Source of the DNA: Hericium rajendrae | Lineage: Eukaryota; Basidiomycota; Agaricomycetes; Russulales; Hericiaceae | Length of the DNA stretch: 64,000 bases | Direction of reading: 5' to 3' | Assembly (NCBI GenBank): GCA_033439255.1 | Contig: CM065884.1 | Location: 3,038,001 to 3,102,000 of the forward strand | Shown: piece after piece, positions 1 to 64,000 of the stretch | How the letters are laid out: every line of letters starts with the position of its first letter | Numbering within the stretch: position 1 is the first letter of the stretch | The notes under the pieces: generated by a model | Database searches by the model: none | What the model saw: the letters and a program-made list of their open reading frames with translations, nothing else | What the model was told of the DNA's origin: nothing | Position numbers and translations under genes: made by a program

Positions 1-190
1 TCCAAACCTCTGCATGCAGGGAAGCCTCCGGCTCCCTAGTCCAGGTGCCCCCCTCGAAAAAAGCGACGTCCGCGTCGCTGGTGGACAACCTAAGAACCTG
101 GCAAACGAACCCAACCTAAACCTTGAAGCACTCGACCCAACTCATGAAGACGAGGATCACCCTGCCAGTCCAAAGGCAGGGTGTCCAACT
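1..190 (+). other. Plus-strand open stretch shared with 38 kb
   Basis: A plus-strand frame is open from the window edge to a stop near 189. Its first residues, PNLCMQGSLRLPSP, recur at 38023-38064 in the same orientation with one nucleotide change across about 40 bases. The two copies diverge right after this block. It could be the last exon of a gene or element reading in from the left, or a repeat whose other strand is the meaningful one, where it reads WTREPEASLHAEV. The overlapping minus-strand gene makes the coding strand uncertain. Repetition is seen directly; function is not known. Confidence 0.35.
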
Positions 191-1733
191 TGACCGAATG
201 CGAAATCGTCGAAGATGGTGAGACAACCACTGCTGGGCAATCCGCGCGAAGGCCAGCGGGATGGCGCCATGTGATGATGGGCTCGGAAGAAGGAAAAAAT
301 GATCGAGATGGTCGGGAAGGTCGAATGGGCCATGCTTGAGATCGCCGTGCATGCCATTTTAGGGAATCAAACGGCCGCGCAGAGCTGGATCGAAGAACAG
401 AAAAATCATGAGGCGGGGGAGAAATTAAAGGAGCTGTACTCGAAATGGGTAGCAAAGAAGGCTCATCAGCCCAGGAAAAAGAAGGTAAATGTGTATGTGC
501 GGTAGTAAAAGAAGCATTGAGGTCATTATGTGACAATGAAAGGTTGTTATTTGGCATGGGAGCATTAGGAAGTTGTGCGGGCTCATGAGAATGAGTAATA
601 TTAGAAAGTGGAATTGGACGTAAAACATCGGCAATGCGAGTGGATGGAACACAAAGAGAAGAATCGCGAGAAATGTCGACAGAGTCGACGCGAGTGGGCC
701 ACTCGACATCATCCGTTTGAACGACGGCGATGGCGCGCGATGTGTTGCTCACCTCCGCTAGTGCCTGCTCGTGGCCTTCCTTCAAACCCGACTTCATCCC
801 TGCTTCAATTCCCTCCTGGAAGCCTACGTGCTTCCCCTTCATCAATCCGGTAGCCTTGCCCCTCGCAATCGCTTTCGCGAGGATCTCGGTGAGGAGACCG
901 GGTTCGATCTCCTGCACGGTCTTGGCGCGAGCGGGCGCAGAGGAGCGTGGCATGTCGGTCTGCGTGCTGACGTGGACACGCGTATGCGGGGAGTGCGTAT
1001 TGTCGGGTGGAGATGATGGGGTGACGGTAGGGGTGGGGTCGTCGGCTTGAATGCTGGTGTCGACGTGCGAGATCACATGCGTGGGGGTAGGGTTGTCGGT
1101 CTGGGCGGCTGCATCAATGTGTGAGGTCATGGGGACCATGTCGATGGGAGTGGGTAGTAGCGAGTGGACACACGAAGGTGGATCCGCAGGGGCATCAGCT
1201 TGCACGCCGATGCAGGCACGCGGGGTGGGCGTATGCGGGTCGGACTGGACACTGGTGTCAAGATGTGGGGCTGTGGTAGAGGCATCGGTGGGAGTGGGTG
1301 GTCGCGACCTGGTAGGCGAGGGAAAGGGATGCGGTGGGGCGGAGAATTGCACACCGGCGTCAACGTGTGAGGCCGCGGTGGATGTGTCGGTGGTCGGAGA
1401 GGGTGTATGTGGGGTGTCGTCCGCCTGGACACTCGAATCGACGCATGAGGACGTACTTACCTCGATATGTGCGACCTCGAGCCCCTCGCGATATCCGTCC
1501 CATCTCCCCAGCTCGTACGCATCCTTCCATGCTCTCTCCCGCTGCTGCTCCTCGACCCTCGCTTCCCTCTTCGCGTGTCTCTTTCCTTCCTCAAACCCCT
1601 CTCTCCAGCCTCGCTCTTGGCCCTCCTTCAGGGCTTTCACTCTCATCTCACATCGCACCTCTACTCGCATCGCATTCTGCGCATCCTCGATTATGTTATC
1701 GAGGAGATCCTCGTCGACCTCCTCGACGGACAT
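90..1733 (-). CDS. Low-complexity protein with HVD-Q repeats and a coiled-coil segment
   Basis: I do not recognise a named family. The frame is open back to 2057, but the first ATG is at 1733, giving about 547 residues starting MSVEEVDEDLLDNIIEDAQ. Residues 1-80 are charged and probably helical (repeated EGxxxG and KREARVEEQQRE patterns). The middle 200 residues are Ser/Thr/Pro-rich with about seven loose repeats of the form HVDTSVQADxPTPT. A second glycine-spaced helical segment follows (ARGKATGLMKGKHVGFQEG), and the protein ends in a compact LDWQGDPRLHELGRVLQGLG block. No membrane segment or catalytic motif is visible. The repeats resemble a shorter minus-strand frame at 37305-37616, so the gene may belong to a dispersed family. 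It could be a scaffold-like host protein or an element-borne frame; I cannot decide. Confidence 0.5.
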   Translation of the reverse strand: MSVEEVDEDLLDNIIEDAQNAMRVEVRCEMRVKALKEGQERGWREGFEEGKRHAKREARVEEQQRERAWKDAYELGRWDGYREGLEVAHIEVSTSSCVDSSVQADDTPHTPSPTTDTSTAASHVDAGVQFSAPPHPFPSPTRSRPPTPTDASTTAPHLDTSVQSDPHTPTPRACIGVQADAPADPPSCVHSLLPTPIDMVPMTSHIDAAAQTDNPTPTHVISHVDTSIQADDPTPTVTPSSPPDNTHSPHTRVHVSTQTDMPRSSAPARAKTVQEIEPGLLTEILAKAIARGKATGLMKGKHVGFQEGIEAGMKSGLKEGHEQALAEVSNTSRAIAVVQTDDVEWPTRVDSVDISRDSSLCVPSTRIADVLRPIPLSNITHSHEPAQLPNAPMPNNNLSLSHNDLNASFTTAHTHLPSFSWADEPSLLPISSTAPLISPPPHDFSVLRSSSARPFDSLKWHARRSQAWPIRPSRPSRSFFPSSEPIITWRHPAGLRADCPAVVVSPSSTISHSVKLDTLPLDWQGDPRLHELGRVLQGLGWVRLPGS

Positions 1734-2059
1734 GGCTGGGCTTGTGCGCGGTGCGAGCAATTCGGATTCGCGGCTGAAATCCTCAGCGTGACAGGACAAG
1801 TGCGCGGGGCACGCGAGAAAGACGGTCGGGGGGCCCGCAGTGTCGATAGCGGTCGTGAGATCTGCGATTGCTGCAGCTGCGAGGGTGGATAGCGTGGGAA
1901 ACGGAGTGTGCGCTGCGCTGATCGTGTTCACGAGTTGGCGAATATGCAGTCGTTGCGCGGAGATGGTGGGGACGTCGTTTGATGTGCTGGTAGGCGCGGT
2001 CAGCACGGGCAGTGTGTCGCGGGGCTCGGGGCATGCGTTGGCTGTGCGTGTTTGCACTG

Positions 2060-2275
2060 TTGCTATGCTACTGTAGGTACTTACCTTATAATACAGAACC
2101 CTATTATAATAGTAGGGGGCATGTTACAGCATAAGCTATTAATCACTAATGGCAACAAAGGGGAGAAGCTAATAAAGCAATGCTGCTTGCTCTGTATGGC
2201 AGATACTTCTCACGGCACCTAGCCTGCCCTATATTAGGCTTATATAATAGTATTTTCGGGTTGTTAAAGCCTTAT
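2060..2275. repeat. Dispersed AT-rich segment with TGTTACAG motif (copy 1)
   Basis: The plus strand here matches the minus strand of 37110-37329 in patches: the TGTTACAG block with the preceding CCTATTATAATAGT, then CCTATATTAG and TTTCGGGT. TGTTACAG would suit an LTR start, but no matching partner end, duplication or polymerase lies nearby. An old LTR or the end of another repeat are both possible. Confidence 0.35.
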
Positions 2276-2751
2276 AAGCTTAGTAATCCCTTCTTAAACC
2301 CCAGATTTCGGCCTCTAGGCATCTTCTATTCCTATACCGCTAGTATGCAGCAATATACTGTGCTTCCAATTGTTCCCACAGCCCATTCGACTTCTTTCTA
2401 TCTTGTTCCTGATGTTCTGGAAGCCAGATCTCCGATCTGTTGGCCTAAAATAAGAACATACGTGAGATAAGCTTCGGTGTTTCCTCGAAAACTGACTTCG
2501 ATCGTGTTGCGCTGCCCTCAGCGGTCGGTGTTTCCTCGGGATATGACTTAGCATAAATTTCATGCCATCGGTCATCTCGGGCATGAACTTATGCTTGTGT
2601 TGTGGTCTTAGCTGCTGCGGTTTTTTTCCACTTACGGACTTTGTAAACTTTGTCCACATCTCAGTAGATATAAAATCGTAAACAAATGCTCATTACCCAA
2701 TGCTCATGAATAGGAGAAGTACATTTACCAAAACAGGCAGCACGAGAAAAA
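2276..2751. other. No gene recognised
   Basis: AT-rich DNA 3' of the KDZ gene. The only structure seen is a 13-base motif CGGTGTTTCCTCG present twice (near 2472 and 2525). Short open frames here are not supported by codon pattern or similarity. Confidence 0.4.
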
Positions 2752-2980
2752 CTATGCTAAGTCGATGCCCTGACTGCCCGCGGTGCTAACCTCGACTTCA
2801 ACCCGCATGGAGTCTGTGTCCACCATAGTGCTGTCATGCAATTCGCCATCGTTGCCATCGTTGCCGTCGTTGTCGTTGTCATCACCATCGTCGTCATTGT
2901 CTTCATCGTCGTCATCGCCGCCATCGCCTGAAGATTGTGCTTCAGACCATGCGGATAAATCGTACTTAGCGGTGGACCAT
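2752..2980 (-). CDS. KDZ gene, acidic C-terminal tail beyond the MITE
   Basis: After removal of the MITE and one AT duplication the codons run ...NMPIP then WSTAKYDLSAWSEAQSSG, an Asp/Asn-rich stretch, and end GSQGIDLA with TAG at 2752-2754. The Asp-rich stretch is a trinucleotide repeat (GAT/GAC/AAC) at about 2826-2930. Acidic C-termini are usual in KDZ transposases. The restored frame is the main evidence that the MITE inserted into a coding exon. Confidence 0.7.
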
Positions 2981-3381
2981 CATCAGGAACCTTCAAAACT
3001 TTCTGTTTGACCTGCGAGGCATCTGACAGTGTCTGCATGACCTGCAGCAGTTGCATCAGACACATCAGATACTCTCAGATAACATCAGCTACTCTCAGCT
3101 AGCTGCAGAATATTTGACCTTAAGATTCAAAAAAGTATCAATGCAGAATGCTTACAGACTGATCAGAACTGCTCAGATTTATGTAAATTTTAGATATTGA
3201 AAACTTTGTTGCATCTAATGATTAGAGTTGGATGACTACTATATCTGCCAATAGTTATTGACTTCAAAATATAAAATCTCTGATCAAAAATTGACCTCTA
3301 ATTAGAGCCTGCAGCTGGATTAGGTCTTGCAGTTGATCAGACTCTGCAGGATTCATCAGAAAGTTTTGAAGGTTCCTGATG
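2981..3381. mobile_element. 401-base MITE with CATCAG ends, family 1
   Basis: Perfect 25-base inverted repeats lie at 2981-3005 (starting CATCAGGAACCTTCAAAACT) and 3357-3381, flanked by a 2-base duplication AT (2979-2980 and 3382-3383). The interior has no gene and is rich in TCAGA and CTGCAG motifs. The same family is found at 60817-62798. The ends match those of the 11.2-kb Plavaka-type element, so that kind of transposase probably moved it. Confidence 0.85.
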
Positions 3382-6093
3382 ATGGAATGGGCATGTTGAA
3401 CTTCACGAGCAAGGGCTGCCACCTTGCCACGCAAGATAGTGCGAGGAGTCCGTACATAGTAGCCTGACACCGAGCATAAGCATCAAGGCCAGACCGGATG
3501 TCAGCTCGGACGTTGCGACGCCGTCCAAGCCTGTCCAACCACTCCTGCTCCTTCCATTCGAAGAATGCAATGGAACGCTGCATCTCCTCCTGCAGCAAGT
3601 CGACCTCTTCCTGCCAGCACCTGACACTGGCACGGTTCGCGGCCCATTCAGCTCGCATACCTGCAGGGATCATATTAAGTTGAAGTTGTCCATGATGAGA
3701 ACTAGCACGACTTACTCTCATGTACCTCATCAGCGGTGGTGTCCTCGCCGTGAACTACATCCCGAGCATCTTGCTGTTGAACCCGCCAGATCCATGCAAG
3801 TTCTCGTCGCCCACGCCCGAGACCTTCCTCCTGAGATGTTGGTGCCCGAACATCGTCCACCTTGAGGACTTGCAACCGGACACGCCAGTCATCTCCCGGG
3901 TTGTGCTGTGTGAGAACCTTGTGGGCTACTTGATATCTCGCCACATATCGATTGAGCTTCTCGGTCAGAGCTGTGATCTGGGCGTGAGCCCGTGTGTTGG
4001 CCTTCTGCCCGGGGCCGTCGACATTGGCTTTCTTGTAGTGAATCAGTCCCATACGCACACGAATCTGGCGGCGAACATGATGGAGCGCGTCATCGGCCTG
4101 CGCCTCTCACAGTCGCACCTCCTTATCGAGCAATTCTTTCATGCCCGGTGAGTCACGATATTGAGGCGGTAAGTTGGAGGGCAGCCAGAGCTTGGCAAGT
4201 TCAGGCTTGTTGTCCATCCGTCGGCCGCCGGTGCCGTCTGTGCCATGCGAATCAGAGTCGTCAAGGAGTCCTGCCACGCAAGGCATATAGACTGCCTGGA
4301 CCTGTCGCCAAGTAGCCATACGGTTACGCAAGACGCTGCGCTTGTCACCAAGGGCAGCATTCTTATTGCTCGTGGTTGCAGCACCCTTGGTCCGAGATCG
4401 GAGGGTGCGTCTAGCGGATGGTCCAGGTCAGCCAAGACGGTGTAGACACAGCACGGAAAAAACTTACTGTTGTTCCTCTAGATCTAACCCGACCGTCAAG
4501 AAAATGCTCGCGGTCATCTCATGAACAGGTAGCGTGCCCCGCGTCACTTCCTCCGCCTCTTCCCGTTGCAGCTCGCAGCGTACATCAGCCAACGTCATGC
4601 CTGTAAATGATCAGGCTTCATCTGAACTTAGAAAATATACGACTTACTCTTTTCCTTTTCCTCGTAGAGGTTGGGATTCCGAGGTGATCGTTCATAGGCG
4701 AGCACCATCTCTTCCCACAGTCTTGTATGCTGTTCGGGTACTGTCTCGTTGAGATCATCGAATATAAGTAGCTGTGTCTTGAGCTGCTCGAAAGCCTCTT
4801 CGAGGGCAGTGTGTAACATGAGACCTTGATCGAATTTGTTAGCGAGACATTAGGCTAACGCAGAGCAGTCAGAAACGTACACAATTTGGTTGTTTTCTGC
4901 CAGTTCACCGCACTGAAGATGTTGTTGAGGACTTTGTGTCTTCCCGCTGCAGACATTTCGCGTGTGCTCAGAGCTGCGGGATTGGTGAGAGCCCAGTTGC
5001 TCTCAATACCTTCACCACTCGTACGACCGACACCATGCATGAAATTTAGTGAAAACGGTCCTTGACACTTTGCTCCATGTGCCAGCAGATGAAACTTCGG
5101 CACCGCCCATCGAACTTGTACACCCGTGAAATTAAAGCGGAGCGCCGGCGGCAATTTGGCCATGCGTGCGAAGAAATGGACCATGAACGAGCATACGATG
5201 TCGTACGAAAGAAGAAGTTGGAGTAGTAATGTGGCCGTCAGGACGAGGGTGAAAAACACGGCATAGTCCATGTTGCAATATCTGTCAACATCTCAGTCGG
5301 AGTCACTTGAGAACAGAAGCAATATATACAGACCTTTCTCCACGTTGAAGGTCGACCACGCCATGCTTGCGGTAATAGCAGTGTCGCGAGCATATAACGG
5401 CGCCAACACCCGTGACTGCAAACTGCTTCTGCGTTGCCACATTGGCATGGTCGATCGCAGAATGGTTCGAGTCACAGTGTTTCAACTACGTGCCCCGTCA
5501 GAATCGACGTACGAAAAAAGGATTTGCAATGCTTACCTCACGCTCTGCTGCGTAGTTAGCTAGATATTGTTGATAACTCGTCTCTTCGACAAAATACGCC
5601 CAGCCTGACGCCAACTCAGTTTGTTTGTCTTTCTTCTTCTTAAGCTTGAGTTTGAAATTGGCATTTACCGCGAGCAACAAACAGTACATCCATCTATTTG
5701 AATATCAGTTATGTCCGCTCATGAAGTAACCAAAAAAACTACCCACTTTATCGAGTCAGGCGCGTTCTCCCATCCTTCTGGTAGATTTCGCCTGGGTTGA
5801 GGACAGCGGGGACACTCAACCACCAGCTTGCCTTGGCTTGTCCCTTTGATGCCCATCTCATCATGACCTCGACCAGCTCTCTTTGCCATCAACAGTAAGC
5901 GATACATACGCATCGCTCACATGAATTCCTTGTAACGGTTCTGCACTGCTATCAATGGAGAGAAAAAGGGAGGCAATGGAAGAGGACTGACCACAGGTGT
6001 ATACAAACCAGTGCCATCATTGATGGCCGCGATCCCATGGTAGAAGTCGTAGGCATTTATCTTGCCCTGCAATGTAAGTTTGTGGAAGAGGTG
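3382..6093 (-). CDS. KDZ gene, 3' piece: transposase core
   Basis: The piece begins in mid-exon with LFHKLTLQGKINAYDFYHG and carries the catalytic region. Exons, each followed by a short GT-AG intron, encode the CPRCPQPRRNLPEGW segment, KHCDSNHSAIDHANVA, LLSYDIVCSFMVHFF, PKFHLLAHGAKCQG and HGVGRTSGEGIESNWALTN, then a helical C-terminal half (ELAKLWLPSNLP, KANTRAHAQITALTEKL, RRELAWIWRV, EEEMQRSIAFFEW-like block). Codons TGA at 5917-5919 and 4117-4119 break the frame. All other boundaries fit, so the decay is light. Exon boundaries are read by eye. Confidence 0.8.
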
Positions 6094-6673
6094 TGTGACG
6101 CGGGACCCTAGTGACCCCAGGACGCACCGCGACGCGAACGACGCGTCGCAACGGTCCGGGGCACCGGGGTCACGTGCAGGATAGTCAAGCTAGACTCGTC
6201 TTGGTACTATACAGTAGCGAACCTTAAATATTCTCATGTACTTAACCGACGGCCCTCGCAGAGGACGGCGGTATCAATCTACACACTCTCACTTTTGCTC
6301 AATCTATTTCTCGTGCGCTTTGCTCTCATATCTTCTTATCGCGCGTTCGTTCGCTCGTCTTAGACGCGAGCTCCGACTACTCGTTAAGGAATCGGAAGTG
6401 CGCCCACAGAAGCAAACACGCACAACGTGTTGCCTTCGCAGGGTCTTCCTTCCTCTTTCTCTTCAGTTCAACGTTCCACAGCGCCGAGACTTGAGGGAAG
6501 CTCTCGAGTCTCCCGCTACTAGCTCGTCTCCCTTATTCCGTTGAGGCAGGGAAGCTCTCCCCAACGGAACGAGGCGCCAGTCGTACGACTCCTGGGCCGA
6601 CTTACACCATTGTCACACTCTCCACTCGCCAGACTCCTTGAAAGGATTCCGCGCCCTTGGACTAAGCGTCACA
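6094..6673 (+). repeat. 5' LTR of the 12.4-kb Gypsy element
   Basis: 580 bases, TGTGACGC at the left and GCGTCACA at the right, which are inverted repeats of each other. A TATA-like run and the transcription start should lie within it. The following bases AAGGTGGACATATCC occupy the place of a primer-binding site; I did not match them to a tRNA. Confidence 0.93.
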
Positions 6674-6722
6674 AAGGTGGACATATCCGGAATCCTATCA
6701 TCCCTGGCCGGTGTTATCTGTA

Positions 6723-9700
6723 ATGGCTCCTAAACTACGCAGCGCATCTCGAGCTACCTCCATCTCGAACGCTCCGGAGCCGTCGTCGAACAATGATGCC
6801 ACGCCTTCCCTCGCCCCGGCTCCCGAGGCTGCCACCGTCAACAACCTCGGCGTCCCCAATACGTCTGGAGTATCCGTCATCGTATCCGCTACCGGTAGCA
6901 CTCCCGTTCAGAATCCTCAGACCGTCACGACCAATCCCGTTCTTCCCGCGAACGGCTCCCCATTGGCTCGGGACTCTCCCCTCACCTCGAAGCCAGCGAG
7001 ACGTCTCGATTGCCTTCTCAGATGCCTGAACGGGAAGCCGCAGATGGATGGGTCGTGCCTCCTGCCGTGTCCGCTCGCGCGGTGCGGATCTATGAGCGTT
7101 ACAGGAACTCCCAAGTGGATCAAGTTCCCCTAGCTCAGTTCATACTCGAGTTTGCCTTCGACAGATACGACCCTGGTCTGATCATCGACCGAGGACGGCA
7201 ACTCGACGACACTCCCCGCTACCAAATCACTTTCATTTCCAAAGCCGCTATGAACTCCTTGTTAGCGCAGATACAATTCTTCGTTTCGGGACTCTTCGAC
7301 CTCCTCCCCGAAGTTCTCAAAGACGGCCGAGCCGTATATGAAGTCGACGCGGACGGCCAATTACGGCGAGCCTTAGAAGGCGCGGGCTCGGCCAGTGAAC
7401 TTTTCCTTACCTGGCAGATGCTCGGCTTTCGCCTCCAACAGGGCGTACGATTCGTGGACAAGTACTTCCTCGAGCTCACGACGAATGATCGCTCCGACTC
7501 GCCCGTTTCTACTACCCTTTCCGAGATCCAAGACCGCGAAGACGCCGTCACGCGGTCGGAATACTTGAAACGCATGTACTTCTCAGACGCGGCGCGTGTA
7601 CATCTCCCGCAGGGAAGATTGGACCTCTTACAGCAAGACCCTTCCCGGTCCCTGCGGGAAGTACTCCCTGTTCCTCCAGAAATACGGGAGCTCGATCGTC
7701 CCGGCCAAACTTCATTCACGACCGCGACGGATTCAGAAGATCATGTCTCCCGTCAGTTGGACGTTTCCGCCAGTGCCCGTACTGAGAGGCCTTCAAGCTT
7801 TAATAGGAGTCATACGTATCCGGACGTTATCTCCAGGAGTTTGAGGGATGCTCTCGCTCCTGAGAGAAGTCCGTTCGACCAGGATCGTACGCACCGCCCG
7901 CAGTCAGTAGACCCGGCGGCATACACTGCGCAGAGAGAAGACCGTCCCCAACCTGGCCCAGCGCGCCCCCGATACTCTAACGTGCTCGAAGGTCTAGGGC
8001 AATCCTCGCTCATTCCCGGAGCGGATGCGCCGCCTTCAGTTCCTATGCCTCCGCCCTTGGCTTCCCGCCTGCCTCCCGCGTTCTCGAACAGGCCGGCTAT
8101 CGCTTTCAACGCCAATATAACCAGGCAATGGGGTGGAGCAGGGACATCGTCTGCCCGCCCTAACGATCCCTCGCGAGGCTTCGACTTCAACGCGGCGGAA
8201 GCTGCTACGTTGGGGCGTTCTCCGCATCCAGGACCGTTTGAGCCGGCTTCCTTTCGAGTCGACCCTACGTCGCAAGGGTTCGAAGGTCTTTCTTCTTTCG
8301 TCGACCAAACCGCACCCAACGGCGACGCTACCAAAAGGAGCTCTAACTCTAGCCGCCAAGGACGGCACCCATGGGATGGAAGAGCAGGGGGGCCTCCCGA
8401 TGGGCCTCCCGGGGGTTTTCCCCATGGAGGTGGAGGAGGACCGCCAGGCGGTGGACCCCCCGGAGGATTCCCTCCTCCGGGTCCTCCTGGTCCTCCCGCT
8501 GGGTACCCACCTGCGGGTCCTCCTGGTGGCTTTCCAGGCGGGTTTCCCGGAGGCGTCCCGGGCGGCCCTCCAGGCGGTCCTCCAGGCGTTCCTCCCGTCG
8601 GCCCTCCAGGCGGCCATCCCGGTGGCTTCCCAGGCGGTCCTCCCGGCGGCTTCCCAGGCGGTCCTCCCGGCGGAGGACCAGGTCCTCCCGGGATTCCAGC
8701 CGGTGTTCCACATCCACCTGCCAATGATCAGAGAGGACCTAGGATCAAAGAGGATCTACGGCCCGACGATTTGCCCTCCTGGGACGGAGAATCTAGGACC
8801 GCGATACGCTACTTCACCGAAGTGCAGCAATATGCGGATATGGGGGGAACGCTGCCCGAGACTATGGGGCGTTGGCTATGGAAGCGACTACCCGCTGACT
8901 CTGGCGTGCGCATCTGGTACACGTTGCTATCCCCCGTATTCAAGCAATACATGACGTCGCACTACTTGAATTGGCTTCAAGGTCTCAAGACGCTCTGGCT
9001 CGGAGATCGATGGATTCTCGAAAGACAAATCGAGTTTTCGGAGATGCATTTCCGCCAGAAATACCATGAAAACGAGCGTCCCATGGACTTCATCACTCGA
9101 CGCCTCACTTACGCCCGCATGCTATCGGAAGCCGAGCTCGGAGGTCATGCAGAAGTCCGCCTCGTGCTACGTGCTGCCATCCCCGAATGGCATAATATCC
9201 TGTATATGTCGACCATACCCGACGTCGCAGAGTTGATGCAACGTGTACGACTCAACGAAGTGCAACTCATCGTCGCCCATAGAGCCCGCTCGTCCCATTC
9301 CGCGGTTCTAACCAAGGAGGACGTGACCGCTCTCATCGATCGACAACTACGCGGACGTCGTGACAATGCCTCGGGCGGACATACGGATGGTACTACAGGA
9401 CGTCGCCCATTCTTTCATAAAAAGAATCGCGCCGCTGCTCAGTTATCGGCGGCCAATGCAGCCGATAGCGAAGCATTCCAGGTCTTCCGCGAACCCGTCT
9501 CCGACGAGGAGTCCGTCTCCGATTCTGGGCGCGAGGATGCCTCCGCTGGTTTCGAGACACAGGAAGCTTTTGCAGCAGTACAGAAGCGCCAAAGGCCCCC
9601 GCCCAAAGGCGGGTACCCCTTTCCAAAAGCAGACCACGTCAAATCCCCGCGCAGGCCTCCCCCTTCACCCTGCCGAGCTTGCGGCAGCGCGAATCATTGG

Positions 9701-12700
9701 GATAAGGAGTGTCCGCACTGGGTCTTCTACGACGCGCGTAAAACGGCTAATATGATGCAGGGCTACGAAGATACCTTACGTTCTGTCGCCGACGAAGATG
9801 TATATACCAAATCATTTGCGGCTTTAGTTTCCGAATCTATTCATTCCGCCTATGTTGACGAACCCGCCGTAGAGGCGGATCTAAGCAGAATTCCGATGGT
9901 TTCCCCGGACGTCCCGTCGCGGAATGTTTTCTTCATACGCAAACCGACCGTAGAGGACGTCGAGGACGTCCATTATCTCGATGAGCTGCGCCAAGACCGA
10001 CCGCCTCCTGGGGTACTAATGGAGGAAGTCGAACCCGGAGTACGCACTGCCGTCAAGATCACTAAGAAACGTCTTTCGCTTCCTGGCCAAGCCGCTGCGG
10101 GTATCTCTGTCCTTTCCATGCCAGGCCACATCTTGTCTCCGAAGGGTCCGCTGATGAACCTCCGCCTCGACTCTTGCGCGGATATCACGCTTCTTTCCGA
10201 AGAGGCTTACCGCTCGCTCCCAGGCGCTCCGCCTTTGCGTAGCGGAATGAAATTGAAACTCCTGCAGGTCACCTCTAAGGATGCTCAACTGTTGGGCTAT
10301 GTACACCTCCCCGTTTACGTGGATGCCACCAACGGGGAGGCCCTCCAACTCGATATCGAAGCATATGTCGTTTCCGGCATGACCGTACCGATCTTGCTCG
10401 GGGAAGACTTCCATCAAATCTTCGAAGTCGGAGTCGTTAGGGACAACATCGAAGGTACCACCATTAACTTCAAAGACACGCCATATACCGTCCGCACGGA
10501 ACCCGTCGAACCCTCTCGGGACCGCCACCTCGTCAAGCGCATTCGGGGCGCCCCTATGGCTTGTTTTATTCGGGCTAAGTCTCATCAACGCGCACAGGCA
10601 CGTCGCCGGGCGCGCCGTAAGAAGTTTGGGGGCGATCAGCGGCTTGTCAGGGTCCTCACGGACACGCGCATCCCTCCGTCCACAGTGAAGCAAATACCTG
10701 TCGAAGCTCCGTTTATCGATGACCGCACCTGGTTGATCGAGAAAACGGTTGTTGTTAACTCCGAAGATCCCGTCTTCGCGGTACCAAACACTTTGCTAAC
10801 TCGGGAGCACGCTTTTATTCCCATCGCGAATACTTCTCCCCATCCGAAGTACCTTCGTCGAGGGGACGTCGTTGGGCAGCTAGTCGATCCGTCTGACTAC
10901 CTCGATACCCCTACGAATCGCGACCACTTAGCTCGTCTCATGGACCAAGCAGAGAAGACAAGGATCCTCGTGGAAGTACAGATGGCCGCTGGAAGCCGGC
11001 CGCCCTCTGAACCACCTCCACCGGATCCTTCACCTGCTGCATCCGTCCAAATGTCCGCACCTCCGGGGGAGGCGCAGATGGCCGCTGGAAGCCAGCAGCC
11101 CTCTGTGCCGCCTCCATCCGATCCTCCGACCGACGAACCTTGGGGTCCCAAGACTGCAGAAGCCCCTGATCCGGCCGTCTACCCATCCAACCAAATGCGC
11201 GACCTGCTCGATGTCGGCCAGCTCCCTCCTCATCTCCATGACAAAGCTTGGGAGATGCTCACCCGCCGACAACGCGCGTTTGGATTCGACGGCCGTCTCG
11301 GTCAACATCCGGCTCGCGTCCACATCCGCACGGTAGATGGGCAGGTACCCATAGCTGTGCCTATGTACGGCGCCTCCCCAGCTAAACGCGCGGTTATGGA
11401 CGACCAGCTCGATAAATGGTTCGAGTTGGGCGTCATCGAACCTTCTCGAAGCCCTTGGAGCGCGCCAGTAGTCATTGTCTACCGCAACAACAAGCCTCGC
11501 TTCTGCGTCGACTACCGGAAGCTCAATGCGGTCACTATCCCCGACGAGTTTCCGATACCTCGTCAATCCGAGATCTTGGCTTCGCTCTCTGGCGCTCAAG
11601 TGCTGTCTTCCCTCGATGCCCTATCTGGTTTCACACAGCTCGAAATGGCGCCCGAGGATGTCGAGAAGACGGCCTTCCGCACGCACCGCGGTTTACATCA
11701 GTTCAAGCGCATGCCTTTCGGCCTTCGGAACGGGCCATCTATCTTTCAACGGGTCATGCAGGGCATTCTTGCCCCTTACTTATGGTTATTTTGTCTCGTC
11801 TACATCGATGACATCGTCGTTTATTCTAAAACCCACGAGGAGCACATCGACCATTTAGATAAGGTCTTGGGAGCCATCGAGGAGGCCGGGCTCACCCTCA
11901 GTCCCTCCAAGTGTCATATGTTCTACAGTTCCATTATCTTGCTCGGCCATAAAGTGTCCCGCTTGGGTCTGTCGACTCACAAGTCCAAGGTCGAGAAGAT
12001 TCTACAGATGGCACGCCCTACGAAAGTCGCTGATTTACGCATGTTCCTTGGGATGGCCGTGTATTTCTCTGCTTTCCTTCCCCATTATGCTAGTATCGCA
12101 ACGCCTCTCTTCCAATTGACTCGGAAGGGCGTCCGTTGGGCTTGGGGGGCCGTGGAGGAGGAAGCTTTCTCTGCGGTTAAACAAGCTCTGGCCTCTGCTC
12201 CGGTCTTGGGTCATCCTATACAAGGTTTACCTTATCGTCTCTATACCGACGCCTCTGGAGATGGTCTTGGCTGTACCCTGCAGCAAGTCCAGGATGTTCG
12301 CATTGCGGACCTCCGCGGCACCCGGGCCTACGACCGCCTCCGCAAAGCTTTTCAGGAGGCAAGTCCGTGCCGAAGCTTACGGTTTCCCTTTCTTCTACGC
12401 TCAATGACACTACGCGTCCCCCGCCTTGGGGGGCTTCTCTCGATGACACTGTGGTTCAAGTCGAACGCGTGATTGCTTACTGGAGTCGTACCTTCAAACC
12501 AGCCGAACGTAACTACTCTGCAACCGAACGAGAGGCGCTCGCCGCAAAGGAAGGTTTAGTGCGATTCCAGCCTTTCATTGAAGGCGAGAAGGTACTTCTC
12601 GTTACCGATCATGCCGCGCTCCAATGGGCGCGCACGTACGAGAATAACAACCGCCGTCTCGCCGCGTGGGGCACCATCTTCTCGGCCTATCAACCGCATC

Positions 12701-14655
12701 TTGAAATCATCCATCGGCCCGGACGCGTGCACTCCAATGTCGACCCGTTGTCGCGCCTTCTTCAGCACATTCCTCCGTACGATGCGCCGCTCGACGACGC
12801 TGCCCCGTCTTTGCAGACCAATCACGCAGTAGCGGAGACCGCTGAGGACCTCGCGGTACACGCTCCCGCCGAACGCATGACGGCCTTCTGTGTTACGGCC
12901 ATGGATGAGGTGGTGGAGGCTATCGCCCCATCCTGCTTCGTCGCACAGACTCGTCGTAAGTACCGCGCCGCGCAACGCCGGACCGAGGGGGGCTCTGCAG
13001 CGGATCCGTCATCAGTAGAGGCGAATGCCCCCACTGTCTCGATCGAATCCCCTACAACGGCTTCCCCTTTGTTAGATCCTTACGAGGCCCAGTCAAAATG
13101 GGAATCGGATCACGCTCCTCCCTCCATTCATGTCCATATCGACCCGGAATATCGAGTCCGTTTCGTGACAGGTTATAAGTCGGACCGAGCGTTTCGCTCT
13201 AAGTGGTCAGAGCTGGAAGCTGGCTCTGGCTCTTGGAACGCGGGCGAGAGGTACTTCAAAGATGACCAGGGACTTCTCTTCTTTCGAAATGCAGATTTCC
13301 AGCCGCGTCTCTGCGTCCCCCATACGGAACGCATTAGCTTATTGATTCAAAGCCACGAATCACCCTTTGAATCTGCGCATGCCGGACCAGAGAAGCTGTG
13401 GCTACTTCTCAGCGGGAAGTTTTTCTGGCCGACTATGAAAAAGGACGTCCTCACTTTCTGCTCGACGTGTGACGTATGCCAAAAGATCAAACCGCCCAAC
13501 TTTTCAAAGTTTGGGAAGTTGCTGCCGAATCCCATCCCAAGTCGCCCTTACGAGTCTATTTCTATGGATTTCGTCACGGGCTTACCATGGTCGGACGAGT
13601 TTAATGCCGTTTTAGTATTCGTAGACCGAATGTCTAAACACGTTCAATTCATCCCTACCACCACGGGCTTGAACTCGGACGGCTTCGCGCGCCTTTTTGT
13701 CAAACACGTCGCTTGTCGCTTCGGCCTGCCGGATAGCATCATCACCGACCGTGATCCTCGGTGGACCTCTGACTTCTGGAAAGGCATTTCCAAGTATCTT
13801 AAGACGAAGATGTCGTTATCCTCGTCGCATCACCCGCAACATGACGGTCAAACAGAGATTGTTAACCAGAAGCTCGAAATTATGCTCCGCGCTTACGTCG
13901 CAAACGACAAATCCTCATGGTCCTCGTGGCTCCACTTGCTGGAACACGCGTACAATTCGACTCCCCATTCTTCAACAGGGGCCTCGCCTTATCTCGTTTT
14001 ATACGGATTCATTCCGAAAGGAACTATGGACTTTCTCTCCCCAGCTCAGTCCGAATCCGTCGCTCCTCCACAGTCCGCTCTCCTCTCCGGGGATGTTCGC
14101 TCCTTTCTCGAGATATTCCATCTTCACCGCGAGAGCGCCCGTACCGCGGTCGCTCGTGCGCAAGTCAAACAAGCAGATTCATACAATAAGAACCGTCGGC
14201 TCCTAGATCTGAAGCCCGGTGATTTAGTGCTAGTCAATCCTCACTCGCTTGAATGGATCGAGTCCAAAGGGGAGTTCTCTAAATTAACTCAACGGGCCAT
14301 CGGACCATTTGCCATCCAAGAACGCCTTAATCCGAATGTGTACCGCCTGGACATGACCGACAAATACCCTGGGTCAAACGTGTTCAACGTCCAACACCTC
14401 AAGCGATACCACGCCTCTTCCGAGATCCAGGAAGGCCGCGCGCACTTACCCGAGACGCGCCTCCACAAGCCGGCCAGCGAGGAATACCAAGTCGAGAAGA
14501 TAGTCGGCCACCGCTTCGACAAGCGGCGCCGCCAGATGCTATATCTCGTCCGTTGGGAAGGTTATTCTCCCCAATTCGACTTGTGGCTCACGGCGCGCGA
14601 CTTGCGCAATGCCCCGCGCCGTTTATTCGCTTATCGACAGATCCACAAGATTTAA
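6723..14655 (+). mobile_element. Gag-Pol region of the 12.4-kb Gypsy element
   Basis: Domains read in order: Gag from about 6.7 kb with a collagen-like Gly/Pro-rich segment (8.37-8.71 kb, repeated GPPGG) followed by the Gag helical part (FTEVQQYADMGG, LKTLWLGDRW); a CCHC zinc knuckle near 9.68 kb (CRACGSANHWDKEC); aspartic protease near 10.16 kb (LRLDSCADITLL); reverse transcriptase 11.3-12.1 kb (FCVDYRKLNAVTIPDEFPIP, YIDDIVVYS); RNase H 12.2-12.75 kb; integrase 13.3-14.1 kb (zinc-binding HHCC part, then SMDFVTGLP and ITDRDPRW core); and a C-terminal chromodomain near 14.5-14.65 kb (YLVRWEGYSPQFDLWL). The order RT, RNase H, integrase is that of Ty3/Gypsy; the chromodomain marks a chromovirus. 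Confidence 0.88.
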
Positions 14656-14910
14656 TTTGGCCCTTACCTTTGCGCGGGCCGTCCGCGACGTTTCCGATCC
14701 TTTTCGCCAAACCTCTTCGACCGGTCCGAACGGGCCGTGCCACGCGTCGCCGGCCGTGGCCGGCGGCGCTCGAACTTTATTCGTTCCCGTATCAGTCGCG
14801 TCTCAAACTCTAAACGCCTTCTCTCATCCCGTTCTCATCTGGCACGTACGTGGGAGGCTCACGTCGTGTTCTGCAGCTTCCTTTCTTCCCCCTTCTCCTT
14901 CTCAGCTTCG

Positions 14911-17882
14911 ATGTCTCACTTTTCCAGCTCTTCGTCCTCTTTCGCCCCCTCGGAGCCGCCCGCTCCCCAGGCATCTCTTCTTCCTCTCTCGATCCGCATC
15001 ATCGAGCGGCGACCTCTTTGCATGTATCACCCTCAATCCTCCTTCACCCCTCGCGGACCCGATGGCCAAGTCCTTGACGCGGTTACAAGCTCGCATCCTT
15101 CGGGGTGGTGGGTTTCTTTCGGTCAAACCTTCCCGGATCCCTTCGCCGACCTCAGGCCTCCTCCTTCGGGTCCCCAAAATTCGTACCTATACGTCCCTCC
15201 GCCTGTCCCGGGTGCGACCCTGCACGGCGTCGAGCCGACCTGGCACGATCCCTCGCGCCCTTGGCTTGCGTACCGTCCACTCCCGGTCGCTCGCACCTGG
15301 GGGACCTGGGTGTATGACCCCGCGTTTCCTCTAGTTGGATCACCGGGCCCCCGGGCGTTACGCGCATAGACGCGCAGCGTCTTCGCGACGTCTCCAGGGA
15401 TAGCGAGGAGGCTCAGACGGTGGGTTCGCTCCTGGCCCAACATCTCGGCATCGCGCACGCTCCTAGCGACGTGCCCAAATGGACGCAGTGGCCGTCTCTG
15501 CGCGCGACCGAAGAGCACCAGCACACGCTCTCGCTCGTTGGTGCCAGCATCATCGAATGGCGCGGCTTCATCGCTTGGCTCCTGGCCCATGTAGGCAGGC
15601 ACTGGCGGACGCTGCCGGTGCCCGGCTCGTGGATTCTCAGTGTCGAATCATGGGGCCTGCCTGAGGTCGAGCCCGTCGGCGTCGTCGTCGATCTCGCCGT
15701 ACCCGAAGGCGATCTTCCCAATCTCGAGGACCTCCTCCGCCACGCCGTGCCGGTGCGCTACCTCTGGCTCCGTGCCTACGCCGACCCGCGCTTCGCTCAC
15801 GTCGCCGCACTCCACCCCGATCGCCTCAACGCCATGGATTGGCAGGCCCGCCAGTCCCTTCGGTCCCGTGTACGCAAAGCGGACAAAAAGCGGGCCAAGC
15901 AGGCGTCCTCCGCTGCATGGCACGCCTGGACCGACCAGCCGCGACCGGATACCGATCGCGCCGTCAACCCCCACCGCGCTCCTCAACCTCCCCAAAACAC
16001 GAAGGATCCTTGGACCTACCGCTACCAGGAGTCCCGTACGGACTCCACCTTCCAAGCCGTCGCCACGGCTCGCGCCCGCCGCGAACAGTTCCGCGAGCGT
16101 TTTCTTTTGCTGTATGCTTTTCCCAGCCGCCGTTACGCGACCTACATCGGCGATGAGGACCCGACTCCCGCCCAGCTCGCTGCTGCGTCGTCGGAGGCCT
16201 ACGATGCCTGGCAGGTTGCGGCTCGCTCTGGTCCCCACGTCGCCAACCTCGTCCCTTTTGCCAGCGGGGCGGTGCCTTCACTTCCGCCGGCGGATGCTGC
16301 CACGGAACTGCCGGCACCACCTGCTAGTGCGCCAGATCACGCACCACTGTCGGCGCCCCCTTCTCGGCCCGCTTCCCCTCCGCAGTCTTCTTCCGCGAAG
16401 GGCAAAGCCCGCCAGCGCACGCCGTCCCCGCCAGCCGGTCCCGCTCCGTACCCGGACGATGACCTCGAGTCTGCGGTCAGCTTGGACGACGAAGCGGATC
16501 ACGAGTTTTTGGCTGCCTTAGCGGCTTCTGCGCGGGAAGCTCGCGCAGCGGCCAACTCGGCATGTCTCACCTCCATCGCCGGTGCTCCTGAGGCGGGTGC
16601 GTCGACGGCCATCGCGGTTTCGCCTGCGGCGCCCGACTTTGACCCTGTCCCCGCCCCGCCCCCAGCACCCCGCCGTCGTCCTAGTCGATGGGACGTTCGG
16701 CCGCCTGCCCCTCCGCCCCCGCCCGCGCCAGCCCCGCAGCCCGTCGTCGTTTCCCCTCGTCGCCCACTCGCGGACCGCCTCACGGACGCGACGCTGCTCC
16801 AGCGCATGGAACTTCCGTGCACGCCTGACGAGGACGCTATGGTTGTCGACGCACCGGCTCCAGCCCTTCTGACTCGCCTCCGGCCGGTCTCGCCACCCGC
16901 CTTACTCGCTCGCTTTTCCTCTGCGGAGCCTCCGGTACCGCCTTTCCCGGCCGTCGCTCCTCCCAGCGCGACGCCGTCGGTCACCAGTGTGTCCGCGTTG
17001 TTCGCGGTCCCGGCGGCGTCGACCGCGCCCTCTCTGCGTTCCCGCCTTGCGCCGGTGCACCCCGTCGATCCTCCCGTTTTCCGGACCACCCACCGTTCCG
17101 GCCCCGTCCACGTGCCTCCTCCGCCGGCGTCCGCGTCCCGCGGGACTCTCTATTTCGACTACCGCGGCATGATCCGCGTCGCCCTGCGTCGTCGCGAGCA
17201 CCCTGCTGAGAACGTCGCCGCCTTGCTGCGTTGGCTACTCTCTCGGGGTATAGCTTTCGCTTGGCGGGTGCCCGTTCCTCCTACCGTCTCCGCAATCGTT
17301 AGCCCTTCGGACGGGCCGCCTTTCGACGGGCCCCTCGCGTCGCTCTCAGCCTACGAGGCATCTGTTCGCGCGGTCCTCCGTCGTCCGCATGCCCGCCATT
17401 GGCTCCAGCGCGGGGGGCTGGCCTGGCGTCTCGCTCTTCATTACGGCCCCCCTGACATTCTCGAGCACGCCGTTGCCGGTCCCTCGCCCCGTACTACCTC
17501 TCTCGGCCTCGGTACGGGTCGGGATTTGCCCGTCCTCAGTGTTGGTGATGTCACTTCCCCCGCCGAGGACGACGCACTCGTCGGCCGTGCCGCCGGGGCT
17601 TCGGTCTGGCCCGGCCTTTTGCTGTGGGAGTCCACCGTCATGTGGGTCGGCGAATGGTCGGCACCGGCAGAGTACTGGTTCATGCGGCGGGTCGCGGATT
17701 TGTCGACGGGCCGCGATGTCTTCCTCACCGACCGCCTGTGGCGCCGGCAGCTGCACAAAACCATGCAGGCCCGGGAGCGCACCGAGAGCGCCGAACATGG
17801 CTCCGACCGCCGAGCAATGGAGCTGGTGACCTCGTACGCGGATGCCGCCGCGGTCGCCATGCTTTCCTTTCCCTCGCCTTGA
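14911..17882 (+). mobile_element. Extra region after integrase in the Gypsy element, with an 820-codon frame
   Basis: About 3 kb lie between the chromodomain and the 3' LTR. The longest open frame is 15420-17882. It begins with a compact part (TQWPSLRATEEHQHTLSLVG, HRWRTLPVPGSW-like, LRHAVPVRYLWLRAYADPRF), then a basic stretch (SRVRKADKKRAKQ), a long Pro/Ala/Ser-rich linker, and a second folded part (GTLYFDYRGMIRVALRRREH, LLWESTVMWVGEWSAPAEYW). I see no signal peptide, membrane anchor or envelope-like feature, so this is not an obvious env. I do not recognise the product. GC content matches the rest of the element. Confidence 0.65.
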
Positions 17883-17962
17883 AGCCTGGCGGGCTTTTCT
17901 TTTTTTTCTTATTTAGGGCATATTTGTATGTTTTATCCGTGTCCTTCTTGACTGGGGGGCTT

Positions 17963-18542
17963 TGTGACGCGGGACCCTAGTGACCCCAGGACGCACCGCG
18001 ACGCGAACGACGCGTCGCAACGGTCCGGGGCACCGGGGTCACGTGCAGGATAGTCAAGCTAGACTCGTCTTGGTACTATACAGTAGCGAACCTTAAATAT
18101 TCTCATGTACTTAACCGACGGCCCTCGCAGAGGACGGCGGTATCAATCTACACACTCTCACTTTTGCTCAATCTATTTCTCGTGCGCTTTGCTCTCATAT
18201 CTTCTTATCGCGCGTTCGTTCGCTCGTCTTAGACGCGAGCTCCGACTACTCGTTAAGGAATCGGAAGTGCGCCCACAGAAGCAAACACGCACAACGTGTT
18301 GCCTTCGCAGGGTCTTCCTTCCTCTTTCTCTTCAGTTCAACGTTCCACAGCGCCGAGACTTGAGGGAAGCTCTCGAGTCTCCCGCTACTAGCTCGTCTCC
18401 CTTATTCCGTTGAGGCAGGGAAGCTCTCCCCAACGGAACGAGGCGCCAGTCGTACGACTCCTGGGCCGACTTACACCATTGTCACACTCTCCACTCGCCA
18501 GACTCCTTGAAAGGATTCCGCGCCCTTGGACTAAGCGTCACA
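17963..18542 (+). repeat. 3' LTR of the 12.4-kb Gypsy element
   Basis: 580 bases, apparently identical to the 5' LTR. The purine-containing run just upstream (ACTGGGGGGCTT at 17951-17962) is a candidate polypurine tract. It is followed by the AGGTG duplication and the KDZ coding island. Confidence 0.93.
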
Positions 18543-18547
18543 AGGTG

Positions 18548-18817
18548 CAGGGCTGATAACGTGATGACTGTCCGGGGCCGATCAACAGTAGCAGAAAACC
18601 ATCGGGCACACAGAAGCTGCACGATTGGAAGCGACGAGCCCAAGATATCGCAGCCGCAGTAGTTAATTGCGACTTCATGAAATCCTGTGACATCCATGAC
18701 CGTCAATGTCTCCTCGCGTGGACGCGGATGTGGGCAACCTCGTCCATCGTGGCCCAACTGGATGCGCAGGCCAGCCTCCTGTAGCGTATATTTACTAAAG
18801 AGGCCGTTGCACCAGAT
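18548..18817 (-). CDS. KDZ gene, middle piece between two insertions
   Basis: This 270-base island continues exon 2 of the KDZ gene after the interrupted intron. It reads WCNGLFSKYTLQEAGLRIQL, then GHDGRGCPHPRP, TVMDVTGFHEVAINYCGC and LLCARWFSATVDRPRT. It ends LSALHL, where the Gypsy element inserted after the CACCT target (minus strand). It is bounded on the right by the acceptor TAG of the interrupted intron (18818-18820) and on the left by the 3' copy of the Gypsy target duplication (18543-18547). Confidence 0.85.
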
Positions 18818-18823
18818 CTACCA

Positions 18824-20040
18824 CATCAGTAAACATCAAATTTACTGACTTGTCTGAGATTTGTCTGAAATGTATCTAATTTTATCTAATTTTATCTAAA
18901 TTTAGGTTGTCAGATAGTCAGACAATCCTACGAGTGTCTATCGTCCAGATACTATCAGATACTTTCAGATAAACTGTTCTGATGTCAGAAAAAAGTCTGA
19001 CTATCAGATCAGAAGTCTGACATCAGAAAAATCTCTAATATTAGACTAAAGTCTGATTATCAGATCAGAAGTCTGATATTAGACAAATCTCTAACATCAG
19101 ACTAAACTCTGATCATCAGAAATTTGTCTGACATCAGATTTCTAATCTAATAGTCAGACTTTAGTCTAATGTTAGATTTTGAAACTGATAGTCAGACATA
19201 TTCTGACATCAGATATTTGTCTGATGTCAGATTTATCCATCTAATTTCAGAAAATTGTCTGACTATCAGATTGTAGTCTGATTATCAGACATACTCTGAC
19301 TTCAGAATAGAATCTAATGTCAGTCATTTTCAGTAAGTCAGATAGAGTCTATGATTATTTACAAGCAAGCTTCAATAGCTTAGAGTTGTTAAAGTGCAAG
19401 TCTATATTGATATTTAATATGATTGAAGTACCATTAGATCAATCAGACATCTCAGAACTTTGCAAGATAAAAAATCAGATAAGATCAGACTTATTACAGT
19501 CAGTTCAGATATATTTCATGTTATATCAGATACAAGTTAGTTATATTTTCAGAATAGTCAGAAGTGATTTCAGACTCTTCAAAAGCACTTTCAGCTCAAA
19601 ATTAGATCTCTCAGACTAATATTCAGACACCCAGAATCACACCAAAATGTCAAAACCACTGCACTCTAAAATTATACAGGTAGATCAACTAAAACGCCCA
19701 ATGCAACACAAACCCAAAAAAGTAGGCCATAGATAAAAGTAAATTAACAGTAAAGTAAATCATTAAGATCATTAAAAGAGTCAGATGTATCAGCAGAGCT
19801 AAATCAGGAGTTAGCTCAGAACAATCAGACAAAATTAGATACACTTACATAAAATCAAGAAGCTTCAGATTCTATTCAGAAAAAAGAGTTAAGAGTCAGC
19901 TCAGAACAAAAATCAAACAAATTAGACAAACTCAGACAAAATCCAAAGAGTCAGGTCCTACATAAGATTAAGTCAGAATAAACTCAGATAAAAAATTGAA
20001 ACACAAACTAGGAGAATTTTCAATTTAATCTCTAAAAAGC
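18824..20040. repeat. Left subterminal TCAGA/TCTGA-rich DNA of the Plavaka-type element
   Basis: About 1.2 kb of AT-rich DNA in which the pentamers TCAGA and TCTGA occur every 10-20 bases in both orientations, most densely at 18840-19320. No gene is supported. Dense short motifs near the ends are typical binding arrays for transposases of large DNA transposons; here that function is inferred from position and from the matching right end. Confidence 0.65.
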
Positions 20041-20045
20041 TCAAG

Positions 20046-23000
20046 TCAGATCATTATGCAGACAGAGAGTAGAAACACAAACTCTTCATCTGCACTCATA
20101 TAGTCTAAGAGTGCTGTTCTTCTAAGGCTACTAGCATCTGGTACCTGAGACTCAATCCCAGGTAGCCTTTTGCCCCTGAAAGAGCTAACCTCTAGAACAA
20201 GCTCCATGATACCTTCCCACTTCTTATCAGAAAGCTCATTAATGGCCTTCATATAGTGCATGCAAGCTGCACCCCAGTTACGAGAGCTGAACTTCCTACC
20301 AGGAAGATCTCTAAGATGAAGAGGAAGCTCTGGAGTAGGTAAGATCCTGAACAAAGCACGTTCAACCTACACAAAGTCAGCAACAACAATTAAAAAAATT
20401 TAGAAGAACTTACAGCCACCACAGCCAGGCAAAGAGCAGCCTTAGGCCAGCCTTTCTGCATGAAACCAGCAGGAATCTGAGAGATAGAAGAATTATGGGC
20501 ATATGCAAGAGTCTTGATAATCATGGAGTTCCTGAACATGCCAGAAACACTCTGCAAAATTTATTAGCAAAAGAAACAGAGAAAACAAAGAACATACTGA
20601 GCCTCCACCCTCCTTTAGCTCAAAGTCAAGGAAGATAAATGGATAGGATCCACTATCCTCAGCATCATCATCCTCAGCACGAGTGGGAGTCTCCCACTCC
20701 TGTCCAAGGTGAAAGCGTGCAGCAGCAAGGATACGATTCGGCTCATGCTTCTCATGCTTCTCGAAGGTCAGATTGGTGACCCAGTGGTCTGGCAGATAGT
20801 CGCGCACAACATGGATAGCCGTCTTACCAAAATGCTTTCGCCAGTCGTATGTGCGCTGCAAAACCTGCCAAAGAAATGATTATCAAAAATAAGAAACAAA
20901 AGACAGCAACTCACCAGATGATAAGCACGATCCTTTTTATGATATTGATGAGGGTCGTCAGGAAAGCACCTGTCGTACAATTCTTGCACAAGATCAACCA
21001 TCTTGGGAATGTTGAAGGGATCTGGAAATGTGCCACACATGTCACGCCAAAGCGGAATGAAAAAATCATTCCACTGTGGCAGTGGCACGGGTGCATCATC
21101 ATTGGTGCCACTACGGCGGCGACTAGATGTCGACTGGCCGTCGACATCCGTCGTGCCGTCCGAAGAGTCCTACAATTAATTCAGTAACATACGAGAATGA
21201 AATAAGTAGATACGCACTGAGTCATCCTCTGTTGTGCCAGAAGGAGTACGACTCTAACAGAACAAAAGAATATAAGCTAATAACAATAATCGACAAAATT
21301 TGATACTTTACCATGTTTCTTAGAGTCTTCGAGCCCGATGATGCATGGCGCGAGGCAGAGGGAGTCTTCACAGGAGTTTTGCTTATAGAGGAGATCTTCG
21401 CAGGAGTCTTGGGCGCAGAGGAAGACTTCGCAGGAGTCTTGGGCGCAGAGGAAGACTTCGCAGGAGTCTTGGGCACAGAGGAAGACTTTGCAGAAGTCTT
21501 GAGTGCAGATCGAGGAGGCCTAGGGGTAGTAGGGGGATCCAAAGGTGCAGTCTGCACCTCAGCGCGCGGGGCAATAGCATCCTCAAACATATGAGCAATC
21601 CTCGCATGCACATTCTCCTCAGGCTCAATATCGCTGCTCTCGACTTGCTGCGCAACGAGGCTCCCTTGCGCGGTGTCGACGGGGACTTCGTCATTGTCCT
21701 CGGGCTCTGTGTTGCTGCCTTCGCCTTGTGCGGTATCGATGGGGATGTCCTCGTCGTCCTCGGGCTCGGTGTCACTGCCCTCGACTTGCCGCGAAATGAT
21801 GGTGCCCACTCGCACGGTGTCGACGGGGATGTCCTCGTCATCCTCAGGCTCGGTGTCGCTGCCCTCGTCTTGCCGCATACTGACGATGCCCCCTCGCATG
21901 GTGGGGACGTCCTCGTCGTCCTCGGGCTCGGTGTCACTGCCCTTGTCTTGCCGCATAACGGTGATGCCCCCGCGCACGGTGTCGACGGGGATGTCCTCGT
22001 TGTCCTCGGGCTTGGTGTCGCTGCCCTTGTCTTGCCGCGAAATGACGCCCCCTTGCACGGTGTCGACGGGGACTTCTTCATCGTCCTCGGGCTCGGTGTC
22101 GCTGCCCTTGTCTTGCCGCATAACGGTGATGCCCACTCGCACGGTGTCGACGGGGATGTCCTCGTCATCCTCAGGCTCGGTGTCGCTCCCTTCGACTTGC
22201 TGTGTAACGTGGTCTCTCTGTGCGGTGCCGATGGGGACTTCCTCGTCGTCCTCAGGTTCGGTGTCACTACCTTCAGCTTGCGGCGGATCGGAATCTGGGC
22301 GAGCATTGTGCACACGAGCCTCCTGCTCAGTCTCCACCTCTATCATGCTAGGAGCAGGGCGGCGGGGCTGAATCACGTAGATCGAGTGAATAGAACAGTT
22401 AGTGATGTAGTATTGTACGAAAAGACTTGAAACCCACCTTAGGTGTCGTACTCTGTTTCTTGCTGGAGCTTGATCCTTTTGTGATAGTGGGAAGAGGTGG
22501 CTGCACCTGCAAGGATACATATTTACAATAGATGTTAGTGCGCACACATAGGAAATAACAAAATTACATACTTGAAGCTTCCCTGCCCCTCGAGTAGGAT
22601 TACCGTGAGTTAGCTTCGTCGTCGAACGAGGGAGCGTCGAGGACTTGGAGTTGGAGGCCGATGCCTTCGACGTGCTGGACGTGCTGGCAGTTGGCACCTT
22701 CGACGTGCTGGCACCCGATACCTTGGTGATAATTTTGACGGGTGGAGGTGGAAGGACACGCTAAATCACACAAATTGTTAGCACATGGACAGGAGATACC
22801 ACAAACAACGACGTACCTTCGATTTCGCAGCCCCTCGCACAGAGGCTGCTTCGAGCTCGTCATCCTCGTCATCCTCGAAAGCCCCCGCCTCTGCATCCTT
22901 GCGTCCACGGCCAGCGCGTTTCGTCGAGGAAGGCTGCGTTGACTTGCCGGAGGTCGAGATCTTCGACTTGGAGCTGCCTGGCAGCGTGTCGCGCCATTCC

Positions 23001-24670
23001 GGCCGTATTCCGCGGGGTCTGTTGAATAGAAAATTAGTAACCGAACCCAACATGATAGAAGAGGAATCAAGATATCGAGTGAACGCGAGAGGCGAAAGAT
23101 GAGGAGCACGAACGAAACGTGCAGAGCAGAAACGAATGAGGTGAGTGTTAAGGTGAGCGCCATCAACGATCAATGAGCGCTCGTACAACGAGCGCCCATC
23201 CGTCGAAAACTTAGAGGTAAACATTGCACAACTTACTCTTCGCTGAAGCTTACTCGTTTGATCAGCTTCCCCTTCCCCTTCGCATTTGTCTTTGCTCTGG
23301 CCTCTTCGCTGCCCACTTCGAACCTCGTGTTATCCTCCGACCCGTCTCCTGACTCAATTCCGACATCCGCAACGTTCGTTTTTTCGAATCGGGGCCCACT
23401 TTTGCGAAGTTTGGAAGTCGACTTGCGCGAACGATCGGTGCGATCGGTGCGATCGTCTTGAGAGGAGCTGCAGGGCATCATCAGAAGGTATGTTTATGAT
23501 TCTTTCGAACTTGATGATGATTACTGACCTTGATCGGCATCCATCGCATCCTCGACTCTCGCTCCTCGTCGGCCTCGCTTGACACCACTCCCTATATCTC
23601 CCACCTGCCTCTCGGCACCCTCATCGTCTCCCATCCCCTCGCCAACATCCAATGCGGACTTGCGCCATTTACGACCATCCTGCAGAGTTGCGGGGCCATC
23701 CTCCCCATCTGTTTCCCCCTCCGTTTGCGCGCGCTTCGGGGCCATCTTGCCCTTGGACTTGGAGGACACCGGTATCACAACTTCGGCCCGGCCTTGCGAG
23801 CTGTTGCAAGCCCGGCCTCTCTGCTGGGGGGATCTAGCTGGTGCTGTTTGATAACGGCATTAGGTGAGTGCAACATTATGATGATATATAATTATTGAAC
23901 TGACCATTGGCTGCTCGTATATCACCAACGTCATTGGTGGTGTCAGCATCGGCCTCCTTCACTGTGTTATCGCGCCCTTTCACCCCGCTACCTCGTCTGT
24001 TCGACTTAGCAGGCTGCGAGGTTGCTGTCGAGCCTGTTGAGCCCATTCCCTTGCTTCCGACTCCCCTCTCCTTGTCTGTCTCGCCCTCGGTGCAGAGACG
24101 TTTCAGGGCTTTCCTCGAGCTTGTGGGGACCGAGATTACCACCTCGGCACGACGTCGAGACGTTATTGAGGGTTCTGTAGCAGCGTAGGGCAATCAACAA
24201 GTGAGTAAATCTTCGAAGCAAGAATGAATGTATGCTGTACTCACCTTCTGTGTCCTCAGGTATCTCGACCTCCTCCTGATGACGTCTAGGTGTCTTTCGA
24301 CCCTTGGACTTCGTCGTCGAAGTGTCTGGTTTGCGTACATAATCGAATAGTTGAGTAAGCTAATACACAAAGACTAGTGCATGTGCTCACCTTCTGTGTC
24401 CATAGGTATCTCGGCATCGGTGGGACCGTTGTCAACGTCACCACGTCGACGTTTCGATCCGGCAGACTGCGACTGGGAGGTCTCGTGCGCACTCTGTGAC
24501 TTACGAGTAAGTACAGCCGCGTCGTGGGCTGCTTTCTCCGTAGCTTCATCGGCCATCTGCTCTTCAGCAGTACGCCGTCTCTTCTTTCCGTACTCTGCAA
24601 AAGTCGGACAGTCTCGGTGAGTGTTCGTATCATCTCCTTGAGCCGTTGACTTACGAATCTTGGGTGGCAT
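20046..24670 (-). CDS. Multi-exon cargo gene: repeat-rich N-terminus, DUF6532-like C-terminus
   Basis: The gene starts with ATGCCACCCAAGATTC at 24670 and runs through a dozen or so exons with short GT-AG introns to the stop at 20046. The N-terminal half is basic and polar (YGKKRRRTAEEQMADEATEK), with several exons echoing each other: RRRAEVVISVPTSSRKALKR, GRAEVVIPVSSKSKGKMAPK, and endings such as IPMDTEG and IPEDTEG. A large middle exon has about eight acidic repeats of about 33 residues (GSDTEPEDDEEVPVDT), then SAPKTPAKS decamers. The C-terminal 300 residues look folded (LPQWNDFFIPLWRDMCGTFP, YDWRKHFGKTAIHVVRDYL, WPKAALCLAVVAVERALF, FSSRNWGAACMHYMKAINEL) and resemble from memory the DUF6532 family of agaricomycetes; tentative. 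I saw no in-frame stop in the exons traced, unlike the neighbouring transposase. Its location inside the transposon suggests element-borne cargo. Confidence 0.6.
21385..22290. repeat. Coding tandem repeats in the cargo gene
   Basis: Two arrays lie in one exon. 21690-22290: about seven or eight units near 100 bases encoding an acidic GSDTEPEDDED/E-(V/I)PVDT repeat, with units differing mainly at the linker. 21395-21520: about four 30-base units encoding SAPKTPAKS. Both keep the frame, so length variation would change protein length but not reading. Confidence 0.75.
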
Positions 24671-25474
24671 TGATGCAGTAGACAAGAGCAAGGAGGTAAA
24701 GCGAGGGAATAGAAACGGTATCAGGACACCAGTGAGGACAAGCAAGACAAGTGGAACGAGACTTGTCGTCTCACCACAACACAGCTCTCACGTGAGTCCT
24801 CGGCTCTCACCTCCGGCGCCGCCTCTCCGTCTTCGCGAGCTGCACAAGCATTGCCTTCAATATATTCTACCTCTGCCGTCTCGCATCTCATCAATATCAT
24901 CTTCGCGTTATCCTCTGGACCTTGTATTCTTGATATCAATCCCCTACACTCTTGTGCCTGCCCTCTTGCTGTGTTTCTATTCTTTCGCGTGTTCGCTGCC
25001 TCATTATTTGTCCACTTTCTCATTCCGAGTCTCCTCAAGCTACAGCCTTCAACCGATATCACTTGCTAGCACTTGTGTGTCTCTACGTGTTGCTCATACA
25101 CTCTAGTCTGTTCTGTTTCGGGTTGACATTATCTTCCTGCCCGCTTCACAATCCTTGGTGTAGGACAAACTCTCACTTTGAACCTTGCATTACACTTGTG
25201 TACTACGTGATCTTTGGTGACCCTGTGTCTTGATATCTCTTGAGTCTGCACACTGCTCATTAGCTCTCCAAGTCTTTTGGCTCTGTGTTAGACCTTTGCA
25301 CATATCATATACTTTCTGCAAAAATTGTGCAGCTTCAAGCTTAATTGATTTTTGATTTTTACTGCTTTGTGACTTGAAACACTGTGGCATTATTCTGTGC
25401 ATTTGGGCTACATCTAAAGAAACATCTTTCAGTGATAACTATATTTAAAGACAGTGATCTCATTGGTTGCACAG
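24671..25474. promoter_or_regulatory. Divergent intergenic region inside the Plavaka-type element
   Basis: 804 bases separate the starts of the cargo gene (left) and the transposase (right). It is pyrimidine-rich on the plus strand near 24850-25060 and must hold both promoters if the genes are transcribed. I recognise no specific operator. Confidence 0.4.
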
Positions 25475-28400
25475 ATGGCACCTCCGAGACGAAAACTCTA
25501 TAAACCTCACACATATTTCTGTCCAAAACCTATGGGTTCTAGGTGTCGAAATGGATTTATAAGTGCTGGTGGCTTGGCTTGGCATATAGATGCAGTACAT
25601 CCAGACTTGCACAGAGATGAAATTTTGGCAGAGCCTTATCTTCCAGCTTTAGCTCCACCTCGAGCTCCAACTCATGCGCTATCTCCAGAACAGCCAGATA
25701 TATTTTATGCTGATCCACATTATGGTGAAAGCAATAATGGAGAAAATTTAGAGGCACAACATGGTACTAAAAATATAGTGCATCCAGATCTGAATGGGAG
25801 ACCATGTGATGATGCTGGCAATTATCTTGATGATGATGCAGCTCCACAGCTAGAGAATATTTCTGATTCAAATGACTGGTCTCCATTTCGAAATCGAGTT
25901 GAGTTTGAGACTGCAGATTTATTGTTTCGAGAGATGCCAGTCTCTGAGAAAAAATTCAATCGTCTCATGGGACTCTGGGCAAAGACAACTAATGCAAATC
26001 CATATGCAAATAAAGATGACCTTCATGCAGTGCTTGACTCAATTAAACATGGAGATGCTGAATGGCTATGTTTCTCAGTAAAATATAAGGGCAAGCGACC
26101 TAGAGATTCACCTCTATGGATGTCAAAAGAATTCGAAGTCTGGTATAGAAATCCACGCACAGTTCTGCATAACCAGCTAAAAAATCCTGACTTTGCTGGA
26201 GAATTTGATTATGCTCCAAGACGAGACTTTAAAGAAAATGATGAACGACAATGGACAGACTTTATGACTGGAGATTGGTCATGGAATCAGGCTGATACAA
26301 TTGTGGCTGAAGATCCAGCAAATAAAGGAGCTATGTTAGTGCCAGTAATCTTAGGCAGTGACAAGACTGTTGCTTCTGTTGCTACAGGACATACTGAATT
26401 TTGGCCACTATATATATCACCTGGAAATGTGCATAATAATGTTCGTCGAGCTCATTGAAATGCTGTAAGCATCTTAGGATTCTTGTCTTTAGGACAAACA
26501 GATAGACAATATCAAAATAGTGCACCTTTTTGTAAATTTCGTAGGCATTTGATACAACAATCTTTACACACAATTCTTGAGCATTTGCGTCCTAGCATGA
26601 CTACTCCAGAGATTGTTCGCTGTCCTGATGGACATCTTCGTCGTGCAATTTATAGTCTTGGACCTTATATTGGAGATTATCCAGAACAAGTATTGATATC
26701 ATGTATTGTTTCAAAATGGTGTCCAAAATGCTTGGCTCAACCAAAAGATCTAGATAGTGATGGAGAGACTTGAAGTCACACACATACAGAATCTTTGATA
26801 AATAAAGGTACTAAGAAAGGAATACTATGGGATGACTATGGTATAGTTCCTGATATTATGGTGAGTTTTATAAACTATAACAAAAATTTGACTTGTTCTA
26901 ATTCTGATCTTCTTAGCCATTCACATATTATTTTCCTCGGGCTGATATTCATGAGCTTATTATATTTGACCTTTTGCACCAAGTGATCAAAGGTGTTTTC
27001 AAAGATCACATAGTGGCTTGGGTTGAAGATTATCTGATCAAAGAACATGGACCAAGTCGTGCTACTACAATTATGGCAGATATTGATAGGAGAATTGCTG
27101 CTGCTCCTTCATTTCCAGAGTTGCATCGATTTCCTGATGGACGTAATTTTCAGCAGTGGACTGGTGATGACTCTAAAGCTTTAATGAAAGTGTGGCTGCC
27201 TGCCATTCAAGGACATGTTCCAGATCAGATGATTTGAGCTCTTGCTGCATTTTTGGAGTTTTGCTATCTTGCACGAAGATCTGTTATTGATGAGACCACA
27301 CTAAGTGCTATGGAAGCTGCACTTGAAGAATTTCATAAAGAACGAGTCATTTTTAAGGATGTTGAAGTTCGTGAAGGATTTTCTTTGCCTAAACAGCATG
27401 CTCTGATGCATTATGTTGAACTTATTCGACTGTTTGGTGTGCCAAATGGACTTTGCACATCTATAACTGAGGCCAAACATATTAAAGCAGTAAAAGAGCC
27501 ATGGCGACGTTCTAGCCGATTTGATGCACTTAGTCAAATGCTGCTCACAAATCAGAGACTTGATAAATTGGCTGCAGCCAAAAATGACTTTATTGCTCGT
27601 GGCATGCTTGATTTACCTTTGGATGCTGTTGATATCAAATATGACTCTGACTCAAATGACTCTAAATCTGAATCCTCATCAGACTCTGAAGATGAGATTG
27701 AATTTGATGATGAAGATGAAGATAAGGAGAACACTGCAAGGGCCACTAAACATCATATAGATGGAGCACCAGCTCATAATGTGCCAGAGTATATGGCAAG
27801 TGTTTCTTTAGCCAAAACACGAGCATCCAACTATCCTCGACAACTTCATCTGCTTGAGACTTATCTTGATTATCCTGAGTTATCTGAGATGATTCAGCGA
27901 TTTTTATATGATCAACTTCATCCTGATCATTCATCTGCAGTTGTAGATGAGTCTAAACTGCCTCGTGCTCCATACAAAGTTGATATATTTCACTTTGCCA
28001 TTGCTGTATATCGTTCTCCCAGTGATTTATCAGGACTCACAAATATGCACCGTCATCGTATTCGCTCTACACCTGAATGGAGACATGGACCTGCACGTCG
28101 AGATTGTGTCTTTGTTGAAAATGATTCAGAGTTGCCAGGAATGCAAGGACTTTATGTGGGACGAGTTCTGATGTTTTTTTCATTTGTGCACAATACAGTT
28201 ACATATCCTTGTGCATATATAGAGTGGTTTATTACTGTTGGAGATGCACCAGATCCTAATACTAAAATGTGGGTTGTAGAGCGAGAAGTTGATGAAGATG
28301 GAAAGAATGTTCGCTCAGTGATTCATACTGACACAATTTTACGAGGAGCTCACTTAATGCCTATTTTTGGAGAAGAGTTTCTTCCTTCTGACTTTGAATA

Positions 28401-28479
28401 TACTTATTCCTTAGATGCCTTTTATACATACTATGTAAACAAGTTCTCTGATCACCATGCCAATGAAATAGCCTTCTAA
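25475..28479 (+). pseudogene. Plavaka transposase, three in-frame TGA stops
   Basis: Translation starts MAPPRRKLYKPHTYFCPKP at 25475. A degenerate zinc finger (C..C and H....H near residues 14-40) is followed by family landmarks HPDLNGRPCDDAGNYL, NDWSPFRNRVEFETADLLF, FDYAPRRDFKEND, ILGSDKTVASVATGHTEFWP and ISPGNVHNNVRRAH. One 56-base intron (26861-26916) joins GIVPDIM to PFTYYFPRADIHELIIFDLL, then HQVIKGVFKDH, LPKQHALMHYVELIRLFG and TEAKHIKAVKEPWRRSSR, an acidic stretch (SDSNDSKSESSSDSEDE), and a C-terminal domain ending DHHANEIAF. Frame is kept throughout, but TGA stands at 26456-26458, 26771-26773 and 27235-27237, each where I recall arginine. There are no frameshifts, so inactivation looks like point decay only. 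The DNA is AT-rich and CpG-poor relative to the Gypsy element. Confidence 0.85.
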
Positions 28480-28960
28480 TTTATTTAGATTTCTTTTAAA
28501 TTGTATGACAATAGGTAAATGATAAAGTTGTACTAATTACTACTATTTTATATTAATAGTGGCTTGAAGTCAAATGATTCTATAAGTTCAAAAAAATTAT
28601 TTTTACCTTGTTCAATTATATAATAGTTATACTCAATTGATGAAGCTAGCTGTTTAAAGATCTCTGTATCTCAAGTTATCTAAGATTATGTTTAATATGT
28701 CTGACTTTTGTCTGACAATCATGATTTATCTAATTATGTCTGAAATGTTACAGTTTTCTGATACATGATTTGATGTCTGATAGTAATACAAAGGTCTGAC
28801 TAATATTGAAAGGTCTGACTAAACTGATTTGAGTCTGAATAATGACTAATTGTATCTGAACAATAGATATTAGTCTGACTTGATCTAACAAAATCAATGT
28901 TTCTGACTTTTTATATAATGTCTAATATAATTTAAAAGTTCTGATCTATATATAATCTCT
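28480..28960. other. AT-rich spacer after the Plavaka gene
   Basis: 3' flank of the transposase leading into the right subterminal region. TCTGA motifs become frequent from about 28690. No gene is seen. Confidence 0.45.
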
Positions 28961-28969
28961 GAAGTGTCT

Positions 28970-29735
28970 GATGATATCTGATGATAAATACTTATAGGAT
29001 TTTTATCTGACTTTTGTAATATATCTGACTTTTTATATGTAGGCTGATGATATCTCTTATATCTGATAGAGCTCAAATGTCTGAAATGTCTGACTATATC
29101 TGGATGATAGACACTCATAGGATCTTTGTCTAACTTTTGTGATATATCTGACTTTTTATATGTAGGCTGATAATATCTCTTATATCTGACAGAGCTTAAA
29201 AGTCTGAGAGGTCTGACTGTGTCTGGATGATAGACACTCGTAGGATCTTTGTCTAACTTTTGTAATAAATCTGACTTTTTATATGCAGACTGATAATATC
29301 TCTTATATCTGACAGAGCTCAAAAGTCTGAGAGATCTGAATGATAGACACTCGTAGGATCTTTGTCTAACTTTTGTAATAAATCTAACTTTTTATATGTA
29401 GGCTGATAATATCTCTTATATCTGACAGAGCTCAAAAGTCTGAGAGGTCTGACTGTGTCTGGACGATAGACACTCGTAGGATCTTTGTCTGACTTTTGTA
29501 ATATATCTAACTTTTTATATGTAGGCTGATGACATCTCTTATATCTGATAGAGCTCAAATGTCTGAAATATCTGACTGTGTCTGGATGATAGATACTCGT
29601 AGGATCTTTGTCTAACTTTTGTAATAAATCTGACTTTTTATATGTAGACTGATAATATCTCTTATATCTGACAGAGCTCAAAAGTCTGAGAGGTCTGACT
29701 GTGTCTGGATGATAGACACTCATAGGATCTTGTCT
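28970..29735. repeat. 123-base satellite in the right subterminal region
   Basis: About six head-to-tail units. The landmark TGACT recurs at 29091, 29214, 29450, 29573 and 29696, giving spacings of 123, 236 (one unit is 10 bases short), 123 and 123. Each unit contains several TCTGA motifs. On the minus strand 123 bases equal 41 codons, and the array stays open as repeats of YKRYYQPTYKKSDLLQKLDK, so two frames of 142 codons appear; the length multiple of three may be chance. Confidence 0.85.
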
Positions 29736-30036
29736 GAAAAGTAACATTTTTTTGAAAGATTTGTCTGAAAAATGTCAAATTTTCTGAAAATATATCCAAT
29801 CTCTGATAAAATTATCAATGTCTGAATATATTTCAAGATCTGATAGCTCTGACAGCATCTGAAGCACATCTGAAAGTGAAAAGTATCTACTCATCATTTT
29901 ATGCATATTTTGGTCCAGACAATTGAAAAAATTCAGATAAATCAGATTGTCAGACAAGTTAGTAAATATGGCTTTTGCTGATGCATCCACGCTGTCAGTC
30001 AAATGCCATATCGATGATGTAGAGCACGTTACTTAC

Positions 30037-30637
30037 CTGAATGCGATGGAGTGGAAGGGTTCTGTGCTCCGAGGTGATGCACTTTGCACAGAAGAGTTGT
30101 CCTAAGGTGCAATCGGTGCACCGAAGAGCGCCAACCTGTTCCTCGCAACGGGTACACGGCGGGGGGTTTTCGAAACTACCTAGGCCCTCAAGTCGCAGGA
30201 GTTCCTCAAGGTATGTGTCCTGATGTTTGATCCACTCTTGGATAGGATCGGGCTAATTGCAGGTTCAGCCCGGTACTCCCTAAAGAAAAACAGAGACCTA
30301 CTCTTGCGTGAGATGAATCTGGGCTGCAGACAATGATATCATCATCATTGCCTTGGTCCATGCTGTATGCGTCGTCTTGTGGTATATGTTCAGTGCTTGG
30401 ATCTTCAGATGGCTCTATCGAAGGTATCTCGATTTCTTCATGAAATCTCGTGCGCTGGGCCGGTCTCTGCTGCTTCTGCTGTGGCACATTGAGGGTGATA
30501 TGACGATGAGAGGTCGAAGGGCAGGGAACAGTGCTTGCACCACCAGCAGGGAGGCTATGAGTGAAACAGTCCATTTCCTGGATGCCACCCATAGGTACCA
30601 CAACGGGTTCATCGTGCTTGCGCTTGCGACCTGGCAT
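30037..30637 (-). CDS. KDZ gene, 5' piece: leader and CxC2 zinc cluster
   Basis: Exon 1 is 30302-30637 and exon 2 is 30037-30252, separated by a 49-base GT-AG intron with a CTGAAC branch-like site. Exon 2 encodes IQEWIKHQDTYLEELLRLEG followed by the cysteine cluster and ends LPLHRIQ. The next donor, GTAAGT at 30031-30036, opens the intron into which the 11.2-kb element inserted. The spacing of cysteines and histidines is that of the CxC2 domain of KDZ transposases, which may bind DNA or another partner; that role is inferred from the family. Confidence 0.8.
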
Positions 30638-30959
30638 GCGTGTATCGATGGAAGATATGCCAGGAGTGGGCGCAAGAGTCCTGGGTAGCGCTTTCGTTTA
30701 CCAACTCGTGTACTAAAGAGTGACGAGGCGCGTGACCGTGATTTCCCATGACTAAACTATATTACACATCCGATGTCTGGACTTGGGCACAGCTGTATCA
30801 ACGGCGATTGTTAAGAGCATTGTCCGGGCCTATCCCAAGTCAATAAATTCTCGACGTTGAACGAGGTACTTAACATCGTTGCAATGAGGAATCACAACTA
30901 CAGCTCAGACTGGCGTAAAGAAGACATACAGTACACAACAAAGGTGCTAAGATGTATCA
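30638..30959. other. Spacer upstream of the KDZ gene
   Basis: 322 bases between the KDZ start and the end of the next gene; nothing recognised and no inverted repeat matching the other side of the KDZ gene was found. Confidence 0.4.
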
Positions 30960-31701
30960 TCAAATGAGATTGAGCTTGTCTCCACGCAGGGTGCACGGTA
31001 CGAGACCAAAATCAAAAGTGATAATTGCGCTTGAAGAACAACCTGTGGACACTGAAAAGAAATGAGCATGGCCGCGAATGTGATGAACAAGCAGACGTAC
31101 CAAGCACCTGATGATATGCAGCGATGAGACAGCGTAGACCGTGGACCATGCTCGAATCGGCGGAGACTCCTTCGCGGCACTTTATAAGCTCAGCTTGCTT
31201 GTCGCGGAGAAAGGCCTTGAAAGGCTGCTTCCAGGCATCATTGTACTTCTCCTTGAACGTCTCGCGAAGTGTCAGCACCTCGTCCCACCGGCGCTCTTCG
31301 TCCTGTGCCATCTCCTTCATACGCGCAGGGTCACGACTGCCCAATCGTGATATGATTGAATCGCTGCAAGGAGGAAAGACACGTTATTAGCGCGAAGGAT
31401 TCTCACAAGTAGTACTCACACACCAGGCCCTGTAAAAAGGGAAGAGGGACCATCGTCTTTAGGACGAGCTGCGTCTCTAAGCTTCGCTGCTCGTCCGACC
31501 TTGCGATGACCACTCATACTGTGGCGACGGTACTTGCGCTGATACTCTACGCATTCTTGACGATGCCTGAAAGATAAATCATTGAGCTGGAGTTCAGATG
31601 GTTGGGTGAATTTAGTAATAAAAAAAATACCGCATGTAGTAGGTCATGTTGAGGAAAGAGACGACAAGCCATAGCGCACGCCACAACGCGGCTTCTACCA
31701 T
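30960..31701 (-). CDS. 190-residue protein of unknown function, four exons
   Basis: Exons 31631-31701, 31420-31566, 31101-31363 and 30960-31051 total 573 coding bases with three canonical GT-AG introns in consistent phases, which supports the model. The protein starts MVEAALWRALWLVVSFLNMT (possible short hydrophobic or amphipathic helix), continues with a basic stretch (YQRKYRRHSMSGHRKVGRAA), then a charged helical region (EMAQDEERRWDEVLTLRETF, KAFLRDKQAELIKCREG) and ends LVPCTLRGDKLNLI. I recognise no family. The frame is open upstream of the ATG to a possible splice acceptor near 31725, so an additional 5' exon is possible. Confidence 0.55.
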
Positions 31702-32245
31702 CTCCAACTCGGTTTCGCTTAGTATCCTAAGCGAGAACAGTGCTGAGACAGATTATGCAGACAAACACACTCTAAAAATTTGCCAAGAGGTTGGGGCAAG
31801 GAAGAAGATACACTAACATTATTTTCAAGATTTATCGTGCACCCAATCGTTTAGATTCTACAGACGAATGGTGTTTTGGCCTGCGGTCACGTGGCATGAC
31901 TTCAAATTCGAAAGGCCATTCAGATTGAAAGATCACTCGTTTATAACTCATGTTTGGACACATTCAGGGCAGAGCAGAGTATATTGGCAACGGGGGGACA
32001 TAAGAACAGCATTCAAACAGACTACGATGGCCACGAATACGTATGAAGCGCGAGACAAGCAACAACATGTAGACATACCGTGGGTAAACGGGGCTGCGAG
32101 GAGACGAGCAGTACATAGAAGAGATAACTGGTGTTGAAACCAGGAAATGCAAGCAACAAGAGTGTCCAGGCACAGGAGCGTAGATGGAGTTGAGGTTATA
32201 TATATGTATGTATATCGGGAAAGGCCCTGCCCTGGGCGCAAACAC
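31702..32245. other. Intergenic, nothing recognised
   Basis: 544 bases between two minus-strand genes. It includes an AT-rich stretch near 31790-31860 and short unsupported frames. It must contain the promoter of the 190-residue gene and the 3' end of the next. Confidence 0.4.
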
Positions 32246-33537
32246 CTACAACAGATGGTCATCGAGCCAAGCCATGGCCTCTTCGCGCATGCAGAACTTC
32301 TTGTACAGTGCCCTGAAGTACCCAAAGACGAGCAGACTAGCTTCCCACCACGTGTCGAAGACACCGCGGCGGTAGCCACGAGCTACAGCATAGTAACGGC
32401 GAGGGTGATCGTGCGCTGCGGGAGCCGGTGCTGGACCTGCATTGGACCCGGAGGCTTGCAACGAGGGGTCACCATAATGCTAGATGGACAGTCAACATCC
32501 ACATGCATGTAGGATACAATAAATACTTACAATGGACATGCGATGATTCTGCACAGGGCCCAGCCCTGGGACATTGATATTGACATTGACGGAGATTCCT
32601 GGAGGCACGGTTGGGGAGGAGGATGAGCTAGATGTTGTCGGGCTGAATTGACTGGAAGGAGTGGACACCCCGCCACGTGGTGGAATAGGAGCAGAGGTGG
32701 TGGCGCGAGGGGTAGCAATGTGATTAGTAGCAACGGGGGAAGCTCCACCAGCCCCTGACCGGTTGCCAAGCCCAAGGCCTTGCATGTATTCAGCAAGTCG
32801 AGCACTCTCTGCCGCACGGAGCTGCACTTCCTCAGCAGCATGGAGGCATGCTTCATCAGCAGCACGGCAGCGAGCCTCGGCAGCATCCATGATAGCTCGG
32901 GCACGAGCTTCCTCTTGAATTCTGAGATGGAGAGCCCAAGCGGCATCTGCTGACTCGCGGGTAGGGTACTGCTGAAACACGGCATGGGAAAAGCCGTTGA
33001 CTAAAGGCGCAACACGGTGCCTTGAAAGGATGGTTAATATGCCTTTTTGGTCTGAGAGGGATATAATGAGCTTACCATCCACGAAATATCCCGGTCTGGC
33101 GACCGTTGGTAATGACATAGATCCTCGCATCTTGTCCATCGTCACTCTGGGACGGTGGCTGGAATGCGGGAGGGGACAGCGGTGGGGGCTGGGGTATGGG
33201 AGGGGGCACGACCCACTCGGACTCCGCACCATCGATGTCGTCGATGTCGACCTCAGAGTCCACGATATCATCAAATGCTGGGGGGCCATCATACAAATCG
33301 TCCTCGTCGGCATCAGCTTTGAGACGTGTCAGACATGGGACGCGATGAATGATTACAACTAGCAGACTTACTAACACTCTCAACTGTCGGGGGCGGGGGA
33401 CGATCACTTCGCGTGCCCTGGCCGCCGGCAGTCTGGCCGGAACCCCTCTGCCCGCCAACATCCACGGCAGGATGACCTGCCCCGGCGAAGCAGGTAGAGG
33501 AGTTGGGAACAGACTTAGAGGCAGGGGTCTCAGGCAT
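32246..33537 (-). CDS. Protein with two RNase H1 N-terminal (viroplasmin-like) domains
   Basis: Exons 33372-33537, 33076-33316, 32531-33020 and 32246-32479 total 1131 coding bases (376 residues) with GT-AG introns in matching phases. The start MPETPASKSVPNSSTCFAGA leads a disordered region. The first domain, across exons 2-3, reads IYVITNGRQTGIFRGW then HRVAPLVNGFSHAVFQQYPT; the second, in exon 4, reads RRYYAVARGYRRGVFDTWWE then ALYKKFCMREEAMAWL. Both show the Y-V-x-x-G-R-x-x-G-I-F...W pattern of the hybrid-binding domain of RNase H1, also found in caulimovirus viroplasmin. No RNase H catalytic domain is present. Between them lies an Ala/Glu-rich helix (ARAIMDAAEARCRAADEACL) and a Ser/Pro linker. 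Binding to RNA-DNA hybrids or double-stranded RNA is likely from the family, but the partner is unknown. Confidence 0.7.
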
Positions 33538-33730
33538 AGAGGGCAGAAGGAAGAAGGGATGAGGGGAGGTAAGCTCACTGGCTGGGTCTATATGTGAGGA
33601 CGGAGTGCGATGAAATAGGTAATGATACTTCCCCATACTCGGACCTTCGACGCAATTATTCGACGACGTCCGCGTGGTGAGCCCTCTTTGCATCATATCA
33701 GATTCGCCCTCGACAGCTGTCCCATGGCCT
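33538..33730. promoter_or_regulatory. Short divergent promoter region
   Basis: 193 bases separate the ATG codons of the viroplasmin-domain gene (minus) and the acidic-protein gene (plus). The two genes may be co-regulated from this spacer; no TATA box was clear. Confidence 0.35.
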
Positions 33731-36371
33731 ATGAATGGGAGAGAGCCGGAGGACCTGTTGGATGAGAGGAGTGTATTGCACAAGCCACCTCTACACTATG
33801 CCATGCACGAAAAAAACCCTGCAAACCCGACTCAGAAGGGCACCTACTCCAAGCTCACTTGGGCCACCGAGCCGGAAGTCAAAGTACTCCGCAAGTTAAT
33901 TCCGGCGCATCTTGAGGCCAAGGCAGCGAACAAACTCGGCGAGTTTTGGCCCGTGGCCTATAGTCACTGGTTCAACGACTTCCCCGGCACTGACAAGCCT
34001 CCCGAAGGCAACGCTCCACCTATTCGAGAGGTGAGGATATTCCAAAAATTAATGTGCGCGTCCTGATGCTAATAAAATGCGTCAAACGTGTCGCAGCGCA
34101 TCAAACAATGGTTCGGAAACCACTCATCGTGAAGTGTTCAGGGTCAGACAGGCCACAAGAAAACTATCAAGCTTGGCGGCAAGCGAAAGCGCACCGCGGC
34201 GCAAGCGTATCAGTGCCTGTTCTGGGAGTCGAAGCTGAAGGACGTGATCGTGCCCGAATATGAAGCATACCGGACGGAGGAAATCAACAAGGGCAACAAG
34301 CCCATGCATAGTACTCCCTGGCACACCAAGCGTGCCGGAGAACTTCTGCTCCAGGAGTCAGACGAGGTCAAACAACTAGTCGAGAAAGCCATGGATCCTG
34401 ATTTCGAATTGGTCGAGGAGTTTGCTGAGATTGGCGAGCATGACGAGGCTGAGGCGGCACGGCTGATCCAAGCCAAGAAGTACCAAGAGTAAGTCTTTCT
34501 TCATTGTAAAGGTGTAATACAAACCAACCTATGCTAGTGCCATTGACGCGTTTCCGCGCATGGCAACGAATCTTGCACGCGAGCTCGCAAACAAGACTGG
34601 GGGCATGGTTACTATCCTGTTTGGTGCACCTGTACCTGCGATGGCTGGCAATTTGCAAGCGTTTTCGTGAGTAGCTCGCGGTATTCAAATGAAAGAATCA
34701 TGTACTCACGTATCGGGTTAGCATTCACTCAGGCTCGAGCGATGGGAGAACGTTTGGCGCGGCGTATAAGAAATATGCAGAATGTGTTGAGAATCCATTC
34801 CTGGTGTTTATGCGTAGCCTCTATCGTGAGTACACTAATTATTGGCCAATGACCGTGACTTACAAGACACTCTAGCACCTGCCATCTGTCATGAGCGCGA
34901 TTTGACACTGAGAAATGACCAAGGCGCATCCTCCGGGGCAAGTGGCTTGCCAGCCGCATCTTCCAGCGCAGGTGCTACACCCGCCTCAGGACCTGCGACT
35001 GAATCCACACGACCGACAGCAGGGATTGACGGCGAGGATGGCACGATGACTGTGCAGAGCGACACGACGGTGCACGAAAGCAATAAGACAACGGCCGCGG
35101 AGGATGTAGCCGAGGGCACCGAGGCAGAGAAGGTAGCTGATGAAGAGGATGCCGAGACAGAGAAGGCAGCTGATGGAGATGACACCGCAGCAGACAAGGC
35201 AGCTGACGATGCAGCAGCAGCCAAGGCAGCCGATGCAGCAGTAGCGAAGGCTGAGGCAGCCGCACTTGAAAAGGCGAAGAAGAAAGCTGCATGGCACAAG
35301 AAGAAGATAGCCAGGGGGGAGTACACAATCCGCAAGTCGCCGTACGAGTTAGAGCGTGACGCAAGAGTCACGGAGATACAGGCAAAGCTCAAGGCCTGGA
35401 ACATCCCCAAGGCCAGTGATCTCTTTGGACCAAAGGAGCGACAGAAGAAGGCGAAGGGGAAAAAGGGGAAAGACGCGAAGGGAGCCAATGACAAGTAAGT
35501 CACTTTAGCAGCCGATGAACAACAATAACTTATCTTGACTATCAGAGGCAAAACCAGGGAATCTGCAGACGACGAAGAAGCTGGCGAGGTCACAGAGGAG
35601 GAGGAGGATGTCGAAGACGAAGACAACGACAAGGATGACGATGTGAATACGAAGGCTGGCACCAGCGATATTGACGTTGAAGGGCTGCCGAAATGGATGG
35701 GCACACAAGTAAAATATTTGGTGGGCAAAGCATCTGATGATGACTGGCAGGAGCTAGTCAACCTCTGGATAAAGATGGAAGAAAGCTTGGGCTTCGCAGA
35801 TGATAGGGTCAGTGGCTTCATTATCAACGAGCATTTAAAGTACTTATCTGCACACAGAGCAACCAATGCAAGTTGCTGGGCAGCAATCGGCCTGCCGAAG
35901 TTCCGGTGTGGCAGAAAGACGGCCGCCTGTTCACAAAAATGCCGAAGATCGACAATCTGGAGCAGTACGCAGAGGGGTGGCTCGCATGGTGGTGCAGTTT
36001 GCAGCCTGCATCGCGAGGCACAGCCTGGCTGCTTGAACGCACCGCAGAGGCCGACGAGAGTTGGCCAGCGTTGAGAAAGAGTGGCAAGAATGGTTTCGGC
36101 CTGATCTTGATGAGGCTCAATTGGTGGTTCGATAAGGCCGAGGAGGACAAAGAAGTCGACAAGGTGAATGACGCGCTCGAGGATGTATTGTGGGTGGCAC
36201 GGTTGATGGTGGAGGTTGGTGGATCAAAGAAGAGAAAGGCGCTTGACGGAGAGGGTCAGGACAAGGACGAGGAGGACGAGGAGAGGAATAGCCAGGCAAA
36301 ACGGTGAGTCCAACGTCATACACGTCGAAGTCGATACTCACCTACTTGCCTGCAGAGCGAAGATCACGTAG
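33731..36371 (+). pseudogene. Large Ala/Glu/Asp-rich agaricomycete protein with one in-frame TGA
   Basis: The first ATG in frame is 33731 (MNGREPEDLLDERS). Exon 1 reads TYSKLTWATEPEVKVLRKLI and LGEFWPVAYSHWFNDFPGTD. Exon 2 (from 34097) reads RIKQWFGNHSS, a TGA at 34130-34132, then SVQGQTGHKKTIKLGGKRKR and AYQCLFWESKLKDVIVPEYE in the same frame. Later exons read NLARELANKTGGMVTILFG and GRTFGAAYKKYAECVENPFL, a low-complexity part with repeats of EKAADGDDTAADKAAD, a basic AEAAALEKAKKKAAWHKK stretch, LPKWMGTQVKYLVGKASDDD and ARLMVEVGGSKKRKALD, ending AKIT at 36371. Relatives with RIKQWFNN occur widely in agaricomycetes, without known function. No intron that removes the TGA is long enough, so the gene may be dead, read through, or mis-assembled. 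Confidence 0.6.
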
Positions 36372-37109
36372 CATGGGAATCTCGCCAGCGCTACCACACC
36401 ATGGACCCGTTCAACACGGAAACCATTCAAAACGGTACCGAGTGCATTTGTTAGGCAAGATGACAGTCTCAACGACCTCATTATCTACAAACGTTGTGGA
36501 TATATATCTTGAGTTCCGAACCTGTCGCCTGTATCTACTATAGTTGTTACTCATTGCCTGCTTTATTACACGTGATTTTGTTGAATAACAGTGGTTTACC
36601 GGTCTGTATGATCTGGCACGCGCAGCTTTCGGATATCGCTCAATGTCGCAATATTGAGGTTTCAAAAACATAGGGTAGCAAGGGCAACAGAGGGCTGCGG
36701 AACGTTTCGGGCAGTGACAGGGCCCGCCCGGGGAAGCTCGGGATACAGGCCCGCCCGAGCCCCAACTGTGCATATACTAATTTAGCACTGAGCGGGAACA
36801 ACGGCCCGGGCCACCCGTGAAATGTCCTGGCAATGACTGAATAGATTGATTGTTTGTCGTGCCTGGGCTAGAACTCGTGCGGAGAGGGCGGCCCGAAGCG
36901 CCCGAGATTTCCGGTCGACCACATAATATGTTCAATCAATGGATCGTTGACCGTGCTTGGATCTAGATATCACTAAGCGCCCGTCTGAATGACAAGCATG
37001 CTATTTATAGCCAGATTTGCTACAGGACCATCAAGAAGCATCGAAAAGGGGATCGAAGCATCTGTTTTGATGGCCAGGGGCATCAATGGTTTCGAAATAG
37101 TATTATTAC
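36372..37109. other. Intergenic, nothing recognised
   Basis: About 740 bases without a supported gene. A GC-rich palindromic patch (GGGCCCGCCCGGGGAAGCTC near 36720) is the only local feature noted. Confidence 0.4.
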
Positions 37110-37329
37110 TAAGCACTATACCCGAAATAGCAATACTATTAAGCTATAAGCATATTTTATCCATATTATTAAGCTATTAAAAGCCATAGGCTAATATAGG
37201 CTGATATAAAGGACGGATCGTTAATAGAGCCCTTTATCATTTATAACCTTTACTGTAACATGCTCTGGACTAATATAATAGGACTTTCGTTATAAACTTA
37301 GTAGCTATGGCTCTGCTATGGCAACATGC
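37110..37329. repeat. Dispersed AT-rich segment with TGTTACAG motif (copy 2)
   Basis: The minus strand matches 2060-2275 in patches, around TGTTACAG (minus, ending near 37263) and CCTATATTAG. The copies are diverged, so the repeat is old. See copy 1 for possible identities. Confidence 0.35.
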
Positions 37330-37616
37330 ACATCCTCGCGTTCATCGAGGGCTGCTGGCTCGTGAACAAGCTTAGTGTCGACGTGGGGCTGCACGGAGGA
37401 TGCTGCATGCGGTGCGCGAGTCGCGTCTGCCTCGTGGCTAACGCGTGGTTGCGGTGTGCAGTTCACGAGCAGTTCCTCGGCGTCGGATGTGGGTGTCGCG
37501 TTGACTGGGGCGATACGTGTATCGGGCGGACGTACTGGGCTCGTGGTAGCAGCTGGGGCTGCTGTTGCTGTTGCTGCTGCTGCTGCTCGGTGCGCAGCTG
37601 AGTGCTTCTTGCTCAT
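37305..37616 (-). pseudogene. Fragment resembling the HVD-repeat protein at 90-1733
   Basis: A 103-codon frame starts MSKKHSAAHRAAAAATATAA and continues CTPQPRVSHEADATRAPHAA and SSVQPHVDTKLVHEP. The HVDT and SVQ motifs and the Pro/Thr/Ala composition recall the protein at the left of the window, and both lie next to the same dispersed segment. It lacks the helical parts and the conserved C-terminal block, so it is at most a fragment. Confidence 0.3.
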
Positions 37617-37988
37617 ATCGGGTAAATCGCGTGAACGGCGTTGAACGCGGGTGCGAGTGTGGAACTACGAGCACCAGGGGGGTCCTTGACGAGGACACGA
37701 GAATCACAGGGACACGAGAAACACGAGAAACACAGGATAGACTTGGAGCACTTGAAAAGACGAGAAACGCATGAGACACGGGGCGCGAGGATGGAACACA
37801 AGGCGCATGAAAACGAGACGAAAAAAATCCACAAAAAAGCAGAGAAAAAGCAGAAAAGACAGAGAGGACTCAACCCAAAGCTGAAGTGGGTCGAATCACA
37901 CTCTCATCACCAAGATGGAGTGGCCCAAGGGCAAGAGCTAAGCTCAGGGATGATGATAGCAGACAAGGCTACTCTACATGAGGTGAGA

Positions 37989-38359
37989 CTAGCTATGGAC
38001 ATGCTGGCTAAGCCTCGGCATCCTCCGAACCTCTGCATGCAGGGAAGCCTCCGGCTCCCTAGTCCAGCGGCAGAAGAAATCGTTGTCGAGGTGGGCCGAA
38101 TTCAACCTCAAGAGAGGGCCCTGTCAGGAGTAGTGGTCAGCGGGGACGGAAGCAAAACGTGTGCCGGCGGACTCACCAAGCAAGTGGCGACCTGGGTGAT
38201 CCACTCTGCCCAGACATTGCCAGGATCGCCTTCGCGCAGGTGGCCTGACCCGAAGAGGCATTCGAGAGCCTGAATGCCCTTGGGGCAGTTGTTGACATAT
38301 GTGCGAGCCATGGAAGATGAGGTGCTGAGGAGCGAGTCACCTCGCAACTCAGTGTTCAT
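37989..38359 (-). CDS. Small hypothetical protein, two exons
   Basis: ATG at 38359 opens MNTELRGDSLLSTSSSMART and YVNNCPKGIQALECLFGSGH, ending exon 1 at 38177. A 56-base GT-AG intron leads to exon 2 (from 38120), which crosses the block shared with the window start (WTREPEASLHAEV) and stops at 37989. The total is about 104 residues. Family unknown. The overlap of exon 2 with a dispersed repeat and an open plus-strand frame (37641-38273) lowers confidence in the 3' half. Confidence 0.35.
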
Positions 38360-38663
38360 AAGGACTCCGTGACAAGACGGAAGCGCCTGGTGAATTGCCT
38401 CCGGAGAAGCCCCCACGTACAGGTAGCTTCACAGCTTCGTGCAGAAGACCGCGACAGGGCACCCGGCCAAAACAGTTGTCGCTTCAGACTCAATCAGGAT
38501 CTCAGGCCCCGATTGGTGCCCATTTGTCATTTCAACCACGTCTCGTGAACAGGAAGCCTATTTGGCGATGGGCAAGTCCCACAGACAGCATAGTGCACTT
38601 TGGCATCCGAATAGTTCAATTGAGCGGCGAGGCATGCTCACCATCGGCGTACATCATACTATA

Positions 38664-41327
38664 CTAATCCGCGGCCCCTCCTGCGACCCTGTCGCGGGTG
38701 CCCTCCTCGTCTGCTCGGTAGGGCGGAAGCTGCAGCAGCTCGGCCAGGTCGAGTGCCTCCGCCACTAGGCGGTGCATCGTCTCTATCTCATGTGGATCCT
38801 CGCTCACCTCCCCCCCGGCATCTTCCCATGGCAACTCTGGCACGGAGACTGCTTGATGCAGCCTGGCGAACAATGGCTCCAGAGCCCGCTTGCAGGCCTC
38901 TGCGTCTATGACATCATACTGGTACTTGCGGCAGGTGATATCGATTTCCTCCAGGGCCACCGTGCGGCGCGTCTCCCACAGCTCGGACTTGGCCACAGAC
39001 AGGCGGTCCACAGCATCTACCTGATGGTGCTCCAGGGAATCGAGCCACTCGCGCTTCAGCGACGGCATGAGGTACCAACCCCAGTCGAGCCAACGATGGA
39101 CTTTCCCGGATGCGCGGGCGGCCTCGGACAGGAAGTGGTCCGACATCTGCATGATGTCATCCTGCAGACCCACATCGATGGCACTGGCGTAGCGCTGGTA
39201 GTCCTTCTGGAGTCCGAGGCGTCCATGTAGCTTGTTTAAAAACCCTGCCGGACCTTGTCGGAGTTGGGGTTACAAACCACCCGGCAACTTTTCCAGCTAG
39301 GTTAAAAACCTTTCATGGGTTAAAAACTCATTAATCTCGGATAAGATTGTGGCTGACAGGATGATCCAATGGGGATGTATTATATATGACTGTGATCGTA
39401 TTTGAAAGAAGAATCCAAATATAGTACCCATAAGCTTATGTAATCAGGGGTAATTTCTCAATTTGGCAATTATATGATATATATATCATTTTGCTCCGTT
39501 TTTTGTGCTGATTTCAAATCTGATGGCCGATAGGTTATGTAAGCATGTATAATTTCCAAATTTGGTAACTATATGATATATATATGTTTGAGCTCCATTT
39601 TTGAAGCTGAATCTAAATATAATGTTTATATGTTTATATAATCTACTATATATGGAAATTTTTGGTTTGACAATTGAATATATTCATTTTAGCACTATTT
39701 TTCAAGCCAAATGTGAATATAATGTCTGTTTACAGATTGAATAACTGTTTGAGCTTGCAACACTCATACTATGTTATGTAGTAATACAAATCAGTATATT
39801 GGTCATTTTATTTTCTTGCTTTACTACTGAGCTTGATGAAGTATTAGGCTAAATGCAGCTTTTCAAGACCTTTCCAACAATGCTACATTCATATCAATCG
39901 GATAAGTATTGGCTGAGATATTCACAAATCTTTGCTTTGCACAAAGCATTTGGTCGACTATTTTGCAATTTGCAAGTGCATCTGTATAGCTATGCTGGTC
40001 AAACCACTTGTCTGTCACTCACATGCCACATGGCTACGATTTAGGCATATGTCACCTTTTTATATCTGATTAAATATATACTATGTTCACATCAAAGAGT
40101 TGACATTTATAAGAGCATAAGAGATCATAAGATATGATAGATAGATTGACTCAATCACCCATATATACTAACCCAACCCAACCCTATAGCCAACTCATAT
40201 CAGTTGTAATAAGTACTTATAGATAAATACAATCAAACATAATAGAAATGGAGAAATAATAGCAATTAGAGTATAAAAAAGTGACATATGCCTAAATCGT
40301 AGCCATGTGGCATGTGAGTGACAGACAAGTGGTTTGACCAGCATAGCTATACAGATGCACTTGCAAATTGCAAAATAGTCGACCAAATGCTTTGTGCAAA
40401 GCAAAGATTTGTGAATATCTCAGCCAATACTTATCCGATTGATATGAATGTAGCATTGTTGGAAAGGTCTTGAAAAGCTGCATTTAGCCTAATACTTCAT
40501 CAAGCTCAGTAGTAAAGCAAGAAAATAAAATGACCAATATACTGATTTGTATTACTACATAACATAGTATGAGTGTTGCAAGCTCAAACAGTTATTCAAT
40601 CTGTAAACAGACATTATATTCACATTTGGCTTGAAAAATAGTGCTAAAATGAATATATTCAATTGTCAAACCAAAAATTTCCATATATAGTAGATTATAT
40701 AAACATATAAACATTATATTTAGATTCAGCTTCAAAAATGGAGCTCAAACATATATATATCATATAGTTACCAAATTTGGAAATTATACATGCTTACATA
40801 ACCTATCGGCCATCAGATTTGAAATCAGCACAAAAAACGGAGCAAAATGATATATATATCATATAATTGCCAAATTGAGAAATTACCCCTGATTACATAA
40901 GCTTATGGGTACTATATTTGGATTCTTCTTTCAAATACGATCACAGCCATATATAATACATCCCCATTGGATCATCCCGTCAGCCACAATCTTATCCGAG
41001 ATTAATGGGTTTTTAACCCATGAAAGGTTTTTAACCTAGCTGGAAAAGTTGCCGGGTGGTTTGTAACCCCAACTCCGACAAGGTCCGGCAGGGTTTTTAA
41101 ACTGCCTACAAGGTCTGGTGGGAGTCCCGAGATTAGCAGGTACGCAACAATGCCGCAAGCGAGCTTGGACGTACTACGGCGACCATGAGGTCTCGACCCC
41201 AGATCTCGCATTCTCGGATGACCGCGTCGTGCTTGGACAGCATGGACACATCGAGCAGGGTCCATGAGCGCTCCGCAAGGAGCCAGGTCACTTTCTGGTG
41301 GAAGACTTGATCAAGGAAGGTGTTCAT
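38664..41327 (-). pseudogene. Unknown helical protein gene split by a 1.87-kb palindrome
   Basis: Exon 1 (41175-41327) encodes MNTFLDQVFHQKVTWLLAER and CEIWGRDLMVAV. A 66-base intron (GTACGT...TTGTAG, branch GCTAAT) ends at 41106, followed by only three exon bases (GCA) before the palindrome. Beyond it, coding resumes at 39234 with KLHGRLGLQKDYQRYASAID, then QMSDHFLSEAARASGKVHRW, REWLDSLEHHQVDAVDRLSV and EALDLAELLQLPPYR, stopping at 38664. Exon 1 plus GCA plus the resumed sequence stays in frame, giving about 250 residues. The protein is predicted mainly helical; I recognise no family. A TATA box lies upstream at 41391-41400. Confidence 0.5.
39235..41102. mobile_element. Fold-back element: 830-base inverted arms around a 200-base loop
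   Basis: The left arm 39235-40066 and right arm 40271-41102 are nearly identical inverted copies, beginning GTTTAAAAACCCTGCCGGAC. Only a few mismatches were seen. Each arm holds an identical 63-codon frame (MQLFKTFPTMLHSYQSDKYW), which is probably not a gene. There is no target duplication of two or more bases; the flanks join in frame in the host gene. No transposase is present, so this is a non-autonomous long-inverted-repeat element of unknown superfamily. Confidence 0.85.
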
Positions 41328-41390
41328 CGGGACAAGACTGCCGGGCACGAAGATGGCTCGGAGTTGAGTGCCCTCCTGGGGCGGAGCTGC

Positions 41391-41400
41391 CTTTTATAGG
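41391..41400 (-). promoter_or_regulatory. TATA box of the split gene
   Basis: Minus-strand CCTATAAAAG lies 64-73 bases upstream of the ATG at 41327, a normal spacing for a fungal TATA box with a short 5' leader. Confidence 0.55.
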
Positions 41401-41524
41401 CTCACTGCAGCACACCCGCCCAGGGCACCATCGCACAATCAGATTCACGCATGCCCGCGCCCGAATCCCTCATGGGGCTCCAGATTAGACTACGGAGAGT
41501 CTAAATTTTCAGTTAGGGGGAGAA

Positions 41525-42360
41525 TGATGTGCCCCTTAGTGCGCCTTGCAATGGCATTGGCCACTCCCCGCTTCCTTGCCAGTCCCACTCCACTTCACCT
41601 CAGCTGCACCAAGTCCGCCCACTGCGACGTTGCTCCCCGCACAGGACAAGCGCCCCCACGGGTTCGGGACAGACCGGGTCAGACTAAAGCTGGTGTCCCG
41701 TGGTCCGATGCACCGAACGGGCTAGAGATCAACCGACCGGACAAGTCAGCGGCACAGGAACAGAAGCACGCCCAGAAGAACCAGCCGGCTCAGTCAACGC
41801 ACCCTCGAACGCCCACACGCCTCCAGATCATGAGCGGCGCCCGCGACGGTGCGCTACTGACATCATCCCAGCCATTCCAGCTCGACGTGCCTGCCATTCC
41901 TGATGCACGCCCCGGGCGGCGTTGTAAGGTGGCGCCTTTGATTCGCTCGTACCACGCACACGCCCTCTGCCCTGCATGGGCCGAGCCGCAACAACTCCAC
42001 TTGCCAAGGGACCCGGAGCAGGCAAGATCAGGAAGGGATTGGAGATTGGGTCGGTCAGCGGGAGGTTGTCATAGATAGTCGCGCCGGGCCGCCTGAGGCG
42101 GCCTTGCCCATTTGTACCATAGCTACGGACTTGGAGAATCAGAACGGAGTCTGCCCTTTTCCCCTCAGAGCTCAGATTTCACAAAGCCCATTGTTTGACG
42201 TTCTCACAGCCAGCTTCTAAGCACGTCTCAGACGTAGCCTTTCTCACTTTCTCGTTTTGCTCATTGTATTCGTCATACTCATCGCTGTGCCATTATCTAC
42301 AAGCTGTATCACCTAAGACCCGTGAGTCTTGCTGTACCATAATCGTCCCTAGCAGAACCA
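41525..42360 (+). mobile_element. Possible LTR fossil starting TGATGTGCCCC
   Basis: A purine run GTTAGGGGGAGAA (41512-41524) directly before TGATGTGCCCC is the usual layout of a polypurine tract and a 3' LTR. CACATC near 42360 could be the other end. No matching second LTR or coding part is in the window. Superfamily cannot be set; the piece is broken and old or cut off. About 836 bases have no gene I support. Confidence 0.35.
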
Positions 42361-42548
42361 CATCGGAAGTCGTCCGCACGCAGCAAGCTCACCTTCTGCG
42401 ATCTTGCTCCCCCACCCGTAGTACGGTCACCCATCAGCTACACGTCCCAGCGCTCCCCTCTTGAGATACTTGGTCCCCTCGCACCCCCCGGTACTCTGTT
42501 GGTTTTGGTTTTGGCTGCTGCCTCCATTCCCAGGGTCCACACATCACC

Positions 42549-42953
42549 GCCTTCTTCTCTGCCATCAAGGCATTGCATCGGTCATGTGCTCTAGCAGCCC
42601 CATCACATGTTCACTTCCTCACATGACCTGGGGCTATCCTTCACCCATGCCCTTGTTCCCTTTTGGGACATCCTATTGTTCTCCCTCCCATTGTTCTCCT
42701 TTTGGCCACCATTGTTCTCACTCTATTGTTCGACCCGTTATGGTGTCCATTGTTCTTTTCCCATTGTCGTCCCAGTACTTATAGGCTCCCTGTCGCTTGC
42801 CTATTTCCCTAGATTGTCCATTTCGTCTGTACCATACTGTACCTCCAATACAGGTCACTGCACTGCTAGTCGCTCTCTGCTCTCTCGCTCCCATCATTGC
42901 TGGTGACTTGGGTGGTTCTCTGCTGTCTACGACTGAGTCTTGACAAGAACCAC
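42549..42953 (+). repeat. LTR copy A of the TGTCAC/TTGACA family
   Basis: Matches the 423-base LTR of the Gypsy element at 45359-59656 except for a missing left end of about 25 bases. It ends with the normal TTGACA and is followed without a gap by an inverted copy. Confidence 0.85.
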
Positions 42954-43343
42954 CCAAGTCACCAGCAATGATGGGAGTGAGAGAGCAAAGAGCGACTAGC
43001 AGCGCAGTGACCTGTATTGGAGGTACAGTACGGTACAGATGAAATGGACAATCTAGGGAAATAGGCAAGCGACAGAGAGCCTATAAGTACTGGGACGACA
43101 ATGGGAAAAGAACAATGGACACCATAACGGGTCGAACAATAGAGTGAGAACAATGGTGGCCAAAAGGAGAACAATGGGAGGGAGAACAATAGGATGTCCC
43201 AAAAGGGAACAAGGGCATGGGTGAAGGATAGCCCCAGGTCATGTGAGGAAGTGAACATGTGATGGGGCTGCTGGAGCACATGACCGACACGATGCCTTGA
43301 TGGCAGAGAAGAAGGCGGAGAGAAATGGAGTGATCTGTGACAC
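42954..43343 (-). repeat. LTR copy B, inverted against copy A
   Basis: Minus-strand copy of the same LTR, lacking about 20 bases where it abuts copy A and complete at the other end. The two form a hairpin of nearly 800 bases without a loop. Origin could be insertion of one LTR into another followed by loss, or recombination between inverted copies. Confidence 0.85.
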
Positions 43344-43390
43344 ATTGCATCCCCTTATCCCGCTGCTCCCCACTGCACTCACGCATGAGC

Positions 43391-44108
43391 CAGCACCCTG
43401 CTTGTGCCCACCATGCCTCGCGCATGCCCGCCATGCCTCATGCATGCCCACCACGCCTCGAGCATGCCTGCCACGTCCCATGCACGCCAGCCACGTCCCA
43501 TGCATGCCAGCCACATCCCGTACATGCCAGCCACATCCCGCGCACATCAGCCACATCCCGCGGTGCCCCACTTCACCACATCGCCCTTCACTGCACCTCG
43601 TGCATGAATCAGCGGCCAACCCATGCCCCGTGCATGCCCGCTGCACCTCGTGCCTGCTCCCCACATCCTGCTGCACATCGCATATGGGCCAGTGGCAGCC
43701 AGTGCCTCACGCACAGGCCCGCACGCCTCGCGCTTCCATGCCTTGCGTACGGTCCCCAGTACCTCGCACACCGCCATGCGCCACGTCTTCAGCGCACACC
43801 CCTGTGTCTCACATACAGGCCCACCGCAGCCCAATGCCAGTGCACATGGCCATGGTGCCTCCCGTGTCTCGTGCACAGATCCAGCACCTCATGCATGGAT
43901 CCAGCACCTTGCGCATAGGCCCAGCGCTTCAGCACAGGCTGCCATGCCTCGTACGTGGCTGCTGTGCTGCATGCATGACTCTCGCGCCACGTGCATCTGC
44001 CGTGCCTCGTGCGCATGCGCACCCTTGTCGTGCTCTGCCAGCGTGCATGTGCCTGTGCATGGCTCTACCTGTGCATGCCACGTGCCACTGTGCATGCATG
44101 CACTGTTT
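43391..44108. repeat. 20-base GC-rich minisatellite
   Basis: From 43411 to 43570 the unit CCA(C/T)GCCTCGTGCATGCC(A/C)G-like repeats with an exact period of 20 (starts at 43411, 43431, 43451, 43471, 43491, 43511, 43531, 43551). To the right, the same CATGCCTCGTGC words continue out of phase to 44108. All frames across it appear open because the unit lacks stops; I do not call a gene. Confidence 0.8.
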
Positions 44109-44455
44109 TGTTTTGTAGTATACTTGATTGTAGTAACTGTATTGAATATAATGATTTTGACTTTATATTTTTCGTACCTGATTGACTTGAGATAACAATA
44201 TTAGTATTCATATCTCACTTACTGTAGGGGTCATAGGGACCATAGGGACCATAGAAAGCCAGTGAATTTATATAGCAGCTATAGCTGCCCCTTAGAAATA
44301 TATAGCACTATATAGTGTCTAACTACTGCTATATAAGCCATGATAGGCCTCATAGCCTTATATAGTTGAGAAAGGTAGCTACATAGATGATGATAGACCT
44401 CATAGCATTATGATAGGACATATAAATGAACACTAGACTATATAAAATTTTAATT
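44109..44455. other. AT-rich spacer, nothing recognised
   Basis: Repeats of TATATAG and the triplicated phrase CATAGGGAC are seen; no gene. Confidence 0.4.
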
Positions 44456-44596
44456 TCTCAGATGTTGTCCATTTTGTCTGTATCATATTGTACCTCCAAT
44501 ACAGGTCACTGTGCTGCTTGTCACTCTCTGCTCTCTCATTCCTATCATTGTTGGTAATTTGGATGGTTCTTTGCTGTCTATGACTAAGTCTTGACA
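44456..44596 (+). repeat. Old partial LTR of the TGTCAC family
   Basis: Matches the last 140 bases of the LTR (TTGTCCATTT...TCTTGACA) with many transitions, so it is clearly older than the other copies. It lacks the first two-thirds. Confidence 0.7.
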
Positions 44597-44717
44597 AGCA
44601 TCGTATAATGGATTGCTTATTGTATAGAAATAGCATCAGTCTGCTTGTATAGTGGCAATAATAAGTGTAAGAGATAATAAGGCTATATTAAAGCATATAA
44701 CAAACTTGTATAGTAAG

Positions 44718-45358
44718 TGTCACAGATTGCTTCATTTCTCTTTGCCTTCTTCTCTGCTATTAAGGCATTGTATCAGTCATGTGCTTCAGCTGCTTCATTG
44801 CATGTTCACTTTCTCATATGACCTAGGGCTATCTTTCATCCATACCCTTGTTTTCCTTTGAGACACTCTATTGTTCTCCTTCTCATTATTCTTCATTTGG
44901 CCATTATTGTTCTCACTATACTGTACCATTTTGGTCGTAGGCTCACAGGGGTCTGAGTGTGACCAAAATGTTCATAGGCTCGTTTGGCTCATTAGGCTCG
45001 CTGGCCCATGTGACCCATGACTAAGCCTAAAATAATAGGCTTGTTGACCTTTGTACACCCTTGTATGGCTCCAAATTTTGGCCAAGAGCCTCAATAGATG
45101 TTCAAAAGTGCCTTTCAACACATAATTATAGTGCTGTGGAGCAAAAAGTTTTCTCCCAAGAAGATTTTTTACTTCCTCTTAAATTTCTTAGGCTTGCTGG
45201 CCTCTGTGACCCATGACCAAAGGTCAAATAGGTGTGGCTCAGAGGCCTCTGTAACCTGTGACCTGAGCCTATGACCAAAATGGTACAGTATTGTTCAGCC
45301 TATTATGGTGTTTATTGTTCTTTTCTCATTGTCATTTCAGTACTTATAGGCTTCTTAT
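44718..45358 (+). repeat. Old LTR, left part, entered by a MITE and by a Gypsy element
   Basis: TGTCACAGATTGC begins a diverged copy of the LTR. It is interrupted by the MITE at 44931-45288, resumes at TTGTTCAGCC, and stops at 45358, where the Gypsy element starts. The remainder of the same LTR is at 59662-59813. Divergence is high and mostly C to T or G to A. Confidence 0.8.
44931..45288. mobile_element. 358-base MITE with TA duplication
   Basis: Inverted ends CTGTACCATTTTGGTC(G/A)TAGG are flanked by TA at 44929-44930 and 45289-45290. Removing it restores the LTR match. TA targets suggest the Tc1/mariner superfamily, but the ends do not resemble those of the Tc1 element at 61.1 kb. No coding content. 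Confidence 0.8.
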
Positions 45359-45679
45359 TGTCAAGACGCGGTCGTAGACAGCAGAGAACCACCCAAGTCA
45401 CCAGCGATGATGGGAGCGAGAGAGCAGAGAGCGACTAGCAGCGCAGTGACCTGTATTGGAGGTACAGTACGGTACAGACGAAATGGACAATCTAGGAAAA
45501 TAGGCGAGCGACAGGGAGCCTATAAGTACTGGGACAACAATGGGAAAAGAACAATGGACACCATAACGGGTCGAACAATAGAGTGAGAACAATGGTGGCC
45601 AAAAGGAGAACAATGGGAAGGAGAACAATAGGATGTCCCAAAGGGGAACAAGGGCATGGGTGAAGGATAGCCCCAGGTC
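45359..45679 (-). repeat. 3' LTR of the broken Gypsy element, outer part
   Basis: 321 bases; together with 52899-53000 it makes a 423-base LTR, the same length as the solo LTR at 50328-50750. The break carries the LINE and its target duplication TAGCCCCAGGTC (45668-45679 and 52887-52898). Confidence 0.88.
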
Positions 45680-45851
45680 GGACTTCCTTTCTCGGCGACC
45701 ACCACCAGCACTCTAGGCGACATCCTCAAGAAGTCCTGTTGGCGGCCGACATACGCTATCCTTTCCCATATAAACCATCTCTGTTTCTCAGCTCTAGTAT
45801 CTACATTAGTTACTATCGAAAGAACGAAGCAATTCGCTCACGAAAAACGGC

Positions 45852-47897
45852 ATGGCCGACCAATGCCGTGTCGCGTCACAAGCTGCATCACCAAGTCCTG
45901 CAACAGCCCCGTCTACTCCTGCGACCGCAAAGGAAACAGCAGCATTACCTGTCAAATCAAGTGCTGCTGTTGCTGAAGCCCTCGATGTCCTCGTTCAGAA
46001 GAAGATAGTCACTGAAGGATTTCAACCCAACCGGGCGCTCCTCTGCGCCCTGATACGGTCTGTCTCCTCAAAATTTAAAACGTACCGTGACCCCCTCTTT
46101 GCCATTGCCACCCTTCTCGAGAATCTTCCTATCATGGACGTCACCGACGCTCTGTGTCCTACCATCGACCAGCTCGGGAGCATCACTCTGGATCTCCATG
46201 ACCACGAATCCGCGCTTAACGCCAAGTTGAGCGATATCGGGACAGCGCATGTAGCCTCAAGAGCAGTGATAACGAGACAAGAAGAGCTACTTGTCTCGCT
46301 CCAAGGCATGTCCACCCAGTTGAAAGATCATATAGTTTTGCTCCAGAAGGCCCCTGTGCCCTCCTACAGTGCAGCCCTCCTCACGGCAGCCAGCCTCTCC
46401 CCTCCATCGGGTCCGACCTCGGACCCTCGCTTTGTGCAACAGATCATCACCCGAAACTGTCAGGTCCTCGTCGATGTGAGCGCTGCCTTCACCGGCAGTG
46501 TTAGCATCGAAGAGCTCCTCGCTTGCACCCGTGCTTTCCTTCAGACAGGCGCGGACAATGGCTGTCCCAATGGGGCCAGTATCGAGTCCATACAGAAGCT
46601 GCGCAATGGTGGATTAGTCCTGCATCTAGGCGATAAGGAAACGGCGGACTGGGTCCGCACACCAGGCAACAGCGCACGTCTCCTGGCACTGTTCGACGAG
46701 GGCGCTGTTATCAAGGACCGTGGATACATGCTCGTGGTCCCGTTCATCCTGATCCACTTCGAGCCTGATCAGGCTGATCACCTGCGCGAGGTCGAAGGAC
46801 GCAACAACCTACCGGTGGGTACCATCCTCAAAGCCAAATGGATCAAACCTGCCCGGTGCCGCTCCCCCCGCCAGCTCCACGCGTTCGCATTCTTCACGTT
46901 TGCGTCCCTGGAACTGGCCAATCAGATAATCCGAGATGGGATTGTGGTATGTAACAAGCGCGTCTCTCCCACGAAGGCCAAGAAGGAGCCCATCCGCTGT
47001 CTCAAATGCCAGCGCATTGGCCACTTCATGTCAGACTGCTGCGAACCGCACTTTGCATGTGGTCGCTGCGGTGACCAGCACCGCACGGATGACTGCACTA
47101 CCACGGGCTGCGTGCTCTGTGCATCATGCAAGTCCCGTACCCATGATACCTATGACAGATCATGTCTGGTCTATATGGACACGTGCGACCGGCTTGATGA
47201 CCGGTTTCCTGAGAACCAGTTGCGATACTTCCCTACGGAAGAGATCTGGACTCACTGCCCTGAAGCACCGCGCTCCCACACGTGCGCGCACACCCCTCCA
47301 CCTGCTGCTTCTCTCTATACACAGACACCCATGTCATGGGGCCCTACCTCTGGATCAAACTTGCTGCCCATTTCAACCGGGAACGGGCGTACCACTCAAG
47401 CGATGCCTAATACACTGCAACTGCGTGGGCCAGCTGGAGGTCCTTCTGCACCTCCGCCCATGGCGAGCATGAGTGCGCTGGCACAGTTAGGCTGGAAGAT
47501 TACTCCCCATGGCAAACGGCCATCACAGCGTGCTAGGAAAAACATAGCGTGTGATGCGGGTACATTCAGTCAGCCCACTCTCGATGCAGTCACTGCCTCC
47601 TGGTCCACGCGGGCGAATATGGGGCCTATCAACCCTCTGATTGACATGCCTATAGTGCCTCAGGTAACAGCCCCAGCTAGTACTTTACCACCAGTACAAA
47701 CACCTGCCCGTCCACTCCCTCACGTACCTACGCATACCCCTCTCCCCCGTAGTGACACCACCCCTCGTCCTTCCTCCTCTCCGTCTCCTCCTTCGTCTTC
47801 CCTTCCCCTTGTATTCCCCTCCTCTCCCTCTTCTCCCCCTCCTTCCCATACTAACAGCTCTAGCTGGGTGAATGACCCCAGCCTGCCCTCTCTATGA
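45852..47897 (+). CDS. LINE ORF1, Gag-like RNA-binding protein with zinc knuckles
   Basis: 681 residues, starting MADQCRVASQAASPSPATAP. The first 100 residues are low in complexity; a helical part follows (LLENLPIMDVTDALCPTIDQ). The central domain (CQVLVDVSAAFTGSVSIEEL, VVPFILIHFEPDQADHLREV, ASLELANQIIRDGIVVCNKR) has the look of an RNA-recognition-type fold. Near residues 375-440 are knuckles CLKCQRIGHFMSDC, CGRCGDQHRTDDC and a further CVLCASC motif. The C-terminal third is Pro/Ser/Thr-rich. It should coat LINE RNA. The stop TGA shares bases with the ORF2 start (ATGA at 47894-47897). Confidence 0.88.
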   Translation: MADQCRVASQAASPSPATAPSTPATAKETAALPVKSSAAVAEALDVLVQKKIVTEGFQPNRALLCALIRSVSSKFKTYRDPLFAIATLLENLPIMDVTDALCPTIDQLGSITLDLHDHESALNAKLSDIGTAHVASRAVITRQEELLVSLQGMSTQLKDHIVLLQKAPVPSYSAALLTAASLSPPSGPTSDPRFVQQIITRNCQVLVDVSAAFTGSVSIEELLACTRAFLQTGADNGCPNGASIESIQKLRNGGLVLHLGDKETADWVRTPGNSARLLALFDEGAVIKDRGYMLVVPFILIHFEPDQADHLREVEGRNNLPVGTILKAKWIKPARCRSPRQLHAFAFFTFASLELANQIIRDGIVVCNKRVSPTKAKKEPIRCLKCQRIGHFMSDCCEPHFACGRCGDQHRTDDCTTTGCVLCASCKSRTHDTYDRSCLVYMDTCDRLDDRFPENQLRYFPTEEIWTHCPEAPRSHTCAHTPPPAASLYTQTPMSWGPTSGSNLLPISTGNGRTTQAMPNTLQLRGPAGGPSAPPPMASMSALAQLGWKITPHGKRPSQRARKNIACDAGTFSQPTLDAVTASWSTRANMGPINPLIDMPIVPQVTAPASTLPPVQTPARPLPHVPTHTPLPRSDTTPRPSSSPSPPSSSLPLVFPSSPSSPPPSHTNSSSWVNDPSLPSL

Positions 47898-50800
47898 CTG
47901 ACTCCGTCACGATTGCAACCAAGCAGATCCGCCTCCTTCAAGCCAACTTAGATGGCTCGATGATCGCCCATCAATCTCTCATCAACTCGGATATCCATTT
48001 ACACTACGACTTCATCGCTATCCAAGAACCGTACATCGACAAATTCCTTAATACTCGAGCCACACAGAAATGGCGCACGTTCTACCCTCCTAATCACCGC
48101 ACATCTCACGCATGCACATCTCGCTCCATTCTCCTTGTCAATACTGCCCTTGACACTAATTGCTACGCCCCGCTCTCGGATCTGGACCACCCGGACGTCA
48201 CCGCTGTGCGCTGCTGGGGCGCCTTCAGATATCTTACCATCTTTAACATCTACAATGATGGTGCGCATGACAACACAGTATCGTACCTTGACGATTACAT
48301 GCGGCGACCGGAGTATGAGCCGCCACTCACTGCCGGCCAGAGCTCCTACACAATGTGGGTTGGCGACTTCAATTGTCACCATCCTGCCTGGGACAATCCA
48401 AGCGACGAACGGTACTTCACGCCTCGGAACATTGAGGCTGCGGATTTCCTCCAGGATACATGCAGTTCTTTAGGCCTCGTGATGATCCTTCCTGCAGGCA
48501 TACCGACCCATCGTCATAAAGTCACTAAGCTATGGTCTCGCTTAGATAATGTCTTCGCCTCAGAGGAAGCGAAGGATCTATTCACGGTCTGTGACACCAC
48601 CCCTGAGATTATGGACGCTGATCACGTTCCGATTCGGAGTGTCATAGACATTCCACTCGCACAGGCTGCACAGCCGCAGCGCCCCAACTTTCGGGGCACC
48701 GACTGGACTGCTTTCGCTGAGAAACTTCAAAGCGAGCTAGGCGGTGTACGAGCGCCAGCGTTTCTACGTACGCCATCAGACTATGACCGCGCCTGTGCTG
48801 ACCTTACATCGGTCCTGCAACGGACAATCGATGCGATGGTCCCGCTATCCAAACCCTGCCCGCATAGCAAACGCTGGTGGAGTGCAGACCTTAGCGCCAT
48901 ACAGAAAGAACGAAACAAGCTGAGTCGCGCTTCACACAAACTGCGGGGTGTCCCTCACCATGCATGTCACGAGAAACTCAAGGACGCGAATACGCGTTAC
49001 AGCAAAGCTATTCGCGCAGCCAAGATGCAATACTGGGAAGATTGGCTGGAGGATGTCGAAGGTGCTGATGTCTGGACAGCAAACCGTTATCTCACGGAAC
49101 CCTCCATCGACGGAGGAAAAACTCACATACCGACGCTTCAACGAGTGCAGCCGGACGGCTCGTCACAGGCAGTCAACTCTAATGCCGAGAAGAGTCAATA
49201 CCTGGCGAGTTCTTTCTTCCCACCACCCCCTGCTGCGTCCTCGGTACCTCTCGATACCGACTTCCTTGAGCCTCTAGATGACCCGGCGCCCTTCACGCGT
49301 GCACGGATCAAGGCACAGATCGCGAAGCTAAGTCCCTTCAAAGCACCGGGCCCTGATGGTATACCTAATGTGGTCCTCATGCACAGCGCAGATCACATTG
49401 TCAACCACCTGTATTACATCTATGAAGCTTCGCTCCGCCTGGATGCGTATTATGGACCCTGGCAAGAGTTCATCACCGTGGTCCTGCGTAAACCAGGGAA
49501 GCCACGTTATGACCTACCCAAGGCATATCGGCCAATAGCCCTGCTCAACACGCTCGGTAAGGTTCTTTCTGCGCTAGTGGCAGACCAAATCACGTTCCTC
49601 GGTGAAAAACATGGCCTACTCCCACCTACGCACTTTGGTGGGAGGCCGGGGCGAATGACCACAGATGCTATGCATCTGCTAGTCCAGACTGTCCGCGACG
49701 CCTGGCGACAACATAAGGTGGTATCTGCTCTTTTTCTGGACATCAAAGGTGCCTTTCCCAATGCCGTTACTGATCGACTCATCCACAACCTCCGACGGTG
49801 TCGGATTCCAGTTGTCTACACAGACTTCATTGGCCGTATGTTATGGGGTCACAGCACGTGCCTCCGATTCGATGCTTTCCTCTCTGACCCCATCAATATA
49901 ACAAATGGAATTGGTCAGGGTGACCCACTCTCTATGATACTCTATCTTTATTACAATGCTGACCTTTTAGATATCCCGATTGCCCACTCGCGATCTGAAT
50001 GTGCTATGGCCTTTGTGGATGATGGTATTCTCATAGCCATCGGCCCCACCTTTACTGATACACATGGAACCCTTCATAGCATGATGATGCGCACAGGCGG
50101 CGCCATTGATTGGTCGAATGAACACAACTCGAAATTCGAGTTCAGCAAACTAGCCTTGATGGACTTCGCTCCCATCGGGAGTCAGAAAGTAGGCATGCCA
50201 TTGGAGCTGCCCTCCATCACTGTGCCACTCTCGGACAGTACAAAGTACCTGGGCGTCATGTTCGACTCCCGCCTCACCTGGAAAGTTCAAAGTCAATACG
50301 CAATAAAGAAGGGTACAACATGGGTACTGTCACGGATCGCTCCATTTCTCTCCGCCTTCTTCTCTGCCATCAAGGCATCGCGTCGGTCATGTGCTCCAGC
50401 AGCCCCATCACATGTTCACTTCCTCACATGACCTGGGGCTATCCTTCACCCATGCCCTTGTTCCCCTTTGGGACATCCTATTGTTCTCCCTCCCATTGTT
50501 CTCCTTTTGGCCACCATTGTTCTCACTCTATTGTTCGACCCGTTATGGTGTCCATTGTTCTTTTCCCATTGTCGTCCCAGTACTTATAGGCTCCCTGTCG
50601 CTCGCCTATTTCCCTAGATTGTCCATTTCGTCTGTACCGTACTGTACCTCCAATACAGGTCACTGCGCTGCTAGTCGCTCTCTGCTCTCTCGCTCCCATC
50701 ATCGCTGGTGACTTGGGTGGTTCTCTGCTGTCTACGACCGAGTCTTGACAGGTACTCGCCTTGCGTCGCTTGGCGCGCCCATCCCACGGAATCACCGCAT

Positions 50801-52137
50801 GCCACGTACGTCAACTTTACATTGCTGTTGCCATCCCGAAGATGCTCTATGCCCTAGATGTCTGGTGCATTCCCGCACACCCATCGCCGACCGGCCATGG
50901 TCCCCGACGAGGCTCTATCGGTGTTATCGAAGCCCTTGGCCGGGTGCAACGCTTAGGGGCCCTGGCTGTCACGGGTGGGCTGCGTACCTCGCCGAAGGTA
51001 GCACTGGATGCACATGCCCATCTTCTGCCTATGGATCTTCTGGTCAACAAGTCCTGTCACAGGGCAGTTGTACGTCTCTCCACCCTCCATCCCTCCCATC
51101 CTCTGGCATCGCTGGTCAAGAAATGTGCAAAGAGATTTGTAGCGCGTCACCGTGCACCACTTCACCACCTCTTTCACATCTTCCCCACCCCACCTGCCAT
51201 CTACGAGACTATACCCGCAGTCTGGCACAACCCTGCCAAGCCTCTCCCCTACTCGACGGAAATCGCAGCTGACCGAAAGGCAGCTGTTGATGCGGAAACC
51301 GAATGCATGGACGTTATCCGAGTTTACTCGGATGGCTCAGCACACGATGGGGGAGTCGGGGCTGCAGCCGTCTTGATCCGGGATGGACGCGCGCAACGCA
51401 CACTTCGCTACTACTTGGGGCCCGACACTGAGCACACCGTGTTCGAGGCAGAACTAGCTGCCACACTGCTCGCCCTCGAGCTTCTGCACACGGAGAAGAA
51501 TGCCTCTAAGGCGACATCAATAGCCGTTGACAATCAGGCAGCAATTCATGCCTTGCACTGCTCCAAGCCGCGCCTGGGTCATCATCTTGCAGCAGCCTTC
51601 CGCCGTGCTGCCACCCGACTAGACGGACAACGTGGAAAGACATACAGTCTTCGGGTTCGATGGATTGCAGGACATGAGGGCTGCGATGGGAATGAACTGG
51701 CTGATGTGGCAGCAAAGAAGGCAGCTGAAGGCCATGCCAGCCCGAAGGCCTCGCTCCCCCAGTACCTCCGCAAGCCCATGCTGCACAGCGTCGCTGCGGC
51801 GAAGCAAACTCACTTGCAGGCACTGAGGGCACAGTGGAGCACGCGCTGGAAGGAAGACGCCGCTTGTGACCGGTTCCGGCGGCTCGACCCCAAACTACCA
51901 GGGAAGTCTTACATGTCACTTCTTTCCAAGGCTGACGTGCTGCGTCGCTCTCATGCTAGCATTCTGTTCCAACTCCGTGTTGGTCACGTTCCGCTCAACC
52001 ACTACCTTCATCGGTTCGCCAAAGCGGCCGAGCCACATCCGAAAGGATGTGCATGGTGTGACTGCGAAGATGAGATGGTTTACCACTACCTACTCAAATG
52101 TCCAGAATTCCAAGGCGAGCGCGAAGCTCTTCAGTGA
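47894..52137 (+). pseudogene. LINE ORF2: endonuclease, reverse transcriptase, RNase H; interrupted by a solo LTR
   Basis: AP-type endonuclease: IRLLQANLDGSMIAHQSLIN, FIAIQEPYID, WVGDFNCHHPAWDNP, DADHVPIRS. Reverse transcriptase: KAPGPDGIPNVV, KAYRPIALLNTLGKVLSALV, SALFLDIKGAFPNAV, GIGQGDPLSMILYLYYNADL and the active site AFVDDGILIAIG. RNase H after the insertion: VYSDGSAHDGGVGAAAVLIR, EAELAATLLALELLH, IAVDNQAAIHAL, WIAGHEGCDGNELADVAAK. A Cys/His motif (CAWCDCEDEMVYHYLLKC) sits at the end. The LTR at 50328-50750 splits codons after GTTWVL; the sequence resumes with ALRRLARPSHGI in the same frame once the LTR and one GGTAC are left out. ORF2 probably starts by reinitiation after ORF1 at the ATGA overlap. 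Confidence 0.88.
50328..50750 (+). repeat. Solo LTR inside LINE ORF2
   Basis: 423 bases, TGTCACGGATCG...GTCTTGACA, flanked by GGTAC at 50323-50327 and 50751-50755. It is closely similar to the LTRs of the broken Gypsy element, so a relative inserted here after the LINE arrived and later recombined out between its LTRs. Confidence 0.92.
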
Positions 52138-52886
52138 GCACTGAAGGTCCGCCGGGGCCTGCTGATCGGCCATCTCCTCACGGGGGAAAAAGCGGTCATA
52201 CCGTTGATGCGATTCGTCACATCAACGCGTCGTTTCACAGGACTCGGTATGTTACCATCGAATTCATAAAACTTGCGACTCTGCTAGGCCCCTCTACATG
52301 TACTTCAGATCACGGGGTGCCTCGGTGCCCCACCCCCCTCCTGCACTACAGTCTCGTGGCTTCGCCTCCACGACAAGACGAATTACAAAATCGGGCACTT
52401 CAGGCAGGTTGGAAGGATATGGATTGGTGGGAGAATAGTTTGCGCATGGGTGGTGATAAGAGATGGACAGGAACAGGCTATGTACGTGATTTGCGGTAAA
52501 GCCACTGCCCGTCCACCCTCTCAACATCGCCCCGGCTCTGACTCCGACGTCTCACGGCGTCAGCCTGGTGCTCAATCCCAGTGGCCTTCAAAAAGCCCTA
52601 AGGCACCTCCGACACACTCACTCTCCCATATCCCCTCCTCCTGCTCCCTGTGCCCGACCTGTTCTTCAGGCCGGTGCTCGCCCTGTGCTCGCGCATGGGG
52701 GAGAGCCATTATGTTGCCAATATTCACCAGCAGATTTCTCTCAAGCAAAAGGTACCTCACTCGGGGGTCACTCAATGTTTTTCAGATGGGCGGTGGCATT
52801 CGGGCGGGGTAGCACTATCATGTAATGCCGCATGGCGCAACAGCGCCGCATGGCAATATGGATTAAAAAAAAAAAAAAAAAAAAAA
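52138..52886 (+). other. LINE 3' leader and poly(A) tail
   Basis: About 730 bases without a supported gene, then GGATT and 22 A residues directly before the target duplication. The tail marks target-primed reverse transcription. Confidence 0.8.
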
Positions 52887-52898
52887 TAGCCCCAGGTC

Positions 52899-53000
52899 AT
52901 GTGAGGAAGTGAACATGTGATGGGGCTGCTGGAGCACATGACTGATGCAATGCCTTGATGGCAGAGAAGAAGGCAGAGAGAAATGGAGCGATCCGTGACA
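52899..53000 (-). repeat. 3' LTR of the broken Gypsy element, inner part
   Basis: 102 bases completing the LTR broken by the LINE. On the minus strand a purine-rich run (AGAGAGGGGGTGA) directly precedes the TGTCAC start, as expected of a polypurine tract. Confidence 0.88.
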
Positions 53001-56000
53001 TCACCCCCTCTCTAAGACGCACTTTCGCCTGGAGTGCGTGATGAGCATGGACGGGGTTGAGGTAGATGAGTCCGCGAAGATTGGGAGCCTTGAGTGCATG
53101 CGGATGGCGGGTGTAGAAGTCGGTGATTGCACCATGGGCATTGGAAAGGGAGGTACGTGAGAGCCACTGATTTTCTGAATCAGGGTAGCCTGCCCATTTG
53201 ACGAGATATTCAATGCTGCATTTGTTCCGGGTGAGACGAGCATCGAGGACAGACTCAACTTCGTACTCTTCCTCGCCCTCCACAAGGTCAGGTGGTGGTG
53301 CAGGGAAGTTGGGACCATGAGCATCGGTTTCCTTGTAAGGGGACAACAGGGACGTGTGGAACACCGGGTGGATACGCCAGGTGGGCGGTAGCTTTAGTCG
53401 ATAAGAGACTGGGCCCAGGACGTCAGTGATTTCAAAAGGTCCCAGGCGTCGATCAGCAAGCTTAGCTTTGGGTCGTGTGGTTTTGATGTTCTTGCCATCG
53501 AGCCAGACCTTGTCACCAACCTGGAAGTGGATGGTGTCGTGCATATGGTCCTGGTTGTTGCGCTTCATGAGATCAGCAGCTGTTTGAAGGCTGGCCTGGA
53601 CCTCAGTGCGAAGTTGTTCGAGGTGACGGAAACAATCCTTGACGGCGGGTGTAGACGATGTGGGGTTGACAGTGGGGATGGCAGTGGGAATATAGCCGAG
53701 GAGCATTTCAAATGGAGCTCAGTTAGTGGCGCTGTGGATACGGTGGTTGTGCGAGAACTCAGCATAAGGAAGCCATTGGACCCAATCATCCTGACGGTAG
53801 TTGCAGAAGGTACGAAGGAACTGCTCGAGTTCTTGATTGACGCGTTCTGACTCGCCGTCGGTCTGTGGATGATAGGCGGTGCTGAGGGAGGACTTGATAC
53901 CAAGTTTGTCAAAGACGCCACGCATGACTTTGCCTGCATACTGTGGGCCACGATCAGAGATGAGGCGTTCCCAGAGGCCGTAGTTCCGATAAATCCTGTC
54001 AAAAAGGATGTCGACTGTGCCATCACTGGTAATGGTCTCTTTACAAGGAGTGAAGGAGACATGCTTTGTAAAACGGTCGACGACCACATTGATGGAGTCA
54101 TAGCCTTGGCATTCTGGGAGTTTGACGATGAAGTCCGAGGTAATGTCTTGGAAGGGATGGGTAGGGATGGCATTGGGAATTGTTTCAACATGAGGGCAGT
54201 GATTTTGAACCTTGGTGGCCTGGCAGGTAGCACAGCCATCAACATAATCACGAACGAAGACAGACATACCAGGCCACCAGTAGTTGTGACTGAGGAGCTC
54301 ATAGGTCTTGTAGCATCCTGGGTGACCAGCCATGGGGGTGTCATGATGCAGCTTGACGATGTCCCGACGAAGGTCCTTGTCAGCAGGGATGTAGACTTTG
54401 CCACGAAAGAGGATGAGGCCATCCTTGTAGTTCCATTCTTGGAGGTTCTTGACGAGGGAGCGAGGACCATTGTTCAGGATCACATCAAGGGCTTGAACAA
54501 CCTCAATGTCCTTGGTCTTGGCATTGCGAATGCATTGGCGAAGATCAGCATTGCCAATAGACTTGACAGCAGCTGGACGTGTAGCACGGATCTGGAAGTA
54601 CTTGGGGTCGAGGAGGACACGATCGGAGTTGTCGTCGTCCACCCCCTCTCTATGGTCAGGTCGCCTCGACATGGCATCTGGTCGGTGATGAATACCAGGT
54701 TTGTGGATCAGGGTGAAGTCAAAACGAGTGAGGAAGAGAGCCCAGCGAGCTTGACGACGACTCAGCTTTTGGGCAGACTTGAAGTATTCCAGGTTCTTAT
54801 GATCGGTCCAGATCTCCACAGTATGGGGAGAACCTTCTAGGTAGTGGTGCCAGGCTTCGAGGGCACGGATGATGGCCAGGAGTTCCTTGTCATAGATGTC
54901 ATAGTTGCGTTCAGGGGCAGTGAAGGCCTTGGAGATGTAAGCAACAGGGTGCCATTGCTCGTCCTCCCCGCGCTGGGATAGGATACCTCCTGTGGCATAG
55001 TCTGAGGCATTGACCTCAACCAGGTAGGGTTTGGACGGGTCAGGCATGATAAGGACTGGGGACGAGGTGAACGCAGCTTTAAGAGCCTCAAAGGCATGTT
55101 AACATTCAGCAGACCAGGCCCAAGGATGGTCTTTCTTGGTAAGGTCAAACATGGGACGAGCGACTTTGGAGAAGTCCTGGATAAAGCGTCGATAGAAGTT
55201 GCCAAAGCCAACAAAGGACTGGACGTCCTTGACGTTACGAGGGGCAGGCCATTCAGCAATGCCTGCAACCTTGACGGGGTCCATAGCGAGCGTGTTATGG
55301 GAGATGATGAGACCGAGGAACTCAACTGAGGGCTGCTCAAAAGAGCACTTTTCTGGTTTGAGGAAGAGGTCATTGTCCTGGAGGCGTTGGAGGACCTTGC
55401 GCACGAGGTCGCGATGTTCTTCAAGGGTTTCGGTGAAAATGAGGATATCGTCCATGTAGATGACGACTTTGCCCGTGTCGATGAGATCCTTGAAAAGTTC
55501 ATTCATCATTCCTTGGAACGTGGCAGGGGAGTTTGTAAGACCAAAAAACATCACCAGGGGTTCAAAGAGACCGCGGTTGGTTTTGAAGGCAGCTTTCCAT
55601 TCATCGCCCTCCTTGATGCGAACATTGTTGTAACCCCAACGAACGTCCATCTTGGAGAAGACTTTGGCACCCTTGAGCTTGTCAACGAGTTCAGAGATGA
55701 GGGGCAGGGGATATTCATTCTTGATGGTGCCTTTGTTGAGGGTGCGATAGTCCTGGACGGGGCATAGTTTTCCATCTTTTTTCTTGATAAAGAAGAAGGG
55801 ACTTGCCATAGGGGATTTGGAAGGATGGATGTAGCCTTTCTTGACCTGGTCATCAAGGAATGAATCGAGGCCCTCCTGCTCAGTAGGAGCCATGGGATAG
55901 ACCTTGCAGGAGCGGGGTTCAAAACCATCTTTCAGGTCAATGGCGTGATCCCAAGGGTGACATTCAGGGAGGCGATGGGAGGATTCCTCGTCGAAGACAG

Positions 56001-59000
56001 GTTGGAAATCCTGATACTGAGGGGGAACCATCTCAGCAAAGGACTTCTCTGCAACACGAGTGGCCACACGCTCAGCCAGTTTCTGAGCATTGGTGAAAGA
56101 GCGACGGATACGGATGGTGTGTTGGTAGTCGGGGTCGTCATCTGGTGGGGGTGGTGTGTCCCAGTCAGGGAGAACACCAGCTAGGCGAAGGCCCTCTTCC
56201 ACCCAGTCATCATCGACGTTAGGTCAGGGGTCATCGTCCTCAGTGAATAGGTGTGCAGGGACTTTGGACAGGTGGATGCAGCGAAGGCGGACACCTTGGA
56301 CTCGGCGAGCAGGGATCACGTACTTGGGAAGTGGGGCAGCAACGAATGGTGGGGGCAGTGGGAGCAATGGAGGGGGGCAAGGTGGAGGGAGCAGTACTGC
56401 AGCAGCGCTGAGGACTGGTGGACAAGGGGCTGACTGGCAGCATTCAGTGCGAGTGGACAGGTTCTCGACCGGGGGTTTATTCAGAGTGCAAGAGGGAGGG
56501 CAGCGAGTCATGTCGACACGACGAGAGACCCAATCAATTTCAGGGTTGTGCTCCTGTAACCAATCGGTCCCAAGGATGATGTCATAGTCACCAATGTCAA
56601 TGAGATAGAACTCAGCTGTCTCCTCATGGAAGGATGTCGAGTCCTTGGCATAAATGCGGATGTTCTGGTTGACTGAATAGCGAACCCAGCCCATGATGTT
56701 TTCGGAGTTGTCCACATTGCGAACGGGGAAGGGTTTAGGGAGTTTCTTGAGGGGGAACTGGTGTTTCTTGGCAAACTCGGGGTGCATAATGATGCCTTCT
56801 GCACCACTATCGAGAAGTGCCTCAGCGTCGATTTGTTTCTTGATCGGGGCAGTGATAATCTTGGCCTGGAGCGTAATGGACGGTGTCTGACGGTTGGGTG
56901 TGATAGCGGACATGCGCAGAGACGATGGATACAATTGCTCACAGGGGTCGGATAGTACAGAGAAGCGATTCGACGGATCAAAGAAATGTTTCTTGCCACC
57001 CATGGACGACGTGACCGGGGGGCGCTTTAAAAACCCTCAACCATATCCTTTAACGCAGCCTTTGCCTCTTCCCTCTCTTCCTCGCTCAAGTCCTTCAACT
57101 GCGACGATAAGTCGGCGATGGACCTGTTGATGGCGGGGACAGCAAGGGCGGCAGCTGCATCTTCTGGAGCTACTCCCGGGGCAGAGCCGGTTTCTAGCGC
57201 TTGAACACGAGGGATTGGGGCACGGGGGTTGGAGTCGGCATTGAGGGGGCAGTCGCGAAAGCCATGGCCCTTCTGGCGACAGCGGAAGCAACCGCCCTCA
57301 CACCTGAGGCGCTCACGGTCAGGCTCCGAGAGTTTGGGCAGTTGGGCACCTGTAGCAGCAACTGTGCGGGATCGGCCAGTAGATGCGGACTGAGGGAAGC
57401 GAGTGCTCACTGGGGTGCGCCCAGTTGTAGGGCGGGGACTCTGGAACCGGGTGCGCATGAGGTAGGCAGCATTCCTGTCATGGGCCCTCGCCTTCCACTC
57501 GACCAGGGTGGTGGGCGTGGGGTAGCTGCGCTGGCAATCATCGCGCAGGGTGCTGTTGAGGCCATGCAGGAACCAGTCGATCAGGGCCACATCATTGTAG
57601 CCGGTGCGAGGGGCGAAGGACTCAAACTCGGTGATGTAGTCGACTACCGGGTGCGTACCCATCTGGAGGGTCTGGATAGCATGGGAGGCATCTTTGGAGT
57701 TGTCGAGGGGAGAGAAGTCCAAGTTGAAGCGAGTTCGAAGGGCGGTGAGGTTGGCGTAACGGGGAACATGAGCTGGAGATGTGTTTGCAACCACGAGATC
57801 GTCATCCTCGAGGATCTCCTCGACACGCTGGGTGGCCCACTGGCCGGCAATAGGGCCCTGGCAGAGGTCGAGGAAGAGGGAGATCTGGGCGGTATCATCT
57901 TTATACCTGACAGAGTTGGCGCGAAGGAATAAGCGAATACGCAGCTGGAATTCCTTGGACTTGGAACGATCTCCCTCAAAGGGAGCAGGTTTGACGCCGA
58001 TCTCAGGGTTGGACATGTCAATGGACGGCTGAACAGGGGGAGCTGTGGCGATGATTGGTTTGACGTTGACGGTGGATGTCGATGCAACAGCGGCAATGGG
58101 TGGAGCAGGTGAGGGGACTGGTACTGGGGTAGGCGTCGAAACAGGTGGTGGTGGTGGGGCCCGAAGGGTATCGAGGCAGGTAGCTTGTTGCTGAGCGAGA
58201 TTCTCTATAACTGCCTGAGAGAGTGCAAGTTCTGCAGTGGTTAAGAAGAGGGTACTGGCCTGCCAAAACCACAGGTCACTTTCTTCTACGAGGCTGGGTC
58301 TCCAACTGACTACAAACTGATTGGTGTCGGAGCGGTATGCGTAGTAGTTGTTGGTTACCGGGTTGAAGGTAATACCTGAGGGAACAACAAGTGGTGTGGT
58401 GCGAGCAGGGGGAGAATCTGCACTAGGAAGGGCGACGGTGGGAAGCAGTGGGGTAGCGGGGTGTTGGCGGCGGTGTTCTGTGGCTGCGACGTCGAAGTCG
58501 TTAAGCTCGAGGTCTGCCTGGTCGTCATGATCAGCGAAGTACCACTGTGCGGGACCATCGTCGTCCTCCGAGACAAAGTCTATTCGAACGATGCCAGAAA
58601 GGGTGTAGATGAAGTATTTGTCAAGCAAGGCAAAGACGCCAAGTGGGTATGGTTCTGTGGTCTGGAAACGGGGGTCGGTGGGATCAATGGTGAGGTCTAG
58701 AGGAAGTCAGCCACAACTGGGCGACGACCAAGAGCATGAGGGTACAGGGGGTCCGAGTACGGGGTTCTGAGGAATCGGTGGCCGAGGCGTTCTCTGGCCC
58801 ACACAGGCTCAGGCGAGGGTTCTGGGGTGAAGAGACCTAGTGTGCAAAAGGGGAACGAGGTCGATGGTAGGATACTTGCAGGGGATCCTCGGTTGGGTTG
58901 GCGACAGTGGTAAGCAATGTCCGAGGCGCCGAACGTGAATTCTTGCAAGTCGACGTCAAAGGAAACTCGAATTCGAACATATAAGGCAATGGAGATAGCA

Positions 59001-59249
59001 CCTGCACGTGGTTTCCACGACCTCAATCGAAACCAAACTCCTTCGGCTTCCCAACGCTTCACAGCACAATAGCGGAGGAGGGGGATGAGTGCACTGCCCT
59101 CGATGGTGTTGGCGATGGGAAAGGGGAGATGAGGTTGATGGAATGGATGTCGAGATTCGGTGAAGATGTCGGCGGTGAAGGGTTCAAAGAAGAAAGGTAT
59201 GATGGGCGATAGTAGGGAGGTGAGGCGGGTGTATGAGAGATTGTCCAGG
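53001..59249 (-). mobile_element. Internal region of the broken Gypsy element
   Basis: Parts on the minus strand, rough positions: leader and Gag about 59.1-57.0 kb with one CCHC knuckle (CFRCRQKGHGFRDC); protease about 57.0-56.2 kb (ALLDSGAEGIIMHPEF); reverse transcriptase about 56.2-55.1 kb (VQDYRTLNKGTIKNEYPLPL, YMDDILIFT); RNase H and integrase about 55.0-53.7 kb (VNASDYATGGILSQRGEDEQ, DFIVKLPECQGYDSINVVVD, LSTAYHPQTDGESERVNQEL); C-terminal chromodomain about 53.7-53.0 kb (YLVKWAGYPDSENQWL). The parts and their order are complete, but the reading is broken. The clade is close to the Tf1/sushi type, as judged from the motifs. Confidence 0.88.
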
Positions 59250-59656
59250 TGTCAAGACGCGGTCGTAGACAGCAGAGAACCACCCAAGTCACCAGCGATG
59301 ATGGGAGCGAGAGAGCAGAGAGCGACTAGCAGCGCAGTGACCTGTATTGGAGGTACAGTATGGTACAGACGAAATGGACAATCTAGGGAAATAGGCGAGC
59401 GACAGGGAGCCTATAAGTACTGGGACGACAATGGGAAAAGAACAATGGACACCATAACAGATCGAACAATAGAGTGAGAACAATGGTGGCCAAAAGGAGA
59501 ACAATGGGAAGGAGAACAATAGGATGTCCCAAAGGGGAACAAGGGCATGGGTGAAGGATAGCCCCAGGTCATGTGATGGGGCTGCTGGAGCACATGACCG
59601 ACGCAATGCCTTGATGGCAGAGAAGAAGGCGGAGAGAAATGGAGCGATCCGTGACA
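59250..59656 (-). repeat. 5' LTR of the broken Gypsy element
   Basis: 407 bases, 16 shorter than the partner LTR by loss between two short CATGTGA repeats. Ends TGTCAC and TTGACA on the minus strand; the CTTAT duplication follows on the plus strand. Confidence 0.9.
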
Positions 59657-59661
59657 CTTAT

Positions 59662-59813
59662 TGCTTGCCTGTTTTCCTAGACTGTTCATTTCATCTTTAT
59701 TGTACTGTACCTCCAATACAGGTCATTGCACTACTTGTTGCTCTCTGCTCTTTTGCTTTCATCATTGTTGGTGACTTGGGTGATTTTTTGCTGTCTATGA
59801 CTCAATTCTGACA
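59662..59813 (+). repeat. Old LTR, right part
   Basis: Continuation of the old LTR at 44718-45358: TGCTTGCCTGTTTTCC...CAATTCTGACA. Its divergence matches the left part and exceeds that of the inserted element, which fixes the order of insertion. Confidence 0.78.
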
Positions 59814-60586
59814 CCATCTAGCAAACAGGTCTTATCAATGCAACAGCTTGAGACAGAGATGACCTTGGTGGCAGGTAAGTACTATCTAATAGTTCTACAG
59901 CCAAACAGCCTTAGAAAAAAGCTCAGACTGTCTTCAGGATGGATTTCACTTTAACTGACAGTTCACAGTGTGACATGCCTAGAAAAGAAGCTCAGAGCTG
60001 CCAGCAACAGTGAAAAGTCTCAGAGCTACAAGCCATTAGAGATGAAAGCCATAATAATTTGGCTAAATTGACTCTATAGTGGGCAGGAAGGCTGAGCACA
60101 TTATTATAAAAAATGTATTTGAAATATTGTTCAAGATGTTGTAGTGTAGTGGCCTTCATTGGACTTGTAAGTTGGTCAAAGTCATATGTTTGATCCTTGT
60201 GCTGCACATAATTTTTTGGAAAAATTCGAGCTTTTTGTCACCTGTCCTTGTCTTTTCCCTGGATTGACCTCAGCTACCCACTTATGTGGATTTGTCATGC
60301 ATGCATAGTGAATTGAAGTCAACCTCAGGATGGACTCAAACTATCCTATGGACATCCTCAGCTAATCGCATAGGTCAGAAGCTGTCAGAAGCCGTCTTAG
60401 CTGTGCTCTCATGTCAGTTTATCCTCAGTGTCTTGGCCCTTTTTGCACTCAATATCGCACTCATGCCTTCCTCAGGCCATATCATTTAGGCCATTCTATG
60501 GCCTTCTGAACCACTTGGACATGTATGTTACATAGTTCTAGCTGTACAACATATTCTCCAGGTCAGATGTGGACATTTTCGACATG
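59814..60586. other. Intergenic with a tRNA-like patch
   Basis: About 770 bases without a protein gene I can support. It contains the SINE-like patch at 60131-60215 and several CTCAG-rich phrases. Confidence 0.4.
60131..60215 (+). repeat. Possible tRNA-derived SINE head
   Basis: TAGTGTAGTGG (60142-60152) fits the polymerase III A box, and GTTTGATCC (60188-60196) fits a decayed B box 36 bases on. The sequence cannot fold as a normal tRNA by eye, and no second copy is in the window. Confidence 0.35.
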
Positions 60587-60809
60587 CATCAGTAAACTTG
60601 ACCATTTTTCTGAATGGCTGAAAGTGGTCTGAATGGGTCTGAATGAGTCTGAACTTCATCTGAAACCTAAAAAATAATCTGAATGGTCTGATTTTAAATC
60701 TGAATTTATCTGAATTCTAATAAATCAGATTATATTCAGACAGTCAGACTCATTCAGACCCATTCAGACCACTTTCAGCCATCCAGAAAAATGGTCAAGT
60801 TTACTGATG
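60587..60809. mobile_element. 223-base MITE with CATCAG ends, family 2
   Basis: Long inverted repeats of about 65 bases starting CATCAGTAAACTTGACCATT, with only a few mismatches, and a TG duplication at 60585-60586 and 60810-60811. The interior is TCTGA/TCAGA-rich, like the subterminal DNA of the 11.2-kb Plavaka-type element. Confidence 0.85.
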
Positions 60810-61146
60810 TGGCATGCATTAGGAACCTTGACAATTTTCTGATGAGTCTGACAGTTTCTAACCCTATCTGCAGCTACTGCAGAGTCTGATCTATCTAGAG
60901 CTACTTTTCAAATGATCATATCTGATTAAGCTTATATATTTGAGAGTCAACACCTATTGTTAGATATAGCAGTCATTCATCTCTAATTGCATATCATAAT
61001 AGAATTTTTGATATCTGAATTTTTTACAAATCTGAGAGCATTCTGATTTATCTCTGACAGCAGCTTGAGGTCCAATAATTTGATAGTGTCTGAGAGTAAT
61101 CTGATCTGTCTGATACCAACTAATAGCTCTCTGAGACTGTCTGATA

Positions 61147-62724
61147 CAGTGGCGTGCAAAAATATTGCAGGGTCCAACGGATCCTGTGTGGTGCTCAGAG
61201 TTTTTTCATTCGGTCGAGATCTTATACATAATAGTGGTAGATACGACTCATACATACAGAATTAAAATAAAATAAAAGACATACTATGGAATCCAGAGGA
61301 GTGGTGCCCGTGAATGAGGTAATGAACACGATCATGTGATCAATGTGTTTGACGCGTCTCGTGTTCAGCTGCCGAGCAACAAATTTTCACTTGAACCACA
61401 TCTTCCACAGTCCACAAGCCAACTCCTGACCTTCTCACACACACTCTATCACCATGACCAAGTGCACACCAACTACACTTTGTCGTATTGTTGATTTCCA
61501 CCATAAGGGCCTTGCATGGTCACGAATTGGCCCAAAGGTCGGTGTTGATCCAACCAATTGCTCACGAGCCTACAAGCGCTGGCTCTGGCACCCTGACTTG
61601 ACACCCCGTCCTGGTCGCCCTACATCAATAACACCTCATTTTGAGCATCGAGCTGTCTGCCTGATCACCAGTGGCCGATGTTCTGATGCAACTGATGTTC
61701 AACATGAACTATTCCCTTATCTCTATCCCACCACAGTCTGTTGCATGTTCATATGGCTTGGTCTCTATGGACGAGTACACAGGAAGAAGCCACTTCTTAC
61801 TCAAGTCCACCAGCAGAAGCATAGGAAGTGGGCTGAGGAGCATGTGGAATGGACTGAGAAAGATTGGAGGCATGTCATTTTCAGCGATGAGTCCAAGTTT
61901 AATTTTTTTTGGCTCTGACAGGTGCCTTTACTGTCGAAGAAGGCCTGGGGAAGAATTTCTGCCCCAGAATGATCAGAAGATGGTCAAGCATGAAGGAGGT
62001 TCAATATAGGTCTGGGGATGCTTGACATACAATGGACCTGGACAACTACATCGTGTTGAGGGTTGCATGAATGCAGCCCAATTCACCTCCATCCTCTCTG
62101 AATCTCTCCTCGGCACACTCTCCAATAACAATCTTGGACCCACAGATATGCTTTTTCAGCAGGATCTTGATCCAAAGCACACCTCCAAGCTTGCTCGCAA
62201 CTGGCTTGATGAACATAACATTAAACAACTGCCCTGGGCACCATCCTCACCAGACATGAACATCATTGAACATGCATGGGACATGGTGGATAGGGCTGTG
62301 CATCATCGTGAACATTGTCCATGCAATGTTGAGGAGTTGTGGGAGGTTTTGCAGGAGGAGTGGGGGAAATTGTGTTTGAAGGACATTCAGAAGTTGTATG
62401 AGTCAATGCCACACCATGTTGAGGCCTTGAAGGAGGCAAAAGGGGGCTATACTAAATACTAAATTGCTGGAATATTTGCATGAATTTTGTGGTGTACATG
62501 ACATGATTTTGTGCAGTGCAATTGCCTCAAGTTTCTGTTCAGTGCATTCCTGGGCTCTGATCCCTCCAAACATTAGTCAAATCCATGGATTTTTTTTTCG
62601 TATTCATATTCTACACATCCTAAGCTACAACTTTTGTATATAAAGTTTTACACTACAGTCAATTTTGCGAGCACAGCGTACATCACTCAAAGTGCAGACC
62701 CTGCAATATTTTTGCACACCACTG
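61147..62724 (+). mobile_element. Tc1/mariner-like DNA transposon, 1578 bases
   Basis: 28-base inverted ends with one mismatch (CAGTGG(C/T)GTGCAAAAATATT) are flanked by TA at 61145-61146 and 62725-62726. It carries one transposase gene without introns. It interrupts a MITE and is therefore younger than it. Confidence 0.92.
61454..62462 (+). pseudogene. Tc1-like transposase, frameshifted
   Basis: The start MTKCTPTTLCRIVDFHHKGL leads two helix-turn-helix regions (VGVDPTNCSRAYKRWL, then PGRPTSITPHFEHRAVCLI). The catalytic core has the first aspartate in VIFSDESKFNFF, the second in MLFQQDLDPKHTSKLA and the glutamate in SPDMNIIEHAWDMV, a DD34E spacing as in Tc1. A frameshift at the T run near 61907-61914 and a TAG near 62008 (where relatives read SIMVWG) break the gene; the rest is continuous to the stop at 62462. 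Length, about 335 residues, is normal for the family. Two lesions suggest a moderately old copy. Confidence 0.88.
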
Positions 62725-62798
62725 TACATCTGATTTAACTTGCACCAGATTCTGTCAGACACCGCAGGTCAATCAGAAAGTTGTCAAGGTTCCTGATG

Positions 62799-63103
62799 TG
62801 CATCGCGCCAACACTTTTGCAAATGGCAATAGAGCAGGGTGTCGAAGCAGCTTGTTCCAGCCTAAGCCTAGCGACAACTACTTCAAGTTATGACCACACT
62901 GCATTGTCGAGAACGCGACAGATACCGTACATATGGCTGATAGTATTTATTGACCATGAGCAATATAGCAGTATAGTTAAGTCAGTCCTAAAGCAAGAGG
63001 AAAAGATGACTGACTAGCGTCAGAACACATGGACGGATACCAACAGCGCGTGAGAATGGAGGTAACAGCGGAAGCAGAAACGTAAATGCGGTGTGGGATG
63101 TAA
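62799..63103. other. Spacer downstream of ypt1
   Basis: 305 bases, no gene recognised. It should hold the 3' untranslated region of ypt1; a possible signal is AT-rich DNA near 62930-62990. Confidence 0.4.
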
Positions 63104-63983
<880 letters not shown>

Positions 63984-64000
63984 GGCTGGAAAGGTGGGTA

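Follow-up and report, generated by a model that had tools for sequence, protein, structure and literature searches.

PlavakaB belongs to a known family of mushroom transposons, and the main text of its description (Kojima 2025, PMC12730594) defines it by termini of the form CATCA..TGATG and target-site duplications (TSDs) of 2-3 bp; it names TET/JBP as an extra gene and mentions no DUF6532-type partner. The same study proposes that transposon TET/JBP genes aid escape from methylation-based silencing. Second proteins encoded beside the transposase are described for two plant systems. The maize En/Spm (CACTA) element combines a transposase with a second protein (TnpA/TnpD) and carries repeated subterminal motifs; according to PMC2613891, both the motifs and the second protein vary between elements, and TnpA arises by alternative splicing of one transcription unit. 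Arabidopsis VANDAL elements likewise encode a second protein, VANC, alongside fast-changing noncoding tandem motifs, and PMC10398659 describes a demonstrated anti-silencing activity.

Here we analyse a locus within a 64,000-nucleotide stretch of DNA from Hericium rajendrae (the window, in which position 1 is the first letter). The locus resembles PlavakaB in its CATCA..TGATG ends, 2-bp duplication and Plavaka transposase, but it carries a second gene, hereafter the partner, and no detected TET/JBP gene. This partner is a separate, divergently transcribed gene, unlike TnpA, and an anti-silencing role, demonstrated for VANC, would here be conjectural. We favour, with moderate confidence, the reading that the locus is a complete CACTA/EnSpm-related PlavakaB transposon to which both genes belong, and that the partner most likely reads the subterminal arrays and aids excision, counters silencing, or both. 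All genomic evidence comes from a single genome.

Termini, insertion site and related copies

The locus, at C7:3056824-3067983, is a genuine and complete transposon, delimited as follows.

18482..18817, minus strand: CxC2 cysteine cluster, KDZ-transposase-associated, the insertion-site sequence interrupted by the element (PF18803, E 3e-25)
18822..18823: TSD CA, left copy (flank comparison; single CA in the empty site)
18824..29983, plus strand (set by the transposase): complete PlavakaB-type element, 11,160 bp (terminal inverted repeats, TSD, paralogous empty site, PF18759)
18824..18857: left terminal inverted repeat (inverted arms, end matches)
29950..29983: right terminal inverted repeat (inverted arms, end matches)
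29984..29985: TSD CA, right copy (flank comparison)

The element lies between flanks reading ...CTAC-CA / CATCAG ... CTGATG / CA-TCCACG, and a paralogous empty site (C2:2828434-2829014) is 98% identical to the joined flanks over 581 bp and holds one CA. Aligning the ends, as the earlier note had suggested, gives arms of 34 nt that are 82% complementary, and the note's description of an 11.2-kb Plavaka element with inverted CATCAG ends and a CA duplication is borne out. Assignment to PlavakaB rests on the 5'-CATCA..TGATG-3' termini, the TSD of 2 bp (within the published 2 or 3 bp) and the Plavaka transposase domain (PF18759, E 2.8e-55 for the first piece). Insertion was probably fairly recent, because the empty site is 98% identical and a close sister copy exists; the element now appears inactivated.

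The same ends recur elsewhere. An initial genome census found the pattern CATCAG-N6-CTGATG at 3 places. With at most 3 mismatches, the last 28 bp of the right end matched 12 places and the 34-bp left-end pattern 14, against 0 for a reversed-pattern control, and this outcome of the genome search that the note had proposed favours an element. The 2-bp flanks agree in 11 of 12 genomic end pairs, where about 0.75 would be expected at 1 in 16.

Subterminal arrays

Inside both termini lie noncoding regions rich in short repeated motifs.

18858..20045: left subterminal region (motif count; tandem arrays at 18985-19307)
28480..29949: right subterminal region (motif count)
28958..29735: tandem array with a 123-bp unit, 6.4 copies (repeat detection)

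On the plus strand, the left end (18824-19640) has 33 TCAGA and 14 TCTGA, and the right end (28480-29983) has 48 TCTGA and 3 TCAGA. The total of 98 in both ends (2,111 bp) compares with a mean of 4.2 and a maximum of 11 in mononucleotide shuffles, so that the TCTGA-rich ends reported in the note are upheld. Dinucleotide shuffles are likewise exceeded, with 47 motifs in the left 817 bp (mean 9.5, maximum 16) and 51 in the right 1,504 bp (mean 13.1, maximum 22). A block of 26-40 nt occurs at six places of the right-hand tandem array and has an inverted counterpart at 18925-18964.

Comparison with other elements drew on 41 of the 66 right-end places. A nested element of another subfamily, with the same CATCAG..CTGATG ends, has 3 TCTGA/TCAGA (shuffle mean 1.6) and instead 23 CATAG/CTATG (mean 1.5). 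The arrays persist in gene-less copies: a 223-bp MITE with CATCAG..CTGATG-type ends retains 14 motifs, in reversed orientation, with TCTGA in its left half where the large element has mostly TCAGA. Four large gene-less copies were also seen, whose longest reading frames look repetitive in the parts of the 4 loci inspected.

Two divergent genes

20046..24670, minus strand: partner gene, a 15-exon conceptual model of 1,212 codons (splice model)
20046..21169, minus strand: partner exons 12-15, conserved C-terminal domain (PF20149, E 7.3e-4 and 1.4e-3, below the cut-off)
21355..22280, minus strand: tandem repeats within the partner's coding sequence, some with 30-bp units and some with units of 81-84 bp, the latter encoding acidic GSDTEPEDDED-like repeats (repeat detection)
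24671..25474: divergent intergenic region, 804 bp, between transposase and partner (gene models)
25475..28479, plus strand: gene for the Plavaka transposase, containing three premature stops and an intron at 26861-26916 (PF18759, gene model)

The transposase is recognised by PF18759 on three of its four pieces (E 2.8e-55, 8.7e-35 and 8.8e-14), confirming the family named in the earlier note, and the translation shows a WCPKC stretch. The note's divergent multi-exon gene of more than 4 kb corresponds to the partner model, running from 24670 to 20046, and the region between the two genes probably holds both promoters.

The partner's C-terminal domain aligns with positions 38-162 of the 194 in the DUF6532 profile (PF20149). 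This copy scores 19.9 and 19.0 bits against a curated cut-off of 24, and the domain therefore appears, from its sequence, to be a distant relative of DUF6532, on a distant branch, rather than a filed member. In an alignment of 9 of the 17 extracted sequences, 6 of the 9 match PF20149 (E up to 1, best 8.9e-5), and profile-profile comparison with DUF6532 gives E 6e-4, though with a probability of 28%. Protein-database searches yielded no relatives at E 0.001, either among 1,327 candidates for the C-terminal part of the partner or among 230 candidates for a canonical DUF6532 domain. Structure prediction based on exon pieces aligned in 29 rows gave a mean pLDDT of 45 and was unusable; in a profile search of solved structures the best candidate, mL87 (E 0.04), was taken as a chance match.

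Pairing of transposase and partner across the genome

We counted a partner locus as paired where the nearest transposase within 15 kb was an upstream, divergent Plavaka transposase. This holds at 39 of the 52 loci of the partner C-terminal domain family and at 11 of the 17 canonical DUF6532 loci, giving 50 of 69 combined, on 48 distinct transposase places. At the other 19 of 69 partner places the nearest transposase is not upstream and divergent, and no partner was detected for 33 of the 81 transposase places. The second gene is thus a standing partner that travels with the Plavaka family at many sites in the genome, and in the literature searched no report linking DUF6532 to Plavaka was found. 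The note had called a complete element of this kind little described, which holds only in part: the ends and TSDs of PlavakaB are already published in PMC12730594.

Nested repeats do occur in this genome, that inside the sister copy among them, and two unrelated repeats might have been juxtaposed or nested by chance. Across 1,000 random placements, which used rounded approximate lengths for contigs C1, C6, C8 and C14, uniform placement gave a mean of 1.5 pairings (maximum 7) and local shifts a mean of 3.8 (maximum 12) against the 50 of 69 seen, and several copies at different sites enclose both genes between the same ends. Random placement leads us to reject chance neighbourhood, to which we attach almost no credence.

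Divergence, constraint and the sister copy

Partner and transposase diverge together (Mantel r 0.81, p 1e-4, 13 pairs, leaving aside a fourteenth, L104 with L056, of canonical DUF6532). Between neighbouring subfamilies the partner is far the faster, at 0.41 against 0.13 for the transposase. The C-terminal domain of the partner is under purifying constraint, with dN/dS of 0.19 against C13:51661 and 0.24 against C11:1982516 (transposase 0.21 and 0.21); the poorly aligned N-terminal part was left out of these estimates.

A different picture is given by the sister copy, which itself contains a nested 3,380-bp element. Differences between the two copies comprise 107 transitions among 108, 77 of them in CpG context. 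The synonymous and nonsynonymous comparison proposed in the note gives, from few changes, a dN/dS of 0.61 in the partner and of 0.50 in the transposase, with no sign of selection on either gene since the split. The partner also differs from its sister by one 9-bp repeat unit and by a 1-bp indel near 23.46 kb that alters the reading frame.

These data bear on the earlier note's suggestion of a cargo gene that is retained for its own sake while the transposase decays, which would make the divergent gene a capture from the host. In this copy the transposase does have three premature stops (one in the sister) and the partner none, but the indel near 23.46 kb, where the partner model stays open only through a non-consensus acceptor at the start of exon 6, means that an open cargo and a decayed transposase make no clean contrast. 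The sister's partner has two stops, and per base the partner differs from its sister more than the transposase does (1.61% against 0.60%). Changed CpG sites are equally frequent in both genes, at 63 of 609 (10.3%) in the partner and 10 of 96 (10.4%) in the transposase. Together with co-divergence and the 39 of 52 family places paired with Plavaka transposases, this equality leads us to reject a passenger gene, which we regard as very improbable; the note's interpretation as a whole is partly supported.

It is rather unlikely, if far more plausible than cargo, that the partner is an element protein serving as transposase cofactor, in assembly, nuclear import or chromatin tethering, while the transposase itself binds the arrays. 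Pairing and co-divergence fit such a cofactor equally well, and no recognisable DNA-binding domain or fold was found among the partner pieces scanned. Against it stand the partner's much faster divergence and the array motifs that differ between two subfamilies, both of which are more readily accounted for by a partner that follows the arrays.

A putative role for the partner

Our preferred reading, an array-reading partner, would operate as follows. The transposase would cut at the CATCAG...CTGATG ends, leaving the 2-bp target duplication, and the divergent gene would supply the element's partner, with its fast-changing, largely repetitive N-terminal part and constrained C-terminal domain. 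This protein may recognise the subfamily-specific subterminal arrays (TCTGA/TCAGA in this element), and once bound could help excision and/or lift methylation-type silencing. By analogy, the partner is most likely an accessory protein acting on the arrays in the manner of TnpA or VANC; unlike that of TnpA, its array binding is putative. Several observations count against this reading: no DNA-binding fold emerged, the MITE carries its motifs in the orientation opposite to the large element, some transposase and partner places are unpaired, the DUF6532 score of this copy falls below the cut-off, and neither gene shows selection since the split from the sister. VANDAL transposases are of the MULE type, unlike Plavaka.

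Such a standing partner gene alters the notion of an autonomous Plavaka element, gives DUF6532, an uncharacterised fungal Pfam family, a likely home, and adds a fungal example in which subfamily-specific arrays accompany a transposon protein that changes fast.

Somewhat less probable again than the cofactor is that the partner is mainly a VANC-like anti-silencing factor, in one lineage beside a TET/JBP dioxygenase, the transposase sufficing for excision. At 6 loci transposase and DUF6532 are separated by a TET/JBP domain, which is upstream of DUF6532 and on its strand, and both the CpG-biased change and the silencing-escape proposal of Kojima 2025 (PMC12730594) accord with this; per-CpG change is equal in partner and transposase, and therefore no protection is evident here. 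The 46 listed TET/JBP (PF12851) places include none inside this element.

More broadly, and only tentatively, DUF6532 and its relatives might be the second genes of Plavaka elements in general, acting as sequence-specific array readers that counter DNA methylation, mostly alone and elsewhere together with a TET/JBP dioxygenase, to which they may even be fused. If so, solitary DUF6532 genes of mushrooms would be remnants or domesticated copies of a system by which transposons counter silencing. A DNA methylase domain occurs at 5 places in the genome.

Boundaries, insertion site and related copies

The window contains a complete element at 18824-29983, a member of the published Plavaka family, and the coordinates proposed for it in an earlier note proved exact, with CATCAG starting at 18824 and CTGATG ending at 29983. 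Its terminal arms are 34 nt long, 82% complementary and bracketed by two copies of CA. The left flank codes for a CxC2 cysteine cluster, which is associated with KDZ transposases (PF18803, E 3e-25); KDZ, CxC2 and Plavaka sequences together point to a mushroom-forming fungus as the likely host. Joined 300-base flanks matched C2:2828434-2829014 (C numbers denote contigs of the same genome) at 98% identity across query positions 20-600, and the junction there holds a single CA. This is a paralogous empty site, and the insertion boundary and 2-bp duplication are thus shown directly.

At up to 3 mismatches the genome holds 14 matches to the left-end 34-mer and 12 to the right-end 28-mer, the reversed controls giving 0 in each case. 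The same note had proposed a search for other copies with CATCAG...CTGATG ends and both genes. In all, 12 left and right ends could be paired, the right end of the pair at C7:2279514 coming from a separate right-end similarity search and not from a 28-mer match. The 2-bp flanks match in 11 of the 12 pairs (9/10 in one set and 2/2 in the other), the sole exception being C13:51661-62865, with TT/CA. Two left ends (C9:1869710 and C7:2686129) and one right end (C10:3214) are unpaired. Three pairs spanning 22-24 kb probably contain nested insertions, and four pairs of 4.4-9.3 kb enclose no transposase or partner place and look like gene-less copies that have retained their ends and arrays.

End pairs without either gene
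C3:1573232-1577740
C3:1578572-1585420
C7:2283955-2279514
C7:2945928-2955250

A recurrent partner of the Plavaka transposase

Genome searches, which give lower bounds, returned 54 places for exon 12 of the divergent second gene (52 once merged) and 132 for the Plavaka transposase profile PF18759 (81 once merged). At 39 of the 52 places the closest transposase is a divergent one situated upstream at a distance of up to 15 kb, with a gap of 3.6-5.2 kb in 31 of the 39; the gene previously read as cargo, perhaps kept for its own sake, is therefore a recurrent partner of the transposase. The spliced C-terminal domain of the partner resembles Pfam DUF6532 (PF20149; E 7.3e-4, 19.9 bits, below the cut-off of 24), to which 6 of 9 aligned partner sequences match (best E 8.9e-5), and because of this resemblance the pairing test was extended to PF20149 itself. 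That profile found 27 places (17 once merged), 11 of the 17 having an upstream divergent Plavaka transposase, and the transposases concerned differ from those of the partner family, 37 being used by the latter and 48 by both sets.

When both sets are combined, 50 of 69 places are paired with an upstream divergent Plavaka transposase. The other 19 comprise 0 with an upstream transposase on the same strand, 3 downstream divergent, 4 downstream on the same strand and 12 without a transposase within 15 kb. Random placement, for which the sizes of four contigs were guesses, was run 1,000 times in each of two ways: uniform positions gave a maximum of 7 pairings, and positions shifted locally by 20-150 kb a maximum of 12. 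Conversely, a partner of either kind accompanies 48 of 81 transposase places, and the absence of a detected partner at the other 33 is put down to loss, to divergence or to the limits of the search. The PF20149 matches at C6:3139825, C8:1883034, C18:244145, C3:1613032 and C11:2021223 have no Plavaka transposase closer than 15 kb, and are possibly relics or tamed copies.

The link between DUF6532 and Plavaka is new relative to the Plavaka and DUF6532 literature searched. Within that literature, one paper, on Ganoderma, names DUF6532/PF20149, and the passage covered does no more than include the two domains in a single list given for two species; the parts covered of the main text of Kojima 2025 (PMC12730594) describe no Plavaka partner.

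Co-divergence, constraint and decay

For partners of the window's type, both genes were compared in 13 pairs: partner and transposase distances are correlated (Mantel r 0.81, p 1e-4), with faster divergence in the partner (for instance 0.41 versus 0.13 between the window subfamily and the next). Against the copies at C13:51661 and C11:1982516, Nei-Gojobori dN/dS for the window copy is 0.19 and 0.24 in the last four partner exons, and 0.21 and 0.21 in the transposase; at this distance the constraint on both genes is similar. Against the sister copy, a much closer one (C3:1360932-1375345; 98.6% identity over the first 8.1 kb), the values are 0.61 for the partner and 0.50 for the transposase and rest on few changes, which offer no indication that either gene has been under selection after the split.

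Genes of the window element
20046-24670, minus strand: partner, conceptual 15-exon model, 1,212 codons
25475-28479, plus strand: transposase, PF18759 matched by 3/4 pieces

The transposase carries 3 premature stops in the window copy, 1 in the sister copy and 2 in the copy at C13:111855-133792, every one a C-to-T change at CpG when judged against at least one other copy. For C13:51661-62865 and C11:1982516-1993177 the comparison covered 2,842 of 2,949 bases and found no premature stops; hence stop-free transposase copies exist, as regards the compared part. In the partner of the window copy, a 1-bp indel, present in addition to a 9-bp unit, forces a non-consensus exon 6 acceptor, and so the gene may well be frameshifted; under the same model the consensus acceptor works in the sister copy, which has two premature stops.

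Window and sister copies show 108 differences in 11,022 aligned bases, of which 107 are transitions, 77 of these in CpG context. The share of differing bases is 1.61% in the partner gene, which is rich in CpG, and 0.60% in the transposase gene; among CpG positions in either copy the proportions are 63/609 (10.3%) and 10/96 (10.4%). The contrast drawn earlier between an open cargo and a decayed transposase is not a clean one, the seemingly preserved partner changing per CpG as fast as the seemingly dead transposase. Either a RIP-like process or the deamination of CpG sites that carry methylation would fit the pattern. A DNA methylase domain occurs at 5 places in the genome. Composition is sharply split within the element: GC and CpG observed/expected are 0.52 and 0.94 in the partner gene and 0.39 and 0.41 in the transposase, with CpG observed/expected of 0.10-0.15 in the subterminal regions. 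For other partners, the surroundings of the last exons (19 loci) average GC 0.43 and CpG 0.51, values nearer those of the transposase.

Subterminal arrays and a proposed role for the partner

The TCTGA-rich ends reported in the earlier note are borne out: TCTGA/TCAGA reaches 47 occurrences within 817 bp at the left and 51 within 1,504 bp at the right, both far exceeding dinucleotide shuffles, against 5 inside the 4,625-bp partner gene. On the plus strand TCAGA outnumbers TCTGA 33:14 on the left, and TCTGA outnumbers TCAGA 48:3 on the right. A 3,380-bp CATCAG...CTGATG element with TT/TT flanks (C3:1368993-1372372), which has inserted into the sister's transposase intron, is instead rich at its ends in CATAG/CTATG (23 versus a shuffle mean of 1.5; TCTGA/TCAGA, 3 versus 1.6), and the array motif therefore differs between these two subfamilies. 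Joint descent predicts that right-end similarity should track partner identity. A divergent transposase lies up to 12.5 kb upstream of 41 partner places; when these were compared with 41 of the 66 right-end places, similarity to the right end of the window element was found at 6/10 places with at least 50% partner identity and at 2/31 below 50%; of the four misses in the former class at least one, the sister copy, is owed to its nested insert.

The window also holds a short element with Plavaka-type ends, of which the genome has 12 more near-complete copies (identity at least 85%). Its motifs run in the reverse orientation to those of the large element.

60587-60809: foldback MITE, 223 bp, Plavaka-type ends CATCAGTAAAC...GTTTACTGATG, TG/TG flanks, 14 TCTGA/TCAGA motifs, fold z -20

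Plavaka transposases are similar to those of EnSpm (PMC12730594). In maize En/Spm, TnpA binds subterminal repeats and transposition needs both TnpA and TnpD (PMC2613891); activation of Spm by TnpA correlates with demethylation, and in VANDAL elements the rapidly evolving tandem motifs of noncoding DNA are bound by VANC proteins, which bring about a loss of silent marks (PMC10398659). The present anatomy is parallel: each end carries arrays whose motif varies from one subfamily to another, the transposase is conserved, the partner evolves faster and has a constrained C-terminal domain, and gene-less copies keep their arrays. Because of this parallel, the partner would act on the subterminal arrays as an accessory and/or anti-silencing protein; to the observed anatomy, pairing, co-divergence and constraint of the two-gene element we thus add, by analogy, an inferred binding of the arrays by the partner and its effect. 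Structure prediction gave no usable fold for the partner (mean pLDDT 45).

TET/JBP domains and other features

The TET/JBP profile PF12851 matched 46 genome places, 7 of them no more than 15 kb from a Plavaka transposase and none within the window element. Six of the 7 have a divergent transposase on one side and a PF20149 partner on the other, share the strand of that partner and precede it by 1.74-4.55 kb; these matches are weak (27.5-30.2 bits, below the Pfam cut-off of 34.9), and TET/JBP and DUF6532 possibly belong to one fused protein.

Loci in the order transposase, TET/JBP, DUF6532 (the latter two on the same strand)
C2:26562-36474
C2:3859035-3868945
C4:1120802-1130715
C9:547408-558385
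C4:343940-357661
C14:65071-75348

TET-bearing PlavakaB elements have been reported from Agaricus bisporus and Gymnopus confluens (PMC12730594), and the six loci recall that arrangement, but here a DUF6532 gene is added beside the TET domain.

Other reading frames lie in the window.

6899-14655: LTR-retrotransposon reading frames (RT, RNase H, integrase, chromodomain)
47876-50431, plus strand: LINE-type endonuclease-RT frame
57027-58706, minus strand: gag-like frame
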